Assembly (NCBI GenBank): GCA_019454045.1
Contig: SKCR01034808.1
Location: 1 to 64,000 of the forward strand
Direction of reading: 5' to 3'
Length of the DNA: 64,000 nucleotides
Source of the DNA: Zanthoxylum bungeanum
Lineage: Eukaryota > Streptophyta > Magnoliopsida > Sapindales > Rutaceae
The notes beneath the pieces were generated by a model. The model did no database searches. It was not told the origin of the DNA and saw nothing but the letters and a program-made list of their open reading frames with translations. Shown piece after piece: positions 1-64,000 of the stretch (the stretch's first letter is position 1; every line of letters starts with the position of its first letter). Made by a program: the position numbers and the translations under genes.

Positions 1-450
1 CTTGCTTAGCTTTCGATTTGATGGAACTGGTTTATTGTATGTAAGATCAATATTAAACAACCTGAGTGATGTATGTTTAGTTGGCATCTTAACATTTACT
101 TTTGTTGTTATGGTACATTTTGCTAATTAGTTTTGTGTTCAAGAAACTTTTTCTCTTTATTTAGAAATGGCTTTCCTTTTTCATTTTTACGTAAGAAGAA
201 TTTTAGGAAGTTTCGTGGTATTTTTCTGAAAATGAAATTATAAGATAATATATATGTTCATTTCGATCACTTTACTGATAGTGAAGTAAAAAAAAAATCA
301 TAAGAAGAATTTTTATCTCGTTATAGTGAACTTTACTGATATAGCTTCATATTCTTAGAACAAACGATAGTCATTTTATTTGCCTTTTATCAGATTACCA
401 AAATACGATTATCTACAGATTGTCTCACATAATATAATTTTTCTTTTCAG
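1..450 (+). other. Intron of the plastid bL28 gene
   Basis: AT-rich sequence with no supported coding region. It ends in a pyrimidine-rich tract and CAG directly before the bL28 exon, so it is read as the intron upstream of that exon. The donor and earlier exons lie outside the window or are not recognisable here. Confidence 0.7.
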
Positions 451-683
451 GTAGAGTGTGCCCCTTCACTGGAAAGAAATCAAACAAGGCAAACAAAGTT
501 TCCTTCTCAAACCACAAGACAATTAAGCGGCAGTTTGTTAACCTACAGTATAAGAAGGTTTGGTGGGAGGCCGGCAAGCGTTATGTGAAGCTGCGTTTAT
601 CAACAAAGGCATTAAAGACAATTGAGAAAAATGGATTGGATGCTGTTGCTAAGAAGGCTGGAATAGATCTTCGCAAGGAATGA
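451..683 (+). CDS. RPL28: Plastid 50S ribosomal protein bL28c, last exon (partial gene)
   Basis: Structural protein of the large subunit of the chloroplast ribosome, nucleus-encoded and imported into plastids. The exon follows a TTTCTTTTCAG acceptor and starts in the middle of a codon. It then reads R-V-C-P-F-T-G-K-K, the conserved bL28 N-terminal block, and continues through [30 protein letters not shown] to a TGA stop at 681-683. The [26 protein letters not shown] region and the AKKAGIDL tail match the plant plastid form rather than the mitochondrial one. The transit peptide exons are missing because the window starts inside the gene. No frameshift or stop is seen. The apparent start inside the exon is a GTG codon and is not a real start. 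Confidence 0.93.
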
Positions 684-1405
684 TAGATGGTCTTAAATAC
701 TTAACTTTTACCTATAGTTGGTGGTAAAGTTTGTATGCTTACTTCTCCTCTCCTTGCAAAATTTATATTTTTTGTTGTTGCTGTATCTTCTTTTTGCTTG
801 TTCTTTTGAATTCGTCCAATTACAAGAGAAATATTAATCATTAAAGCCTTTGATTTTGGGTTCATTTTTGCATGTCATCATAGACAATGCATCCGCAGTT
901 CTATCAGCATAGTGCTATATGAACTTCCGTCAGCAAGGATTGCTTTGATTTCTTTGCGAGTCATCAAATCAAGATTGTGAAGGATGAAATTTGTGAAACA
1001 GGGAACAGCAATTTGCTGAATGCTGATATGATTGTCCTTGTAGTTCTTGATTTGAAAGTGGTAGCATTTTTAGATGGAACTTTCCTGCGATTATATTTCA
1101 TACTTTGTTACCACTTCCTATTTCTGTTTGTTTCAATTTTCTATATCCTACCGATCATTTGACATGATTGTCGATTGATCATCAAGGTTTCTCAGATTTT
1201 CAGTCAAGTTAAAGCAGAGAGCTCATTGCCAACTGGGTTGCATTTGATATGGCCCTGGTGGTATTTCCCTACTTTCACCAGTGGTGTGCAAGTTCAATAT
1301 ACAATTTCTGAGTGACTGGTAAACCTGTTATAACTCAGCAAATGTAGTAGAACAGGAAAAAAAATGAAGCTCAAACACCGACTCTGTTCGTTATTGCAAT
1401 GTGTT
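684..1405. other. bL28 3' UTR and intergenic DNA
   Basis: The 3' UTR probably runs to about 870. The rest has no supported gene; short open frames here have no recognisable similarity. Confidence 0.5.
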
Positions 1406-2050
1406 TGTTGGGTGTGCAAACAAAGTCTCAAAGTCCCACATTGGTTAGAAATGAGGAAGATCATGAGCATATAAGGATGGATATGTATCTTCATTGGTAT
1501 TGGTACGAGGCCTTTTGGGTATAGTCCAAGAGCAAATCCATGAGGGCTTAGGCCCAAAGTAGACAATATCATACCAATGTGGAGATATGTGGTGTCCTAG
1601 GTTCCTTACAAGTGGTATCAGAGTCATGCCCCGGAGTTAGCCATGTGGATGAATCCTCGGAATACCGAACAAAAAGGTGGTGAGCCCCGATCGTGATCCG
1701 TGAATGTGCTCGGTTAGATAGGCGGTGTGCTCCGGTCTTCATGGACGTGTCCTAATCCCAACATGGTGAAGATGAGTTGGTCTGGGCTAGAGTGGACGGA
1801 TGGATGATCGTTTGAGGGGAGGCTCGGTGGTCCTTTGTTCGAGGGGAGGATTGTTGGGTGTGCAAACAAAGTCTCAAAGTTCCACATTGGTTAGAAATGA
1901 GGAAGATCATGAGCATATAAGGATGGACATGTATCTTCATTGGTATGAGGCATTTTGGGTATAACCCAAGAGCAAATCCATGAGGGCTTAGGCCTAAAGT
2001 GGACAATATCATACCAATATGGAGATATGTGATGTCCTAGGTTCCTTACA
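1406..2050 (+). mobile_element. TRIM (terminal-repeat retrotransposon in miniature)
   Basis: Two direct repeats of about 200 bp (1406-1610 and 1852-2050) both start TGTTGGGTGTGCAAAC and end CCTTACA. A primer-binding site TGGTATCAGAGT at 1613-1624 matches the initiator-Met tRNA type one base from the perfect form. A purine tract GAGGGGAGGA at 1841-1850 directly precedes the right repeat. CAATG occurs at 2051-2055 and at 1397-1401; on the left, four extra bases (TGTT) separate it from the LTR, consistent with a TSD followed by slippage. The 241-bp interior has no coding capacity, so the element depends on proteins from other elements. The LTR copies differ at a modest number of positions. Confidence 0.88.
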
Positions 2051-2055
2051 CAATG

Positions 2056-2620
2056 AAAAAAAACAAGGGGAACAAACTTGTGGTTCATAGATAGTGATAT
2101 ATAAGTGTACTAGCTAAATTATTAAAAAAAAAATGTCAAAATGGTGAGTAAAAATTAAAAATATTCGATTTTAAAAAAAATCATGATAATTTATCGCAAT
2201 TTTTTTTATCATTAATCAAACATTTAAAAATTATATTTTGACCAAAAAATAGTTTTATTATCTCATCATATATCAAACTATAATACCAAACATAACCTGA
2301 ATCAATACAACAATGCATATTTGCAATTTATACCACATGCTATATAAACTTTTGACTCATCTTTGACAAATTGTGTGGCACTGAGTATCAAGCATTTTGC
2401 TATTGGTGCTAGGTATCATGCTTAGTGGGTTAGCTTACATGATCAAAACTAGAAGCACAATGAGTGTAACCATCTCTAAAAGTTCAGTATAAAATCACCA
2501 TTGAAGTTCACATTTAGGGCACACAAAAAAAAAAAAAAAAAAAAACCAAAAAAGGGGTAATAGATTCATATTGTTGTTGCGCATTATAATGATATAATTC
2601 CAGCTCATCAGTATACCAGA
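2056..2620. other. AT-rich intergenic DNA
   Basis: Contains homopolymer A runs (for example 2527-2544) and no supported gene. Confidence 0.5.
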
Positions 2621-2842
2621 TCAAAAATTGATGAACTCTGCTTTGCCTTTTAAGCCATTTTCTAAACCCAAAGTTAATTTCACCTCAAAAATAATCAAGT
2701 GTATTTGGTCTTTTTCTTCATCAAAGTAACCGAATTTGATGTTAACTTGGACACAAGGTAACCTATATAGTCTTGATCCTGGTAGTTTAAGCACAAGAGT
2801 TTTCAATGTTTCTATACCAAGTATCACTTCCCTGAGCCGCAC
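2621..2842 (-). CDS. Orphan terminal exon, product not recognised
   Basis: A strong splice acceptor (polypyrimidine tract then TTTACAG) precedes an open frame of 73 codons ending in TGA at 2621-2623. The protein starts VRLREVILGIETLKTLVLKL and contains LPCVQVNIKFGYFDEEKDQI, with alternating hydrophobic strands that read like a real folded domain. I do not recognise the family. It lies about 570 bp downstream of the eIF2B beta stop on the same strand, and no partner exon is evident between them. It could be the last exon of a decayed gene, a transduplicated exon, or an alternative 3' exon. Transcript data would decide. Confidence 0.4.
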   Translation of the reverse strand: MRLREVILGIETLKTLVLKLPGSRLYRLPCVQVNIKFGYFDEEKDQIHLIIFEVKLTLGLENGLKGKAEFINF

Positions 2843-2957
2843 CTGTAAAGACAGAGACAGACGAAAGGACATGAATGTCAAGCAACACATTAATTTGTGA
2901 CATATCACTTGTTTAATCATTCATTTCGAGTCCTTTTTAATTGCATAATTTTGAAAG

Positions 2958-3073
2958 TTCATCTTCACTGATCATGCTCGTTATGTGAGAAGAATGTCGC
3001 AAAGAGTTCTAGGTATTCATCTTCACTGATCATGCTCGTTATGTGAGAAGAATGTCGCAAAGAGTTCTAGGTA
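2958..3073. repeat. Perfect 58-bp tandem duplication
   Basis: Two copies, 2958-3015 and 3016-3073, each starting TTCATCTTCACTGATCATGC, with no differences seen. On the - strand the second copy carries a short open frame ending in TGA; because the period is not a multiple of three, the frame shifts between copies. Confidence 0.95.
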
Positions 3074-3409
3074 CAAGTATTCTGAGAATTGATAATATAA
3101 ATTGTTAAGAGTAGGACATATACCGAAACTTGCCTTCAGAAAGTATGTTTAAATACGACTTTTCGACAAAATTCTGGTTTTAACAAATGTTCAATCCTAG
3201 GAAATGTAGACTTAAAAAAGTATTACAAAGTAGCAATGGACTCCTGTATTAATTTTGCAATATAATTTCTTTTTAGTTAGCCCAGAACTAAATCAAGAAG
3301 AAAGTAGGAGAGCAAAAGAATCCAAAACTTTTATCCATACAATGTCATAAATAACATAATAAAGAGATTAATCCAAGATATATCATGGTTTGGGTAAGAA
3401 AACTCACTT

Positions 3410-6400
3410 TCAAGAAGCAGGTTTCTGTTGCAGATGCAGATCTTCAGAAGAGTAATAATCAGCAATAAGTCGGTAAATATACGAGGGGCAATATCCTCCT
3501 CTGTCAGAAAAATAGATGAAGTTCAAAATATCATCCCACAACTATAACACTAACAACTTCAATACCATGAAGCCACCAAGGTGGAGATGGATAAACTTGC
3601 TAATCATGTTCAATAAGGAAAAAGTAGCCCAACATGAAACAAGTATATGAATGTACTTTTGCCACTCCTGAGAAACTACATTCAAAGCCAGATCCCATCT
3701 ATAGAACATAACTAAAATGCATGATCATCTTTTGAGACATTCGTCAGTAACATAAAAGGAATGATCGATTGTAAGGCAGCTTCTTAATCTGAACTATGTT
3801 TTTAGTGTAGAGTCAGTGGCAACAGTTTTCCACAGAATAACAACTTATAAAGAATAGAGATGTTGGCTTACGTATCAGTAACAAAAAGACTGATTAGCTG
3901 TGGAGGAACATAATCAAATGCAGGATTGACAACGTGAAGTAAAGAAGAACTGCTTCCAATTCCATCATCCATACAGTCGGAGAATTCCTTGAAATTCAGC
4001 AGTTCAGAAGGGCACCTCATTTCATTTAGTAAGACCTCCGGATTGTGCGGATACAGTGGGCATAACTGCCAGAAGTAGCACAGAAGTACATTCAGCAAAT
4101 TCATTAGCATCCACAAAATTTAGAAAACAAAATATGCATATATATATATATATATAGCATACATGAAAATTTACATGGATGTTCATTACCTACCATCAAC
4201 TAAGAAAAAGGTCGAAAATAAAAAGTTGAATGCAATGTACTCAAGCTCAATACAAAAATAACACCAGACTGGTATTCTAATGGCATCTTTCTACCATGAC
4301 TGCATTTTTATTGCTTTGTCTATAAGACAGCAAACTAAATTTCACAAACGAAGTATTCACAAAGACATGAGGTATTGTATTAATGTGATGAATGGGGTTG
4401 TTATTTTGCCAACATACCTCATATGTACCAGCAACTACAACAAATGGAACAGCATGCTTTTTTGCAGCAAGGGCAAGCATGTGCAACCCAACAGGTGCAA
4501 TGACACCACCATTTGCCATCACAGCATGAACGCCAACTATAACCTTATAACAAGTTTCAAGTTTAAGCAGCTAATGTTATTCATTATATAGATTAATTGA
4601 ATAGAATAGTTGCTCAAGTATGAAATTACCATGTTCACTCTGGAAATCATGGCAAAAACTGCTGAATCAGTGATCATGGTAGTTTTAAAACCTTTTTTAT
4701 CCAATTCCTTGGCAAGAATATGGCCCTCAAACCTAGTCCATGACAAAGAAGCAATGAATTGTAAAAACAAACGGAGAAAACTTTTGCCCAGGCTATAAAA
4801 AGTGATACTTTGATTAGCATCATGGACATACTTTGGAGCACCCTCAGCAATAAAAACTTGGAAATATCTCTTTTTCTCCTTGGCAGCACAAAAGAATTCC
4901 TTCACGAATTTTGAATGACCTAAAGTTAATATCACCTCACTGCAAAACATAGATAACTAGTCAAAACTACTGAAATGAAGAGCAGTATTTATAGTTAGTA
5001 CATGTTGAGGAGACATTCATACATGAAAGAACAAAAGAAAGCATACTTGTAGAGAAACAGTCAACATGCTTCCTTGAAGATTTCCATAGGAACATTTAAG
5101 AATTTATAATTAGCCAGTTAGTTTTACTCTAGTAAGAAAGTTTCAGTGTCATATCTGAAGGACGTTTATAGGTAAATACCAAAACAGTTCACACTGTGAG
5201 CCAATTGATTAAGATTGCATTTATTTAAAGCAAATCCAATAAAAGTGTTGGCAAGTGCAGCGAGCATGTGTCCGGTAGTAATTTAACCTACAAGCTGACT
5301 CCATATGAGTTGGTTTCCTAAAACATTCAGCCTGACTGGTTCTTATATTGACTTGATAATGGTAAATAATTGTGGTATATGACTTAAAAACAGAATATTA
5401 TACTGAGTGTTAATAGAAAATACTTCTGATGAATAAGCTCCATGGCCTGTTCCGCAATCTGTTCATGGCAAGTACTTATATCTTCAATGAGCTCATTAAT
5501 CGCATTTATTACCTCAGGCTTTAATTTCCTTGTACTTTTATCAGCTGCTGCAGAAGATAACATTTTAATTTTGAAACAAAAAGCATAAACAGAAAACAAA
5601 AAACAAAAGAACCATTAATAGTAATATATCGATATAAAACAACTATGATTGATAGCTCACATTTGCCTTTTCCTTCAATACTATTATCTGAACCAGAAGT
5701 CTGGCAGACTGTTGCTGAGTCAGGTAAGTGGTCAAAAACTGCATGCAACAAACGTGGCTGCAACAAGTCTCCACCAGCAATAGCAGCAGCAGATGGATTT
5801 TGGTTATTTTTGTCCTGCATGAAATCTTCACCATCAACTTCGGCTGATAATTTCAACCCTCCAACAATATCCATCAATGGTGGCAAATCTTCCTCCCTAA
5901 TGATACGCAAGACACGCCTTACAATGTTCCCAACCGCAAGCTCTGCAATCCCATCAATTCAACATTTCATTAAGATATATAATACAAAGTGATAATGAGA
6001 TGCATCAGATTCAAAACTCACTCAATGCAATCTGAAAAAAAATATCTATTACACAATATTCTCCGAGAACACATAATAAGTAAGATTCACTCTTGGTGTT
6101 CAAAGTACAATCAAATATCTTTCTTTGATTAAGTTAAATCATGAACGGTTTTAGTAAACTAGTATCCTAATCTATTCTTATATGTATATCTTAGGGTGAC
6201 AGGTTCCATGGTCTCCAAATCCCAATCACCAGAGTGCTATATTTGAAGAACATACCGCCAAGCCTTAAATGATATCTCTTGATACCATAATCAAGTTTCT
6301 TGCACAACAAGTTACTGCAAGTCCAAGTGCCCTAAGTACTTACATTCAGAATTCAGCATTCTACTTCAAAATACTTGTGTTAACTGTATCGCCTCAAAAG

Positions 6401-7291
6401 CAGAGTGAGCTTGCAGGAAGCACTTACCAACGGGATTAGCAGCAATGAGCTGCTCACCAACACTCCTTACTGCCTCAATGAGAGACGCCGCCCCATCTGT
6501 AGTCGCAGTCGGGTCCTTGTGTTGTGATATCACTACACGTAGTAACTCAGCAGTTAGCCTAGCTGTTTCATGTGAACCTTGAACTCTTCTGCCACAGTGA
6601 ATTAAACACAAATAAGAACTAATATTGCATACTAAAAAGGCACTTAGAATTAAAAAAAAATAACACAGAGAAATAAATTTCCATGAAAATTATTACTCTG
6701 AACTTTCACATACAACTACATGACCCGCACAAAACTGTATGAAAGAATGATTTTTTGGTCCTTCTAATAAAAAGAGTATTTATTATTATTTTTTTGGAAA
6801 CATTAGAAAATCCTTTGTCAAACCACCCGATCCGGACACGTAAAACTCCGGCCGCCTCAGGTTCTTACAAAAAATACACTCTGAATTCAAAACCTGACAA
6901 CCAAATCATAACCAAGCCCCACCACACCCTTTGGGGGCAAATTGTATTTATCACTTACCACATATATCGAAACACAAAAATACACACCATTAAAGGGTAA
7001 AATGTGATTTTCTTTTCAACAAACAAATTAACTATATTTAAAATGTTAACGCTTTTACTAATATTTTACTTTATGTGGAAAGCACTTTAAGGGTTTTTCA
7101 GTTTAAAGAAATTTTTTTAGAATGAACCCTACACTTTTCTAATGCCAGACCAAACATTCACCAAAACCCTTCCAAAAAGCAATTCCCAAAAAAAAAAAAA
7201 AAAAAAACATTGATGTATACAAATACTTAAAAACTCACCGTTTTCGAAGCTTGGAGACCAAGTCACTCACAAGAGCTTGAGTGTTTGGCAT
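3410..7291 (-). CDS. Translation initiation factor eIF2B subunit beta
   Basis: Regulatory subunit of the eIF2B complex, the GDP-GTP exchange factor for eIF2 in cytosolic translation initiation. I assembled nine exons with consistent phases: 7239-7291, 6428-6588, 5661-5942, 5424-5547, 4832-4939, 4630-4732, 4418-4543, 3872-4065 and 3410-3500. They total 1242 nt, giving 413 aa plus TGA, the usual plant length. The start MPNTQALVSDLVSKL is the conserved N-terminus. The helical N-terminal part contains GSHETARLTAELLRVVIS. The Rossmann-like C-terminal half contains EVILTLGHSKFVKEFF, TMITDSAVFAMISRVNM, VHAVMANGGVIAPVG, LCPLYPHNPEVLLNE and NPAFDYVPPQLISLFVTDTG. All introns are GT-AG. Exon 4 has a CAGCAG acceptor that could yield two isoforms differing by one alanine. 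No disabling change is seen, so the gene looks functional. Confidence 0.95.
4139..4156. repeat. (TA)n microsatellite in an eIF2B beta intron
   Basis: Uninterrupted TA dinucleotides between two coding exons. Confidence 0.9.
6781..6938 (-). mobile_element. tRNA-derived SINE, old copy in eIF2B beta intron 1
   Basis: Read on the - strand, this segment parallels the SINE at 13549-13750: a CCCAAAGGGTGTGGTGGGGC head, a degenerate B-box region (GGTTTTGAATTC), then TTTGTAAGAACCTGAGG and GGGTGGTTTGAC, and a short A-rich tail at the low-coordinate end. Clear target-site duplications are not visible, so the copy is older. It lies in the same orientation as the host gene. Confidence 0.6.
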
Positions 7292-7412
7292 ATTTGGACC
7301 TAATAATGTGCAAAAACTTGTCTCAATGATCAATGTGACAATGACTTCGTAAATATATTTATAAAAAAAAGAAAGAAAAAAGAAATCAGAGCTGACCTTA
7401 ACAAAGCAGAGG

Positions 7413-7436
7413 ATTATTATTATTATTATTATTATT
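7413..7436. repeat. (ATT)n microsatellite near the eIF2B beta 5' end
   Basis: About eight tandem ATT units about 120 bp upstream of the eIF2B beta start codon, probably in or near its 5' UTR or promoter. Confidence 0.9.
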
Positions 7437-7657
7437 TAACGAGAAAGAGGTGCTGATTTTTGGGATTTAAGTTTTTTAAAGTGAGTTTTAGTCTCTTTCA
7501 ACTGCTGCGTACGCGTAACAAGTTACCGTTTCTTCAAAGGAATTAAATCTCGTTGATTCTTTTAACTCTGAAAATTTATTTCGATTTTTCGGTTCTAATA
7601 TATATATATATATAAAGCACCATGGTTGTGAAAGGAAAGAGGAGACAACCCATGAAT

Positions 7658-7976
7658 AAGGGTGGCAGAAAAGCTCGGGCCCAGCCCGAACTAAAACCAA
7701 AAAAAAAAATTATATATATATATATATATTTTTTAATATTTTTGTAGCATTTTTTTTTTTAGTATTTAAATTGTGAATTGTCCTTGCATATAGTGTGAAT
7801 GTATTTTGTATTTGTATGTTTTTAATCTTGATGATGTATATGTATAATATAAATTGTATTTGAATTTTTTTTTTTTTTTTTTGGAAAAATTCGGGCCGGA
7901 TTTGGCCCGGGCCGAATTTTTTTTTTTTGGTCGGGCTCGGACCGGGCTTTTCAAAACCCGGCCCGTTGCCACCCTT
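7658..7976. mobile_element. hAT-like MITE (about 320 bp)
   Basis: Terminal inverted repeats AAGGGTGGCA (7658-7667) and TGCCACCCTT (7967-7976) flank GC-rich subterminal motifs (GGGCCCAGCCCG on the left, GGCCCGGGCC and CCGGCCCG on the right) and an AT-rich core. This matches the common plant hAT MITE type. An 8-bp target duplication is not clearly preserved (CCATGAAT against ACCAATGG). There is no coding capacity. Confidence 0.7.
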
Positions 7977-7984
7977 ACCAATGG

Positions 7985-9060
7985 TTATGATTAAGAGAGA
8001 TATCGAAAGGCTATCTTTATGTGACTTAATTGGCGGCTCAGATCATTTCATTATAATCTAATGGATGATAAAGAATTATTTTATTATAGAATCTCTATAA
8101 AAATGGAAAATGAAAACTACCAAATAAATTAAAGAATAAAATCATTTATTAATGGATAAAATCGTTTCATTATAAACAAATTAAATAACATAATCTTAAT
8201 CTTTGTGTAAATTCTGTAATGTTGTGCCGTAGGCATGAACACACACTAATATATATATATATAAAAATTTGTTTATTTAATTTTGGATTTGACGCGGTAT
8301 ATATAAATAAATAAAAGAAAATTGGTAAGAGGGAATATCTTATTTTATTGTTGTAATTTTTTATTTGGTGGGCCATTATATTTGAAATCTTATGTTACAT
8401 GTAGAAGACACGTTTATTCAAAATATGTAGAAAATTTGGTAGGTCACCTAATTTCATTACAAATAAAATTTTTCGAATGAAAAATAAATCCTCTAGTCCG
8501 TTCATCTAGATATTAAGCATTCCCTCACTCTTTATATATTGCATAATATTTTTTAGAATATTGATTATGACTTAATATTATTAAAAAATAACGTATTAAG
8601 TGATTGCTTATATTATTTAATTGTGTAATATGTATGTCGCATCAGTTATGATATAATTTATTTTATTATAGTTCCAAATTATCACACACTAAGGTCGGGA
8701 TAGAAGATTAAAACTAGATGGTTTTGAAAAGAAATAGAGCAATAATATAAAAATTAAACAGAGACAAAATCACTATCAAAATAACATCGTTTTAATCTTT
8801 TTAATTTATTTATTTTTTTCATATGATTTTGATAGTAATTATAACCATATTTCCTTATCATGTATTGAAGAATATGACTCGTAGCACAATTTAACAACTA
8901 TCCGTATTAACAGGACAGTGTCACTACTCACTCACAGTAAGCCTGCCACTAAAACATTCAATGGAACAGTAAAATAGCAGACAAAACAAAATTCCATTAA
9001 AATTTTCTCAATCATCAAACTAAGTTCTAAATCCTCGGACATTGATACTGATAGGACAAA
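7985..9060. other. Intergenic AT-rich DNA between eIF2B beta and NPGR2
   Basis: No supported gene. The upper part (about 8890-9114) is probably the 3' UTR of the NPGR2-like gene. The lower part would contain the eIF2B beta promoter, although the MITE at 7658-7976 lies between. Confidence 0.5.
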
Positions 9061-9114
9061 ATAATATTATTACATTCGCATAGGGCTTACATAAACATTG
9101 ACAAAGTTACATGC

Positions 9115-12100
9115 TCATCTAAAGGGTTCAACTGGTGCAGATTCTTCAAGAAGAGCAGCAGCTTCAAAGCATTCGACAGCTTCCAGCATAGATGCACCAG
9201 CATCTGCCTTGTAGAGCAGACCGAGGTTGTACCAGGCTTTGGTGTTTGTTCTGTCAAGTCGAAGTGCATCAGTTAAAAAGCTCCTTACTGTCACCATTGG
9301 TTGGCTACCAACCTGTCTGAGGACACAGGCGATTGATACCAAGCTTGAGACATGGGTGGGTTCAGCATCTAATGCTTTCTGGAATGATACCAGAGCTTCT
9401 TGGTGAAGGCCTTTTGCTTCGTAGAGTAAACCTAACAAGTTTCGAATAGATTTAGCCATTGTTTTTTCAAGCACAATAAATAAAATAAAAAATAAAAAAA
9501 AAATCCGAGAAAGAAACACAGAAGCATAAATTTTCAGGAACTATCTTACTAGGATTTAAATGAAAGCTGACATACAAACTATCACGTTTGAATGAAACAT
9601 AATTTATACCTGTGGAGTGCCATCCAGATGCTGAATATGGGCTGATAGCCTTGGATTTGGAAAGACAGACCTCTGCATCCCGCCACTGAGACAAACTTGT
9701 ATACACATTAGCTAGATCATGCCATGTTTCCATTTCCAAACTTCTATCACGGTTTCCCTTATTTAGTGACTGGGAAAAAAAAAAAGGAAGAAAGTAATTA
9801 ATATAACAATTCAGTCTCCAAGCAGACTGTTGAGAACTCTTAATTAGGTGTAGAATTCAAGCTAAATTTAAAGCTCATCCTCCCGAATAAGAAGCTTTCA
9901 TATTGTCCTAAGATGTTCCAGAATCTAGAAAATTAAGAACAAAATAGATTTGTGTGGTTCTCCCCATTCATTGAAAAGCAATAATGTATAATACCTTCAA
10001 AATTTTCAACTTCTGCTATACGGTGCAAGGGAACGGTTAAAGAAGTGGAATTCGCAACACATTGAATGATGGTACTGCGTTAAATAATGTCAAATGTATA
10101 GCTCAATAATGTATTCTGTCTCAATGGTTAAGTTTCATCTGTACAGCCTGATTTTTGCTCTAATATGGATATGCAAGCTGTTGGCACAACTTTGTTTTGA
10201 CACCAAAGTGACGAACAAAAAAGTTAAGTTTCAACACCTTTATAATAATAGTAAGGTGCTACATTCACTGATGATTAACCAATTATTTCCAAAACTAATA
10301 GCAAATTTCTATTTAGTTCCTAAATAATTGACGTTTAAAAAAAAAAGTTAAAAAAACAAAAAAGTCGAACATCAGAGCTGTCAGCTAGATGCAATATGAA
10401 AGACTGTTATTATATATTATGTCCCACAGTGTACAGATACCATTAATAAAAATCAAAACAGACCATAAGTACCATACCTTTGGGAGGTTCTTCCTAGCAC
10501 CAAAGCTTTTGGTCCGAACTTGAAGAACAGCGAGAAGATGTGTGTAAGTTTCTATGGCATTTTTCAGACGGCCCTGTGCTATCTGGAGTTTAGCTTTAGT
10601 TCGCAAGAGTTCTCCTTGGTCCCACTTCCCAGTCTGGTCTAAAGCAGCATTAATTACAGTCTCTGCATCAACAAACCGTTTTTGAGCTGATAATACTCGA
10701 GCCAAAAGGATATATCCCTTGACATTAGCCCCAGCCTCAAGTTTTAGCAGCTGCTTTGCATAATAAAGTGCAACATCCAACTTCCTCTGCTCAGCACATT
10801 CCAGGCAAAGATGGTACATAATATATGGATCTCTTTCTCTCATCATTTTCTCAGCAGTTTCCAGTGCTTCAAGTGCCTCAGAATGTTTAAAAATCCTCTT
10901 AGAATCAGAAACAACCGATCTGGATTGAGCTGACAGTAAAACACCAAGTAAGCAGTTTGCAATGCCAGCCATCTGCTTACATTTTCCTTGCAACAAGGAA
11001 AGCGCTTTGCGAGCGTAAGCTATCCCTTCTTCAATGCATACTTTGTTCTCTGCACAAATCTTGGAGGCCAGCAATAATTCCAGAATGTAGTCTGAATTTT
11101 CTCTATGATTCAACAAGTTCCTCAAAAGAGACAAAGCAACCATGTGCTCACCTTCCCCCATGTAACAAAGAGCTAGAGTGCAATATCTTTCATTTCTTTC
11201 CATGACCCCTGGGAGCAACTCTTCGACATGATGTGCCAGAGCCCATAATTCCCCTGACACAGCAAGGGCAAATGAAAGGTGATCTATAATTGACGGGTCC
11301 CATTCTAATCTTTTCAGAATAATTTTTTTCAGTAAAATCAGTAGCAAGAGAACAGCCTCTTCAATATTGTTTCTTGGCACAAAAGATAACTCCATCTGTG
11401 AACGTAGATTTGGAGGGCTTGCGTCAATACCACTGTATAACAGAAAAACTGCAAACTTCTTTTCTATCCTTGCCGTGGTTTCCATGTCAAGATTCCAATA
11501 GTAGAGGAGAGCACGCCGGTATGAAAAAATAGATTCTTGTAGATCCCCAACAAGTTTATATAGCTCTGGAAGCAATTCAACTGCTTTGTTTAGAGTCTCT
11601 TGTAATTTACTATCTACAGAGTAGTTTCCATGCAGGCCTTCTGGTAACGCGTGTTCAACAGTGTCCAAAATAACTTTACATGATTGAGCAGCCTCTATAA
11701 AACAAGCCAGGAAGAGAAGTTAGGAATACAGTGATTATAATTGATATTTCTATCTAAAGTTCTCATAAATTTTGTTCCTTTTCTGCGTGAGAGAGAGCAA
11801 CAAGAAACGTATGAAAGCCATTTTTCTTTTAATTTCTCGAAAACTAACTTTGCTACTTGGTGCTCAGACTTGTCAATTAGATCACATAATTCTAAAAGGA
11901 AAAAAAAACATTGTTGTCAAATGCATGCCAATTCAATATTCAATCGATATGTTAAGAATTCTTTTTCAACTAAGCCAATCTCCTGAGTTGAAAACAATTA
12001 AGACAAGGTAAATGATAACAGGAGAAACTAATTTATAAAGAATAAACCAGAATAGGAAGAAAGAAAATAGATGAACAACGTGCCTTCAAACCTTCCAAGA

Positions 12101-14537
12101 CCCTGCAATGACTTTGTTTTGAGAAAAATTGCTTCAAGAAGTAAACTCACAGCATGCATAGACATGGGTGGTGCAGCATCACTTTGTGAACGGCGTCGAT
12201 TTTGATCACATCTTCTAGAAAGGGAAACTTTCATCCGGGAAGTCACAGCTGCTACATCTATTCCTTCGAATACATGAAGCGCGGCTTCTATGTTTCCTTT
12301 TTGAAACTCAAGCCTTCCCAGTAAGGCTCTAGCTTCCTAAAATCAAGATGACTGCTTAGTTTCATGACAAATTGTGAAGTAAAGCTGCTTTCACAGGTGT
12401 GCCTTGAAACAATTGACATGAAATAAGCTAGTTGCATACAAATACGATATCAGTGAAAGATTTGAGTAGCAGCAAGCCTGACCAATTTTAGACATAGTCA
12501 CAGTCAATGAAAATAAAATTCCCACCATGTCTAGCTTCTCCATTCAGTACACAGATAAAAGTAAAGATTAATAGAATGATGAACAAGTGGTCTCAGAAGA
12601 CAAAAATACCTATGATAATATGAAGGAAATACGGAAAAACTTGTTTCATTCATGATAATAATAGGTCCACAGGAAATATGGCAACAGATCAATGTGCTAG
12701 AAAATACAAATAACTTCCTGAAACAAATCAAAACTGTTGAGCCCCTTTTTCTGCCTAGATAAACATCAGAAATAGTTGTTCCCATCCAACCCATTACTTA
12801 CAGCAATGATGCCCTCAGCACTGTGGATATCATAACAATCCAGTCATTGCCAAAAGCCACAAACCATGAGCCTTATGATTTATCGCAGGGATGTGAAAGA
12901 GAGATTAAACAATCACGATTCTCATAAGCCCCTATCAAAAAATAGCTTCACTAAATTCATGCCCTTTTATGACTCGCTTATACTCCATCCAAACTAAATA
13001 AGGGAACTAAATGTTTCATTTACTATATTCCCCAAATTGTGTAGTGTGTACCCACATACTTGAGAGAAAGAACCACAGATGCTAACTTTGCTTATCATAA
13101 AGCCTGATACATACAGTTTAAAAGATTTGTGAAACATTGACAAGAACAAATATCAATGATGTGATCATTACAGTTGATAAATCCCATTTATGATGTCATA
13201 AATTAGCTCCAATGAGAGCAATTGAAATGATAAAGTTGATTGTTTCATCCTTTCACCATGATCTCAGGCCAAATTTCCATTTTTTTAATCAATCCGTTGT
13301 GTCATCAAGCCCATGAGAAAATTTAATGTCGTGTTGCACAGGGTGCTGGCAACAAAAATTTTGTAGCTACATCATAGTTGCCTCACAGAAGCAACTCCCT
13401 GTGCGCAAATGGAATTTTATTCAAATTGATAAGCCACGATACTCTTACATATGAGTATTATATATCTTATGCATGTAGAAAGCGTAATAGAAGAACATCC
13501 AGAGTAAATCAATCATTCCATATTTTGTTTAAAAGAAAGCTTATATCCGTCCTCAAGGGGCTTGGCTTGGTGGTGTAAGGTTCAGGATCTCACCTTGAGG
13601 TCCTGGGTTCGAATCCCAGGAGTGCGTTTCTTGTAAGAGCCTGGGACAGCCGGGTGTTTTACCTGCTCCGCTTAAGCCCGGAATGGGTGGTTTGGCGGCG
13701 TGGTTTCCAAAGATTTCAACAACAAAAAAAAAAAAAAAAAAAAAAAAAAAAGAAAGCTTCTATCCAAATTTTAACCTATTAACAGGCATGATTGAACCAA
13801 GTATTCTGCTTTGCATAGTCAAAGAATTTTTTGGGAATATTGCCATTAAAAGAAAGAGAGAGAGACAATAACAAACCAGACTAATTACCTGTGCACCTGA
13901 TTTATTAGTACAATATGCTACTCTTGCAATAATAATGGACAATGTGCCATCGGAAAAGAAACAAAAATCTTCCGAAAACAAGACAGTCCATCAAGCACTC
14001 TCATTGTATTGGCTACTACCATCTTAAAAGCAAAATCACAGTTGAATAGTGGTCGGACGTAAAAGGAATTTATCATACACACTTCTTTTTTTACTACTTG
14101 TTAAATTGTTGCCACTATCAATGAAAAAAACATTATAGGAAATTTATGTAACTGTCACCAATATAGAAGCATTCATTCAAGACCATGTCTAGACCATAGA
14201 GGGATTGCACCACGTCTGGCATGAATGTGATCTAATTCAGTCATGTAACTAACATTTAGTTGTAAAGTCATTAGATGGAACCAACCTCATAGTTCAGATA
14301 GCCGCTCTCACGAAGTGATGACTCTGCTTCTTCGATGTTACTATTGTCAACTTTTGTGTCCGTCTCCCCAGCTCGAGACGAATATCCACTTGCTGAATAG
14401 TCCCGAGTTGCCAGGGACTCGGATGAAGAAATTAACTCATCTGCTCTTAATTTCTCTCCAGAACAAATGCACTTTATCATCTTCTTAATCTTTGGTCGGA
14501 TTCCAAATCTCTTACTGATCCAACTCTTAATTGTCAT
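9115..14537 (-). CDS. NPGR2: NPGR2-like calmodulin-binding TPR protein
   Basis: Member of the plant NO POLLEN GERMINATION family, TPR proteins that bind calmodulin; Arabidopsis members act in pollen germination and, by more recent work, at the plasma membrane with PI4-kinase complexes (family knowledge). Five coding exons: 14286-14537, 12084-12336, 10478-11694, 9610-9769 and 9115-9431, totalling 2199 nt and 732 aa, near the family length of about 740. The start is MTIKSWISKRFGIRPKIKKM, then CICSGEKL, SSESLATRDYSASGYSSRAGE and the tail EESAPVEPFR, all typical of NPGR2. TPR-like helical repeats fill the large third exon and the C-terminus (EMETWHDLANVYTSLSQWRD, AWYNLGLLYKADAG). Another in-frame Met lies 19 codons in; the longer start is preferred because GIRPKI is conserved. 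The intron between exons 2 and 3 uses a GC donor. A 5' UTR intron with a donor near 15014 is likely. Confidence 0.93.
13549..13750 (+). mobile_element. tRNA-derived SINE in NPGR2 intron 1
   Basis: The element starts near TCCTCAAGGGGC, has an A-box-like GGCTTGGTGGTGTAAGG and a B-box GGTTCGAATCC, and ends in a poly(A) tail. It is flanked by an 18-bp target-site duplication AAAAGAAAGCTTATATCC (13531-13548) with one mismatch on the other side, the copy ending at 13765. The structure is complete and the insertion is fairly recent. It is antisense to the host gene. It is not a tRNA gene, because only the Pol III promoter part resembles tRNA. Confidence 0.9.
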
Positions 14538-15818
14538 TATGTCGCATCACACTTGAAATTCTCCTAACATATCATCAACAACAAAAACAAAAACAAAAAA
14601 AGAGCATCAGTCTTCAAACATAAATTCTCAGATTATAAACATAATGTAAATTGCCAAAGCAGTGAATTTTTTCATGGACAAAAATGAAGAATAAAACAAA
14701 TGTTGATCACTAAGGCTTCAAAAACCAAACCAAAAAACAAAACAAAACAAAAATTCCACCTGCAGAAAATCAGAATCAGTCAAAACACAAAACTCACACA
14801 CCAGAATAACTCATCCAAGGATTGAAAAAAAAAAATCTCAAGTGGGGAAAAAAACAGCCGAACCCAGATAAATTCAGTGAATTTCACCCCACATATCAGC
14901 AAAAACACAATCATTTGAAGCCAAAAGTTGACAGTAAAACAAACTCATTACAAGCATCATGAAGAAAAAGACTAAAGACCAAACAAGATCAAAAATTTGC
15001 CATTAAAAAAGTACCTTTTCATGGTAAAAAGGCATTGACTGAGCCCACAAAACACCAATTGAACTGTGCATTTTTCTAATTTCTACAACAATTTAACAAA
15101 CAAAAAGTCTTGTTAAGCAAGAATCCTAAGCCCCATCATCAACTATCATTCTCTCTTTCTTGTAGACTTTTTGTTGTTTTTGTATATTTTATTTTGTTTT
15201 ATTATGTTATTTGTTTATTTTCTTTTATTCTAAAGAAGGTTTGAAAGTTTGAAACTGTTGAAGCACAGTGATTGAATGAAAGTGCATTAAATTATGAAAT
15301 CTAACTCTGGTGAGTTTTGTCTAAAAAGCGTGAACACTGAACAGGTACAAGATTTTGTCATAAATGATTTTCTTTTTCTTTTTTTGTTTTTGTTTTTTTA
15401 CTTTTTCCAATTTATTTTTATATTTTGATTTATTTAAAAATGGTCCAGTTCTTGGAAAGGGATGTGCTTGGCCCAGTTTGAAACTAACCCGCCCGATTTG
15501 ATCAATTGCCGGCCCCATCACAATTGGAAACTTGGAAATTGCTTCCTCTCTTGACTTAAGACGTGTTTGGCTTGAGAGACAAAAAAAAAAATGTTTTTTA
15601 ATACACTGGTTAATGGTTATGTTGTTTTTATTTGTTATTGTCCTAAAAGGTGTGCTATTTATAAACCAGGTTATTGTAAATCAAATAACAAAATTAAAGC
15701 TATAAGAAAATTAAAGGGAATCAAAATCCAAAAATATTATAACACTTTTTAAATTATCAAGTTTGCATCAATAGTTGTGAACCAAAAGTCACAAAATTAC
15801 ATAATTTTCTCTTGAATT

Positions 15819-16937
15819 TAGACCTGACTAAGGTTTCGGTTCGGAACCGGAACGAATCATTCAATTCCGGTTCGAGAATCAGAACCGGTTCCTTTCTGTT
15901 CGGGTAAGGTTCTCACCCTAACTAAACCAGAGGAATTGGACGATTCCTAATGAAGAACCGAAACTTTATGTTGTAAACGAACCGTAACCTTCCACAGTTC
16001 CACCAGAACCGTCAGTTTATTGCTGGTAACAAGCCGTTGGGTTGTCATTGATTTTATTGATAATTGCTAAAGAGGTGTTGGCAACACATGTTTCTACTGT
16101 TGCGGTTAAACAAGGCTCCAGCTTAAGAGGTAATATTTTGGAAGCGATAAGGTCTTCATTACATCCAAGCATCTTATAAGCAACATGATATGTCGATGAT
16201 CGGACCCTGAGATGATCTAAGATGATAAGAAGATGTCCCCGATGATTTTGAAGATTTGTTCGACAATACAATTGCAACAGAACGAGAGCTGAATGATCAA
16301 CATCAAGAACATATAATGATGATGAGTAAATAATTGTAATAAGGTTAAATATCTAAAAAATACAATGGAACTGGTTGAGTTTTGATTCATCTCACCCCAA
16401 GAAAATACATAAACAGCTTAAGTTTTTAATTTTAAATTCAAGCCTTTTATTCTATTTTTAATTTAAGTTTTTAATTTAATGTAATAAAATTCAAAAAATA
16501 AATTTGTTTATTATATTTATTTGGTATTAATATTCCATTAATATTAGTTTAAAAAAATCATTTTTTAAAATTTTTTTTTTAAAAAAATTATAAATTGAAC
16601 CATAATCGTCCAGTCTGTTTCCGATTAACGGTTCCAATAACGAAAGTTTCGTAAGGGGACTGGAGCATGCTACCATGAGACAAAAGATCTTCTTTATAAA
16701 GAGATTCGATTCGGAACTATTATATGTCCAAGGTCCACTATTGAAATAATTTTCGAGGTTTTCCCTGACTTTGTCCGTGTCAACAAACAATTCAAAATGC
16801 CTCGACTTTTTTAGAACAGGTCCGGGTCAAATAGCAATGATTCGAAGCACTTTTTTTTACACTATTTCGGAAACCCAAGGAAGTGAAACTATTAACCGTT
16901 CGATTTGGTTCCGATTTGGAACCGAACTGCGGGTCTA
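15819..16937. mobile_element. Degenerate hAT-like element (about 1.1 kb)
   Basis: Imperfect terminal inverted repeats start TAGACC at both ends, followed by repeated GGTTCGGAACCGG-type motifs in opposite orientation. Flanks are CTTGAATT (15811-15818) and CTTGAAAC (16938-16945), six of eight matching, as expected for an eroded hAT target-site duplication. A reverse-strand open frame of 86 codons inside has no recognised transposase motif, so the element is treated as non-autonomous. Confidence 0.6.
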
Positions 16938-16945
16938 CTTGAAAC

Positions 16946-17850
16946 GTTACAAAACATTTTCATTTTTCGCTTAGACAAGGGAAAATTGATATATTTTTTA
17001 AACTAAGATAGAAATAATAAAGTAAAAAGTGTTATAATAATTTCGAACTTTCACTATCTTTAGAGTGGAAACCATAAAATTTCCCTAAAATAAAAGCAGA
17101 TTTAAGGAATCCAGATTTAAAGGTGAAAACTAAGGACGGCAACAAACATGGTATAGTATGAGGATGTCAATATTCATACACGTCATATTCAATCAATTGG
17201 TATAAAAATTGAAATATTACCCGCACTTAACATATCGGGCTCTAAGAACCTCCGCACACGGTAATTATATCTTTATTTGAACAGAAATATCAATATATGT
17301 GCCTAACATATTTGTCCCTATTCCACAAAGATTTTTTTCCGATGGAAACCAAATTAAGGGATCCAGATGTTATTTGCCCTTTAACTAAACCTTATCACTG
17401 CACAGTTTAGTGAGTCCGGTGAGCACGAGACTTCTTTTAATGGGCTAGTTTTTACTTTTTAGCCCATCAATGATGGCTTACATTTTTATTTTTTAATATC
17501 AATTTTCCAAAAACAGAGGAAAATTTTTGTTGCTACGAATCAAATATTGCTCGGCATTTAGCATTCAATCGATAAAATAATAATAATAAAAAAATTAGAA
17601 AAAAATGACCAGGATTCCAATGGTGATATAAAAAAAAACTTTATTTTGCAATAAAATAGACAGAAATGGTACATGATAATGATATGTAAGAATCTGTTAT
17701 TAACATCAAACCTTTAATAAAATTGAAATCGTTCATGAACTAGTTAATAAGGATTTAGAACATAAATATATGGCTAATAAAATTGAAATCGTTTTTAATT
17801 GCCGTGCATATTGTGATGCATGCATGCAAGGTATGAAAGGTACGTAAAGC
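16946..17850. other. Intergenic DNA downstream of the GRP gene
   Basis: AT-rich, no supported gene. About 17600-17850 is probably the GRP 3' UTR and downstream region. Confidence 0.4.
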
Positions 17851-18999
17851 TTAATGGTGTCCGATACCACCACCTCCACCGCCACCAAATCCACCACCAA
17901 ATCCGCCACCACCTCCTCCTCCTCCTCCTCCAAAGCCACTGCCAAAGCCACCGCCAGAACCACCACCTATGCCTCCTCCAAATCCACCACCTTTGCCAAA
18001 TCCACCTCCAATGCCTCCACCTTTTCCAAAACCACCGCCGCCGCCGCCACCACCACCAAAGCCACCTCCACCTCCACCGCCAACACCACCTCCTACTCCA
18101 CCACCTTTCCCAATCCCACCTCCAATTCCACCACCTTTACCAATTCCTCCACCAATACCCCCTCCTTTACCAATTCCGCCACCAAGACCACCACCTTTGC
18201 CAATACCACCACCAATACCACCTCCCTTACCGATTCCTCCACCAATTCCGCCACCCTTGCCAATGCCACCACCCTTGCCAATGCCGCCGCCAATACCGCC
18301 TCCCTTACCAATTCCTCCACCAAGTCCGCCACCTTTACCAACACCGCCCCCAAGTCCGCCGCCTTTACCAACACCGCCCCCAAGTCCACCGCCTCCTTTA
18401 CCAATTCCATTACCCTTTCCAATGCCACCACCAACACCTCCACCCTTACCAATCCCTCCACCAAGTCCACCGCCTTTTCCAACCCCACTGCCATGCCCAC
18501 CACCTTTTCCAATACCTCCTCCCTTGCCTATTCCAACACCATTGCCAATGCCGCCACCAAGACCACCACCTTTACCGATTCCACCGCCTTTGCCGCCGCC
18601 GCCAAGCCCACCGCCTTTACCAATGCCTCCACCAACACCACCTCCCTTACCAATGTCCCCACCAACACCATGCCCACCTCCTAATCCCCCACCGCCACCA
18701 CCTCCAAATCCTCCACCACCGCCAACACCACCTCCCTTACCAATTCCACCGCCAACACCACCTCCAACACCATGCCCACCTCCTAATCCACCACCGCCAC
18801 CACCTCCAAATCCACCACCACCGCCACCGCCGCCACCACCACCACCAAACCCACCACCTCCACCGAATCCACCTCCCTTCCCAATACCTAAGAACATCTC
18901 CTCATTCTCATTGTTTACATCCCTAGCAACCACACTGGCTACAAGAACATGAAAACAAACCAATGATAACAAAGCAACTCTTCTAATTCCACGAACCAT
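17851..18999 (-). CDS. Secreted glycine-rich structural protein
   Basis: Intronless ORF of 382 aa ending in TAA at 17851-17853. Residues 1-25 (MVRGIRRVALLSLVCFHVLV then ASVVA) form a typical signal peptide with probable cleavage after VVA. A short acidic spacer (NNENEEM) follows. The rest is almost entirely Gly-rich, built from GIGKGGGxGGG units with Gly-Gly-X repeats, and has glycine and phenylalanine blocks at both ends. This is the classic layout of plant cell-wall glycine-rich proteins, which act as structural or hydrophobic matrix components in the apoplast. A TATA box lies about 60 bp upstream. Repeat number probably varies between alleles. The complementary strand is open for hundreds of codons as a Pro-rich shadow, a by-product of the glycine codons. 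Confidence 0.88.
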   Translation of the reverse strand: MVRGIRRVALLSLVCFHVLVASVVARDVNNENEEMFLGIGKGGGFGGGGGFGGGGGGGGGGGGFGGGGGGGLGGGHGVGGGVGGGIGKGGGVGGGGGFGGGGGGGLGGGHGVGGDIGKGGGVGGGIGKGGGLGGGGKGGGIGKGGGLGGGIGNGVGIGKGGGIGKGGGHGSGVGKGGGLGGGIGKGGGVGGGIGKGNGIGKGGGGLGGGVGKGGGLGGGVGKGGGLGGGIGKGGGIGGGIGKGGGIGKGGGIGGGIGKGGGIGGGIGKGGGLGGGIGKGGGIGGGIGKGGGIGGGIGKGGGVGGGVGGGGGGGFGGGGGGGGGFGKGGGIGGGFGKGGGFGGGIGGGSGGGFGSGFGGGGGGGGGGFGGGFGGGGGGGIGHH

Positions 19000-19057
19000 T
19001 TTTACTTATGTTTCAAGAGAGTAAGCTCTGCTTGCGAAAACCTTAAGGCCCAGAAGT

Positions 19058-19066
19058 GTTTTTATA
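19058..19066 (-). promoter_or_regulatory. TATA box of the GRP gene
   Basis: TATAAAAAC on the - strand about 60 bp upstream of the ATG, appropriately placed for a short 5' UTR. Confidence 0.65.
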
Positions 19067-19839
19067 ATCCATTTTAAATTTTAATTGCATTAAATTGTCA
19101 CAACCACTAACCGTTCTACTTGGTTAATTTCATAAATGCTCGTATAATTATGGCCTCACTCTTCAGTATATTATTCACATAAATAAAGATGCTACTAATT
19201 TACGGCTAGGCCTATCTAACACCTTATTGGCATCCACTTTCGAGCTTAACATTGCTTTACTTGAAACACACTTTTTTTTTCTACTTGTCTAAAACTAGTT
19301 GTGTTGTGCTTTCAAGAATTTGATTCCAAATTTTGCTACCTCATTGCTTTTCAAGACCAAAACCATGACTTTCTTCTCCACACAGTTTAGTTAGCCGTAA
19401 ATACATTTTCTTACTCGTGATCACTAAAATTTAAGTAATATTAAAAGATGGGAAATTGGTATATAGTATGAGAGAATTCTCATCATCCAAATCTTTAATA
19501 TTGACAAAAATTTCACACATTAGTTAAGAATTATTTTTTATCTTTAAATATAAGTATAAGACAATCTAAATTGAGTTATACACCCATTGATTTCAATATT
19601 ATTAAAAAAAAAAATCAAAACAATTATTTAACAGATTTAATATACTTTAAATTTAAGGCAAAATTCAAATAATAATAATTTTTTTTAAAGATTTTACAAT
19701 TCAATATAGGTTCTTTAGCTTGCACCGCTCAATGCATGTGCTTGGTAGATGAAGAATTTATTGCATTAAAGAAAAATCGTCCATAGGCAATCACATTATT
19801 AAATATTATTAACTCTTATCTAACTGATCGCGATTTTAT
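19067..19839. other. GRP upstream and intergenic DNA
   Basis: AT-rich promoter-side sequence. No gene or element is clearly supported. Confidence 0.4.
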
Positions 19840-21180
19840 AAATCTAGCACACAATAGGAGAATTGATTTATCGAAATTTGAAATTAAATAAAACACAAAT
19901 AATGGACTTTGAAAACCCTATAGATAGAAGAACCTATGATTGTAACTTCACCTAAATATGCACGCAATGTGTCCAGAATTTTTCATTCAATTGGGTTGTT
20001 GTTATTAATTATTAACCTAAAATACTAAATTATTTACAAGTCTCTTTCGATGAGTAGGTGAATATATTCATAATAACTCAATTAACTATATATATGTCTA
20101 TCTTAATTAAATTAAACTGAATTCCTTAAGGCCGGGTTCTAATATTGGCTAGGTATACCCTTTAGGTATATTTATATCCTGTAGGGAAATCTATTCAAAT
20201 AATAAGATCACATGCTATTATTCACATGGTTAACCCAAATTCCCTCCGTCGAGTTCTTAATGATTTATCAAGATTATTCTATTATTGACCAAATAAATAA
20301 AATAAGTATTCAAAGCATAGAGAATAAAATATAATCAATAACAATCCAAAAGAATAAAAATATATAATTAAATTAATTAAACATGCTCAAGATCCATCAC
20401 AACCCTAGATTTAATGATTTAGCTACTTATAATATTCAATAAAATAAGCTAATCATTGTAACAAGTCAAGAACTCATAAAAGATAAAAGCTAGATAGAAA
20501 AAGGAAGAAAGAAACTCTTGTTTGCAGTCTTCGACTTCAAACTCCAACTCTGGTTGATGCACTCGTTCTTGCCTTGCTCTATGCGTTTTTCTATACTCTG
20601 GAGGCTCCAAAATATATTATGAGACTTGATTTTAGGTTTTGGGATGAACTTGTGCTTATATAGGAGGTCCTGAGGGACTTTCCTAATCAAAAATCGAGTT
20701 CTGGGTAAAGTAGGAACGCGTTCTATTTTGCGACGTGCGTCCAACGCGCTCCATGAAATTTTTGGCGCGTCGCGACACGCCCAATTTGAAGCCTTCTGTC
20801 ACGTTTTTATTCATCAGAACGTCTTGACGCGCTACGCACGTCGGACACACGTTTTCACTCCAAAAATTTCCCGATTTGCTTAATATTTTACCGTTTCTAG
20901 CTGACATGCAAAAACACATCAAAATACTCATAAACCCTGAGATCACCCAAAAAATATTAATATAAATGGACGAAAAATATATATATTCAAACCGCTCATT
21001 ACTAACAAACAGACTATGAGTTAAAAGCTGGGCCAGTTCATTTTCTTTCCAGTTGTCAAGTTCCTTGATTGGGCTCGTACTTAAACAGTTAAACTGATCA
21101 CTTTGTTCTCCTTTCGAAATAGATATATTCTTTTTGTGACCCACATATACGGTTGCTAGCTTCTACTGCCTAATGATGAT
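19840..21180 (-). mobile_element. Decayed Athila-like LTR (reverse orientation)
   Basis: Read on the - strand, the segment parallels the LTRs of elements A and B: GC-rich motifs with CGTCGCGA-type palindromes near 20760-20840, then the conserved block around the ACTCGACGGAGGGAATTTGGGT region and AACCCAATTGAATG. No flanking primer site is present, so it is either a solo LTR or a fragment. Boundaries are approximate. Confidence 0.55.
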
Positions 21181-22989
21181 ACAATACCCTGGCTTTTATC
21201 AAATTATCAATAAATTATGATGGCTAATTATTAAATAATAATTTAAATATAATTTAATCTTAATCATCATTTTTATTAAAGCATTATGTCAATAAATTTT
21301 GAAAAATTAATTCAACTCAATATTATATCTAAATTCATTTCAACAACAATTATCTCCCATATAATATGGATAGAGATAAAATATTATAATTGAATTTGTA
21401 TATGATAAATGAATACAAAACATTGTCTCTACTAATAATATTTAAAATATTATAAAAAAAATTAGGATATTCTCTCTTTATGTTTTATTAGTGTCATCTA
21501 ATGACATATGACATACAATTCAATCTTAATTATTTATATATTTTTTATATAGATCATGTCTCACTAAATAATAATGCCATTGAAATATAAAAGAAAGAAA
21601 AAAAAGAAAAAAAAAGAATCATTGTCCAAATGCAAAAAGCATTCCGTTTGAAACTTCAGCACAATTCATTCTCATTAAGAGCATAAATAGAATAACGTTT
21701 GTATTTTCATGCTACATACAACCAATTCTGATTTTGTTTTCGTATATGTCATGATTCTATTGCTTAATATTGTGATTTTAATTCTGCACTTAAGTTGAAT
21801 ATCTTTTTCATAGTGGCTCCCAAACACAAATTAAAAAAATTGTGTTAGATATTCGTAATTAACGTAAAATTTATTAAATTTTTATGATATAGATCTTAAA
21901 TATAACAACGTCAAGTAATTTATGTAGTCGATAACATTTAGTGGGATTTTTTTTCTTCTCTTAGAACAAATGATATAATGGAACTTGTTCAATATATAAC
22001 TGAGCAATCAAATAGGAACAGTTGATCAAAGATTGGACAATTGGTTTTAGATTTGACAACTGAGTTTTGTATAAATTTTAATGGATAATTATTAGATGAT
22101 AATTTATAAGTAATTAAATCTTAAATATCTTATACTATACATGCACGTTTGACGGAGAATTATTAAAAAAAGGAACACAAAAAGATCATCACTTTGATTC
22201 AAATTTATATTGTTATATGGGGGATCCCACAAATACATCAATTATATACGTAAGATTGAAAATATATTCAAACGCCAAATATTTTTTAATGAAACAGTGC
22301 AACTGAACTGTGTCAGTCCTTCAATACTTTAGAAGATACTAGATATAGAAAATTGCTTTACATTAAAAGATGAGATATTCAAAATTATTAGTATATTAGA
22401 TTTGAACTATATTAATATGTATTAATAATTATATTTAATTTGAGACATTCAAATATAAGATCTTTTAATTTAGGTCATTTTTAAATCAGCATAGTGCTCG
22501 GTCTATAAAGAGTCGTGACTTAAACTCCACAGCTTTAAAGTATTTCAATTGTTGAAGCATTAATTTATGGGATCGATCAATAATTAACATATCTATAATT
22601 TTTTTGAAAATGACATTGTTTTACTAGATGATTTTTTTTAATAGAAAATTAATAAAAAAGTTTTTTCCACTATCAATAATTTTTTAAAAAGATAAGCTTT
22701 GTTGATGGTGTTTTTTCACCTCCAAGAAGCCAGCATCCTGAGGAATGGCAAGAAAAGAATTTTCGCTTACGATGATGAGTTTTGCAATTAACAGAGGAAA
22801 AATCCAAGGTTCTCGTTAGGGCGAGATCAGGCAGAATGACACGAGCATATTCTCTGTGGTTTCTTTGTTTTGATTGGTTATCTGCATAAGCAAGTCCTCC
22901 AATGATGGTTTTGGTTCTTGAGAGAATTCTTAGGCTTGTGGTGGATAAAAATAATTTAGTGGATCAATGGGATGTGCAGGACCTTTATT
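21181..22989. other. AT-rich intergenic DNA
   Basis: Long AT-rich stretch with no supported gene. A less AT-rich island at about 22700-22930 is open on the - strand for about 70 codons but resembles no family I know. Confidence 0.4.
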
Positions 22990-24443
22990 GTGAAATTACC
23001 TACAAACAATACAACAATCAAACTCTATATTCCCAATAGGGGGTGAATTGGGTTATTACCTAGTAATGCAGAATTTAAAATCTTTGCCGATTTTATCTAG
23101 TTTTACCAATTAAGCCTTAGGTTGATTTTCTCTATTTCGATATATAACCTATATGCAAGTTTCTACACTATAAGCATACAAATAAATGAAATCTTGCAAT
23201 AAGTAAATAGTTAAGGGTTAGAGAAAATGACACAGTAATTTATAGTGGTTCGGTCAACAATGTCTACGTCCACTCCCCCAAGCCGCGCTGGAAGATTTCC
23301 ACTATAAATCGAGTTTCGTGGCTCACTCGTAACCAAGAGTTTTACACAATAGGTTCACTCCAAACCTTTACACTTTTAATTTTAGATAAAGACTAACTTA
23401 AAAACCTCAACTATGAGTTTTAGATAAAGGCTCACTCACAAACCTCTTACAAGTGTTTGAATAAAAGATTTACAAATACATTTGACCACTCACAAAGATA
23501 ATGGAGATTTTAAGTGTGAGTTACTTACCCAATTGTTCTAAGCTCACTACTAATAAATATGAAGGTGTAGTGTGTGAGCTTGATGTATGAAAGTGTATGA
23601 ATATAAAGGTTTATAAAACTCTCTGTTTTTTCGTTAGAATAAAATGTATGAAGGTTCAAGATTAGTGCAAAACTGAAATTGGGGCTCAATTTATAGTAAA
23701 ATGAAAACTACCCCAACTTTCCTGTCTGAGACCGGTATGCCGGTCTCCAGACACCGTTATGCCGGTCTCCAGACACCGTTTTGCCGGTCTGGCATAGTAA
23801 CGGCTCTCAACGGCTATATTACCATTTGAATATACCCGTTGGGATCGGTATGGTCACCAGTATGGGGACTGGTTTGGTTCTCACCGGTTTCAGTGAGCTT
23901 GCAACATCAATAGGCTCACTGGTATGGACACCGGTATGGTCCGTGCCGGTTCCAGTATGTATGAAAAGAATAGGCTCACCGGTATGGTGGCCTGTTTGAT
24001 TCATGCCGGTTCTAGTGGCTATGCAATCTCCAGTATGACCGGTATGAGACACTGGTATGACACCGGTTTGACTTGTGTCGATTCCAAGAGCATCAAAACA
24101 GAGCATTAGACCGGTATGGTCACCGATATAGCACTGATATGCCGGTCACAGTAGAAAATACATGATTTAAAGGTTTAAAACATTTTGCACATGATCCTAA
24201 TGTATCTATATGAATGTGCATGTGTCATATGAGCTTAGATACTTAGATAAACAATTCACATTACATTTTAAAGCTCTAAGCTAAGACTAAGCAAGATTAT
24301 ATTCGTTTTGTCGCTAGTCTTGACATTCATGCTCTTCACCACCAACGTGCTTCGATATATTTTTGTAATATTTTGCTAATGCGCGTCGAAGACTCCAAGT
24401 GTTGACGTCATCAAAATCTATCATGCGACTATAACGCTAACAC
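22990..24443 (-). mobile_element. Probable solo LTR-like repeat
   Basis: Contains GGGGGTGAATTGGGTT and a GTGGTTCGGTCAACAATGTC block typical of some plant Ty1/copia-like LTRs, and the - strand begins TGTTAGCGTTATAGTCGC at the high-coordinate end. Clear TG/CA ends with a TSD were not established, so boundaries and class are tentative. Confidence 0.35.
23725..24140. repeat. ACCGGT-rich degenerate minisatellite
   Basis: More than a dozen ACCGGTATG or GCCGGT motifs. A short unit (about 28 bp, TGCCGGTCTCCAGACACCGT) repeats near 23750, and a longer unit (about 68 bp, starting AATAGGCTCACCGGTATGG) repeats near 23910-24040. Confidence 0.75.
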
Positions 24444-24815
24444 ATTGTTGTGCTATATAGAATTCTTCTGATGTTTTTACCATCCTGGATTATAGTTGAA
24501 CATACAATGCTCACTTGGGTGGTTGTCCCCACATATCTCACAACTCATTATTGTGCTCTGGAAGGCTTGAGCATACATTGCGTTACTTCTCTCTATCATA
24601 TCCATTGATAAATATTGCTTTGGACAACATGCCTCAAAATATAGGACTGTATCTCACCAACATGAGATATAACATAATTTCTTAATGCTCTTGGTTCTCT
24701 CATCGCTCAATGATACTCCCATTATTCGATGACCTGAAACAAAGGGAAAAAAAAAAGGTATTTAGTTAAGCAAGTAGCGTATTGTCATAATATTAATAAA
24801 GAAAAATAAAGAAAG

Positions 24816-25590
24816 TCTCCGACAACGGCGCCAAAAACTTTATCGCGATTTTATACTGCACGCAAGCACACATATCGCTAAAGTAATAAAGTGACTATTA
24901 GTCGGATATCGTACCAACATGGACTTATTATTTCTCTTATTAATACTAAGACTAACCTATTTAATTTAACTTAAACTAAACTATTGGTTGAGAAAATTGG
25001 TGATTAATCTGAAACAACTGAAAGATTAAATAAAGAACAAATAATAATTTTACAGATAACATTTATACGCGAGAATAATCTAGGGTTGTAACTTCACCTA
25101 AGTACGCAAACAATAGTTTCAGACACTTTTCATTCAATTGGGTTGTTACGAATTATTAACCCAGAACACTAAACTATTTACAAGTCTCTTTCGATGGTCG
25201 GGTAAATATATTCAGATTAAACCAATTAATTATATGTCTATATTAATTAATTTAAACCAAATTCATTAAGTTCAGGTTTTAATAGTGATCACATGCCCCT
25301 GAATGTATGTTTCTATCTTAAGGGAAATCTATCCAAAAGAACTATATCATGCGCTATTATTCTCACGGCTAACCTAAATTCCCTCTGTCGAGTTCCTAAG
25401 GATTTACCAAGACTATTATATTGTTGGACAAATAATAAAACATGCAATAAAATATAGAGACTAATAATCAATTCAATAACAAACCCAAAAGAAAAAAAAT
25501 ATGCAACTTAATTAATAAACATGCTTAAGATCCATTACAACCATAAATTAATGATTTAGCTACTCATGATAATCAATAAAAAAACAAGCT
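24816..25590 (-). mobile_element. Athila-like LTR fragment with primer site (reverse)
   Basis: The reverse complement of 24816-24833 is a tRNA-Asp-type primer-binding site one or two bases from that of element B. Next to it, on the high-coordinate side, lies LTR sequence homologous to 19840-20500 (AACTTCACCTAAGTACGC, CTCTGTCGAGTTCCTAAGGA), truncated near 25590. Only the R-U5 part remains. Confidence 0.65.
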
Positions 25591-26243
25591 AATCATTTGG
25601 TTATAAAAGTGAAAGTAAATTTTACAAAGAATGTCATTTCGAAAGAAATCCTAAAAATAAATGGTGTGCATGCATTGGATATTAATGTAATAGTTTTGTT
25701 TAGTCATAAGTGGCCATTAATATTAGTTTTATCGGCAAATGTGATAAAAATGAAAATGTTGAAAAAAAAAAAAATGAAGAGAAATATACTTGGTTTGCAG
25801 AGAATAAATGAATTTATTAAATTTCTAAGTTAATGAGCTTATTTCATAATTATTATTTTTTATTTATAAAAGATACTTTATTGAATTGTTTAGATTTTTT
25901 GTAATTAATGAATTATTTATTGTAAAAATAAAAAATACTATATATATATATATAAAGTCTTCTCATCGTGCCACGTGACGGCTTCATATTGAAGTTATAA
26001 AATTAAATTAATAAATCTTTTAAATAAAAATACATATTATAATTTTATAATAATTCTATTATAACAATAAAATATATTAAACTATCATATTAAAAAAACG
26101 CTATTAAATTATCTATAATTAATCTAATCTCTACAATTAATTTTTTATTATTAAATTATAAAATTAAAATATCTCTATAATTATTTTTTATTATTAAATT
26201 ATAAAATTAAAATAATAAATTATTAACATAAGAAACCTATTGC
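25591..26243. other. AT-rich DNA, no gene seen
   Basis: Extremely AT-rich. A 78-codon open frame is low-complexity and not supported. Confidence 0.4.
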
Positions 26244-26248
26244 AATAT

Positions 26249-26880
26249 TGTGGAAACTGATTTCGATCGAGGTCCACAATCGAGTATGTAAGTTGAGGGG
26301 CACGAGCAAACCTGCAAAATAAGAGTAGAGCGAAAGTGGAAGTTACTGCCCACCGGTGTGGTGGAAGCCGTAGGCACTCCGACGCTCAAGTTAGCCAAAA
26401 TACGAATGAGTTCAAGGTGAAAGGGTTAAGGTCTATGGAATACCTCAACCACATATTGTTTGTCGTGAGGGCGGTGTGTTGGAGTCGTGTCTTGATGATA
26501 GGAGTAGTCTTCAGAAGAAGATCTCCTCTCTATTGCTTTGTCTTCTTATTTTATAGGTTCCCTGATGCGGGGTCCATATTCTGCCCGTTGGAGTCTTCTC
26601 TCATGATCGTTTAATTCAGGTGATTTATGTTTGGTAACTGATGATCGTGTCTATATCTTGTAACTGTCGTCATTATGGTGAAGTTCATGAATTTGGATTC
26701 TCTCTTGACTCTTGTAACTGGTGTCCGTTGGTTCTCTTCATGTTAACGGGTTTGGGCCCATGAGGCTTCCTTGTATGACATTTCTGTTTATAGGCTAAAT
26801 CTGCTAGTGGGCTTCAGGGTCGGTGGTTGGTTTTGGGTTAATTGTCGATTTTACCCCTGGGCCCAAATTTGGCCCGTACA
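26249..26880. mobile_element. Solo LTR (632 bp) with TSD AATAT
   Basis: Starts TGTGGAAACTG and ends TTTGGCCCGTACA, with AATAT at both 26244-26248 and 26881-26885. A second copy of the same family lies at 27050-27708. No internal region adjoins it, so it is a solo LTR left by recombination between two LTRs, or a short non-autonomous element. Confidence 0.8.
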
Positions 26881-27049
26881 AATATAAAAACATAATCTAT
26901 TATTAAAATAAGAAACATACTAATTTAATTAATGAATATTTTAATTAATTATTATTAAATTATAAAATTAAAATAAAGAAATTTATTATAATAAGAAAAC
27001 ATATTATAATCTCTCATTAAAATTTTAAAAAAAACATACGTGACACTTG

Positions 27050-27708
27050 TAGACATTGGCTTTCTCCCGAGGTCCACAATCGAGAATTTGTATGATGGGG
27101 CACTAGTGATCCTGCAAAACGAAGGTAGAGTGAGCGAGGAGCCTTTACCCACCGATGTGGTGGGCGCCATAGGCTCTCCGACGCTCTAGTTAGTAGTGAA
27201 GATTAACGGTAAATAAGGGAAGAGCAAGGCTAGAGGTTACATTGACCTCCGTAGACTGCCGTGAGGGCGGTGGGCCGATGTTTAGAAGGTAAAAGACTTT
27301 GAGAGCTTAAGATTAGAATGTTTAAGTTTGAATTAGGATGTCCAAGTTTTTTTAATGAATCATAATTCTGAATTATGCTTCTATTTATAGGTTAAGGAAT
27401 AGTCTATTAGTTGGAATATGAACCGTATTTATGATGGTGGGCCATACTTAAATGTTAAACGTTCATTTTTCGGTATTATAGCAGTTAATTATATGGAGAA
27501 TAATTTAATTATGAAGTGATTTTTTCAGTTGAGGAAATGTTGGAAATTGGGCTGCAATGCGGGCTTTGACTAAAATTTGGCCTGGAAAGCGAATTGAGTC
27601 ATCTTCCCAAACAAGGTCTGGATATTGTTTGAAGGATTTGAGATTTATTTGTCATGGGTAATGAGGTGAAAAGATGATTATACCCTTGGCCAAAATTTGG
27701 CCCGTACA
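27050..27708. mobile_element. Second copy of the solo-LTR family
   Basis: Starts TGTAGACATTGG and ends TTTGGCCCGTACA. It shares the GAGGTCCACAATCGAG, TGCAAAA and TCTCCGACGCTC blocks with 26249-26880. No matching 5-bp flanks are seen, so it may be an older solo LTR or the terminus of a larger decayed element. Confidence 0.65.
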
Positions 27709-27959
27709 GTTTGTCTCATACTCTTTAAGTTTATGAGTTCTTGGCTTGGAGAGTATACAATGAGTATATCGTCTGAGGTCGGTGTAGGCGTACCTGAGTA
27801 TTGACGTCGTTTGGACCTGTCAAAGGTCATACTATGTTGGCGGAGCTAAGTAAATATCTGGGATGATTATCAGTCGACCAACTCTGGTAGTTGATGTCGT
27901 TCGGACATGTCAAAGGTCAAATCATGTTGTTGGAACTAAATAAATACTAGGCATAATCC

Positions 27960-28192
27960 TCAGTCGACAAGATCCGGGTATTGATCGGAGGAACCAACAT
28001 GAGCCATATGGAATGTTCCCATCGACTGGACCAAATGAAGGCCTCGATAATCTCCAGTCAACCAAACCAGCTGAGGGTCGGGGGAGTCTTCTATGTCGTC
28101 TGGACCAGATGAAGGTCCGAGTCTTGAACTTGAATCGACATGAGCCATGGGGAATGTTCTCGTTGACCGGACTAGATGAAGGCCATGATAAT
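27960..28192. repeat. 142-bp tandem repeat array, left part
   Basis: One full unit (28051-28192, starting CTCCAGTCAACCAAACCAGC) and part of an earlier unit. The array continues at 34025 beyond inserted element A. Confidence 0.8.
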
Positions 28193-30075
28193 TGATGAGC
28201 GGAAAATATATCACAATTTACCGCCCTTTTAACCTAATATTTTGTATGGTTTCTCGAGTTTTATGAATGTTTTTATGTGTTTTGCAGATAAATAAAGTTT
28301 TGGGACTCAATAGAATCAATCAGGACTAAATTTGGAACAAATAAGGGCAAAAACTGGACTTGACATTTGGATTTTGGAGGTTGGAAACTTGAAATGGCGT
28401 TATAATGAAGTACAATTTCGAAAATTTCAACTTTGCGTAATTTTCGTATTTTGGCCATAACTGTCTACTCCGATATCGAATTGAGGTGATTCAAGTTCTA
28501 GATTTTAGAAGACTCAAAGATCTACAACTTTGAAGTTCATAATAATTTTGAATTCGGAATTTTTCATGACAAAAATTGATAAAATATTCGTAAGTGTGTT
28601 ATGTGCAATTCTAAAGTCATTTTCAAAACAAAAAAAAATGAAAATTGTCAAACTTCCACCAAACATGCTTGCATTTTTGGTGGAGGATTTGGTGCCATGG
28701 TTTGGTGGAGAAATTAGTGGAGAAATTGGTGGAGAAATTGGTGAAGGCAAAATTTTGCATATAAATACCAAGCCATTTCATTTGTAAATTCCATACCTTC
28801 TTCTGAGGATTTCTTTAAGAATACTAAGAAGATTGTATCTTGTTTGTTTATTTATAACTTTATTTATTTAATTTTTTATTTTACGCAATAGTTTTTTCTT
28901 TACTTTACTTTTCAGTCTTTATTTTTACTTTTCAGCATGATGAGGTAACTTCCCCCTGCTAGGGTGAAGGGTAAAGCTTTTATTACTAATATTTAGATTA
29001 ATCTCCCTTAATTATAATATATAAACTATTTAAAACCTGACTTAATGAGCTACCGCCTTTATGGTCGGTTGGACTTAATTAAATTGATTTTAACATGACT
29101 AAATTGGATACCGCCTTTATGGTCGTTTGGAATTAATCATAAATCTGACTTAATCAGGATACCGCCTGTATGGTCGGTTGGTAATGTCATGCAAAGTTTA
29201 TATATTATAATAAAGGAGATATCTAAAATAGAAGTAATAAAAGTGGATCCTCTAACCCCCAGTATTTTCTTTATTGTTTTATTTACCTTTTTAATTTCCA
29301 AGCTTTACTTTATGTCATTTACTTTATTTATGTCTTTACTAGTCCTAGATATGTGTTGTAACTAAATATCATATCTGGGGTTGTGATGAATTCCAATATC
29401 ACCGGTTTATAATGAGTTATTTTATGACTTGGGTAATATAAAGGTTTATTTATTGAGTCTTAAGCTTAATGCTTCTTGTTAACTGACCATTAATAAGATT
29501 GATCTGGTAAATTTAAAATAAACTTGACGAATGAATTTAAGGTTTCAGCCTTAGACTCAATAGCTCACGATCTCACCTCGGGGCATGGTGACCCTTAGGT
29601 AGATTTCCTTACAGGATAGACATATATATGTCGGGCGGGGTAGCCATAATTAGAACTTAATCTTAATGAATTCAGGTAACTTGGTTAACATAGACATATG
29701 ATTAATTGGGTTATTTGGGTGTTTGCATCTCACTATCGACAGAGGCTTTTGCATATTTTCGTATTCCAGGCTAATAAACCAATATATTGCACAAACGTGA
29801 GATAACCACTTCATCTTTAAAATATATTGGAAGGATTCACAACCCTAGATAGTTTAATAATATTGAATTTTCCTTATATTTACATTTGTATTGTTTTATT
29901 TACTTGTCATTAGTTTAAAATCATCATCCAATCAAACAACTAATCTATTAGATACTTGTAAATATTTAGCTTCACAAATTTATAGCCTAGGTATTAAGTC
30001 CTCGTATGGATCGATACATTTTATACTATTTGAACGATACGTGCGCTTGTGTTACGTGAGTGATTTCACCGATCA
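28193..30075 (+). repeat. 5' LTR of element A
   Basis: TG...CA bounded, 1883 bp. Carries the R/U5 block with repeated ACCGCCTTTATGGTCGGTTGG units and CGGGCGGGGTAGCC, shared with element B at lower identity. Confidence 0.85.
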
Positions 30076-30081
30076 AGTTTT

Positions 30082-30099
30082 TGGCGCCGTTGTCGGGGA
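30082..30099 (+). other. Primer-binding site, tRNA-Asp type
   Basis: TGGCGCCGTTGTCGGGGA, one base different from the element B site. It lies six bases after the 5' LTR. A tRNA-Asp primer is typical of Athila/Tat elements. Confidence 0.85.
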
Positions 30100-30182
30100 C
30101 TTATTTATCTTTCACTATAATTTTAGGGTTAGATACCTTTACTTGTGTCTAATTTCTTTTTACTTATTATTTCTGTTTTCTT

Positions 30183-31343
30183 GTGTTTCAGGTTCTTAGA
30201 CACTACATCAGACGAACCAGAAGATTTGAAATCCGACCATTTGACCCAGAGATTGAAAAAACCATCGGACAATTTAGAAGGGAAAATCGAGAAGGCCAAA
30301 AAACACTTATCAACATGGAACTTGAACCTTTAGAGATTGCACCACCAATTCTCATTCAAGACAGAACCATTCTGGTGGTTGACGGCTTCATTTCCTGTAT
30401 TTTACTTCCTCTCTTACCAGCAAATGTGTGTGACATCAAAACATGCATCCAGATGATACATCAGTCAGTTCAGTTTAGGGGTAATGCAACTGAAGATCTT
30501 AATGCCCACATCAGCAACTTCATGGAAGTTTTTGGCACTTTCAATTATAACCGAGCGGCTGAAGAAGCAATGAGACTGCGTGTTTTTCCATATTCCTTGA
30601 AAGACAGAGCTAAAGCTTGGCAACATTCGCTACCAGCATGTTCCATCACAAATTGGAACACTCTAGCCACCAAATTCCTTGCAAAGTACTTTCCCCCAGC
30701 TAGAACTGCAAAACTGAGAAATGACATTACATCTTTTGTACAACATGACTCGGAATCCCTCTGCGAAGCTTGGGAAAGATACAAGAATTTGCTCAGAAAA
30801 TGCCATCACCATGAGATTTCAAAGTGGCTACAAGTCCAAACCTTATACAATGGACTTTCTGGACTGATGAGAACCATAATTGATGCTGCTGCTGGAGGAG
30901 CTTTAATGGCAAAAGGAGAATATCAGGCCTGGGACTTAATTGAAGAAATAGCCAACAATAATTCTTTGTGGCCAACAGAAAGAAGCATGATCCAACGAAT
31001 AACAGTAATATATGAAGTTGGAGCCAACACAACAATGAATGCCAAGCTCGATCATATATGCAAACTCATGGAAACTCTTAGCATGAAGGTTAATACTGTA
31101 TCCACAAGTTTACCATATGGAGGAGCACCAGAGACAGAATCAAACAACCAATATGATAAGACGGTGAACTATGTCAGCAACTTTGACAGACATAGGAACA
31201 ATCCATATTCCAATACTTACAATCCAGGTGGAGGAATCATCCCAATTTCACATGTAGCAACAATGCAGGGCAAAGAAACAATCCACCACCAGGATTCAAA
31301 CAACAGAACAATGGCCAGAAGTATGAGAATAAGCCAGGAATAG
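30183..31343 (+). pseudogene. Athila-like Gag (element A), decayed
   Basis: Open for 386 codons. The likely Met is at 30315 (MELEPLEIAPP). The retrotransposon Gag core follows, including AHISNFMEVFGTFNYNRAAE, MRLRVFPYSLKDRAKAW and LATKFLAKYFPPARTAKLRN. This is the capsid-like structural protein. The frame is lost after about 31230, where element B still shows NNPYSNTYNPGW-type sequence, so the Gag C-terminus is frameshifted. An acceptor-like TTCTTGTGTTTCAG lies at about 30178-30191, just upstream of the coding part. Confidence 0.85.
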
Positions 31344-31348
31344 AAGAA

Positions 31349-32311
31349 GTGCTGGTCCACTTGAAAAAGCTAGAAGAAAAAAATGACGCTCAAGTAGTAA
31401 AATATGATGCTATATTTCAAGCCCAATCAGCTTTGAATCAAAGCCTAACCGCTTCTATAAAGACACTGGAAAATCAAATAGGACAACTGACCAATGCTCA
31501 GAGTTACAGACCGCAAGGTACCATTCCTAGCAACACATAACCAAATCCAAGGAACATGAGGAAAGAGCAATGTCATGCCATCACTCTAAAAAACGGTACT
31601 GAAATCAACAAAGATGTTGGAGTCAAGGTAACTGTTGAGGAAGTTCCAATAGAAAGCAGTGAAGCAGAGCCACAGATGGAGGAAAGATAAGCAAAAGCAA
31701 ATGATCGAGAAAGATTCACTCCACCTCCACCTTTTTCCACAGCGCCTCCAGAAAAATAAACTAGACAAACAGTTTGCTTGATTCCTGAAGATCTTCAAAA
31801 AGTTGCTTATCAACATTAAATTTGCAGAAGCGTTGGAAAAAATTCCCAGCTATGTCAAATTCATGAAAGATATTCTTTCACGAAAATGAAGATTAGGAGA
31901 TTACGAGACAATATCATTGACAGAAGAATGCAACGCCATCATTCATAGGAAGCTTCCCAAAAGTTGAAAGATCATGGCTGTTTCATTATCCCTTGCACCA
32001 TTGGAGAACATAACTTCGGTAAGGCTTTGTGTGATTTAGGTGCTAGTGTTAACTTAATGCGTTTTTCCATTTACAGGAAACTGCAGATTGGAGAAGCAAT
32101 GCCCACATCAGTCTCTTTGCAACTTGTTGATAGGACGTTCACATTTCCGAGAAGTGTAGTTGAAGATGTGCTGGTTAAAGTTGACAAATTTATTTTCCCA
32201 ACAGATTTTATTATTCTTGAGATGGAGGAAGACGAAGACGTGCCCATCATCCTCGGAAGACCATTCTTGGCTACAGGTCGAACCATTATTGATGTACAAA
32301 AAGAGAACTAA
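31349..32311 (+). pseudogene. Athila-like Gag C-terminus and protease (element A), decayed
   Basis: Fragments in several frames. The retropepsin segment (31964-32311) has the active-site DLGAS in CDLGASVNLM and the IILGRPFLATGRTIIDVQK block. Frameshifts and in-frame stops separate it from Gag. Confidence 0.8.
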
Positions 32312-32499
32312 CCATGAGGGTACAGGACCAAGAAGTGACATTCAATGTTTTCAAAGCCATGGAATTTTCAAAGCCATTCAGAACTCTGATGCAATGCAAA
32401 GTCCCACTGAAAAACTTAAAACATGTCATATGCATGTGGAGCCTGAATATAAAGAATGTTGCACACTGAAGAAGTTAAATCTTGATTTACAAGCAACTG

Positions 32500-32804
32500 A
32501 AGAGAAACGATTCCACCAACTCAACGAATTGGAGGAATTTCACATACAGCCTTTTGAGAATGCCAAACTGTATAAAGAAAAGGCAAAGAAGAGATATGAT
32601 GAGAAGTTAGTGCACATACAACTGGAACCGGGGCAGCATGTATTGTTCAGCAAATCAAGATTGAAACTCATCACTGGGAAGCTAAAATCAAGGTGGTCAG
32701 GTCCATTCTTAATCACCCAAATTTTACCAGATAGAACCGTTGAGTTACATGATCCCAACTCTAATAAAACATTCAAAGTTAAAAGCAAGTGTGTCAAGCA
32801 CTAA
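32500..32804 (+). pseudogene. Integrase C-terminal remnant (element A)
   Basis: Contains ENAKLYKEKAKKRYDEKLVH, EPGQHVLFSKSRLKL and the GPF/Y-like KSRWSGPFLITQILPDRTVE, ending at KCVKH and a stop. The protease-to-integrase junction is laid out as in element B, with no reverse transcriptase or RNase H between. Confidence 0.82.
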
Positions 32805-32980
32805 TGAGGAGAATCATTTGAGCGACAAAAAGAAAGTGTCACATTTTCAGATCAAGCCTAACGTTCGGGCAGTCATGTCTAGCTGACGACGTTAAACTTA
32901 GCGCTAGCAGTGAGGCAACCCATATAATTTGTGTATATATTCCGATTTGGTGTGTTTTATTTTGGTGTGTTTAATTTTGT

Positions 32981-34024
32981 GCTTTTATTACTAATATTTA
33001 GATTAATCTCCCTTAATTATAATATATAAACTATTTAAAACCTGACTTACTTAAGGGATACCGCCTTTATGGTCGGTTGAAATTAATAATAAATCTGACT
33101 TAATCAGGATACCGCCTATATGGTCGGTTGGTAATGTCATGCAAAGTTTATATATTATAATAAGGAGATATCTAAAATAGAAGTAATAAAAGTGGATCCT
33201 CTAACCCCCAACATTTTCTTTATTGCTTTATTTACCTTTTTAATTTCCAAACTTTACTTTATGTCATTTACTTTATTTATGTCTTTACTAGTCCTAGATA
33301 TGTGTTGTAACTAAATATCATATCTAGGGTTGTGATGAATTTCAATATCACCGGTTTATAATGGGTTATTTTATGACTTTGGTAATATAAAGGTTTATTA
33401 TTGAGTCTTAAGCTTAATGCTTCTTGTTAACTGGCCATTAATAAGATTGATCTGGTAAATTTAAAATAAACTTGACGAAGGAATTTAAGGTTTCAGCCTT
33501 AGACTCAATAGCTCACGATCTCACCTCGGGGCATGATGACCCTTAGGTAGATTTCCTTACAGGATAGACATAAACCTGTCGGGCGGGAGTAGCCATAATT
33601 GGAACTTAATCTTAATGAATTCAGGTAACTTGGTTAACATAGACATATGATTAATTGGGTTATTTGGGTGTTTGCATCTGACCATCAACATAGGCTTTTA
33701 CATATTTTCATGTTCCCGGTTAATAAACCAATATATTACACAAACGTGAGATAACCACTTCATCTTTAAAAGATATTGGAAGGATTCACAACCCTAGATA
33801 TTTTAATAATATTGAATTTTCATTTTATTTACATTTGCATTGTTTTATTTACTTGTCTTTAGTTTAAAATCAACATCCAATCAAACAACCAATCTTTTAG
33901 GCACTTGTAAACATTTAGCTTCATAAATTGATAGCCTAGGTATTAAGTCCTCATGAGATCGATATATTTTATACTACTTGAACGATATGTGCACTTGCAT
34001 TACGTGAGTGATTTTGACCGATCA
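32981..34024 (+). repeat. Partial 3' LTR of element A
   Basis: Homology to the left LTR begins at GCTTTTATTACTAATATTTA and runs to the CA end. U3 and the start of R are missing. Confidence 0.85.
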
Positions 34025-34455
34025 ATAATCTCCAGTCTACTAAACCAATTGAGGGTCATGTGAGTCTTCTATGTCGTCTGGATCAGATGAAAGTCCAGGT
34101 TTTAAACTTGACTCGACATAAGCCATGGGGAATGTTCTCTTCGACTGTACCAGATGAAGGCCATGATAATCTCCAGTCGACCAAACCAGCTGAGGGTCGG
34201 GGGAGTCTTCTTTGTCGTCTCGACCAGAATGAAGATCCAAGTCTTGAACTTGACTCGACATGAGCCATGAGGAATGTTCCTGTCAAGTGGATCAGATAAA
34301 GGCCAGGATAATCTCCAGTCGGCCAAACCAGCAGAGTGTCAGGGGAGTCTTATATGTCGTCTGGACCAGATGGAGGTCCAGGTCTTGAACTATATCGTAT
34401 GACATTGCCTACAAGTTTCAAAACCACAGTCATGGCAAGTAATAGAGAGAGAACA
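34025..34455. repeat. 142-bp tandem repeat array, right part
   Basis: Units begin at 34030, 34171 and 34313 (CTCCAGTC...), spacing 141-142 bp. They contain recurring GTCGTCTGGACCAGATGAAG and CATGAGCCATGGGGAATGTT motifs. This continues the array at 27960-28192. Confidence 0.85.
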
Positions 34456-35106
34456 TTGATACATGTCGTCTGGATACTTCGTTGAGTGAGCTAGTTAGTT
34501 GATTTTTGATCTAAGGAACTTATTCTGTCGACTGGGTCAAGAAGAGATTCTTTATCTACATGTGTTATCGACTGGGGAAAATGAAACCTGCAATTTAGAC
34601 ATATTCTCATATGGAGGATGTTTCGTTGTCGACTGGATTGGATGAAGGCCAATGATAGTCTTCAGCTGACTGTGTGGGTTCTTGATGTCGTGTCGAATGG
34701 AACTCAATTGCCATATGACATTGCATGATAGAATCTGAAGTTGGCCACCGCTACCGTTGGTTCACGTTGTCGTGTCGAATGAAACTTATTTGGCATATGA
34801 CGCTGCCTGTAGGAGATCATGAACATGGTCAATAGCAAGGTACAAATGTTTATACCTATCGTCTGGGGAATTGACGGCTCTCCGAAGTGACCATGTTATG
34901 TCGTTTGGAATAAAAGGTGAACCTCTTGTAAAACCATACATTTTTTATGTCGACTGAAGAAGATGTCATAGATGGAAGATGTTTCACTGTCGTTTGGGAT
35001 AGTCAAAGACCAATGAATAAGGTCCTATGTAATCCAAGAAAAAACAAGTTTCTTCATTTATCGCATGGAAGATATGGAGGTCTTGATCTTAGTGACAAGC
35101 CATTCG
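34456..35106. other. Degenerate GTCGACTGG-rich sequence
   Basis: Loosely repeated short motifs (TGTCGAATGGAAC followed by CATATGACATTGC) continue the style of the tandem array. No gene is supported. Probably part of an old retroelement into which later elements inserted. Confidence 0.45.
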
Positions 35107-38100
35107 AGTTATGATAAGTGCATGAAAGTGTACTTTGAACATCACTAATTCGGCTTGATTATTAAGTATTTGATCTTAATTATAGTTTATTTTACGTCTT
35201 GTTAATAGGAAGCAATGGAACATGAAGATTGAAGCAATTGTATATGTTTCGGGACCTTACAGACATATCGAAAGCACGCGGGAAGAGCAAAAACGACGAA
35301 AGTATTATTCCAGAAAAACTACCAGGCGTCGCGACGCCAGGAAGTGGGCGTCGCGACGCACCCTCAGACTACACACATAGAGAATGACCGAGAGTTGGGT
35401 GCCCCAACGCCACTTTTCGGCACCGCGGTGCCCCGATAAAGTTCCAGAATCTTAATTAGGTCATATTTTATCCGCATAAGGACTTCAGAACTTCCCTATA
35501 TATACCTAAGCTCGTCCAAAACCCTAAAAGAAGGAGAAAAATACATAAAAAAAGAGTTGAAGTCACATATTTGAGAGAGAATAACGAAAAACCACAAGCC
35601 ATACATGATGTCTCTCCGATTTATCCAGGTTGTATCTCTTTCTTCTATGGAGAACTAATCTCCTAGGCAAAGCTAATGATGAACTCTTGTATTAAGTTCT
35701 TATATTCATGTTTTTGATTCATGAATACTCTTCAACGTTTAATATAATTGATGATTTATTATTCTTTATACCTCTTGATTATGAACCTGAAGATTGTGTT
35801 TTACCAATTGGCATATAGAAAGTCATGATTCTTCTAGTGTGATTGAAAACCTAGTTCGGTTGGTTATGTTATTTTATTAGTTAATTTTCTGCTGCAAAAG
35901 TATTGCATGTGGGTATATTGTCGATGTTAATAGGTCCATAAACGATAACTAGTGTGTTTGTTTAACATAGAGAAAATAATGTAGGGGTTTTAGGGGCATA
36001 ATCCGGTAACGCAGCGGAAGCGGCGGAAGATCGTATCTTCCGATTTCAAACTTTTTTCTGGATTAATTAAATAAACATATTTATTTAATTGCCCAATAAT
36101 CAAATTATGAAATAAAATTCAAATGAATCATATTCAAGTGAATTTACCAATTACCCTTATATGGTATTTTGTCCATTTTAGTCCGAAATTGATCTAATCA
36201 ATTTTGAATGATTCTAAATCATTTCTAAGATGAACTTAGCATGTTCAAAACATCAAAAACCAAAGCAACCAAATCCCCAATTTTTGACCCTTGGCCGAAT
36301 GCACCATTTGGTGCCCATTTGTGCATTTGTCATTTCATGCTTCAAAACACATCAAGATGTAATCCAATGAACATGAAACTTTATATGCATCATATACACA
36401 TCCAAATACACAACATATATGAAAACCCCAAATTTGGAATTGGTCATGAACCCTAATTTTTCAATTTCTTCAAATTGGACAAATTAGACCAAATTGGTTA
36501 AATCAACTACTTCAATCATGTTTCTTCCATCCAATCAAAGTCTCAACACAATGAAACAACTCAAGATCAAATCTAGGTCATCTAAGAGTGGGTCAACAAC
36601 TCTAGATTAGCAACATGGTTTCCAAAACCTTAAAAGAAAGCTTATAACTACAATAGTCACAACACTTCCTTCATCATACATGCTCAACACTTCCATCAAA
36701 ACTTCCATCACAAAAACACAAGGAATAAAGAAAGAAATAACCTAAGAACATATGTTAAAGCCTAGATCCTAAGGAACATTTTCCTTTCTAATAGCAAGTT
36801 GGAAAACTCACTAAAATCCAAGCTTTCTTTGATTTCTTCTTTCTTTCTCTCACAAGCTTCCTTTGCTTCCATTAATGGAGTTTTTCTTTAAAGTGTATTA
36901 GGTTAAGAATGAAATGAAATGAAAAACAATATATACTTGCACAAAATTGCCTTGGCCGAATTTCACTAAGCAAATACAAGTTATTTTATTTCAATTTCAT
37001 TTCACTTTAATTTATCAACTTGAATAAATATCTAAAAACACTTTAAAGATATTAATATAAGTCAACAAATGCAACTAAGAAAATATAACTCTTATATATT
37101 TTAGGTCATGGCCGAATTAATCAAAAATAAAGGAAAAAGATATTTTAATTTTTCAAACAATTTTTGAACAAATATCTTAAGAAGTCAAAATCAATTTGAC
37201 AACCTTTTCCTTTAATGTAAAGTCAAACATTTACACTTATAATCATTTCCTAACTTTATCATTTGGTGATATATTTATATTTTAATTATATTAATCATTT
37301 AACAATTAAATAATTAAATAATTAATTAAATACAAATATATCAAATATATGTATTATATTTACTTTAAATATCTCAAATACATATATTGATGATATATGT
37401 CAAATACCTTTATTTGACTATTTATTAATGTGTATTTAATAATATCATATATTAAATACAAATACACATTAATTAGGAAATGACGGTTCGGCCCGTTCGC
37501 ATGTATTTTTCGTTTAACGATTAAACGATTTATAAATAATCATCATTATTCATAAATGTTGCTCTAGTGCTCTACGAGTATGTTTCATTATTGAGACTCT
37601 CTAGATTCAGGTATATCCGTCACGAAATCCAATTTCATGTCCATAATCTATCCACCCGTAGATTATGACGATCACGGATAAACTAGCTGAATCATACAGG
37701 TCGAGGTCATTGCATACGTATAATCCCTCCGTCACAGGTATCCAGATAATCCCAGAGATATAGATGTAAACGTCAAATCTCTATAGGTATTATCTCGTCG
37801 ACGTATCTATTAGCAATCTCTAAATAACACTCGGAACTTACTTCCGATGTATACTGTGGCCACAGATTTAACAGACTGCTAATAATATATGGACTACCTA
37901 TGCTCTGTACACAGAACTGACGGATCCTATCTTGACACACACAGGATATCCTGAGGATCGATCCACACCCAACGAACAGGCGGAGGTCTGATCTAAATAG
38001 ATCGGTGACGTGACTGCCATCTAAGTGTGGAGGATGTCTCATACATCCACAGTGGTGTCTCAAGTCGAAGGACCACTATGCTACTCAACCCGAGAAGATT

Positions 38101-38586
38101 CTTATTGACGTTGGCGTACCATCCATTAAGAATCTTCGGTGAGCCGTTCAGTGTTTATCCACTATAAACACCTACACGTCTATACGAGTCTCCATAGACT
38201 CATGGTTCATTGGGATAAACCATCGGACCAAGTCTCGATATACGACATGTACTGGTCTCAACGGATTTGACTAACCGACCCGTGTTAGCAAATCTTGACC
38301 AGGAACTATGTTTGATAATATACATATAGCAGTGACACTTCCCAATGTCAATTACAAACTAACTTTGTAACTGTGTACTGCATTATATATTATCGGGCCT
38401 TTGTCTAATATATACATATCACTAAACCACATTTAGTTTCAATCTAATCGTAATCAGATCGAATACGTATATAAGAACAAGAGGTGCAACCATAAATAAG
38501 TAATATTATGGAATAAGGGGATGTTCGTATTCATGAATCAGACATAAATACGGTCCGGATTGGCGCTCTGAGCACCAACCCCAACA

Positions 38587-38599
38587 ATTTCTCCCACTT
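38587..38599 (-). other. Polypurine tract of the LARD element
   Basis: On the - strand AAGTGGGAGAAAT directly precedes the 3' LTR. Confidence 0.75.
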
Positions 38600-41500
38600 G
38601 CTCTAGTGCCAATCCACGGTATCATATACACGTCTCAATGTGCATCGTATGCACATGGCCCTCAAAAGCTCACCCAGTACTTAAGAGGTAAGAAACAAGT
38701 CCGCTATGAATATTGAGTTTGTCAAACAAACTCCATCGTTTCCCATAGTCAGCATCATTCATATTTTGTAGAATCTAAATTATACATTAATATGACTCTG
38801 ATGCTACATGTATTGTGCTACAGCTACTAAGTTGTCCAAGTATTTAGGGATCAAATCCAAAATACTATGGACAACCGCAAGCACAACACCAATTTAAAAC
38901 TTCTAATTTAAAAGGTCACTATGCAACTTCATAAGTCAATACTTCAAAGTTGCATTTGATTCCACTAAATAGTAGAATCCTTCGTGACACTCCCACTGCT
39001 TTTGTGACTCTTTATGACGTAGACTGTCTAACGTCATAATTAGTCTCAAAACTAATATGACCCTAATGGTTGCAGACTATATTCTCCATGAATTAGAAAC
39101 TCGTTCTTAATATCTCAAAGATCACAAAGAACGTGTTTCAAGATCCATCATATGGTCTATAGGATGTCAAAATAACTCGTAACAATTACGATTAAATCGA
39201 TATCTATAATCGCACATTATAAAGTATTATTATGTCATCATCAAATGATACATAAGATTGATTAGACATTCTAATCAATATCTCTTTCGAAAAAGGAATC
39301 ATCCTTTACGAAAGATGAATACTTTATATAAGACACACAATAACTGTCGAACAGTTATACTAACTGTCATACAGATAGCCTTGTTATGTCTTTCATTAGA
39401 TCATATCTAATGTACGACTAATAGGAGTATCTCACAAGTCTCTTGGTTTTATATCTTATATAAAACTTTATATCGTATATAAAAGAGACTACTCCCACTT
39501 TTCACGGAGTAAAGAAGACTTAGGTAAATCTTTTACCTCACAAACATCTCATTATTACTATAATAATGACAATGTCGTTAGATATATAACACTAGAAAGT
39601 AATATGTACGCTCCCACTAACCCTTCTAATCACATATGTATTCTATATACTTTGACAAGATCAGACAATCTGACGATATCAAAAATAGAGAACACATACT
39701 TCTGGAAGACTTATCCGAGTCTACAATAGGCTCTATAAGCTAGCACACTAAACTGCGATCTCAGCACACAAACTCTAGGGCCATTTCAGAATGAACTCTT
39801 CAAATAAGGAAATCACAACTGATCTCTTATCTGAATAAGTCATCCAAAAACGCCACTTTGCATTCTTTAGCTAAAATATACAGTTTATTATCAACATTAA
39901 CCAATATATCTTTAATTGTTCAATTAGTGTGACTAGAGATAAGTTTTCTCAGAATCTACAATAGATTGCTGAGTATAACTTTTCTCACTGTCATACTATA
40001 AAGGTCAAACCTTTAATAAGCTCACATTGCTTTCGCTGCGCAAACAATTAGCACATATCATGAACTAATTCATAATGAAAGCTTAATCAAGTTCAAAACT
40101 TGATCGTAGTAAGCTATGAACAATCTTAGATCTAAGGTTCAATGGTGAACTTCCAGAATCGATATCAAATCGCTTCCATTATAAGTTATAGGATAATTTT
40201 TCTTCAATAAGAAAACAACGGAACCATTAAGTATCAAATACTCGTGAATGATTCTGTTATCCTATTGGACTTGTACGGAAGATGTATAAGGGTTGTTTCA
40301 TCTTATTAATTACATAGTTCCATTTATAATTTATCATTCTCACATTTGACTTCAATAAGTCAAGTCTTTTCTACAATAGTTAACATCTGATGTTACACAC
40401 CAAGTAATAAAACGATTTTATTACTTAGAATCGTAGGAAAGATATTCTATTAAATAGAATACAATATTCTATTAAACAGAATAAACGATAAACTTTTACT
40501 TATACCTCCGAGGTGTAAGTAATTTCCATTATATAACTATTATATAAAAAAAGATTGAAATCTCAAACTTTTCAAGATTCAAATTTTCTACCTATACATA
40601 TCATATATAACAACTGTAGAAATAATGGAACATTAATTAAAGAGATGAATTAGTGTTACTGGAGTATAACCCCAAGAGTATTGAAACTAATTCGGTAACT
40701 TTCAATATCAACGAATCAAATCATATAAGATTCGATTGCTCCCACTACTCAATTCCATCAAGATGGAATCGTGGAAGAACAATATTGAATATGAATCATA
40801 TTCACTAAATAACCTTAGAACTAATTGCTTTAAATTCATACGTTTGATCGTATCAAAGATCTTTGAACAGTTCAAAGACATGTATGAATTTTGAGGATAG
40901 AATTCTCTAAAACCTTTAGATTGAATATATTTGAACAAGTCAAAAATGTTCAATCTACGTTTCATCAGAACGGATTGAAAGTACTTGATACTTTCAAGAC
41001 TTTCAATATGTGTTCCTTCAGAAACACGTAACTAAGTTATGACAATTCATCAACTAAGTTACGAAATAAAGAAAACTACCTTAAGCAATTATTATTTATA
41101 AAACTACATACATCCAATGTATCAGTTAAATAAATTTGGTGGTCCAATGACAATCATTGGTTAAACGAGATCTTAATCACTTTCCTGAATACAATATTCA
41201 TTAAATGGATAAGGATGTGTGGTGTGATCTAGTATCAAACCATCCTTTACCATACGGAATAAGCATCCAATGCTTAAGTGATTAAATCATAAAGCACCGT
41301 TCTAAATTATTTACTTTACCGAATAATTTTTCTTAATGTTTTTCTCTACGTCAATGACACTACTAGTTATTATAAAATATGTAACAATTGTTTATAAAGA
41401 ACAAGTGACTATCCAATAGTCGCAAGTTCCGATATCAAATATCAAAACAATCGTTAACCAATATTTCAAATAACTAGACGGGAGATCTGGTATCCAATAC

Positions 41501-42484
41501 CTATAGTTGTAGTATTGTGAAAATCGATATTTTCTATACACAAATATACGCATCTCCCTTTTTTAGCTTTACTATTTGCATTCAACTATTCACAACAATT
41601 GTAAATAACTGATTAGCAAATTGTGTCAGACACATTACCTCTAAAGGTAATTAAAGCTTAGAAACGTCATTACTAGATAAACAAATACCTAATAGGGCTT
41701 TCTAAATGCCAGTCAAGAATCTCGAGACATGAACTAATTCAAGTCAATTCTTACTGCATAAGAAACTATTGTCTCTAAAGTATTATATCCTAAAGGGATA
41801 TCTATCTAGATTATCTATCATGACTTAGAAACTAAGTCACTAACCATCTTTATTTTTGAAGAAAATCGGAACAATAGTTCCCGATGGTTTAGACCAATCT
41901 AATAATCCCTAGTCTAGTAGTATCTAGAACCTATTCTAGAATAACTGCAACCAAGAGTCAAGTCAGATAACATATCAAAATATGTGTGCAGTAAATAAAA
42001 GTTTAATTCTATATAAACAATAGAATAAGGAAACAAACAAGCGGCAATTTCCATAATAACATACACTGCCTAAGTTATGGAATATTTTAAACTTAGCAGT
42101 GCCTCCCTATTTTTACGTAATGCCGTAATCCCCAACGGAAAGACGAGAATTCAATAATTAAATCGAATTCCATAATGGGAAGAGGACCCCATGAATATAT
42201 TTCGACTCACAGCAGAGGCACGGTCTCGCCGACGTATATTCACAGGTAGACAACTAATTGTCAATCACTCACTAGTGACTCCAAGGTTCCGGTCCTGGCC
42301 GTTTCTCGTTGTCGCTGCGAAGGCAGGCCCACAAGGAGACGTACCAAGGTTAAACTTGTCAATGATAAACTCAAGTTACTTGCGTAACCCTGACAGCTAG
42401 GGCACGTTCAGGATTCCGCTTTCGCTTGAATTTATCTAGTATCTAATATACATTCGGCATAAATAAATTTCTATCAGCTACATC
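38600..42484 (-). other. LARD internal region without coding capacity
   Basis: AT-rich and full of stops in all frames. The longest reverse-strand frame (85 codons near 40708-40965) has no retroelement motif. CTAGTGCCAATCC and the 3' end near 43763 are the only elements I recognise. Confidence 0.6.
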
Positions 42485-42492
42485 CTCACAGC

Positions 42493-43507
42493 AGGGACGG
42501 CAGTGGGTAGTGTAGTCAACGGGTTTGCCATTACCAAACCCGCACCCGCATAAGTATATAAATTCAAACCCGCACCATACCCTTTGCGGGTTTTAATTTT
42601 TCATTAACCAAACCCGCACCGCATATAAAATAAATTACCAACCCGCATTGGTACCCACCGATTTTTTACGGGTTTTTAAAATATAAATTACTTTGTGGTT
42701 CTTAATAATATAATTTTTTTTATTAAATAATTATTTTAATTGCTAGCTGTGTTTTCACATTAATTTTTTCGTTTGACATATACAACATGCAATGTTGTAT
42801 ATACAGTACATAGATAACATAATTATGAAGACTCGGTACATATGTTTATTTTTTTCATATAAACATAATTAAAACGAGTTCTTCCCTTCATAATTATAAT
42901 GATCTAAGTTAGCCAACTCAATCGACAATAAACTAAAAAGTAATCACCAATCTTTGGTCATATTTTTTATGCTAATTCTAATGAAAGTGATGCTTACAAA
43001 GCTCAAGTGGTGTAAGTGTAATGAAGAAACATGAAAGCTATTGAAGTTGCAGCAAACACTAGCTTGTTTTGCTCATCTCCCGTTTCTGATCATATGAACT
43101 TAATCCAAATTTTTGTATTATAATTTTATTAACAAGTGTGATTAAAAAAACAATAATAGTCATGTAAAAAATCTTCAGATGGACAGGTTGCGGGCTGCGG
43201 CTGAATGAGAGTGTGGAACTGTGGATTAATGTTTTAGGTTTAGGTTTTGTTAGTTGTTTTTATATGAAGGTTTTTTTATATTGTCCTAAAAATATTAATT
43301 AATAAAAAATAATATTGCGGGTATACGGATACCCGCAGCGGATACCCGCATTTTTTTCTTAATTACCAAACCCGTACCGCACCCGCAGCGGGTTCTACTT
43401 TAAATTACCAAACCCGCACCGCACCCACTAATATATTTACCAAATCCTACCCATTGCGGGCGGGTTTTTGCGGGTTTGCGGGTTTGTGGGTAAAATTGCC
43501 ATCCCTA
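42493..43507. mobile_element. hAT-like element inside the LARD
   Basis: Ends AGGGACGGCA and TGCCATCCCTA form short terminal inverted repeats. TSD CTCACAGC lies at 42485-42492 and 43508-43515. Subterminal regions are packed with AAACCCGCACC motifs and, at the right end, their inverse GCGGGTTTGCGGG. The core is AT-rich. No transposase frame is visible, so it is non-autonomous. Confidence 0.85.
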
Positions 43508-43762
43508 CTCACAGCAGAGGTACGGTCTCGGATGTAGTCAACGAAAAGATATTTATAAACCGTATTGACAAGACGGACCAAGAAACAAGTATTCCAAATA
43601 CTAGTTACTTTAAAACCTTATTAAGCGGGGATATTCCAATAAGTGTCATACACCCTAAATCTAATCAAATTAGATTATAACATGCATGTATAAAGTCAAG
43701 AAAACATGATTAAACATTGAATAAAACAAGCTAATCATTTATGGAGGCCTAGAATCAGACTC

Positions 43763-43774
43763 GCTCTGATACCA
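43763..43774 (-). other. Initiator-Met tRNA primer site of the LARD
   Basis: TGGTATCAGAGC on the - strand, four bases inside the 5' LTR end. It fixes the orientation. Confidence 0.85.
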
Positions 43775-46700
43775 TTTTGTAGGGGTTTTAGGGGCATAAT
43801 CCGGTAACGCAGCGGAAGCGGCGGAAGATCGTATCTTCCGATTTCAAAACTTTTTCTTGGATTAATTAAATAAACATATTTATTTAATTGCCCAATAATC
43901 AAATTATGAAACAAAATTTCAAATGAATCATATTCAAGCGAAATTACCAAATTACCCTTATATGGTATTTTGTCCATTTTAGTCCGAAATTGATCCAATC
44001 AATTTTGAATGATTCTAAATCATTTCTAAGATGAACTTAACATGTTCAAAACATCAAAACACCAAAGCAACCAAAATCCCCAATTTTTGACCCTAAGGCC
44101 GAATGCACCATTTGGTGCCCAAATTGACCATTTGGTCATTTCATGCTTCAAAACTCATCCAAATGAAATCCAATCAACATGAAACTTTGTATGCTTCATA
44201 TACACACCCAATGCTCAACATATATGAAAACCCCCAAATTTGGAATTGGTCATGAACCCTAATTTTCAATTTCTTCAAATTGGACAAATTAGACCAAATT
44301 GGTTAAATCAACTACTTCAATCATGTTTCTTCCATCCAATCAAAGTCTCAACACAATGAAACAACTCAAGATAAAATATAGGTCATCTAAGAGTGGGTCA
44401 ACAACTCTAGATTAGCAACATGGTTTCCAAAACCTTAAAAGAAAGCTTATAACTACAATAGTCACAACCTTCCTTCATCATACATGCACAACACTTCCAT
44501 CAAAACTTCCATCAACAAAAACACAAGGAATAAAGAAAGAAATAACCTAAGAACATCATATGTTAAAGCCTAGATCCTAAGGAACATTTTCCTTTCTAAT
44601 AGCAAGTTGGAAAAACTCACTAAAATCCAAGCTTTCTTTGATTTCTTCTTTCTTTCTCACAAGCTTCCTTTGCTTCCATTAATGGAGTTTTTCTTTAAAG
44701 TGTATTAGGTTAAGAATGAAAATGAAATGAAAAACAATATATACTTGCACAACAATTGCCTTGGCCGAATTTCACTTAGCCAAATGCAAGTTTATTAATT
44801 TCAATTTCATTTCACCTTTTATCTTATCAACTTTAATAAATATCTAAAACCTTTTAAAGACATTAATATAAAGTCAACAAATGCAACTAAGAAAATATAT
44901 CTCTTATATATTTTCAAGGTCATGGCCGAATTTAATCAAAAATAAAGGAGAAAGATATTTTAATTTTTCAAACAATTTTTGAACAAATATCTTAAGAAGT
45001 CAAAATCAATTTGACAACCTTTTCCTTTAATATAAAGTCAAACATTTACACTTATAATCATTTCCTAACTTTATCATTTGGTGATATATTTATATTTTAA
45101 TTATATTAATCATTTAACAATTAAATAATTAAATAATTAATTAAATACAAATATATCAAATATATGTATTATATTTACTTTAAATATCTCAAATACATAT
45201 ATTGATGATATATGTCAAATACCTTTATTTGACTATTTATTAATGTGTATTTAATAATATCATATATTAAATACAAATACACATTAATTAGGAAATGACG
45301 GTTCGGCCCGTTCGCATGTATTTTTCGTTTAACGATTAAACGATTTATAAATAATCATCATTATTCATAAATGTTGCTCTAGTGCTCTACGAGTATGTTT
45401 CATTATTGAGACTCTCTAGATTCAGGTATATCCGTCATGAAATCCAATTTCATGTACATAATCTATCCACCCGTAGATTATGACGATCACGGATAAACTA
45501 GCTGAATCATACAGGTCGAGGTCATTGCATACGTATAATCCCTCCGTCACAGGTATCCAGATAATCCCAGAGATATAGATGTAAACGTCAAATCTCTATA
45601 GGTATTATCTCGTCGACGTATCTATTAGCAATCTTTAAATAACACTCGGAACTTACTTCCGATGTATACTGTGGCCACAGATTTAACAGACTGCTAATAA
45701 TATATGGACTACCTATGCTCTGTACACAGAACTGACAGATCCTATCTTGACACACACAGGATATCCTGAGGATCGATCCACACCCAACGAACAGGCGGAG
45801 GTCTGATCTAAATAGATCGGTGACGTGACTGCCATCTAAGTGTGGAGGATGTCTCATACATCCACAGTGGTATCTCAAGTCGAAGGACCACTATGCTACT
45901 CAACCCGAGAAGATTCTTATTGACGTTGGCGTACCATCCATTAAGAATCTTCGGTGAGCCGTTCAATGTTTATCCACTATAAACACCTACACGTCTATAC
46001 GAGTCTCCATAGACTCATGGTTCATCGGGATAAACCATCGGACCAAGTCTCGATATACGACATGTACTGGTCTCAACGGATTTGACTAACCGACCCGTGT
46101 TAGCAAATCTTGACCAGGAACTATGTTTGATAATATTCATATAGCAGTGACACTTCCCAATGTCAATTACAAACTAACTTTGTAACTGTGTACTGCATTA
46201 TATATTATCGGGCCTTTGTCTAATATATACATATCACTAAACCACATTTAGTTTCAATCTAATCGTAATCAGATCGAATACGTATATAAGAATAAGAGGT
46301 GCAACCATAAATAACTAATATTATGGAATAAGGGGATGTTCGTATTCATGAATCATACATAAATACGGTCCGGATTGGCGCTCTGAGCACCAACCCCAAC
46401 AAATAATTCATCGATTACATTAGAATTTAATATGTTTTGATTGAAATATCTTCTGATTGTTGGTTTGGGAAGTGAAACCCTCAATTGAGTAATAAAAGGA
46501 ATCAATTACTGAATATAGGGATTTGATACAAGATGGATTCCTGATGCTTTGCTGCTTTTCTCTACTGATAACTTTTAAGTGTTTTTCATAATCTTTAATT
46601 TACATTACCAATTCAATCATTCTCTTTAATTAAGTTATTGCTAATGTTTCCATTAAGTGAATTAGTTCATTGTAACCATCTCTCTGAGGAATCAACACCC

Positions 46701-46871
46701 CAACTATAATGCGATAACCGCGAGTACTTTTTGGGCGTAATCAAGTTGTCATAATAGATTCTTCTATTCTGAATGTCCCCAGTCGACGACTAGGTTTGTC
46801 CATCCTTATCGTTGGGCCTTCAGTAGGTTTCATGAGAAGGGCCTTGAGGTACTTGGGTTTTTACTTATTAT

Positions 46872-49570
46872 TGTTAGGGTTGGTGCTCGAAGCGCCAATC
46901 CGGATCGTATTTATGTCCGATTCATGAATACGAGCAATATCATTTTCCATAATATTACTTAATTATGGTAGCACATATTGTCTTTTATTATGTATATTTG
47001 ATCTAATTCATTAGATTGAAACTAAATCGTGTTTAATGATATATATATTAGACAAAGACCCGATAATATATAATATAGTGTGCAATTACAACGTAGCTTG
47101 TAATTGACATTGGGAAGTGTTGCTACTCGAAATATATTATCAAATTAAGTTCATGGTCAAGATTTACTGACACGGGTTATTTAGTAAAATCCACTGAGAC
47201 CAGTACATGTCGTATATCGGACTTGGTCCGATGGTTTATCCCAATGAACCAGATAAACCATGAGTCTCGGGAGATTGTATAGACGTGTAGGTGTTTATTT
47301 GATAAATACTGAACGACTCACCGAAGATTACCTAATAGATGGTACACCAACGTCAATATGAATCTTCTTGGGTTGAGTAACATGGTGATTCTTTGACTTG
47401 AGATACCACTGTGGATATATGAGTTATCATCCATACTTAGATGGCAGTCACGTCACCGATCTATTAAGATCATACCTCCGTCTGTTCATTGGGTGTGGAC
47501 TCATGCTCATTATATCATGTGTGTATCAAGATAGGATCTGTCAGTCATGTGTACAGGGCATATGTGTCCATTATATGATTAGCAGTCTGTTAAATCCTTG
47601 GCCATTGTATACTTCGGAAGTAAGTTCCAAGTTTTATTTATAAGATTGCTAATAGATACGTCGACACGATTATACCTATAGAGATTTGGCGCTTATATCC
47701 ATATCTTTGGGATAATCTGGATACCTGTGACGGAGGGATTATACATATGCAATGACCTCGACCTGTATGATTCATAGAGTTTATCTGTGTTTGTCATAAT
47801 TTACAGGTGAGTGAATTATGGACACGAAATTTGATTAGTCTCACTAGTGAAATATACTCATAGAGCACTAGGACAACTGTTATGAATAATACTGATTATT
47901 TATAACTCGTTTAACGATTAAACGAAAGATACATGCAATCGGGACCCAATCGTCATTTTCGAAATTAATGTGTATTTGTATTTAATTCTTGATTTTATTA
48001 AATACACATTAATTAAATATCAAATTGTGATATTTAACATATATGATTGATATATGTATTTTGATTACTTAATGTAAATATAATACATATATTTAAGATA
48101 TTTGTATTTAATTATTTAATTATATAAATGTTATATGATTAAAATAATTAAAGTAACAAATATCTTAAGTCATGATTTATTTTTTAATGCTTGGAAATGA
48201 CATGAAATAATTGGCGACGCTTGTTGTTTTACTTTATATAAGATAAGTGTTATCTTTATTAACTAAAACTTGGACCAATGAAAATGAAACAAAATTGTAA
48301 ACTTTATTGTTTTTCCTTGTAACTTTCGGCCATGACAAGAAAATGCATATAAATTATTTTTGTTTCATTTTTCATTACAATTACAAGTTACACAAATATT
48401 TACAAAGTGAGTTGAGAGAAAAGGTGGAAGAAAGAAAGAAAACAAAGGCAAAAATCTTGGAAATTTTGTAAGTTTTTTATACTTTCTTCTACTTAGAAAA
48501 TATTTCTATTAATCTTAATTTCAATTTGTGTTGCTAAGTTGATGTCTCTACTCTTTTAGTTTGTAATTTAATGTGTTGGAAACTTATTTGAAGGTGTTTA
48601 GCATATATGATTAATTTATAAGCTTATTAGGAGTAATTAAGCTTATAAGATTAATTAGTAATCAAAATTGTCATTCTAGAGTTGCTTAGCAATTCATAAT
48701 TAACCTAGAATTGTTCTTGAGTTGTTTCATTATGGTGAGACTTGATTGGTGTGGTATTGGATTGATTAAAGTGTTGAATTAAATCAATTTAATGTAAATT
48801 GAGCAATTAGAGTAATTTTTAAAATTAGGGTTCTAAACCTAATCCAATTTTGGGGGTTTTCATATATGTGATGTAATTTGATGTATATATGATTTATATT
48901 AAATTTGGAATTGATTGGATTTGATCTTGATGTGTTTTGAACCAAAAAATGACCAAATTATAAATCCTGGAAAATATTGGGGTTGTTCGGCAATTCTGGA
49001 AAATAATGGATTTGTGTTGGAAATTGTATTTTCATGTATTAGACATGTATAAATCATTTTGGGATTGATTTGGAATCACTTAAATATGTATTTGACAATT
49101 TATGGACCAAAATGATCAAAATGTAAAGTTTATGGGTCTCATGATAATTAATGATAAATTTGATTTTTCAGATAAAAATTCAGTTTTTATTTATTAAGTA
49201 ATTAGAATAAATTGGTTTATTTTAATTGCCCAAGAAAAATATTTATCGGAAATTATTTCAGAGTGAAAATACGCGAAAATGGTGAAAAATGGCGTTACCG
49301 GGTAACGGCTACCCAAACAGTGAATTAGGCACTGTTCAGGCAGTCCACAAACTATCCAAATGTTTTGGGGAAGACCTGGGCAGTCCCCATGTGCATTGGT
49401 TGGTCGGTTCGGCCGGAAACGTGTTTGATGCAATTTTACGGAATAATATTTTCGCAAAAGTTTCGCAATGTTTCTATATTATTTATGTCGTTATATGATA
49501 TCGAATAAATATATTTAGGTGAAATATGAATGAATTATCAATAATGGATATTGAATAATTTATTCGTAAG
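46872..49570 (+). mobile_element. Diverged relative of the LARD LTR, + orientation
   Basis: Starts TGTTAGGGTTGGTGCTCGAA, parallel to the - strand start of the LARD LTR, and follows it for about 2.4 kb (sections around GACACGGGTTA, CACTGTGGATATATGAG and TTTAACGATTAAACGAAA). Flanked on the left by ATTAT. The right end is uncertain: the GCGTTACCGG block at about 49293 corresponds to the LTR terminus, but about 270 bp of other sequence follow. Confidence 0.65.
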
Positions 49571-50019
49571 CTTAAAAATTTTAAACTATGATTTCGTCCG
49601 AACCGCGCTCCATCTGCTGCACCTCCCTGATATGACCCCGACAGTTATCACGATAGCCCTAGTGAGAATTTCGAGGCGCCTTTAGGTGGGAGAATGAACC
49701 GCCAAAGAGATAAGTGAATATAAAGTGAGTTGGGAGGCTCATTTGCTTCATTCATCAAATATTTCCTCAAGCTTGCAAGTGTGAAAAGCTCTCAACTCGT
49801 TCTAAGGTACTGTTCAGCTTTTCTCTTCTCTCTGATTTCTTCAATTTGTTCGTATAGTAGATTTAAGTAGTTCTTGATCAATTAGGCAATTTGATCTTTA
49901 GGGCGGTAGTGAGGTTTCTGATATTATGTTTGAGAATTATGGTTGTTTGATCTTATAGGGTGTAGAAATTTTAAGGAATAACTGTTTGTTTGCTTTGAAT
50001 TTGTTGTTGCGTGAAGTAA

Positions 50020-50655
50020 ATGTCGAATGAGAGTTCCATGAGTTCTAGTGATAAACCCACAGAGATATATGTTGGACCACCTGATAGGGTTTCTAGATCT
50101 TCCAATGAGTCAGTTGGGGAGAAAGCCAATTTCGAGTGGTTGTAAGGATGTTCTGGTGATGGGATATTGACAATAGCTGAGTTGTCCCTAGGAGTGCCCA
50201 AGGACGTGAGGCCACTAAAGACCTTACTTGCAATGTGGGAGTCAAGTGGGACTCATATCACAAGCGAACCTACTAATATATTGACGAAGAACCCTGCTAG
50301 TCGAGTGACTAAGTAGATGATGATGGAGATAAAGTTGGTATATAGATTTCCTCCATCAATTAAGGTTAGGCTTGCTATGTCGAATGAGAGAATCGATTAC
50401 AAGATCCCATGATGAATGGGCTACTATGAAATGCCTTTTGAAGATGGGCTGAGATTCCATATGTCAAGGCTAACTTGGGAGGTGTTGAATTATTACGAGA
50501 TAACTCTCTCTCAGTTGAAGCTGAATACTTGGAGGGTATTATTATCGATTGAGTGTATGGTTTATGAGTTAGGGATCAGTTTTGGAGTCAGGGATATACT
50601 ATACATTTATTATTTAAAGGAACACTTATATGAGAAAGGGAGATACCACTTGTAT
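50020..50655 (+). pseudogene. Transposon-type ORF, N-terminal half (interrupted)
   Basis: A single reading frame from ATG at 50020 (MSNESSMSSSDKPTEIYVGP) carries four in-frame stops (TAA, TAG and two TGA), mostly explicable by single changes. It includes FEDGLRFHMSRLTWEVLNYY, SQLKLNTWRVLLSIECMVYE and GISFGVRDILYIYYLKEH. This layout resembles the plant 'putative gypsy type transposon' family (PF04195-like). Element B inserted at 50655, and the frame resumes at 60760. Confidence 0.6.
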
Positions 50656-50894
50656 TGATGAGTGGTATTTATATCACTTATTCTCACTCATTTAACCTAA
50701 TATTTTGTATAGTTTCTTGAGTTTTGTGAACGTTTTGATATGTTTTGTGTTATTTTGTAGATAAATAAAGTTTGGAAAGCATTGGAGGCAATTTGGGGCA
50801 AAAACGGACAAAAATGCGTCAACAGGGATATTTTGGTCTTTAGCGCGTCGCGACGCCCAGACTTCTGCGTCGCGACGTCTAAAATGCACCGAAC

Positions 50895-51345
50895 AGTGCT
50901 AACGTGCGCCGGGTCACAAATCAGAATCTGAGAAAAGTTTGACTTTGCTAAAATGCGCTGTGCCACGTGTCACCATCACAGTCATTGCTAACATGGCCGT
51001 GCCACGTGTCAGCATCTACGGTGCCGACACTCATCATCGCCACGTCGTGCCGTGCCACGTCAGTCCTCGTCCTCATCGCCACGTCGTCACGTCAACGCCA
51101 CAGTCGTCGTCCACACTCCATGTCATCAGCCATGTCAGCAAGTCAACAAGTCAAATTGTCACGTGTCGTGCACATCATCATCAGCCAATCAGGAAGCGAC
51201 ACGTGTCGCAATTTTATGGGCCGACAGTCTCTTTCCCACGTGTCGCCACGTCAGCGCCACGTCAGCATCAATTATTGGATATCCTATCCTTATCTGACAC
51301 GTGGCGGATAAGAATCTCAGCGACCAATCAGAAGCCGCCACGTGT
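50895..51345 (+). promoter_or_regulatory. G-box cluster in U3 of the 5' LTR
   Basis: Seven CACGTG hexamers, mostly as GCCACGTGTC or GACACGTGTC, plus many ACGT cores (CCACGTC) in about 450 bp, upstream of the TATA box. G-boxes bind bHLH and bZIP factors, including ABRE-binding factors (established knowledge). The same seven are present in the 3' LTR. Confidence 0.75.
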
Positions 51346-51474
51346 CACAATAATTGAAGCCCAACTACCGCTTCACATGTCACATTATCATCTTATCCAG
51401 AATCTTCAAACCAGCGAACCAGAGCGTGCCACGTCGACAAATCCGGCGTCGCGACGCTGGATCCTACCGAGGCC

Positions 51475-51480
51475 TATAAA
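51475..51480 (+). promoter_or_regulatory. TATA box of the 5' LTR
   Basis: GGCCTATAAATTGAGC is about 130 bp downstream of the last G-box and marks the likely U3/R boundary. The 3' LTR has the equivalent TATAAA at 59368-59373. Confidence 0.7.
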
Positions 51481-52868
51481 TTGAGCTCGAGATTTCAGAA
51501 TTCAGTGCACCACTCTCTCTCTTATAATCTTTCTAAAGAGAGAGTTTCTCTCTCTACTTTCTTTTAATTTTTAGTTTTTTAGTTTTTAGTTTTGTAATTA
51601 ATTTTAATTACATTTTGTTAATATAGTAATTTATTTTTACTTTTTACTTTTTACTTTTTACAGTTTTTATTATTTACCATGAGGAGGTAACTCCCCCAGC
51701 TAGGGTGAAAGGTAATTCTTTTACTGTTACTATTTAGATTAATCTCCCTTAAAAATAATATATTCACTATTTAAAATATTGACTTAAAAAGGATACCGCC
51801 AGATTGGTCGGTTGGTAATTCATTTTAATCTGATTTAAACCTGACTAATAAAGGATACCGCCAGATTGGTCGGTTGGTAATTTAATTTTGGTTCCGCCTT
51901 TATGGCTGGTTGGACTTAATTTGACTTAATCAGGTTACCGCCTATATGGCTGGTTGGAAAAAGAATCACAAGTTTATATATTATTTTATGGGAGATATCT
52001 AAATTAGTAGTAGTAAAAGTAATTCCTTTTACCTTAGCATTTTATTTTATTGTAATTTACTTTTCAGTATTTACTTTACCGCATTTTTACTTTATGTCTT
52101 TTATTTTCAAGTTTTTACTAGCCCTAGTTATGTGTTGTAACTAAATTAGTTATCTGGGGTTGTGATGAAATCCAATATCACCGTTTTATAAGGGTTAGAT
52201 TATAGCTTGGGTAATATAAAGATTTATTTATTGAGTCTTAAACTTAATGCTTTTTCATTAACTGGCCATTAATAAAATTGATCTGGTAAATCTAAAATGA
52301 ACTAGACATAGGGATTTTAGGTTTCAGCCTTAGACTCAATAGCCCACGATCTTCCTTGAGGATAGATAACCCTTTAATAGATTTCCTTACAGGATAGGAA
52401 TATACCTGTCGGGCGGGGGTAGCCATAATTGGAACTTAAACTTAATGAATCCAGATAATTTGGTTGACATAGACATATGATTCAATTGGGTTAAACTGGG
52501 TATTTGTGTCTGACCATCGACAGAGGCTTACACATAATTTAGTGTTCCAGGTTAATAAATCAATATATTACCCAACTTTAAGATAACCACTTCATCTTTA
52601 AAATGATATTGGAAGAAATCACAACCCTAGATAGTTTTTAATATTGAATTTTCTTAAAACCTATTTTCGACAATTTTATTTACTTGCTTTTAAATTTAGA
52701 ATCGTCACCATTTCAAATCAATTAATCAACTTGTTAGATATTAGTAATCATTTGACCTCATAAAATTAATAGTTTAGATATTAAGTCCTCGTGGGATCGA
52801 TATTTTTATACTACTTGAACGATACGTGCGCTTGCGTTATACGTGTGTGTTTACGCCGGTCAAGTTTT

Positions 52869-52886
52869 TGGCGCCGTTGCCGGGGA
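52869..52886 (+). other. Primer-binding site, tRNA-Asp type
   Basis: TGGCGCCGTTGCCGGGGA, six bases downstream of the 5' LTR, complementary to the 3' end expected of tRNA-Asp. Confidence 0.88.
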
Positions 52887-52969
52887 CTTATTTATCTTTT
52901 ACTATTAGTTTAGGGGTTAGATACGTTACTTGTATCTAATTTCTTTTTACTTATTGTTGTTGTTTTCTT

Positions 52970-54028
52970 GTGTTTCAGGTTCTCAGAAACTTCATGAGAC
53001 GAACCAGAAGCTTTGAACTCCGACCGCTTGACCCAGAAATTGAAAGAACCATCAGACAGTTGAGAAAGGAAAGGCGAGAAGGCCAAGAAGCTTTAGTCAA
53101 CATGGAACCTGAACCTTTGAACGTTGCACCACCAATTCCCATTCGAGACAGAACCATTCCGGTGGTTGACAGACTCATTTCCTGTATTGTACTTCCTCCC
53201 TTACCAGCAAATGCGTGTGACATCAAAACATGCATTCAGATGATTCAGCACTCAGTTCAGTTTGGGGGGAATGCAACTGAAGATCCTAATGCCCACATCA
53301 GCAACTTCCTGGAAGTTTGCGGCACTTTTAACTACAACAGAGCATCAGAAGAAGCAATGAGACTGCGAGTTTTTCCATATTCCCTGAAGGACAGAGCTAA
53401 AGCTTGGCTACATTCACTACCAGCAGGTTCTATCACAACTTGGAACACTTTAGCCACCAAATTTCTTGCAAAGTACTTTCCACCAGCCAGAACCGAAAAA
53501 TTGAGGAATGACATCACATCCTTTGTACAACAAGATTCAGAATCCCTCTGCGAAGCTTGGGAAAGGTACAAAGATTTACTCCGGAAATGTCCTCACCATG
53601 AGATTCCAAAGTGGCTACAAGTTCAGACCTTCTATAATGGACTTTCTGGAATAATGAGAACCACAATCGATGCTGCTGCTGGAGGAGCCTTGATGGCAAA
53701 AGGAGAAGATCAAGCCTGGGACCTAATCGAAGAAATGGCCAACAACAATTCCTTGTGGCCAACAGAAAGGAGCATGATCCAAAGAATTGCAGGAATTTAT
53801 GAAGTTGGAGCAAACACAGCAGTGAATACCAGGCTGGATCAGATATGCAAATGTCTAGAAACACTTAGCACGCAAGTTGTGAACATCACTGGATCCACAA
53901 GTTCACCATATGGAGGAGCACCAGAGTCAAACCAACTTGAAGAAACGGTGAATTATGTCAACAATTTCAACAGAGGGGAACAATCCATATTCCAACACCT
54001 ACAACCCAGGGTGGAGGAATCATCCTAA
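52970..54028 (+). pseudogene. Athila-like Gag (element B)
   Basis: Open for 352 codons. The first good Met candidates are at 52994 and 53102. The latter (MEPEPLNVAPP) is shared with element A. The core contains AHISNFLEVCGTFNYNRASE and LATKFLAKYFPPARTEKLRN. Near 53960-54000 the frame shifts: the continuation NNPYSNTYNPGWRNHPNLSW is in another frame, so Gag is broken. An acceptor-like TTTTCTTGTGTTTCAG precedes the frame. Confidence 0.87.
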
Positions 54029-54111
54029 TTTATCATGGAGCAACAATTCAGGCCAACAGCAGAACTATCCACCTGAATTCCAGCAACAGAACAAAGGCCA
54101 GGAGCAGGCAA

Positions 54112-54511
54112 ATGAATCAAGGAATAACAGAAGTGTTGACCTACTTGAAAAAGATGGAAGCAAAACACGACTCTCAAAGCAAAACAAGATATGATACTAT
54201 ATTTCAAAGCCATTCAGCCTCTATCAAAGCACTGGAGAATCAAATCGGACAACTGGCAAATGCTCAGAGTTACAGACCGCCAGGTACCCTTCCTAGCAAC
54301 ACAGAGCCAAATCCAAGAAACATGGGGAAGGAGCAATGTCATGCCATCATGTTAAAAAGCGGTACTGAAATCAACAAAGATGTTGGAGTCAAAACAGCTG
54401 TTGAGGAAGTTCCAAAAGAAACAAAGCAACAGATGAAGGAAAAAAGAAGCAAAGAAAAAAGAACAGATCACTCCACCTCCACCTTTTCCTCAACGTCTTC
54501 AGAAGAACAAA
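54112..54511 (+). pseudogene. Gag C-terminal region (element B), frameshifted
   Basis: Carries ALENQIGQLANAQSYRPPGT and CHAIMLKSGTE, the usual Athila segment between Gag and protease, in a different frame from both neighbours. Confidence 0.75.
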
Positions 54512-55087
54512 TTGGACAAGCAGTTTTCTCGGTTCCTGGAGATCTTCAAAAAGCTGCATATCAACATTCCATTTGCAGAAGCGTTGGAACAAATGCCCAC
54601 CTATGCCAAATTCATGAAAGATATTCTTTCACGAAAACGGAGATTGGGAGATTACGAGACAGTAGCATTAACAGAAGAATGCAGTGCCATCATTCAGAGG
54701 AAACTTCCCCCGAAGTTGAAAGATCCTGGCAGTTTCACTGTTCCTTGCGTCATAGGAGAACATAACTTTGGTAAGGCTTTGTGTGATTTAGGTGCTAGTG
54801 TTAACTTGATGCCTTTTTCTATTTTCAGGAAATTACAGATTGGAGAAACAATGCCAACTTCAGTCTCACTGCAACTTGCTGATAGAACGCTCGTATTTCC
54901 GAGAGGCGTAGTTGAGGATGTGCTGGTCAAGGTTGACAAATTCATTTTCCCAGCAGATTTTATTGTCCTTGATATGGAGGAAGACGCAGACGTGCCAATC
55001 ATCATTGGGAGACCATTCTTGGCTACAGGTCGAACCATTATTGATGTACAAAAAGGAGAATTAACCATGAGGGTACAGGACCAATAA
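54512..55087 (+). pseudogene. Athila-like aspartic protease (element B)
   Basis: A 191-codon frame with an upstream helical segment (INIPFAEALEQMPTYAKFMK), active-site DLGAS at residues 92-96, and DVPIIIGRPFLATGRTIIDV. Retropepsin fold, processing the polyprotein. The domain itself is intact, but it is out of frame with Gag, so production is doubtful. Confidence 0.87.
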
Positions 55088-55326
55088 GTAACATTCAATG
55101 TTTTCAAGGCCATGAATTTCCCAGATGATGAAAAGAAAGAGGAATGTTTCAAACTCGATGTGATACACAGTACCATTCAGAACTCTGATGAAAGACAAAG
55201 TTCTACTGACAAACTTAAAACATGTCAATTGCCTGTGGAGCCTAAAGATAAAGCGTCTTTTGTACTGAAGGAGCCAATTCTTGCATTACAAGCAACAGAA
55301 GAGAAAAAGTTCCACCACTCAACGAA

Positions 55327-55659
55327 TTGGAGGAATTTCACAATCAGCCTTTTGAGGATGCCAAATTGTACAAAGAAAAGGGCAAGAAAAGACATGATGA
55401 AAAGTTAGTGCGCATACAACTGGAACCAGGGCAGAAGGTACTGTTAAACAAATCAAGGGTGAAATTCTTCCCATGGAAGCCAAAATCACGGTGGTCAGGT
55501 CCATTTGTGATCACCAAAGTTTTACCAAATAGAGCCGTTGAGATACATGATCCTGATGCTAACAAAACTTTCAAGGTTAAAAACAAGCGTGTCAAGCACT
55601 ACTGGGGAGAATCATTTGAGCGACAAAAAGAAAGTGTTACACTTTCAGATCCAGCTTAA
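55327..55659 (+). pseudogene. Integrase C-terminal remnant (element B)
   Basis: Contains EDAKLYKEKGKKRHDEKLVR, EPGQKVLLNKSRVKF and KSRWSGPFVITKVLPNRAVE, the GPF/Y module that follows the integrase catalytic core. The zinc-binding and DD(E) core parts, RT and RNase H are missing. It is joined to the protease tail by a deletion shared with element A. Confidence 0.85.
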
Positions 55660-55797
55660 CGTTCGAGAAGCCAAGTCTGGCTGACGACTTTAAACTTAGC
55701 GCTCGCAGGGAGGCAACCCATGCAATTTGTGTATATATTGTGATTTGGTGTGTTTTATTTTTGTGTGTTTAATTTTTGCAGGATTAGTCATTTCAAG

Positions 55798-56262
55798 ATG
55801 GAAGAAGCTCTCGCAAATCTTCGCAAGCAATTTCCGTCTCTCCCTCAAAAATCTCTGATGAAAGTCTACAAAGCTCGCTTGGAACGGATGAGGTTATTGA
55901 CAATCCAAGGTATTCCTAATGATATTCGTTGGGTAATTGAAGCACGAGTCCGATTGGCAGGTGAGTCTTCTGACTCTTTTATTTCACATCTGTCTGGTTT
56001 GGAAGAAGCACCTATGCAAAGAAACGTAGAGCTAAACAATGGGTGTTTGTTTCAAATGTGCACGATTTATTGCAACACTCGTTGTCGTTCTTTAGGAATG
56101 GTGTCTGATAATCGCGAAGACAAAATTAAATTCATTAGGGATGGCTTGAGTAAGGAGTCTTTAGATGAAATATCTTCAACTCTTGAGACGCATCCCAGTG
56201 GATATGTTCACATAGCCATTCGTAAATTACATACACAATTCCAAAAGAAAGACAACTGTTAA
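55798..56262 (+). CDS. Unrecognised 155-aa ORF in the env-like position of element B
   Basis: Starts ATG at 55798 (MEEALANLRKQFPSLPQKSL) and ends TAA at 56260-56262. Hydrophilic, mostly helical-looking, with no signal peptide, membrane segment or known motif. The start is preceded by a TTTTTGCAG acceptor-like sequence at about 55773-55781, which would allow expression from a spliced subgenomic RNA as in other Athila elements. The frame is fully open although gag is broken, so it may have been retained. I do not recognise a homologue. It could be a capsid-like, envelope-like or captured fragment. Confidence 0.5.
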   Translation: MEEALANLRKQFPSLPQKSLMKVYKARLERMRLLTIQGIPNDIRWVIEARVRLAGESSDSFISHLSGLEEAPMQRNVELNNGCLFQMCTIYCNTRCRSLGMVSDNREDKIKFIRDGLSKESLDEISSTLETHPSGYVHIAIRKLHTQFQKKDNC

Positions 56263-56603
56263 GTCTCGGGAATCTGACTCAAAAAGACCCTGTTTGCCAA
56301 TTTATAAGAAAATTGGATGGGAAGCTTGTCCCTGACGCATAGACGTCAATCAAGCCGTTACTTTTCTTGTAAATATTATATCTCTTTGTCTTTTCTTAAT
56401 AATTGTGATTTGTTTTGTTGTTTTCTTTTATTTTCTCCGACAGGATCCAGATCTTTTGACTATCACGATCTATTACTATTTCGCTACTAATCGTCCTCTG
56501 GAAGATACTTGTGCTATTTTTACTCACCTTTTCAGGTACTATAAATTCAGCCCGTCATTGCACTTTTGAAGGCATCCCGAGTTGAGAAAGAAATACATAA
56601 AAA

Positions 56604-57256
56604 ATGGAAGCCACTTCAAGAAGACGAGTTGAAAACATCTGTGTGTTTTGCGGTAGTAGTGTTGGTACTAAACCACAATACGTAGAAGCAGCACAGAATT
56701 GGGTCGAGTCTTAGCTGCAAGGAATATGCACTTAATATATGGCGGAGGCAATCTCGGACTTATGGGGATCGTTTCAAAGGCTGTACAGGAAGGAGGCAGT
56801 CATGTTTTGGGAATCATCCCAAAACCCTTGGCAGAGGCAAATCTTATTGGATCATCAAACGGAGAGGAACTGATCGTGCCAGGTATGTCTGAACGACTGG
56901 TAGAAATGATTAACCGTGCTGATGCTTTTATCGCTTTGCCAGGTGGCTTGGGTACTTTGGAGGAAATTTTTATTGTATTATCTTGGGCGAACCTGAACAT
57001 ACACCAGAAACCACTTGGACTGTTTAATGTTGATGGATTTTATGATTTTCTTTGTGTGTTTCTTGATGATGCTCGGAGAAATGGGTTCGTGTCAAAACCT
57101 TTGAAAGAACTCCTCTTCACTGCCAGAACTGCTCCGGATCTAATAGACCAACTCATAGCCTATGAACCACAAGTTGACCCTATCCTTTCAAAGATAAATT
57201 GGTCCGAGGACGATCGTGGTAAGAGGCGTCGAATTAATCTGGATCTTAACCTTTAA
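56604..57256 (+). pseudogene. Captured cytokinin-activating LOG gene (intronless, one frameshift)
   Basis: LOG enzymes release free cytokinin bases from cytokinin riboside 5'-monophosphates in the cytosol. The copy starts ATG at 56604 (MEATSRRRVENICVFCGSSV), keeping the FCGSS motif. About 30 codons on, a single-base deletion near 56697 shifts the frame; the remainder is open from 56699 to TAA at 57254-57256. It includes YGGGNLGLMG, the catalytic PGGLGTLEE (56939-56965), KPLGLFNVDGFYDF and SKINW. Plant LOG genes have several introns and this has none, so it was captured as cDNA. In the MSERLVEM segment the usual RK pair is RL. The C-terminus ends KRRRINLDLNL, with a basic patch and an EAR-like LDLNL not expected in LOG. 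An internal start after the frameshift cannot be excluded but would lose FCGSS. Confidence 0.85.
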
Positions 57257-57316
57257 TTTCCTGTAGATTTTCAGCTAACCAGGTACGACCTTCTTAACTC
57301 TCCTTTTACTGTTTAA

Positions 57317-57357
57317 GACATTGGGGACAATGTCTCATTTAGGTTTGGGGGAGGGAA
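57317..57357 (+). other. Hairpin and internal polypurine-like tract
   Basis: GACATTG-GGGA-CAATGTC forms a 7-bp stem with a 4-base loop (57317-57334), followed by AGGTTTGGGGGAGGGAA (57341-57357). It resembles the true tract before the 3' LTR and the 3' noncoding region of Athila elements. It may be a second priming or termination signal. Confidence 0.55.
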
Positions 57358-57804
57358 TTAGTTGATTAGTACCTTGTTTTTTTTAGTTATGTGTTGTTTT
57401 ATTTTTAGTCCAAAATTTTTCGAAAAATACAAAAAATTGAAAAATTTTAAAAAAATTACAAAAATATTTTTGTGTTTTTGTGTTTTTATTTTTACTAAAA
57501 AAGTGAAATTGGTAAGAGATAGCTGAGTAAGGAGTTTCCATCCTGAGACGTATCTCAAGCCTATTTTCGAAACAAGTTAATTTTTGTTTATTTCATTTTG
57601 AATTATTTAATTTGTGAATTCTCCTTAAAACGGACTAAAATGGATCTTCATATGCTCAGTTGACAGGTATTATCAACATATATAGTAACATACGGACATG
57701 AGCTAAAATTGAAAAGTTTGTAATATTCAGTGCTCTAGTTTAATTGGAGGAAACATCTCAAAAAGCAGTGGAGTAAAAAAAAAAATTCTGATTTACAAAA
57801 ATAA

Positions 57805-58035
57805 AGTATCTAAGATCCGGGTTATTAAGTCTGTAAGGGTGTTTTAACACCTAGTGCCCTAAAACCAACTGGTTTGGGAGTCACTGGCCCAAAGCTCGTT
57901 ACATGGATCAAAGATGCTGCAAAAAATATATATATCTGAAGTCTGAGTAATTAAGTCCGTAGGGGTGTCTTAACACCTGGTGCCCTAAAGCCAACTGGTT
58001 TGGGAGTCACCGACCCAACACTCCTTACATAGATG
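57805..58035. repeat. Two-copy tandem repeat of about 125 bp
   Basis: The block AACTGGTTTGGGAGTCAC with flanking TAACACCTAGTGCCCTAAA occurs twice about 125 bp apart, with moderate divergence. Confidence 0.8.
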
Positions 58036-58585
58036 GAAGATATTGTATATAAATAAAAAATAGAAAAGTGAAAAAAATCAAAGAAAAAATCAGAAAATGA
58101 GAATAATATTCCATTGCTGCAAAAAGGTGTGAAATCTGATAGAACTTTAGGACAAAAATATTACTCTCTTATCAACTGCACTTATGACTGTTGTGGGCAA
58201 AAATGAGTTGATTAATATTTGTGGCTGTGTATATGAAGAATGGTAAAAATAATCGGAGAATTTACTTATTCAGTAATTTAAAATAAAACAAAACAACTAG
58301 TAACTTGGAGTAGAAGTTTCACTTGATTAGTCACTAACTTCTCTTTTCTCTTGTCTTTTTGCTTTTGTGTGCATTAGTTTTAACTAATTTTTTACTTTTG
58401 TAAAAACGTTTGTGGGTATCGTTGCTGTAAGCCCTCACGAGACTACAACTCGTCCACTAGGGACACCTAGGGGTTTAAAGGCTTGTTGCATATGCTAAAT
58501 GCAACCGTGATCCCTACGAAAGTGGCTTAGTTAATTTATTTATGTTATTTTACCTATGTTTTGCTCGAGGACTAGCAAAATGTTA

Positions 58586-58597
58586 GGTTTGGGGGTG
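58586..58597 (+). other. Polypurine tract of element B
   Basis: GGTTTGGGGGTG directly precedes the 3' LTR start TGATGAG. Confidence 0.8.
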
Positions 58598-60754
58598 TGA
58601 TGAGTGGTATTTATATCACTATTTCTCACTCATTTAACCTAATATTTTGTATAGTTTCTTGAGTTTTGTGAACGTTTTGATATGTTTTGTGTTATTTTGT
58701 AGATAAATAAAGTTTGGAAAGCATTGGAGGCAATTTGGGGCAAAAACGGACAAAAATGCGTCAACAGGGATATTTTGGTCTTTAGCGCGTCGCGACGCCC
58801 AGACTTCTGCGTCGCGACGTCTAAAATGCACCGAACAGTGCTAACGTGCGCCGGGTCCACAAATCAGAATCTGAGAAAAGTTTGACTTTGCTAAAATGCG
58901 CTGTGCCACGTGTCACCATCACAGTCGATCTGCTAACATGCGCCGTGCCACGTGTCAGCATCCTACGGTGCCGACAATCATCATCGCCACGTCGTCGCCA
59001 CATCACCGCCATGTCATCAGCCACGTCAGCAAGTCAACAAGTCAAATTGTCACGTGTCGTGCCACATCATCATCAGCCAATCAGGAAGCGACACGTGTCG
59101 CAATTCTATGCGGCCGACAGTCTCTTTCCCACGTGTCGCCACGTCACCGCCACGTCAGCATCAATTATTGGATATCATATCCTTATCTGACACGTGGCGG
59201 ATAAGAATCTCAGCGACCAATCAGAAGCCGCCACGTGTCACAATAATTGAAGCCCAACTACCGCTTCACATGTCACCTTATCATCTTATCCAGAATCTTC
59301 AAACCAGCGAACCAGAGCGTGCCACGTCGACAAATCCGGCGTCGCGACGCTGGATCCTACCGAGGCCTATAAAGAGCTCGAGATTTCAGAATTCAGTGCA
59401 CCACTCTCTCTCTTATAATCTTTCTAAAGAGAGAGTTTCTCTCTCTACTTTCTTTTAATTTTTAGTTTTTTAGTTTTTAGTTTTGTAATTAATTTTAATT
59501 ACATTTTGTTATATAGTAATTTAATTTTTACTTTTTACTTTTTACTTTTTACAGTTTTTATTATTTACCATGAGGAGGTAACTCCCCCAGCTAGGGTGAA
59601 AGGTAATTCATTTACTGTTACTATTTAGATTAATCTCCCTTAAAAATAATATATTCACTATTTAAAATATTGACTTAAAAAGGATACCGCCAGATTGGTT
59701 GGTTGGTAATTCATTTTAATCTGATTTAAACCTGACTAATAAAGGATACCGCCAGATTGGTCGGTTGGTAATTTAATTTTGGTTCCGCCTTTATGGCTGG
59801 TTGGACTTAATTTGACTTAATAAGGTTACCGCCTATATGGCTGGTTGAAAAAGAATCACAAGTTTATATATTATTTTATGGGAGATATCTAAATTAGTAG
59901 TAGTAAAAGTAATTCCTTTTACCTTAGCATTTTATTTTATTGTAATTTACTTTTCAGTATTTACTTTACCGCATTTTTACTTTATGTCTTTTATTTTCAA
60001 GTTTTTACTAGCCCTACTTATGTGTTGTAACTAAATTAGTTATCTGGGGTTGTGATGATGAAATCCAATATCACCGTTTTATAAGGGTTAGATTATAGTT
60101 TGGGTAATATAAAGATTTATTATTGAGTCTTAAACTTAATGCTTTTTCATTAACTGGCCATTAATAAAATTGATCTGGTAAATCTAAAATGAACTAGACA
60201 TAGGGATTTTAGGTTTCAGCCTTAGACTCAATAGCCCACGATCTTCCTTGAGGATATATAACCCTTTAATAGATTTCCTTACAAGATAGGAATATACCTG
60301 TCGGGCGGGGGTAGCCATAATTAGAACTTAAACTTAATGAATCCAGATAATTTGGTTGACATAGACATATGATTCAATTGGGTTAAACTGGGTATTTGTG
60401 TCTGACCATCGACAGAGGCTTACACATAATTTAGTGTTCCAGGTTAATAAATCAATATATTACCCAACTTTAAGATAACCACTTCATCTTTAAAATGATA
60501 TTGGAGGAAATCACAACCCTAGATAGTTTTTAATATTGAATTTTCTTAAAACCTATTTTCGACAATTTTATTTACTTGCTTTTAAATTTAGAATCGTCAC
60601 CATTTCAAATCAATCAATCAACTTGTTAGATATTAGTAATCATTTGACCTCATAAAATTAATAGTTTAGATATTAAGTCCTCGTGGGATCGATATTTTTA
60701 TACTACTTGAACGATACGTGCGCTTGCGTTATACGTGTGTGTTTACGCCGGTCA
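58598..60754 (+). repeat. 3' LTR of element B
   Basis: TG...CA bounded, 2157 bp, with the same seven G-boxes (about 58907-59242) and TATA box (59368-59373) as the 5' LTR, and shorter by about 50 bp. Confidence 0.92.
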
Positions 60755-60759
60755 TGTAT

Positions 60760-62378
60760 CTTCTCCAGAAGATGAAGCACTTGGTTCTAGGGCTTACTAC
60801 CAATGATCGAGGTGACTGGCAAAAATATTATTTATTTGTAAAAGGATGTTCAATGTTCGGGTCAGCTGGATCTGGTCGAATCCCCAAATTTTGGAACACG
60901 TCGAGTGAGTGTTTTACTTAGCCATTCATTTTTGTAATTTGTGTTTGATTTGCACTTATGTCTTTTTTTTGTAGGTTTTCGGCGTAACAGAACTTTTGAC
61001 ATGACCAACAATGTTGTTTCAAATATAAAATTAATCTTAAGCTTGCCCGCTCCTCAGAGGAACTAGAGATTCATTCTGGAAGAGCGTCGATTGAGACAAA
61101 CACCATGTGGAGATGAGTCTTGGATACTAAAGGTACTTCATTGGCCCTTCGTGAGCTTATTTTGGGCGTAGTGGTGGGCACTTGGTCGTGTCGATTTTTA
61201 TATTGACGACTTTTATTTTTAAAACCATTGACCTTCGAAGAAATCTTATGCGCAATAGAAGTAATGCGGGTCATATGAAACTTTATTCCATAGAGGTAAT
61301 TATGGCCAAGAGAAGAAATAAAAATGTTAAGAGGAATGAGATTGAGGTGGATCATGAACCCCACAAGTCGAAAGGAGTGGTTTCGTCTGGAACTTCTGTC
61401 GAAGCATCAAAGTTATCGACTGAGGTTGCTTTTCCATCAAAAAAGTGAAAGGTCGTAACTGATTTGGAAGAGGATTTGGAGAACGTCATTATCAAGATTC
61501 CTCATGGGACGACATCCATGTCTGATCCGTCCAGTATTACTAAGTTTGTTAAAGGGCTCTTGCTCGAAGAAGATGAAAATCGATTGACTGATCTCGACCC
61601 TCTGGAAGCAGTCAAAAGATTTGTGGCCCTTGCTTATTAGGTTAATATCTCCTATATCTTTTGCTTTTTTGAGTTTGTCGACTGGCTAATGTGTTTGTGT
61701 TTACAGGCTTTAGAATGCAACCTTTTCTAGGAAGATTACGTCAATTCGAGCCAAAGACGGACGTGGGATTTGGATAAATCCAACACAACAATGAGGAAAG
61801 AGAATGATGAATTGAAGGCGATGCTTGAAGCTTCTGAGAAAAGAGCAAAAAAGACTGATATTGAGATTATGGCTACCCAAACGACTCTGAAGGCGGAGAG
61901 AGAGACACTGAATGCCCAGATTGAAGCCTACAAGGAGGGGATGGAGAGTTTAAAGGGGGAAAAGAATTATCTGGTTGACCAACTGGAAGTGGTTGCCTAT
62001 GAGGCAATGGTGAATGAGAGAAGCAATCTTATGAGGCAGTATCTTGATGGGGAGCATGTCGCCTGGACTCTCATGAAGTGGATCAAGATGCAAGAGAAGA
62101 TGAAACTTAGGATTTCCTCGTCGACTGAGGGGGAGGATAGAGAAGAAGATGCCTCTAAAAGAGGCGAAAAGGTCGATGCCTCTGAAAGAAATGTAGCCGA
62201 GGGTGAGGCCACTGAGATTGAGGAGAGTTCTAGTCGATTGGGAGAAGAGATTCTAATTCCATTGGTGGATCCAATCGCTGAGACACCGCATGCTCCGGTT
62301 TATGATGATATCAACAATGCTTCTATTGGTGATGTTCTTGTCGCTGATGTTCCAACTGATTTAGATCTTGTAGACTGA
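60760..62378 (+). pseudogene. Transposon-type ORF, C-terminal half (interrupted)
   Basis: Continues the 50020-50655 frame directly (CTTCTCCAGAAGATG after the TSD), giving LLQKMKHLVLGLTTNDRGDW and GCSMFGSAGSGRIPKFWNTS. A donor TCGA-GTGAGTG near 60905 and an acceptor TTTTTTTGTAG near 60974 fit a short intron, so the ORF had introns. The C-terminal part (61770-62378) is a coiled-coil-rich, acidic 202-codon frame (MRKENDELKAMLEASEKRAK; EGEDREEDASKRGEKVDASE) ending DVPTDLDLVD. Stops and frame changes between the parts show decay. Confidence 0.55.
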
Positions 62379-62689
62379 CTTCTTTAAAAAAAAAATTGTT
62401 TGGAGAATTTTCAAATGATGAATGAACATGAATTTCTTTTTGAACTTTTTTATCTTCCTTATATGTAATCTTTCTTTTTATGATTGTCTCTTTGCAAAAC
62501 ACAATTAGATAAAAGCCAAATTCTGGTCGTTTGGTCTTGATACCGAACGAGATAAGTTCACTGAATATCGATGTTGTATCATGTAGGCTGAAGGACTGCG
62601 TTTATAATCCTTATTTTTAGGGTGGTGATTCCTTATTTGTGGAGTATGTCTGTCTGCTGGTTGATGTATCATTGCATCCGAATTCTTTG

Positions 62690-63244
62690 GTCATTTGGAA
62701 AGGTTTGAAATTTGCTTTTCATGGTGGTTACTAGGACCGTCCCATTTCTTGTTCCTTCTGTCTTCTTCCCATTGGATCTCGACTTATGCTCGAGCCATTG
62801 CTTGGTTTTATAGTGTAGCATCGGAACTTTGTTAGCTTCTTATAAAGTCCATTGTCCGCGAGCAGACCAGTCCTGAAGGCTTCAATAGTATTCGGCTTGT
62901 GAATGTCTGGAATAATTATCACTTCTTTGTTGAAACGTGTTATGTAGCCTCGCAGAGATTCTCATTTCCGCTGTTGAATTGCATTGAGGTCGTCTGTGGT
63001 TTTCTCAAGTTTACAAGAGCTGACAAAGTGCTCCATAAACTTTCAGTTAGTTATTGATACGACCCAATAGTCTGATAAGGTAGATTGATGAACCAGGTGA
63101 GAGCGGGGCCTGCCAATGTTTCTCCAAATCCTCTACATATTCCAGCTTCTCATTGATGAGGATCCAGACCCGTCGACATCATCTTGTACTTATAATGGAC
63201 CACATGATCTTCCGGGTCCGCTGATCCATCATACAGCTTCATAT
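62690..63244 (-). pseudogene. Ty3/gypsy Gag remnant (Tat/Ogre-like)
   Basis: On the - strand, fragments read MKLYDGSADPEDHVVHYKYK, GPALTWFINLP, ESLRGYITRFNKEVIIIPDI and NTIEAFRTGLLADNG, the retrotransposon Gag pattern, in several frames with stops. It is antisense to the neighbouring transposon-type ORF. Antisense extra ORFs of this kind are known in Tat-lineage elements (recalled, not checked), so both may be relics of one old element. Confidence 0.7.
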
Positions 63245-64000
63245 TGATGGAGTTGGTGCTTGGAGTGCCAGTCTGATTTGTACATTTTATTATTTATTAA
63301 TAAAACAACTATATTTTTCATTTCATACCTTATTAATGATATTGTCATTATATGTATTAGATTGATGTATAGATATGCTAAGAATGACATCGACCTTAGA
63401 ATAGTTTTGACACTAGGTGTAAACTATTCTTAAAGTAAATATTCATAGTCATTGGTTTTGGAATACGGTCGAATTCCTATAACCTAGAAGATTAGTACAT
63501 GTCGTGTATTGGAATCGGAGTTCCAATGGTTTAACCCGATGTACCATAAGTTTTGGAAACTCGTATAGACATGTGGGTATTCGTTAAGCGAATACTGAAT
63601 GACTCATAGGTGATTCCTAATAGTTGGAAGTACACACCACCGTCAATAGGAATCTCCTCGAGTCGAGTAGCATATGTAATCATTTGACTATATGATATCA
63701 TTGATTTTGTGTGAGATCCCTCATACTTTGATGTCATTTATGTCAAAAACCTTTCATGGTCTGGTCTCTAGATGTTCGTTGGGTGTGGACTGATGCACTC
63801 AGTAATCAAGTGCTAAGCAAGATAGGATCCGTCGGCCCGTATGTGTACCATAATGGGTTTAGGTATCCATGTGAGTAAAGTCACGATTCTTAAGATTTTG
63901 GCCAAAGCAGATCACCTAGGGTGGATCGTATCAGTTGTAAAGAATCGTGGACATGTCGACATGAGATGTGCGCCTTGAAAACTTGACGGTGTATTCTATG
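63245..64000 (+). mobile_element. Third relative of the LARD LTR, cut by the window end
   Basis: TGATGGAGTTGGTGCTTGGA matches the TGTTGGGGTTGGTGCT start of the LARD LTR. The similarity continues through a CATGTGGGTATTCG and GACTCATAGGTGATTCC block. Diverged, and the end lies outside the window. Confidence 0.6.

Follow-up and report, generated by a model that had tools for sequence, protein, structure and literature searches.

The window, by which is meant the whole 64,000-nucleotide stretch of Zanthoxylum bungeanum DNA analysed here, contains a pol-deleted copy of a plant Ty3/gypsy-type retrotransposon family with two sense genes ahead of its 3' LTR. The second of these genes encodes a protein of the LOG fold, in a family with replaced pocket residues and an added C-terminal tail, and the first belongs to a family resembling the Viral_NABP and Carla_C4 proteins of plant RNA viruses. 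The reading that we favour, and hold with about even confidence, is that of a pol-deleted Ty3/gypsy-type element in which a LOG-fold enzyme and a carlavirus-type nucleic-acid-binding protein would raise the permissiveness of the host.

Structure and age of the element

The element is bounded by a 5' LTR at 50656-52862 (TGATGAG...GGTCA) and a 3' LTR at 58598-60754 (TGATGAG to GGTCA), both on the plus strand and pairing with each other, and the target-site duplication TGTAT lies directly outside them, with its left copy at 50651-50655 and its right copy at 60755-60759. The features expected of an LTR retrotransposon, namely two LTRs, a target-site duplication and gag, are all present. The primer-binding-site region, TGGCGCCGTTGCCGGGGA, which we take to be of the tRNA-Asp type, directly follows the 5' LTR (52863-52888, plus strand), and the polypurine-tract region (58582-58597, plus strand) directly precedes the 3' LTR; a tRNA scan of 50000-61000 found no tRNA. 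The LOG gene, at 56604-57256, falls between the two LTRs, and the initial annotation was right both in placing it between matching LTRs with a 5-bp duplication outside and in assigning it to the mobile element rather than to an adjoining host gene.

The two LTRs differ by 20 substitutions over 2149 aligned sites (K2P 0.0094) and by 17 gap events. With a yearly rate of 0.7 to 1.3e-8 substitutions per site, the insertion would date back a few hundred thousand years. With 17 gap events per 20 substitutions the pair is rich in indels, some of which may be assembly errors. For the copy C17567 the LTR comparison is partly confounded by adjacent sequence.

Between the LTRs, a gag reading frame at 52940-54028 (PF03732 Retrotrans_gag, E 4.7e-24) is followed by a protease-like region at 54437-55087, frame-shifted relative to gag and matching PF13650 under its curated cut-off (E 0.0062), and then directly by the C-terminal end of an integrase at 55252-55659, all on the plus strand. 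The element is incomplete, and no RT, RNase H or integrase core was found in it between the protease-like region and the integrase end. The latter has no Pfam match by itself; it aligns at 77% to the end of the integrase of a minus-strand element at the host locus L142, in which an integrase core (rve, E 4.6e-16) lies upstream of the same 3' region. The initial label 'Athila-like' would have to be judged by RT, which the element lacks. Of seven ORFs of the window that were scanned, none matched Athila ORF-1 (PF03078), a frame that just 16% of Athila elements possess (PMC6317226).

A related element (element A) at 28193-34013 of the plus strand has the same pol deletion and aligns at 81% over 4220 columns to 51623-55776, and neither a LOG match nor a partner-gene match was found in it. 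The host copy L143 aligns through the same deletion junction with 98.6% identity. Because the junction is common to element A and L143, the deletion is older than the insertion in the window, and from a shared old deletion it would follow that the lineage moved with borrowed enzymes.

Other arrangements were seen among the host copies. The minus-strand element of L142, which L108 resembles as judged by eye from a three-frame translation, has incomplete copies of both the LOG and the partner gene. The plus strand of L142 carries a gag-less type, made up of an LTR, a gag leader cut down to its first 89 bases, sequence of another kind and then LOG, without the partner; the sequence proper to this type is present in 16 of the 40 loci examined (in L137 as 53 bases only), and at L142 8063-9350 it includes a 185-aa frame for which Pfam gives no convincing match. 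LOG is common to the pol-deleted elements, the gag-less type and the type with an integrase core.

Elsewhere in the window, 35980-38587 and 43778-46402 form a 2.6-kb direct duplication of 97% identity, the second copy of which faces an inverted arm of about 82% identity at 46867-48163, and 17860-18890 consists of repeats, 18-30 bases long and strongly rich in C (GC skew -0.56), like a minus-strand glycine-rich protein gene.

The LOG gene of the window

The LOG-fold gene at 56604-57256 (plus strand) matches PF03641 with E 1.3e-35 and 122.9 bits (curated cut-off 27), TIGR00730 with 140.5 bits (cut-off 96.35) and AtLOG3 (2a33) with E 1.7e-51. Profile searches do find LOG similarity here, and its presence inside an LTR element is far beyond chance; all 43 rows of the LOG-family alignment A1 match the profile of the fold family. 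The score against the NCBIfam equivalog NF058542 is 101.2 for a cut-off of 300, under which the AtLOG3-type protein P0121 also falls, with 132.4.

The gene has one frame disruption, near its N-terminal end. Residues 1-31, including FCGSS, are encoded at 56604-56696 and residues 29-217 at 56687-57253, and because these two parts differ in frame the window copy is without a single LOG reading frame. The motifs on which the LOG assignment had been based are real as homology, although FCGSS lies in another frame than the rest, and what had been described as a gene for cytokinin activation is, in this copy, probably not a working one. No intron interrupts the LOG segment, as originally stated. The single gene proposed across 55798-57256 proved to be two, since LOG starts at 56604 and 55798-56339 belongs to another gene family. 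Both genes being disrupted, the window copy is probably no source of either protein. That the disrupted copies might form a single inherited subfamily was considered and rejected, since their lesions are found at several different positions and copies of this kind were favoured by the query.

Copies in the host genome and origin of the family

In the host assembly (3.96 Gb, 51709 contigs) the LOG query gave at least 150 matches out of 67584 first-look candidates, all of those listed being 94-100% identical and intact copies being among them. Vitis LOG1 gave at least 150 matches out of 57892 candidates, at 47-50% identity, and a 61-residue piece of AtLOG3 at least 150 out of 42034, at 57-64%. 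Since the first two of these lists share only about 20 places, as judged by eye, the host probably holds several hundred copies. LOG was also met in other copies of the element. A parental host LOG was not among the listed matches to Vitis LOG1 or the AtLOG3 piece, where the element family would hide exon-sized matches.

A tree of LOG copies, which had been proposed as a check, was built in wider form, with 82 rows and a midpoint root: 31 bacterial LOGs hand-picked from 80 loci, 14 plant LOGs and 37 family members, the last being 35 rows (window included) and 2 from Xanthoceras; AtLOG8 is in the tree and was also used in a comparison of structures, which likewise points to the LOG fold. Supports were 100/99 for the bacterial group, 99/99 for the plant group and 100/97 for the family, the bootstrap being still not fully settled, and the family is a clade of its own next to the plant LOGs. 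It seems to have arisen from plant LOGs once and long ago; the tree is compatible with one ancient capture of such a gene, and the lack of introns fits an RNA-mediated origin in the distant past. Capture by the window element itself, as the initial annotation supposed, finds no support, given an intronless state that is family-wide, the number of host matches, the strongly supported clade and the presence of LOG in pol-deleted elements, in the gag-less type and next to an integrase core. For this sampling a bacterial origin is disfavoured, the bacterial LOGs grouping apart. That the gene is a host gene adjoining the element, or a bacterial gene insertion, is extremely improbable for the same reason, and also because LOG lies between LTRs with a matching target-site duplication and recurs in other element copies.

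Populus proteins named 'LOGL10' (P0047, P0055, P0084) belong to the same family as the window LOG, so that LOG annotation may include transposon genes.

Tests for selection on the two genes

Copies were picked by the non-coding sequence 57300-58000, with 40 of 2524 candidates scored and 30 loci cut, and the 29 loci other than the window formed the selection sample; a locus holding under 60% of a gene was excluded for that gene, which removed 3 loci in the case of LOG and 18 in that of the partner. Of the 29 loci, 26 have LOG, and it is open in just 5 of these 26. Its pairwise dN/dS is 0.219 in its own frame, against 0.741 and 1.913 in the other two (without the outlier L148, 0.192 against 0.638 and 2.037), and changes relative to the copy L121 number 205, 91 and 468 at codon positions 1, 2 and 3. 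In the non-coding tail, read as a control in three arbitrary frames, dN/dS is 0.815, 0.724 and 0.431 and the position counts are 177, 215 and 215. With looser gap costs LOG has dN/dS 0.163 relative to L121 and 0.224 pairwise. These values come from copy pairs, which are not independent, and a low value reflects the source lineages; LOG has clearly been constrained in the lineages behind the sampled copies. The indel-rich LTR pair means that some frame breaks may be assembly errors; against this, indel events per kb in the sample are 3.2 in LOG and 4.5 in the partner gene vs 14.3 in the non-coding tail.

The partner gene is missing in 18 of the 29 loci. In the other 11 its dN/dS is 0.407, with 0.762 and 1.032 in the other frames, and 0.331 relative to L121 and 0.376 pairwise under looser gap costs. 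Because the lowest tail frame reaches 0.431, the value of 0.407 is not clear by itself; it is the codon-position counts of 51, 44 and 100, rather than dN/dS alone, that suggest purifying selection.

A first LOG estimate of 0.044, from 21 intact copies, was set aside, since protein score had determined the ranking of its loci. That score-ranked and therefore biased sample gave the partner a dN/dS of 0.253 relative to L121 (21 copies), and in it LOG constraint is common to element types with and without the partner.

These data bear on the possibility that LOG is a passenger, derived from a pol-bearing master and amplified without function, with the low dN/dS recording only the past of that master. 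The persistence of LOG in the pol-deleted and gag-less types, the 5 open copies out of 26 and the disruption of the window copy would all be expected of a passenger. We nevertheless consider it improbable, given the strong constraint in a sample chosen by flanking DNA and controlled by other frames and the tail, the constraint shared by types with and without the partner (in the biased sample), and the open frames and conserved tails of relatives that are 50-90% identical. A constrained master would also leave the rewired pocket described below unexplained, unless the master had some function.

Catalytic residues and substrate pocket

Residues of the LOG active site have been described for the Corynebacterium enzyme CgLOG (PMC4979012). 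In that account catalysis is ascribed, as a proposal, to Arg99 and Glu122, and the adenine site consists of Met96, Lys100 and Glu121; Met96, His97, Lys100, Glu125 and Trp129 make up a putative prenyl site, the residues of which are identical in AtLOG3, OsLOG and CpLOG (PMC4979012). Alanine changes at AMP-binding or catalytic residues of CgLOG, S19A excepted, nearly removed activity (PMC4979012).

The corresponding positions were compared in 93 relatives of the element LOG, which are the proteins of 195-260 aa among the best 120 of 2868 matches, taken on similarity and length alone, and in 113 canonical proteins of the LOG1/LOG3 type, which are those of 195-260 aa among the best 120 matches to the AtLOG3 fragment. 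The PGGxGTxxE motif with its catalytic Glu, and also the catalytic Arg, are largely kept in the relatives (Glu and Thr in 93/93, Arg in 85/93), as they are in the sampled host copies (Glu and Thr in 26/26, Arg in 25/26), and the Trp129 equivalent is found in 91 of the 93. The equivalents of His97, Lys100 and Glu125 occur in 18, 5 and 5 of the 93 relatives, all three together in 5, vs each in 113/113 of the LOG1/LOG3-type proteins; in the host copies the three positions hold Ser, Leu and Ile, each in 25 of 26. The canonical pocket is kept by P0039, P0041, P0042, P0057 and P0102, and three of these (P0039, P0057, P0102) branch at the base of the family in the tree.

The cytokinin activation named in the initial annotation would require a pocket that has mostly been replaced at the proposed adenine- and prenyl-site positions, and 'cytokinin-activating' is a doubtful and unsafe label for the element LOG. 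A mobile LOG of that kind would turn cytokinin ribotides into active cytokinins and so favour dividing cells and its own transmission. The LOG fold, the PGGxGTxxE motif with its catalytic Glu and mostly its Arg, and the canonical pocket of the five basal relatives speak for such an enzyme. With the pocket set lost in most relatives and all but universal Ser, Leu and Ile in the host, and with the near-abolition of CgLOG activity by alanine changes at AMP-binding residues (PMC4979012), it appears unlikely. The retained catalytic residues indicate that the element protein probably still cleaves something.

C-terminal tail

The LOG coding sequence ends in a tail, GKRRRINLDLNL, at 57218-57253 (plus strand), with a basic cluster and an LxLxL motif, which we take to be a nuclear signal and an EAR motif, respectively. 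A basic cluster within the last 25 residues is found in 88 of the 93 relatives vs 1 of the 113 canonical proteins, and LxLxL at the C-terminal end in 75/93 vs 0/113; shuffled C-terminal 26-mers contain LxLxL in 5.1% of cases, vs the 80.6% observed. Four of the five relatives with a canonical pocket have the basic cluster and lack LxLxL, which suggests a stepwise growth of the tail. Relatives at 50-90% identity have open frames together with conserved tails, and among the host copies constraint on the tail is similar to that on the remainder of the protein (0.041 vs 0.042-0.060 nonsynonymous changes per codon).

A nuclear adaptor that is no longer an enzyme, its LOG fold sensing a nucleotide or dimerising and its LxLxL tail recruiting co-repressors, would accord with the conserved basic cluster and LxLxL, with the changed pocket residues and with the loss of Arg in 8 of the 93 relatives. 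It seems quite unlikely in view of the catalytic Glu and Arg kept by the host copies and of a tail that is no more constrained than the rest.

The partner gene

The partner gene, of a Viral_NABP/Carla_C4-like family according to family matches, lies at 55798-56339 (plus strand) and is frame-disrupted in the window, both in its basic/cysteine region and close to its end. The family has 229 matches (120 listed), mostly of 182 aa. Of 35 aligned rows, 33 match Carla_C4 (PF01623; E up to 0.01, best 1.5e-8) and 31 match Viral_NABP (PF05515; E up to 0.01, best 1.1e-8); the matches are modest, with a best E near 1e-8, and extend over about 85 residues around the basic and cysteine cluster. The curated cut-offs of both profiles are passed by P0241, P0312 and the host copy L121, and the profile search gave no Viral_NABP or Carla_C4 match for the window copy itself. 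A structure model of the family has pLDDT 59.9, too poor for a structure search. The LOG relative P0111 and the partner relative P0272 come from JGI contigs of equal length (4511), which is suggestive of one contig.

The partner resembles the Viral_NABP/Carla_C4 proteins of carlaviruses and their allies in its profile matches and its basic and cysteine cluster, and differs from them in being about 182 aa long, encoded by a retrotransposon and known from sequence only. A role as silencing suppressors has been described for the cysteine-rich proteins of these viruses, p12 of chrysanthemum virus B being described as a transcription factor inducing hyperplasia and as a suppressor of weak effect (PMC12172455). 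Searches of viral contigs with P0001 and A2 as queries confirmed no relative, and A1 gave 21 loci, one with 38% identity over residues 9-203 and the others partial or weak.

Possible promoter and splice sites

Seven CACGTG boxes lie at 50964-51344 of the 5' LTR (plus strand), likely in the upstream part of a promoter, and seven more at 58907-59237 of the 3' LTR, so that 14 of the 15 CACGTG sites of the window are in the two LTRs; a TATA-like site is found downstream of the boxes, at 59368 in the 3' LTR. A promoter driven by bZIP or bHLH factors is possible. The internal region has four acceptor-like sites, where local shuffles give 0.66 +- 0.77 and the opposite strand has 1; of the four, the first is near the start of gag (52978), the second in the protease region (54828) and the last two are before LOG (56443 and 56535). 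Upstream of the partner gene, TTTTTGCAG, ending at 55781, is acceptor-like by eye and failed the scan rule. A spliced message for each gene is a guess.

A possible mechanism and its relation to known elements

According to the favoured reading, the LTR with its CACGTG cluster would drive transcripts, maybe spliced to each gene. The LOG-fold protein would enter the nucleus and still cleave a nucleoside 5'-monophosphate, probably one other than the usual precursor of cytokinin, and it has a tail that may contact co-repressors of the TOPLESS type. The partner protein would bind nucleic acid and may weaken silencing, and the two together would make host cells more permissive, as accessory genes of plant viruses do, in an element lineage that would have moved using borrowed enzymes. 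A more specific proposal, which is offered tentatively, is that LOG could process nucleotides in the nucleus, acting on a new substrate and bearing a tail that recruits co-repressors, and could form with the viral-type partner a host-manipulation cassette of benefit to the element, and that the enzyme would outlast the loss of gag, pol and partner.

The combination of LOG with an LTR element is not the novelty for which it was first taken, being already in print for Citrus and Populus: a LOG/YgdH domain is reported in Ty3/gypsy consensus sequences of Citrus sinensis and C. clementina and, without the count filter, in that of Populus trichocarpa, in an account that cites Steinbauerova et al. 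2011 (PMC9289625). Those elements have the same LOG-type domain, for which the passages in question give domain presence only; the present analysis adds the pocket change, the tail, the viral-type partner, the selection and the element types lacking pol or gag. Searches of the PMC open-access literature found no earlier report of the changed pocket, the tail or the viral-type partner. A broad survey of extra frames used those of at least 250 codons (PMC6317226), as described there, and such a survey would pass over both genes because they have 182 and 217 codons. Gypsy elements of Phalaenopsis with an AlkB-type RNA demethylase likewise carry a host-type enzyme as a fixed extra gene; it is a different enzyme, shown to be active in vitro (PMC9289625). 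Compared with canonical AtLOG3 (2a33) and AtLOG8 (1ydh), the element family has the His97/Lys100/Glu125 set replaced in 88 of 93 relatives, an extra tail that is basic and bears LxLxL, no introns and a retrotransposon as carrier.

Most accessory genes found in plant LTR elements still lack an explanation. In the present case, purifying selection can be measured within a single genome on one such gene, for an enzyme of a hormone pathway whose pocket is altered and to which a tail has been added, and the gene next to it matches a protein family of plant RNA viruses with members described as silencing suppressors. Surveys of 'LOGL10-like' genes may be counting transposon genes, and it becomes possible to test in which direction exchange between flexiviruses and retrotransposons went. 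Should either gene function in the host, retrotransposons would be equipped with tools like those of viruses.
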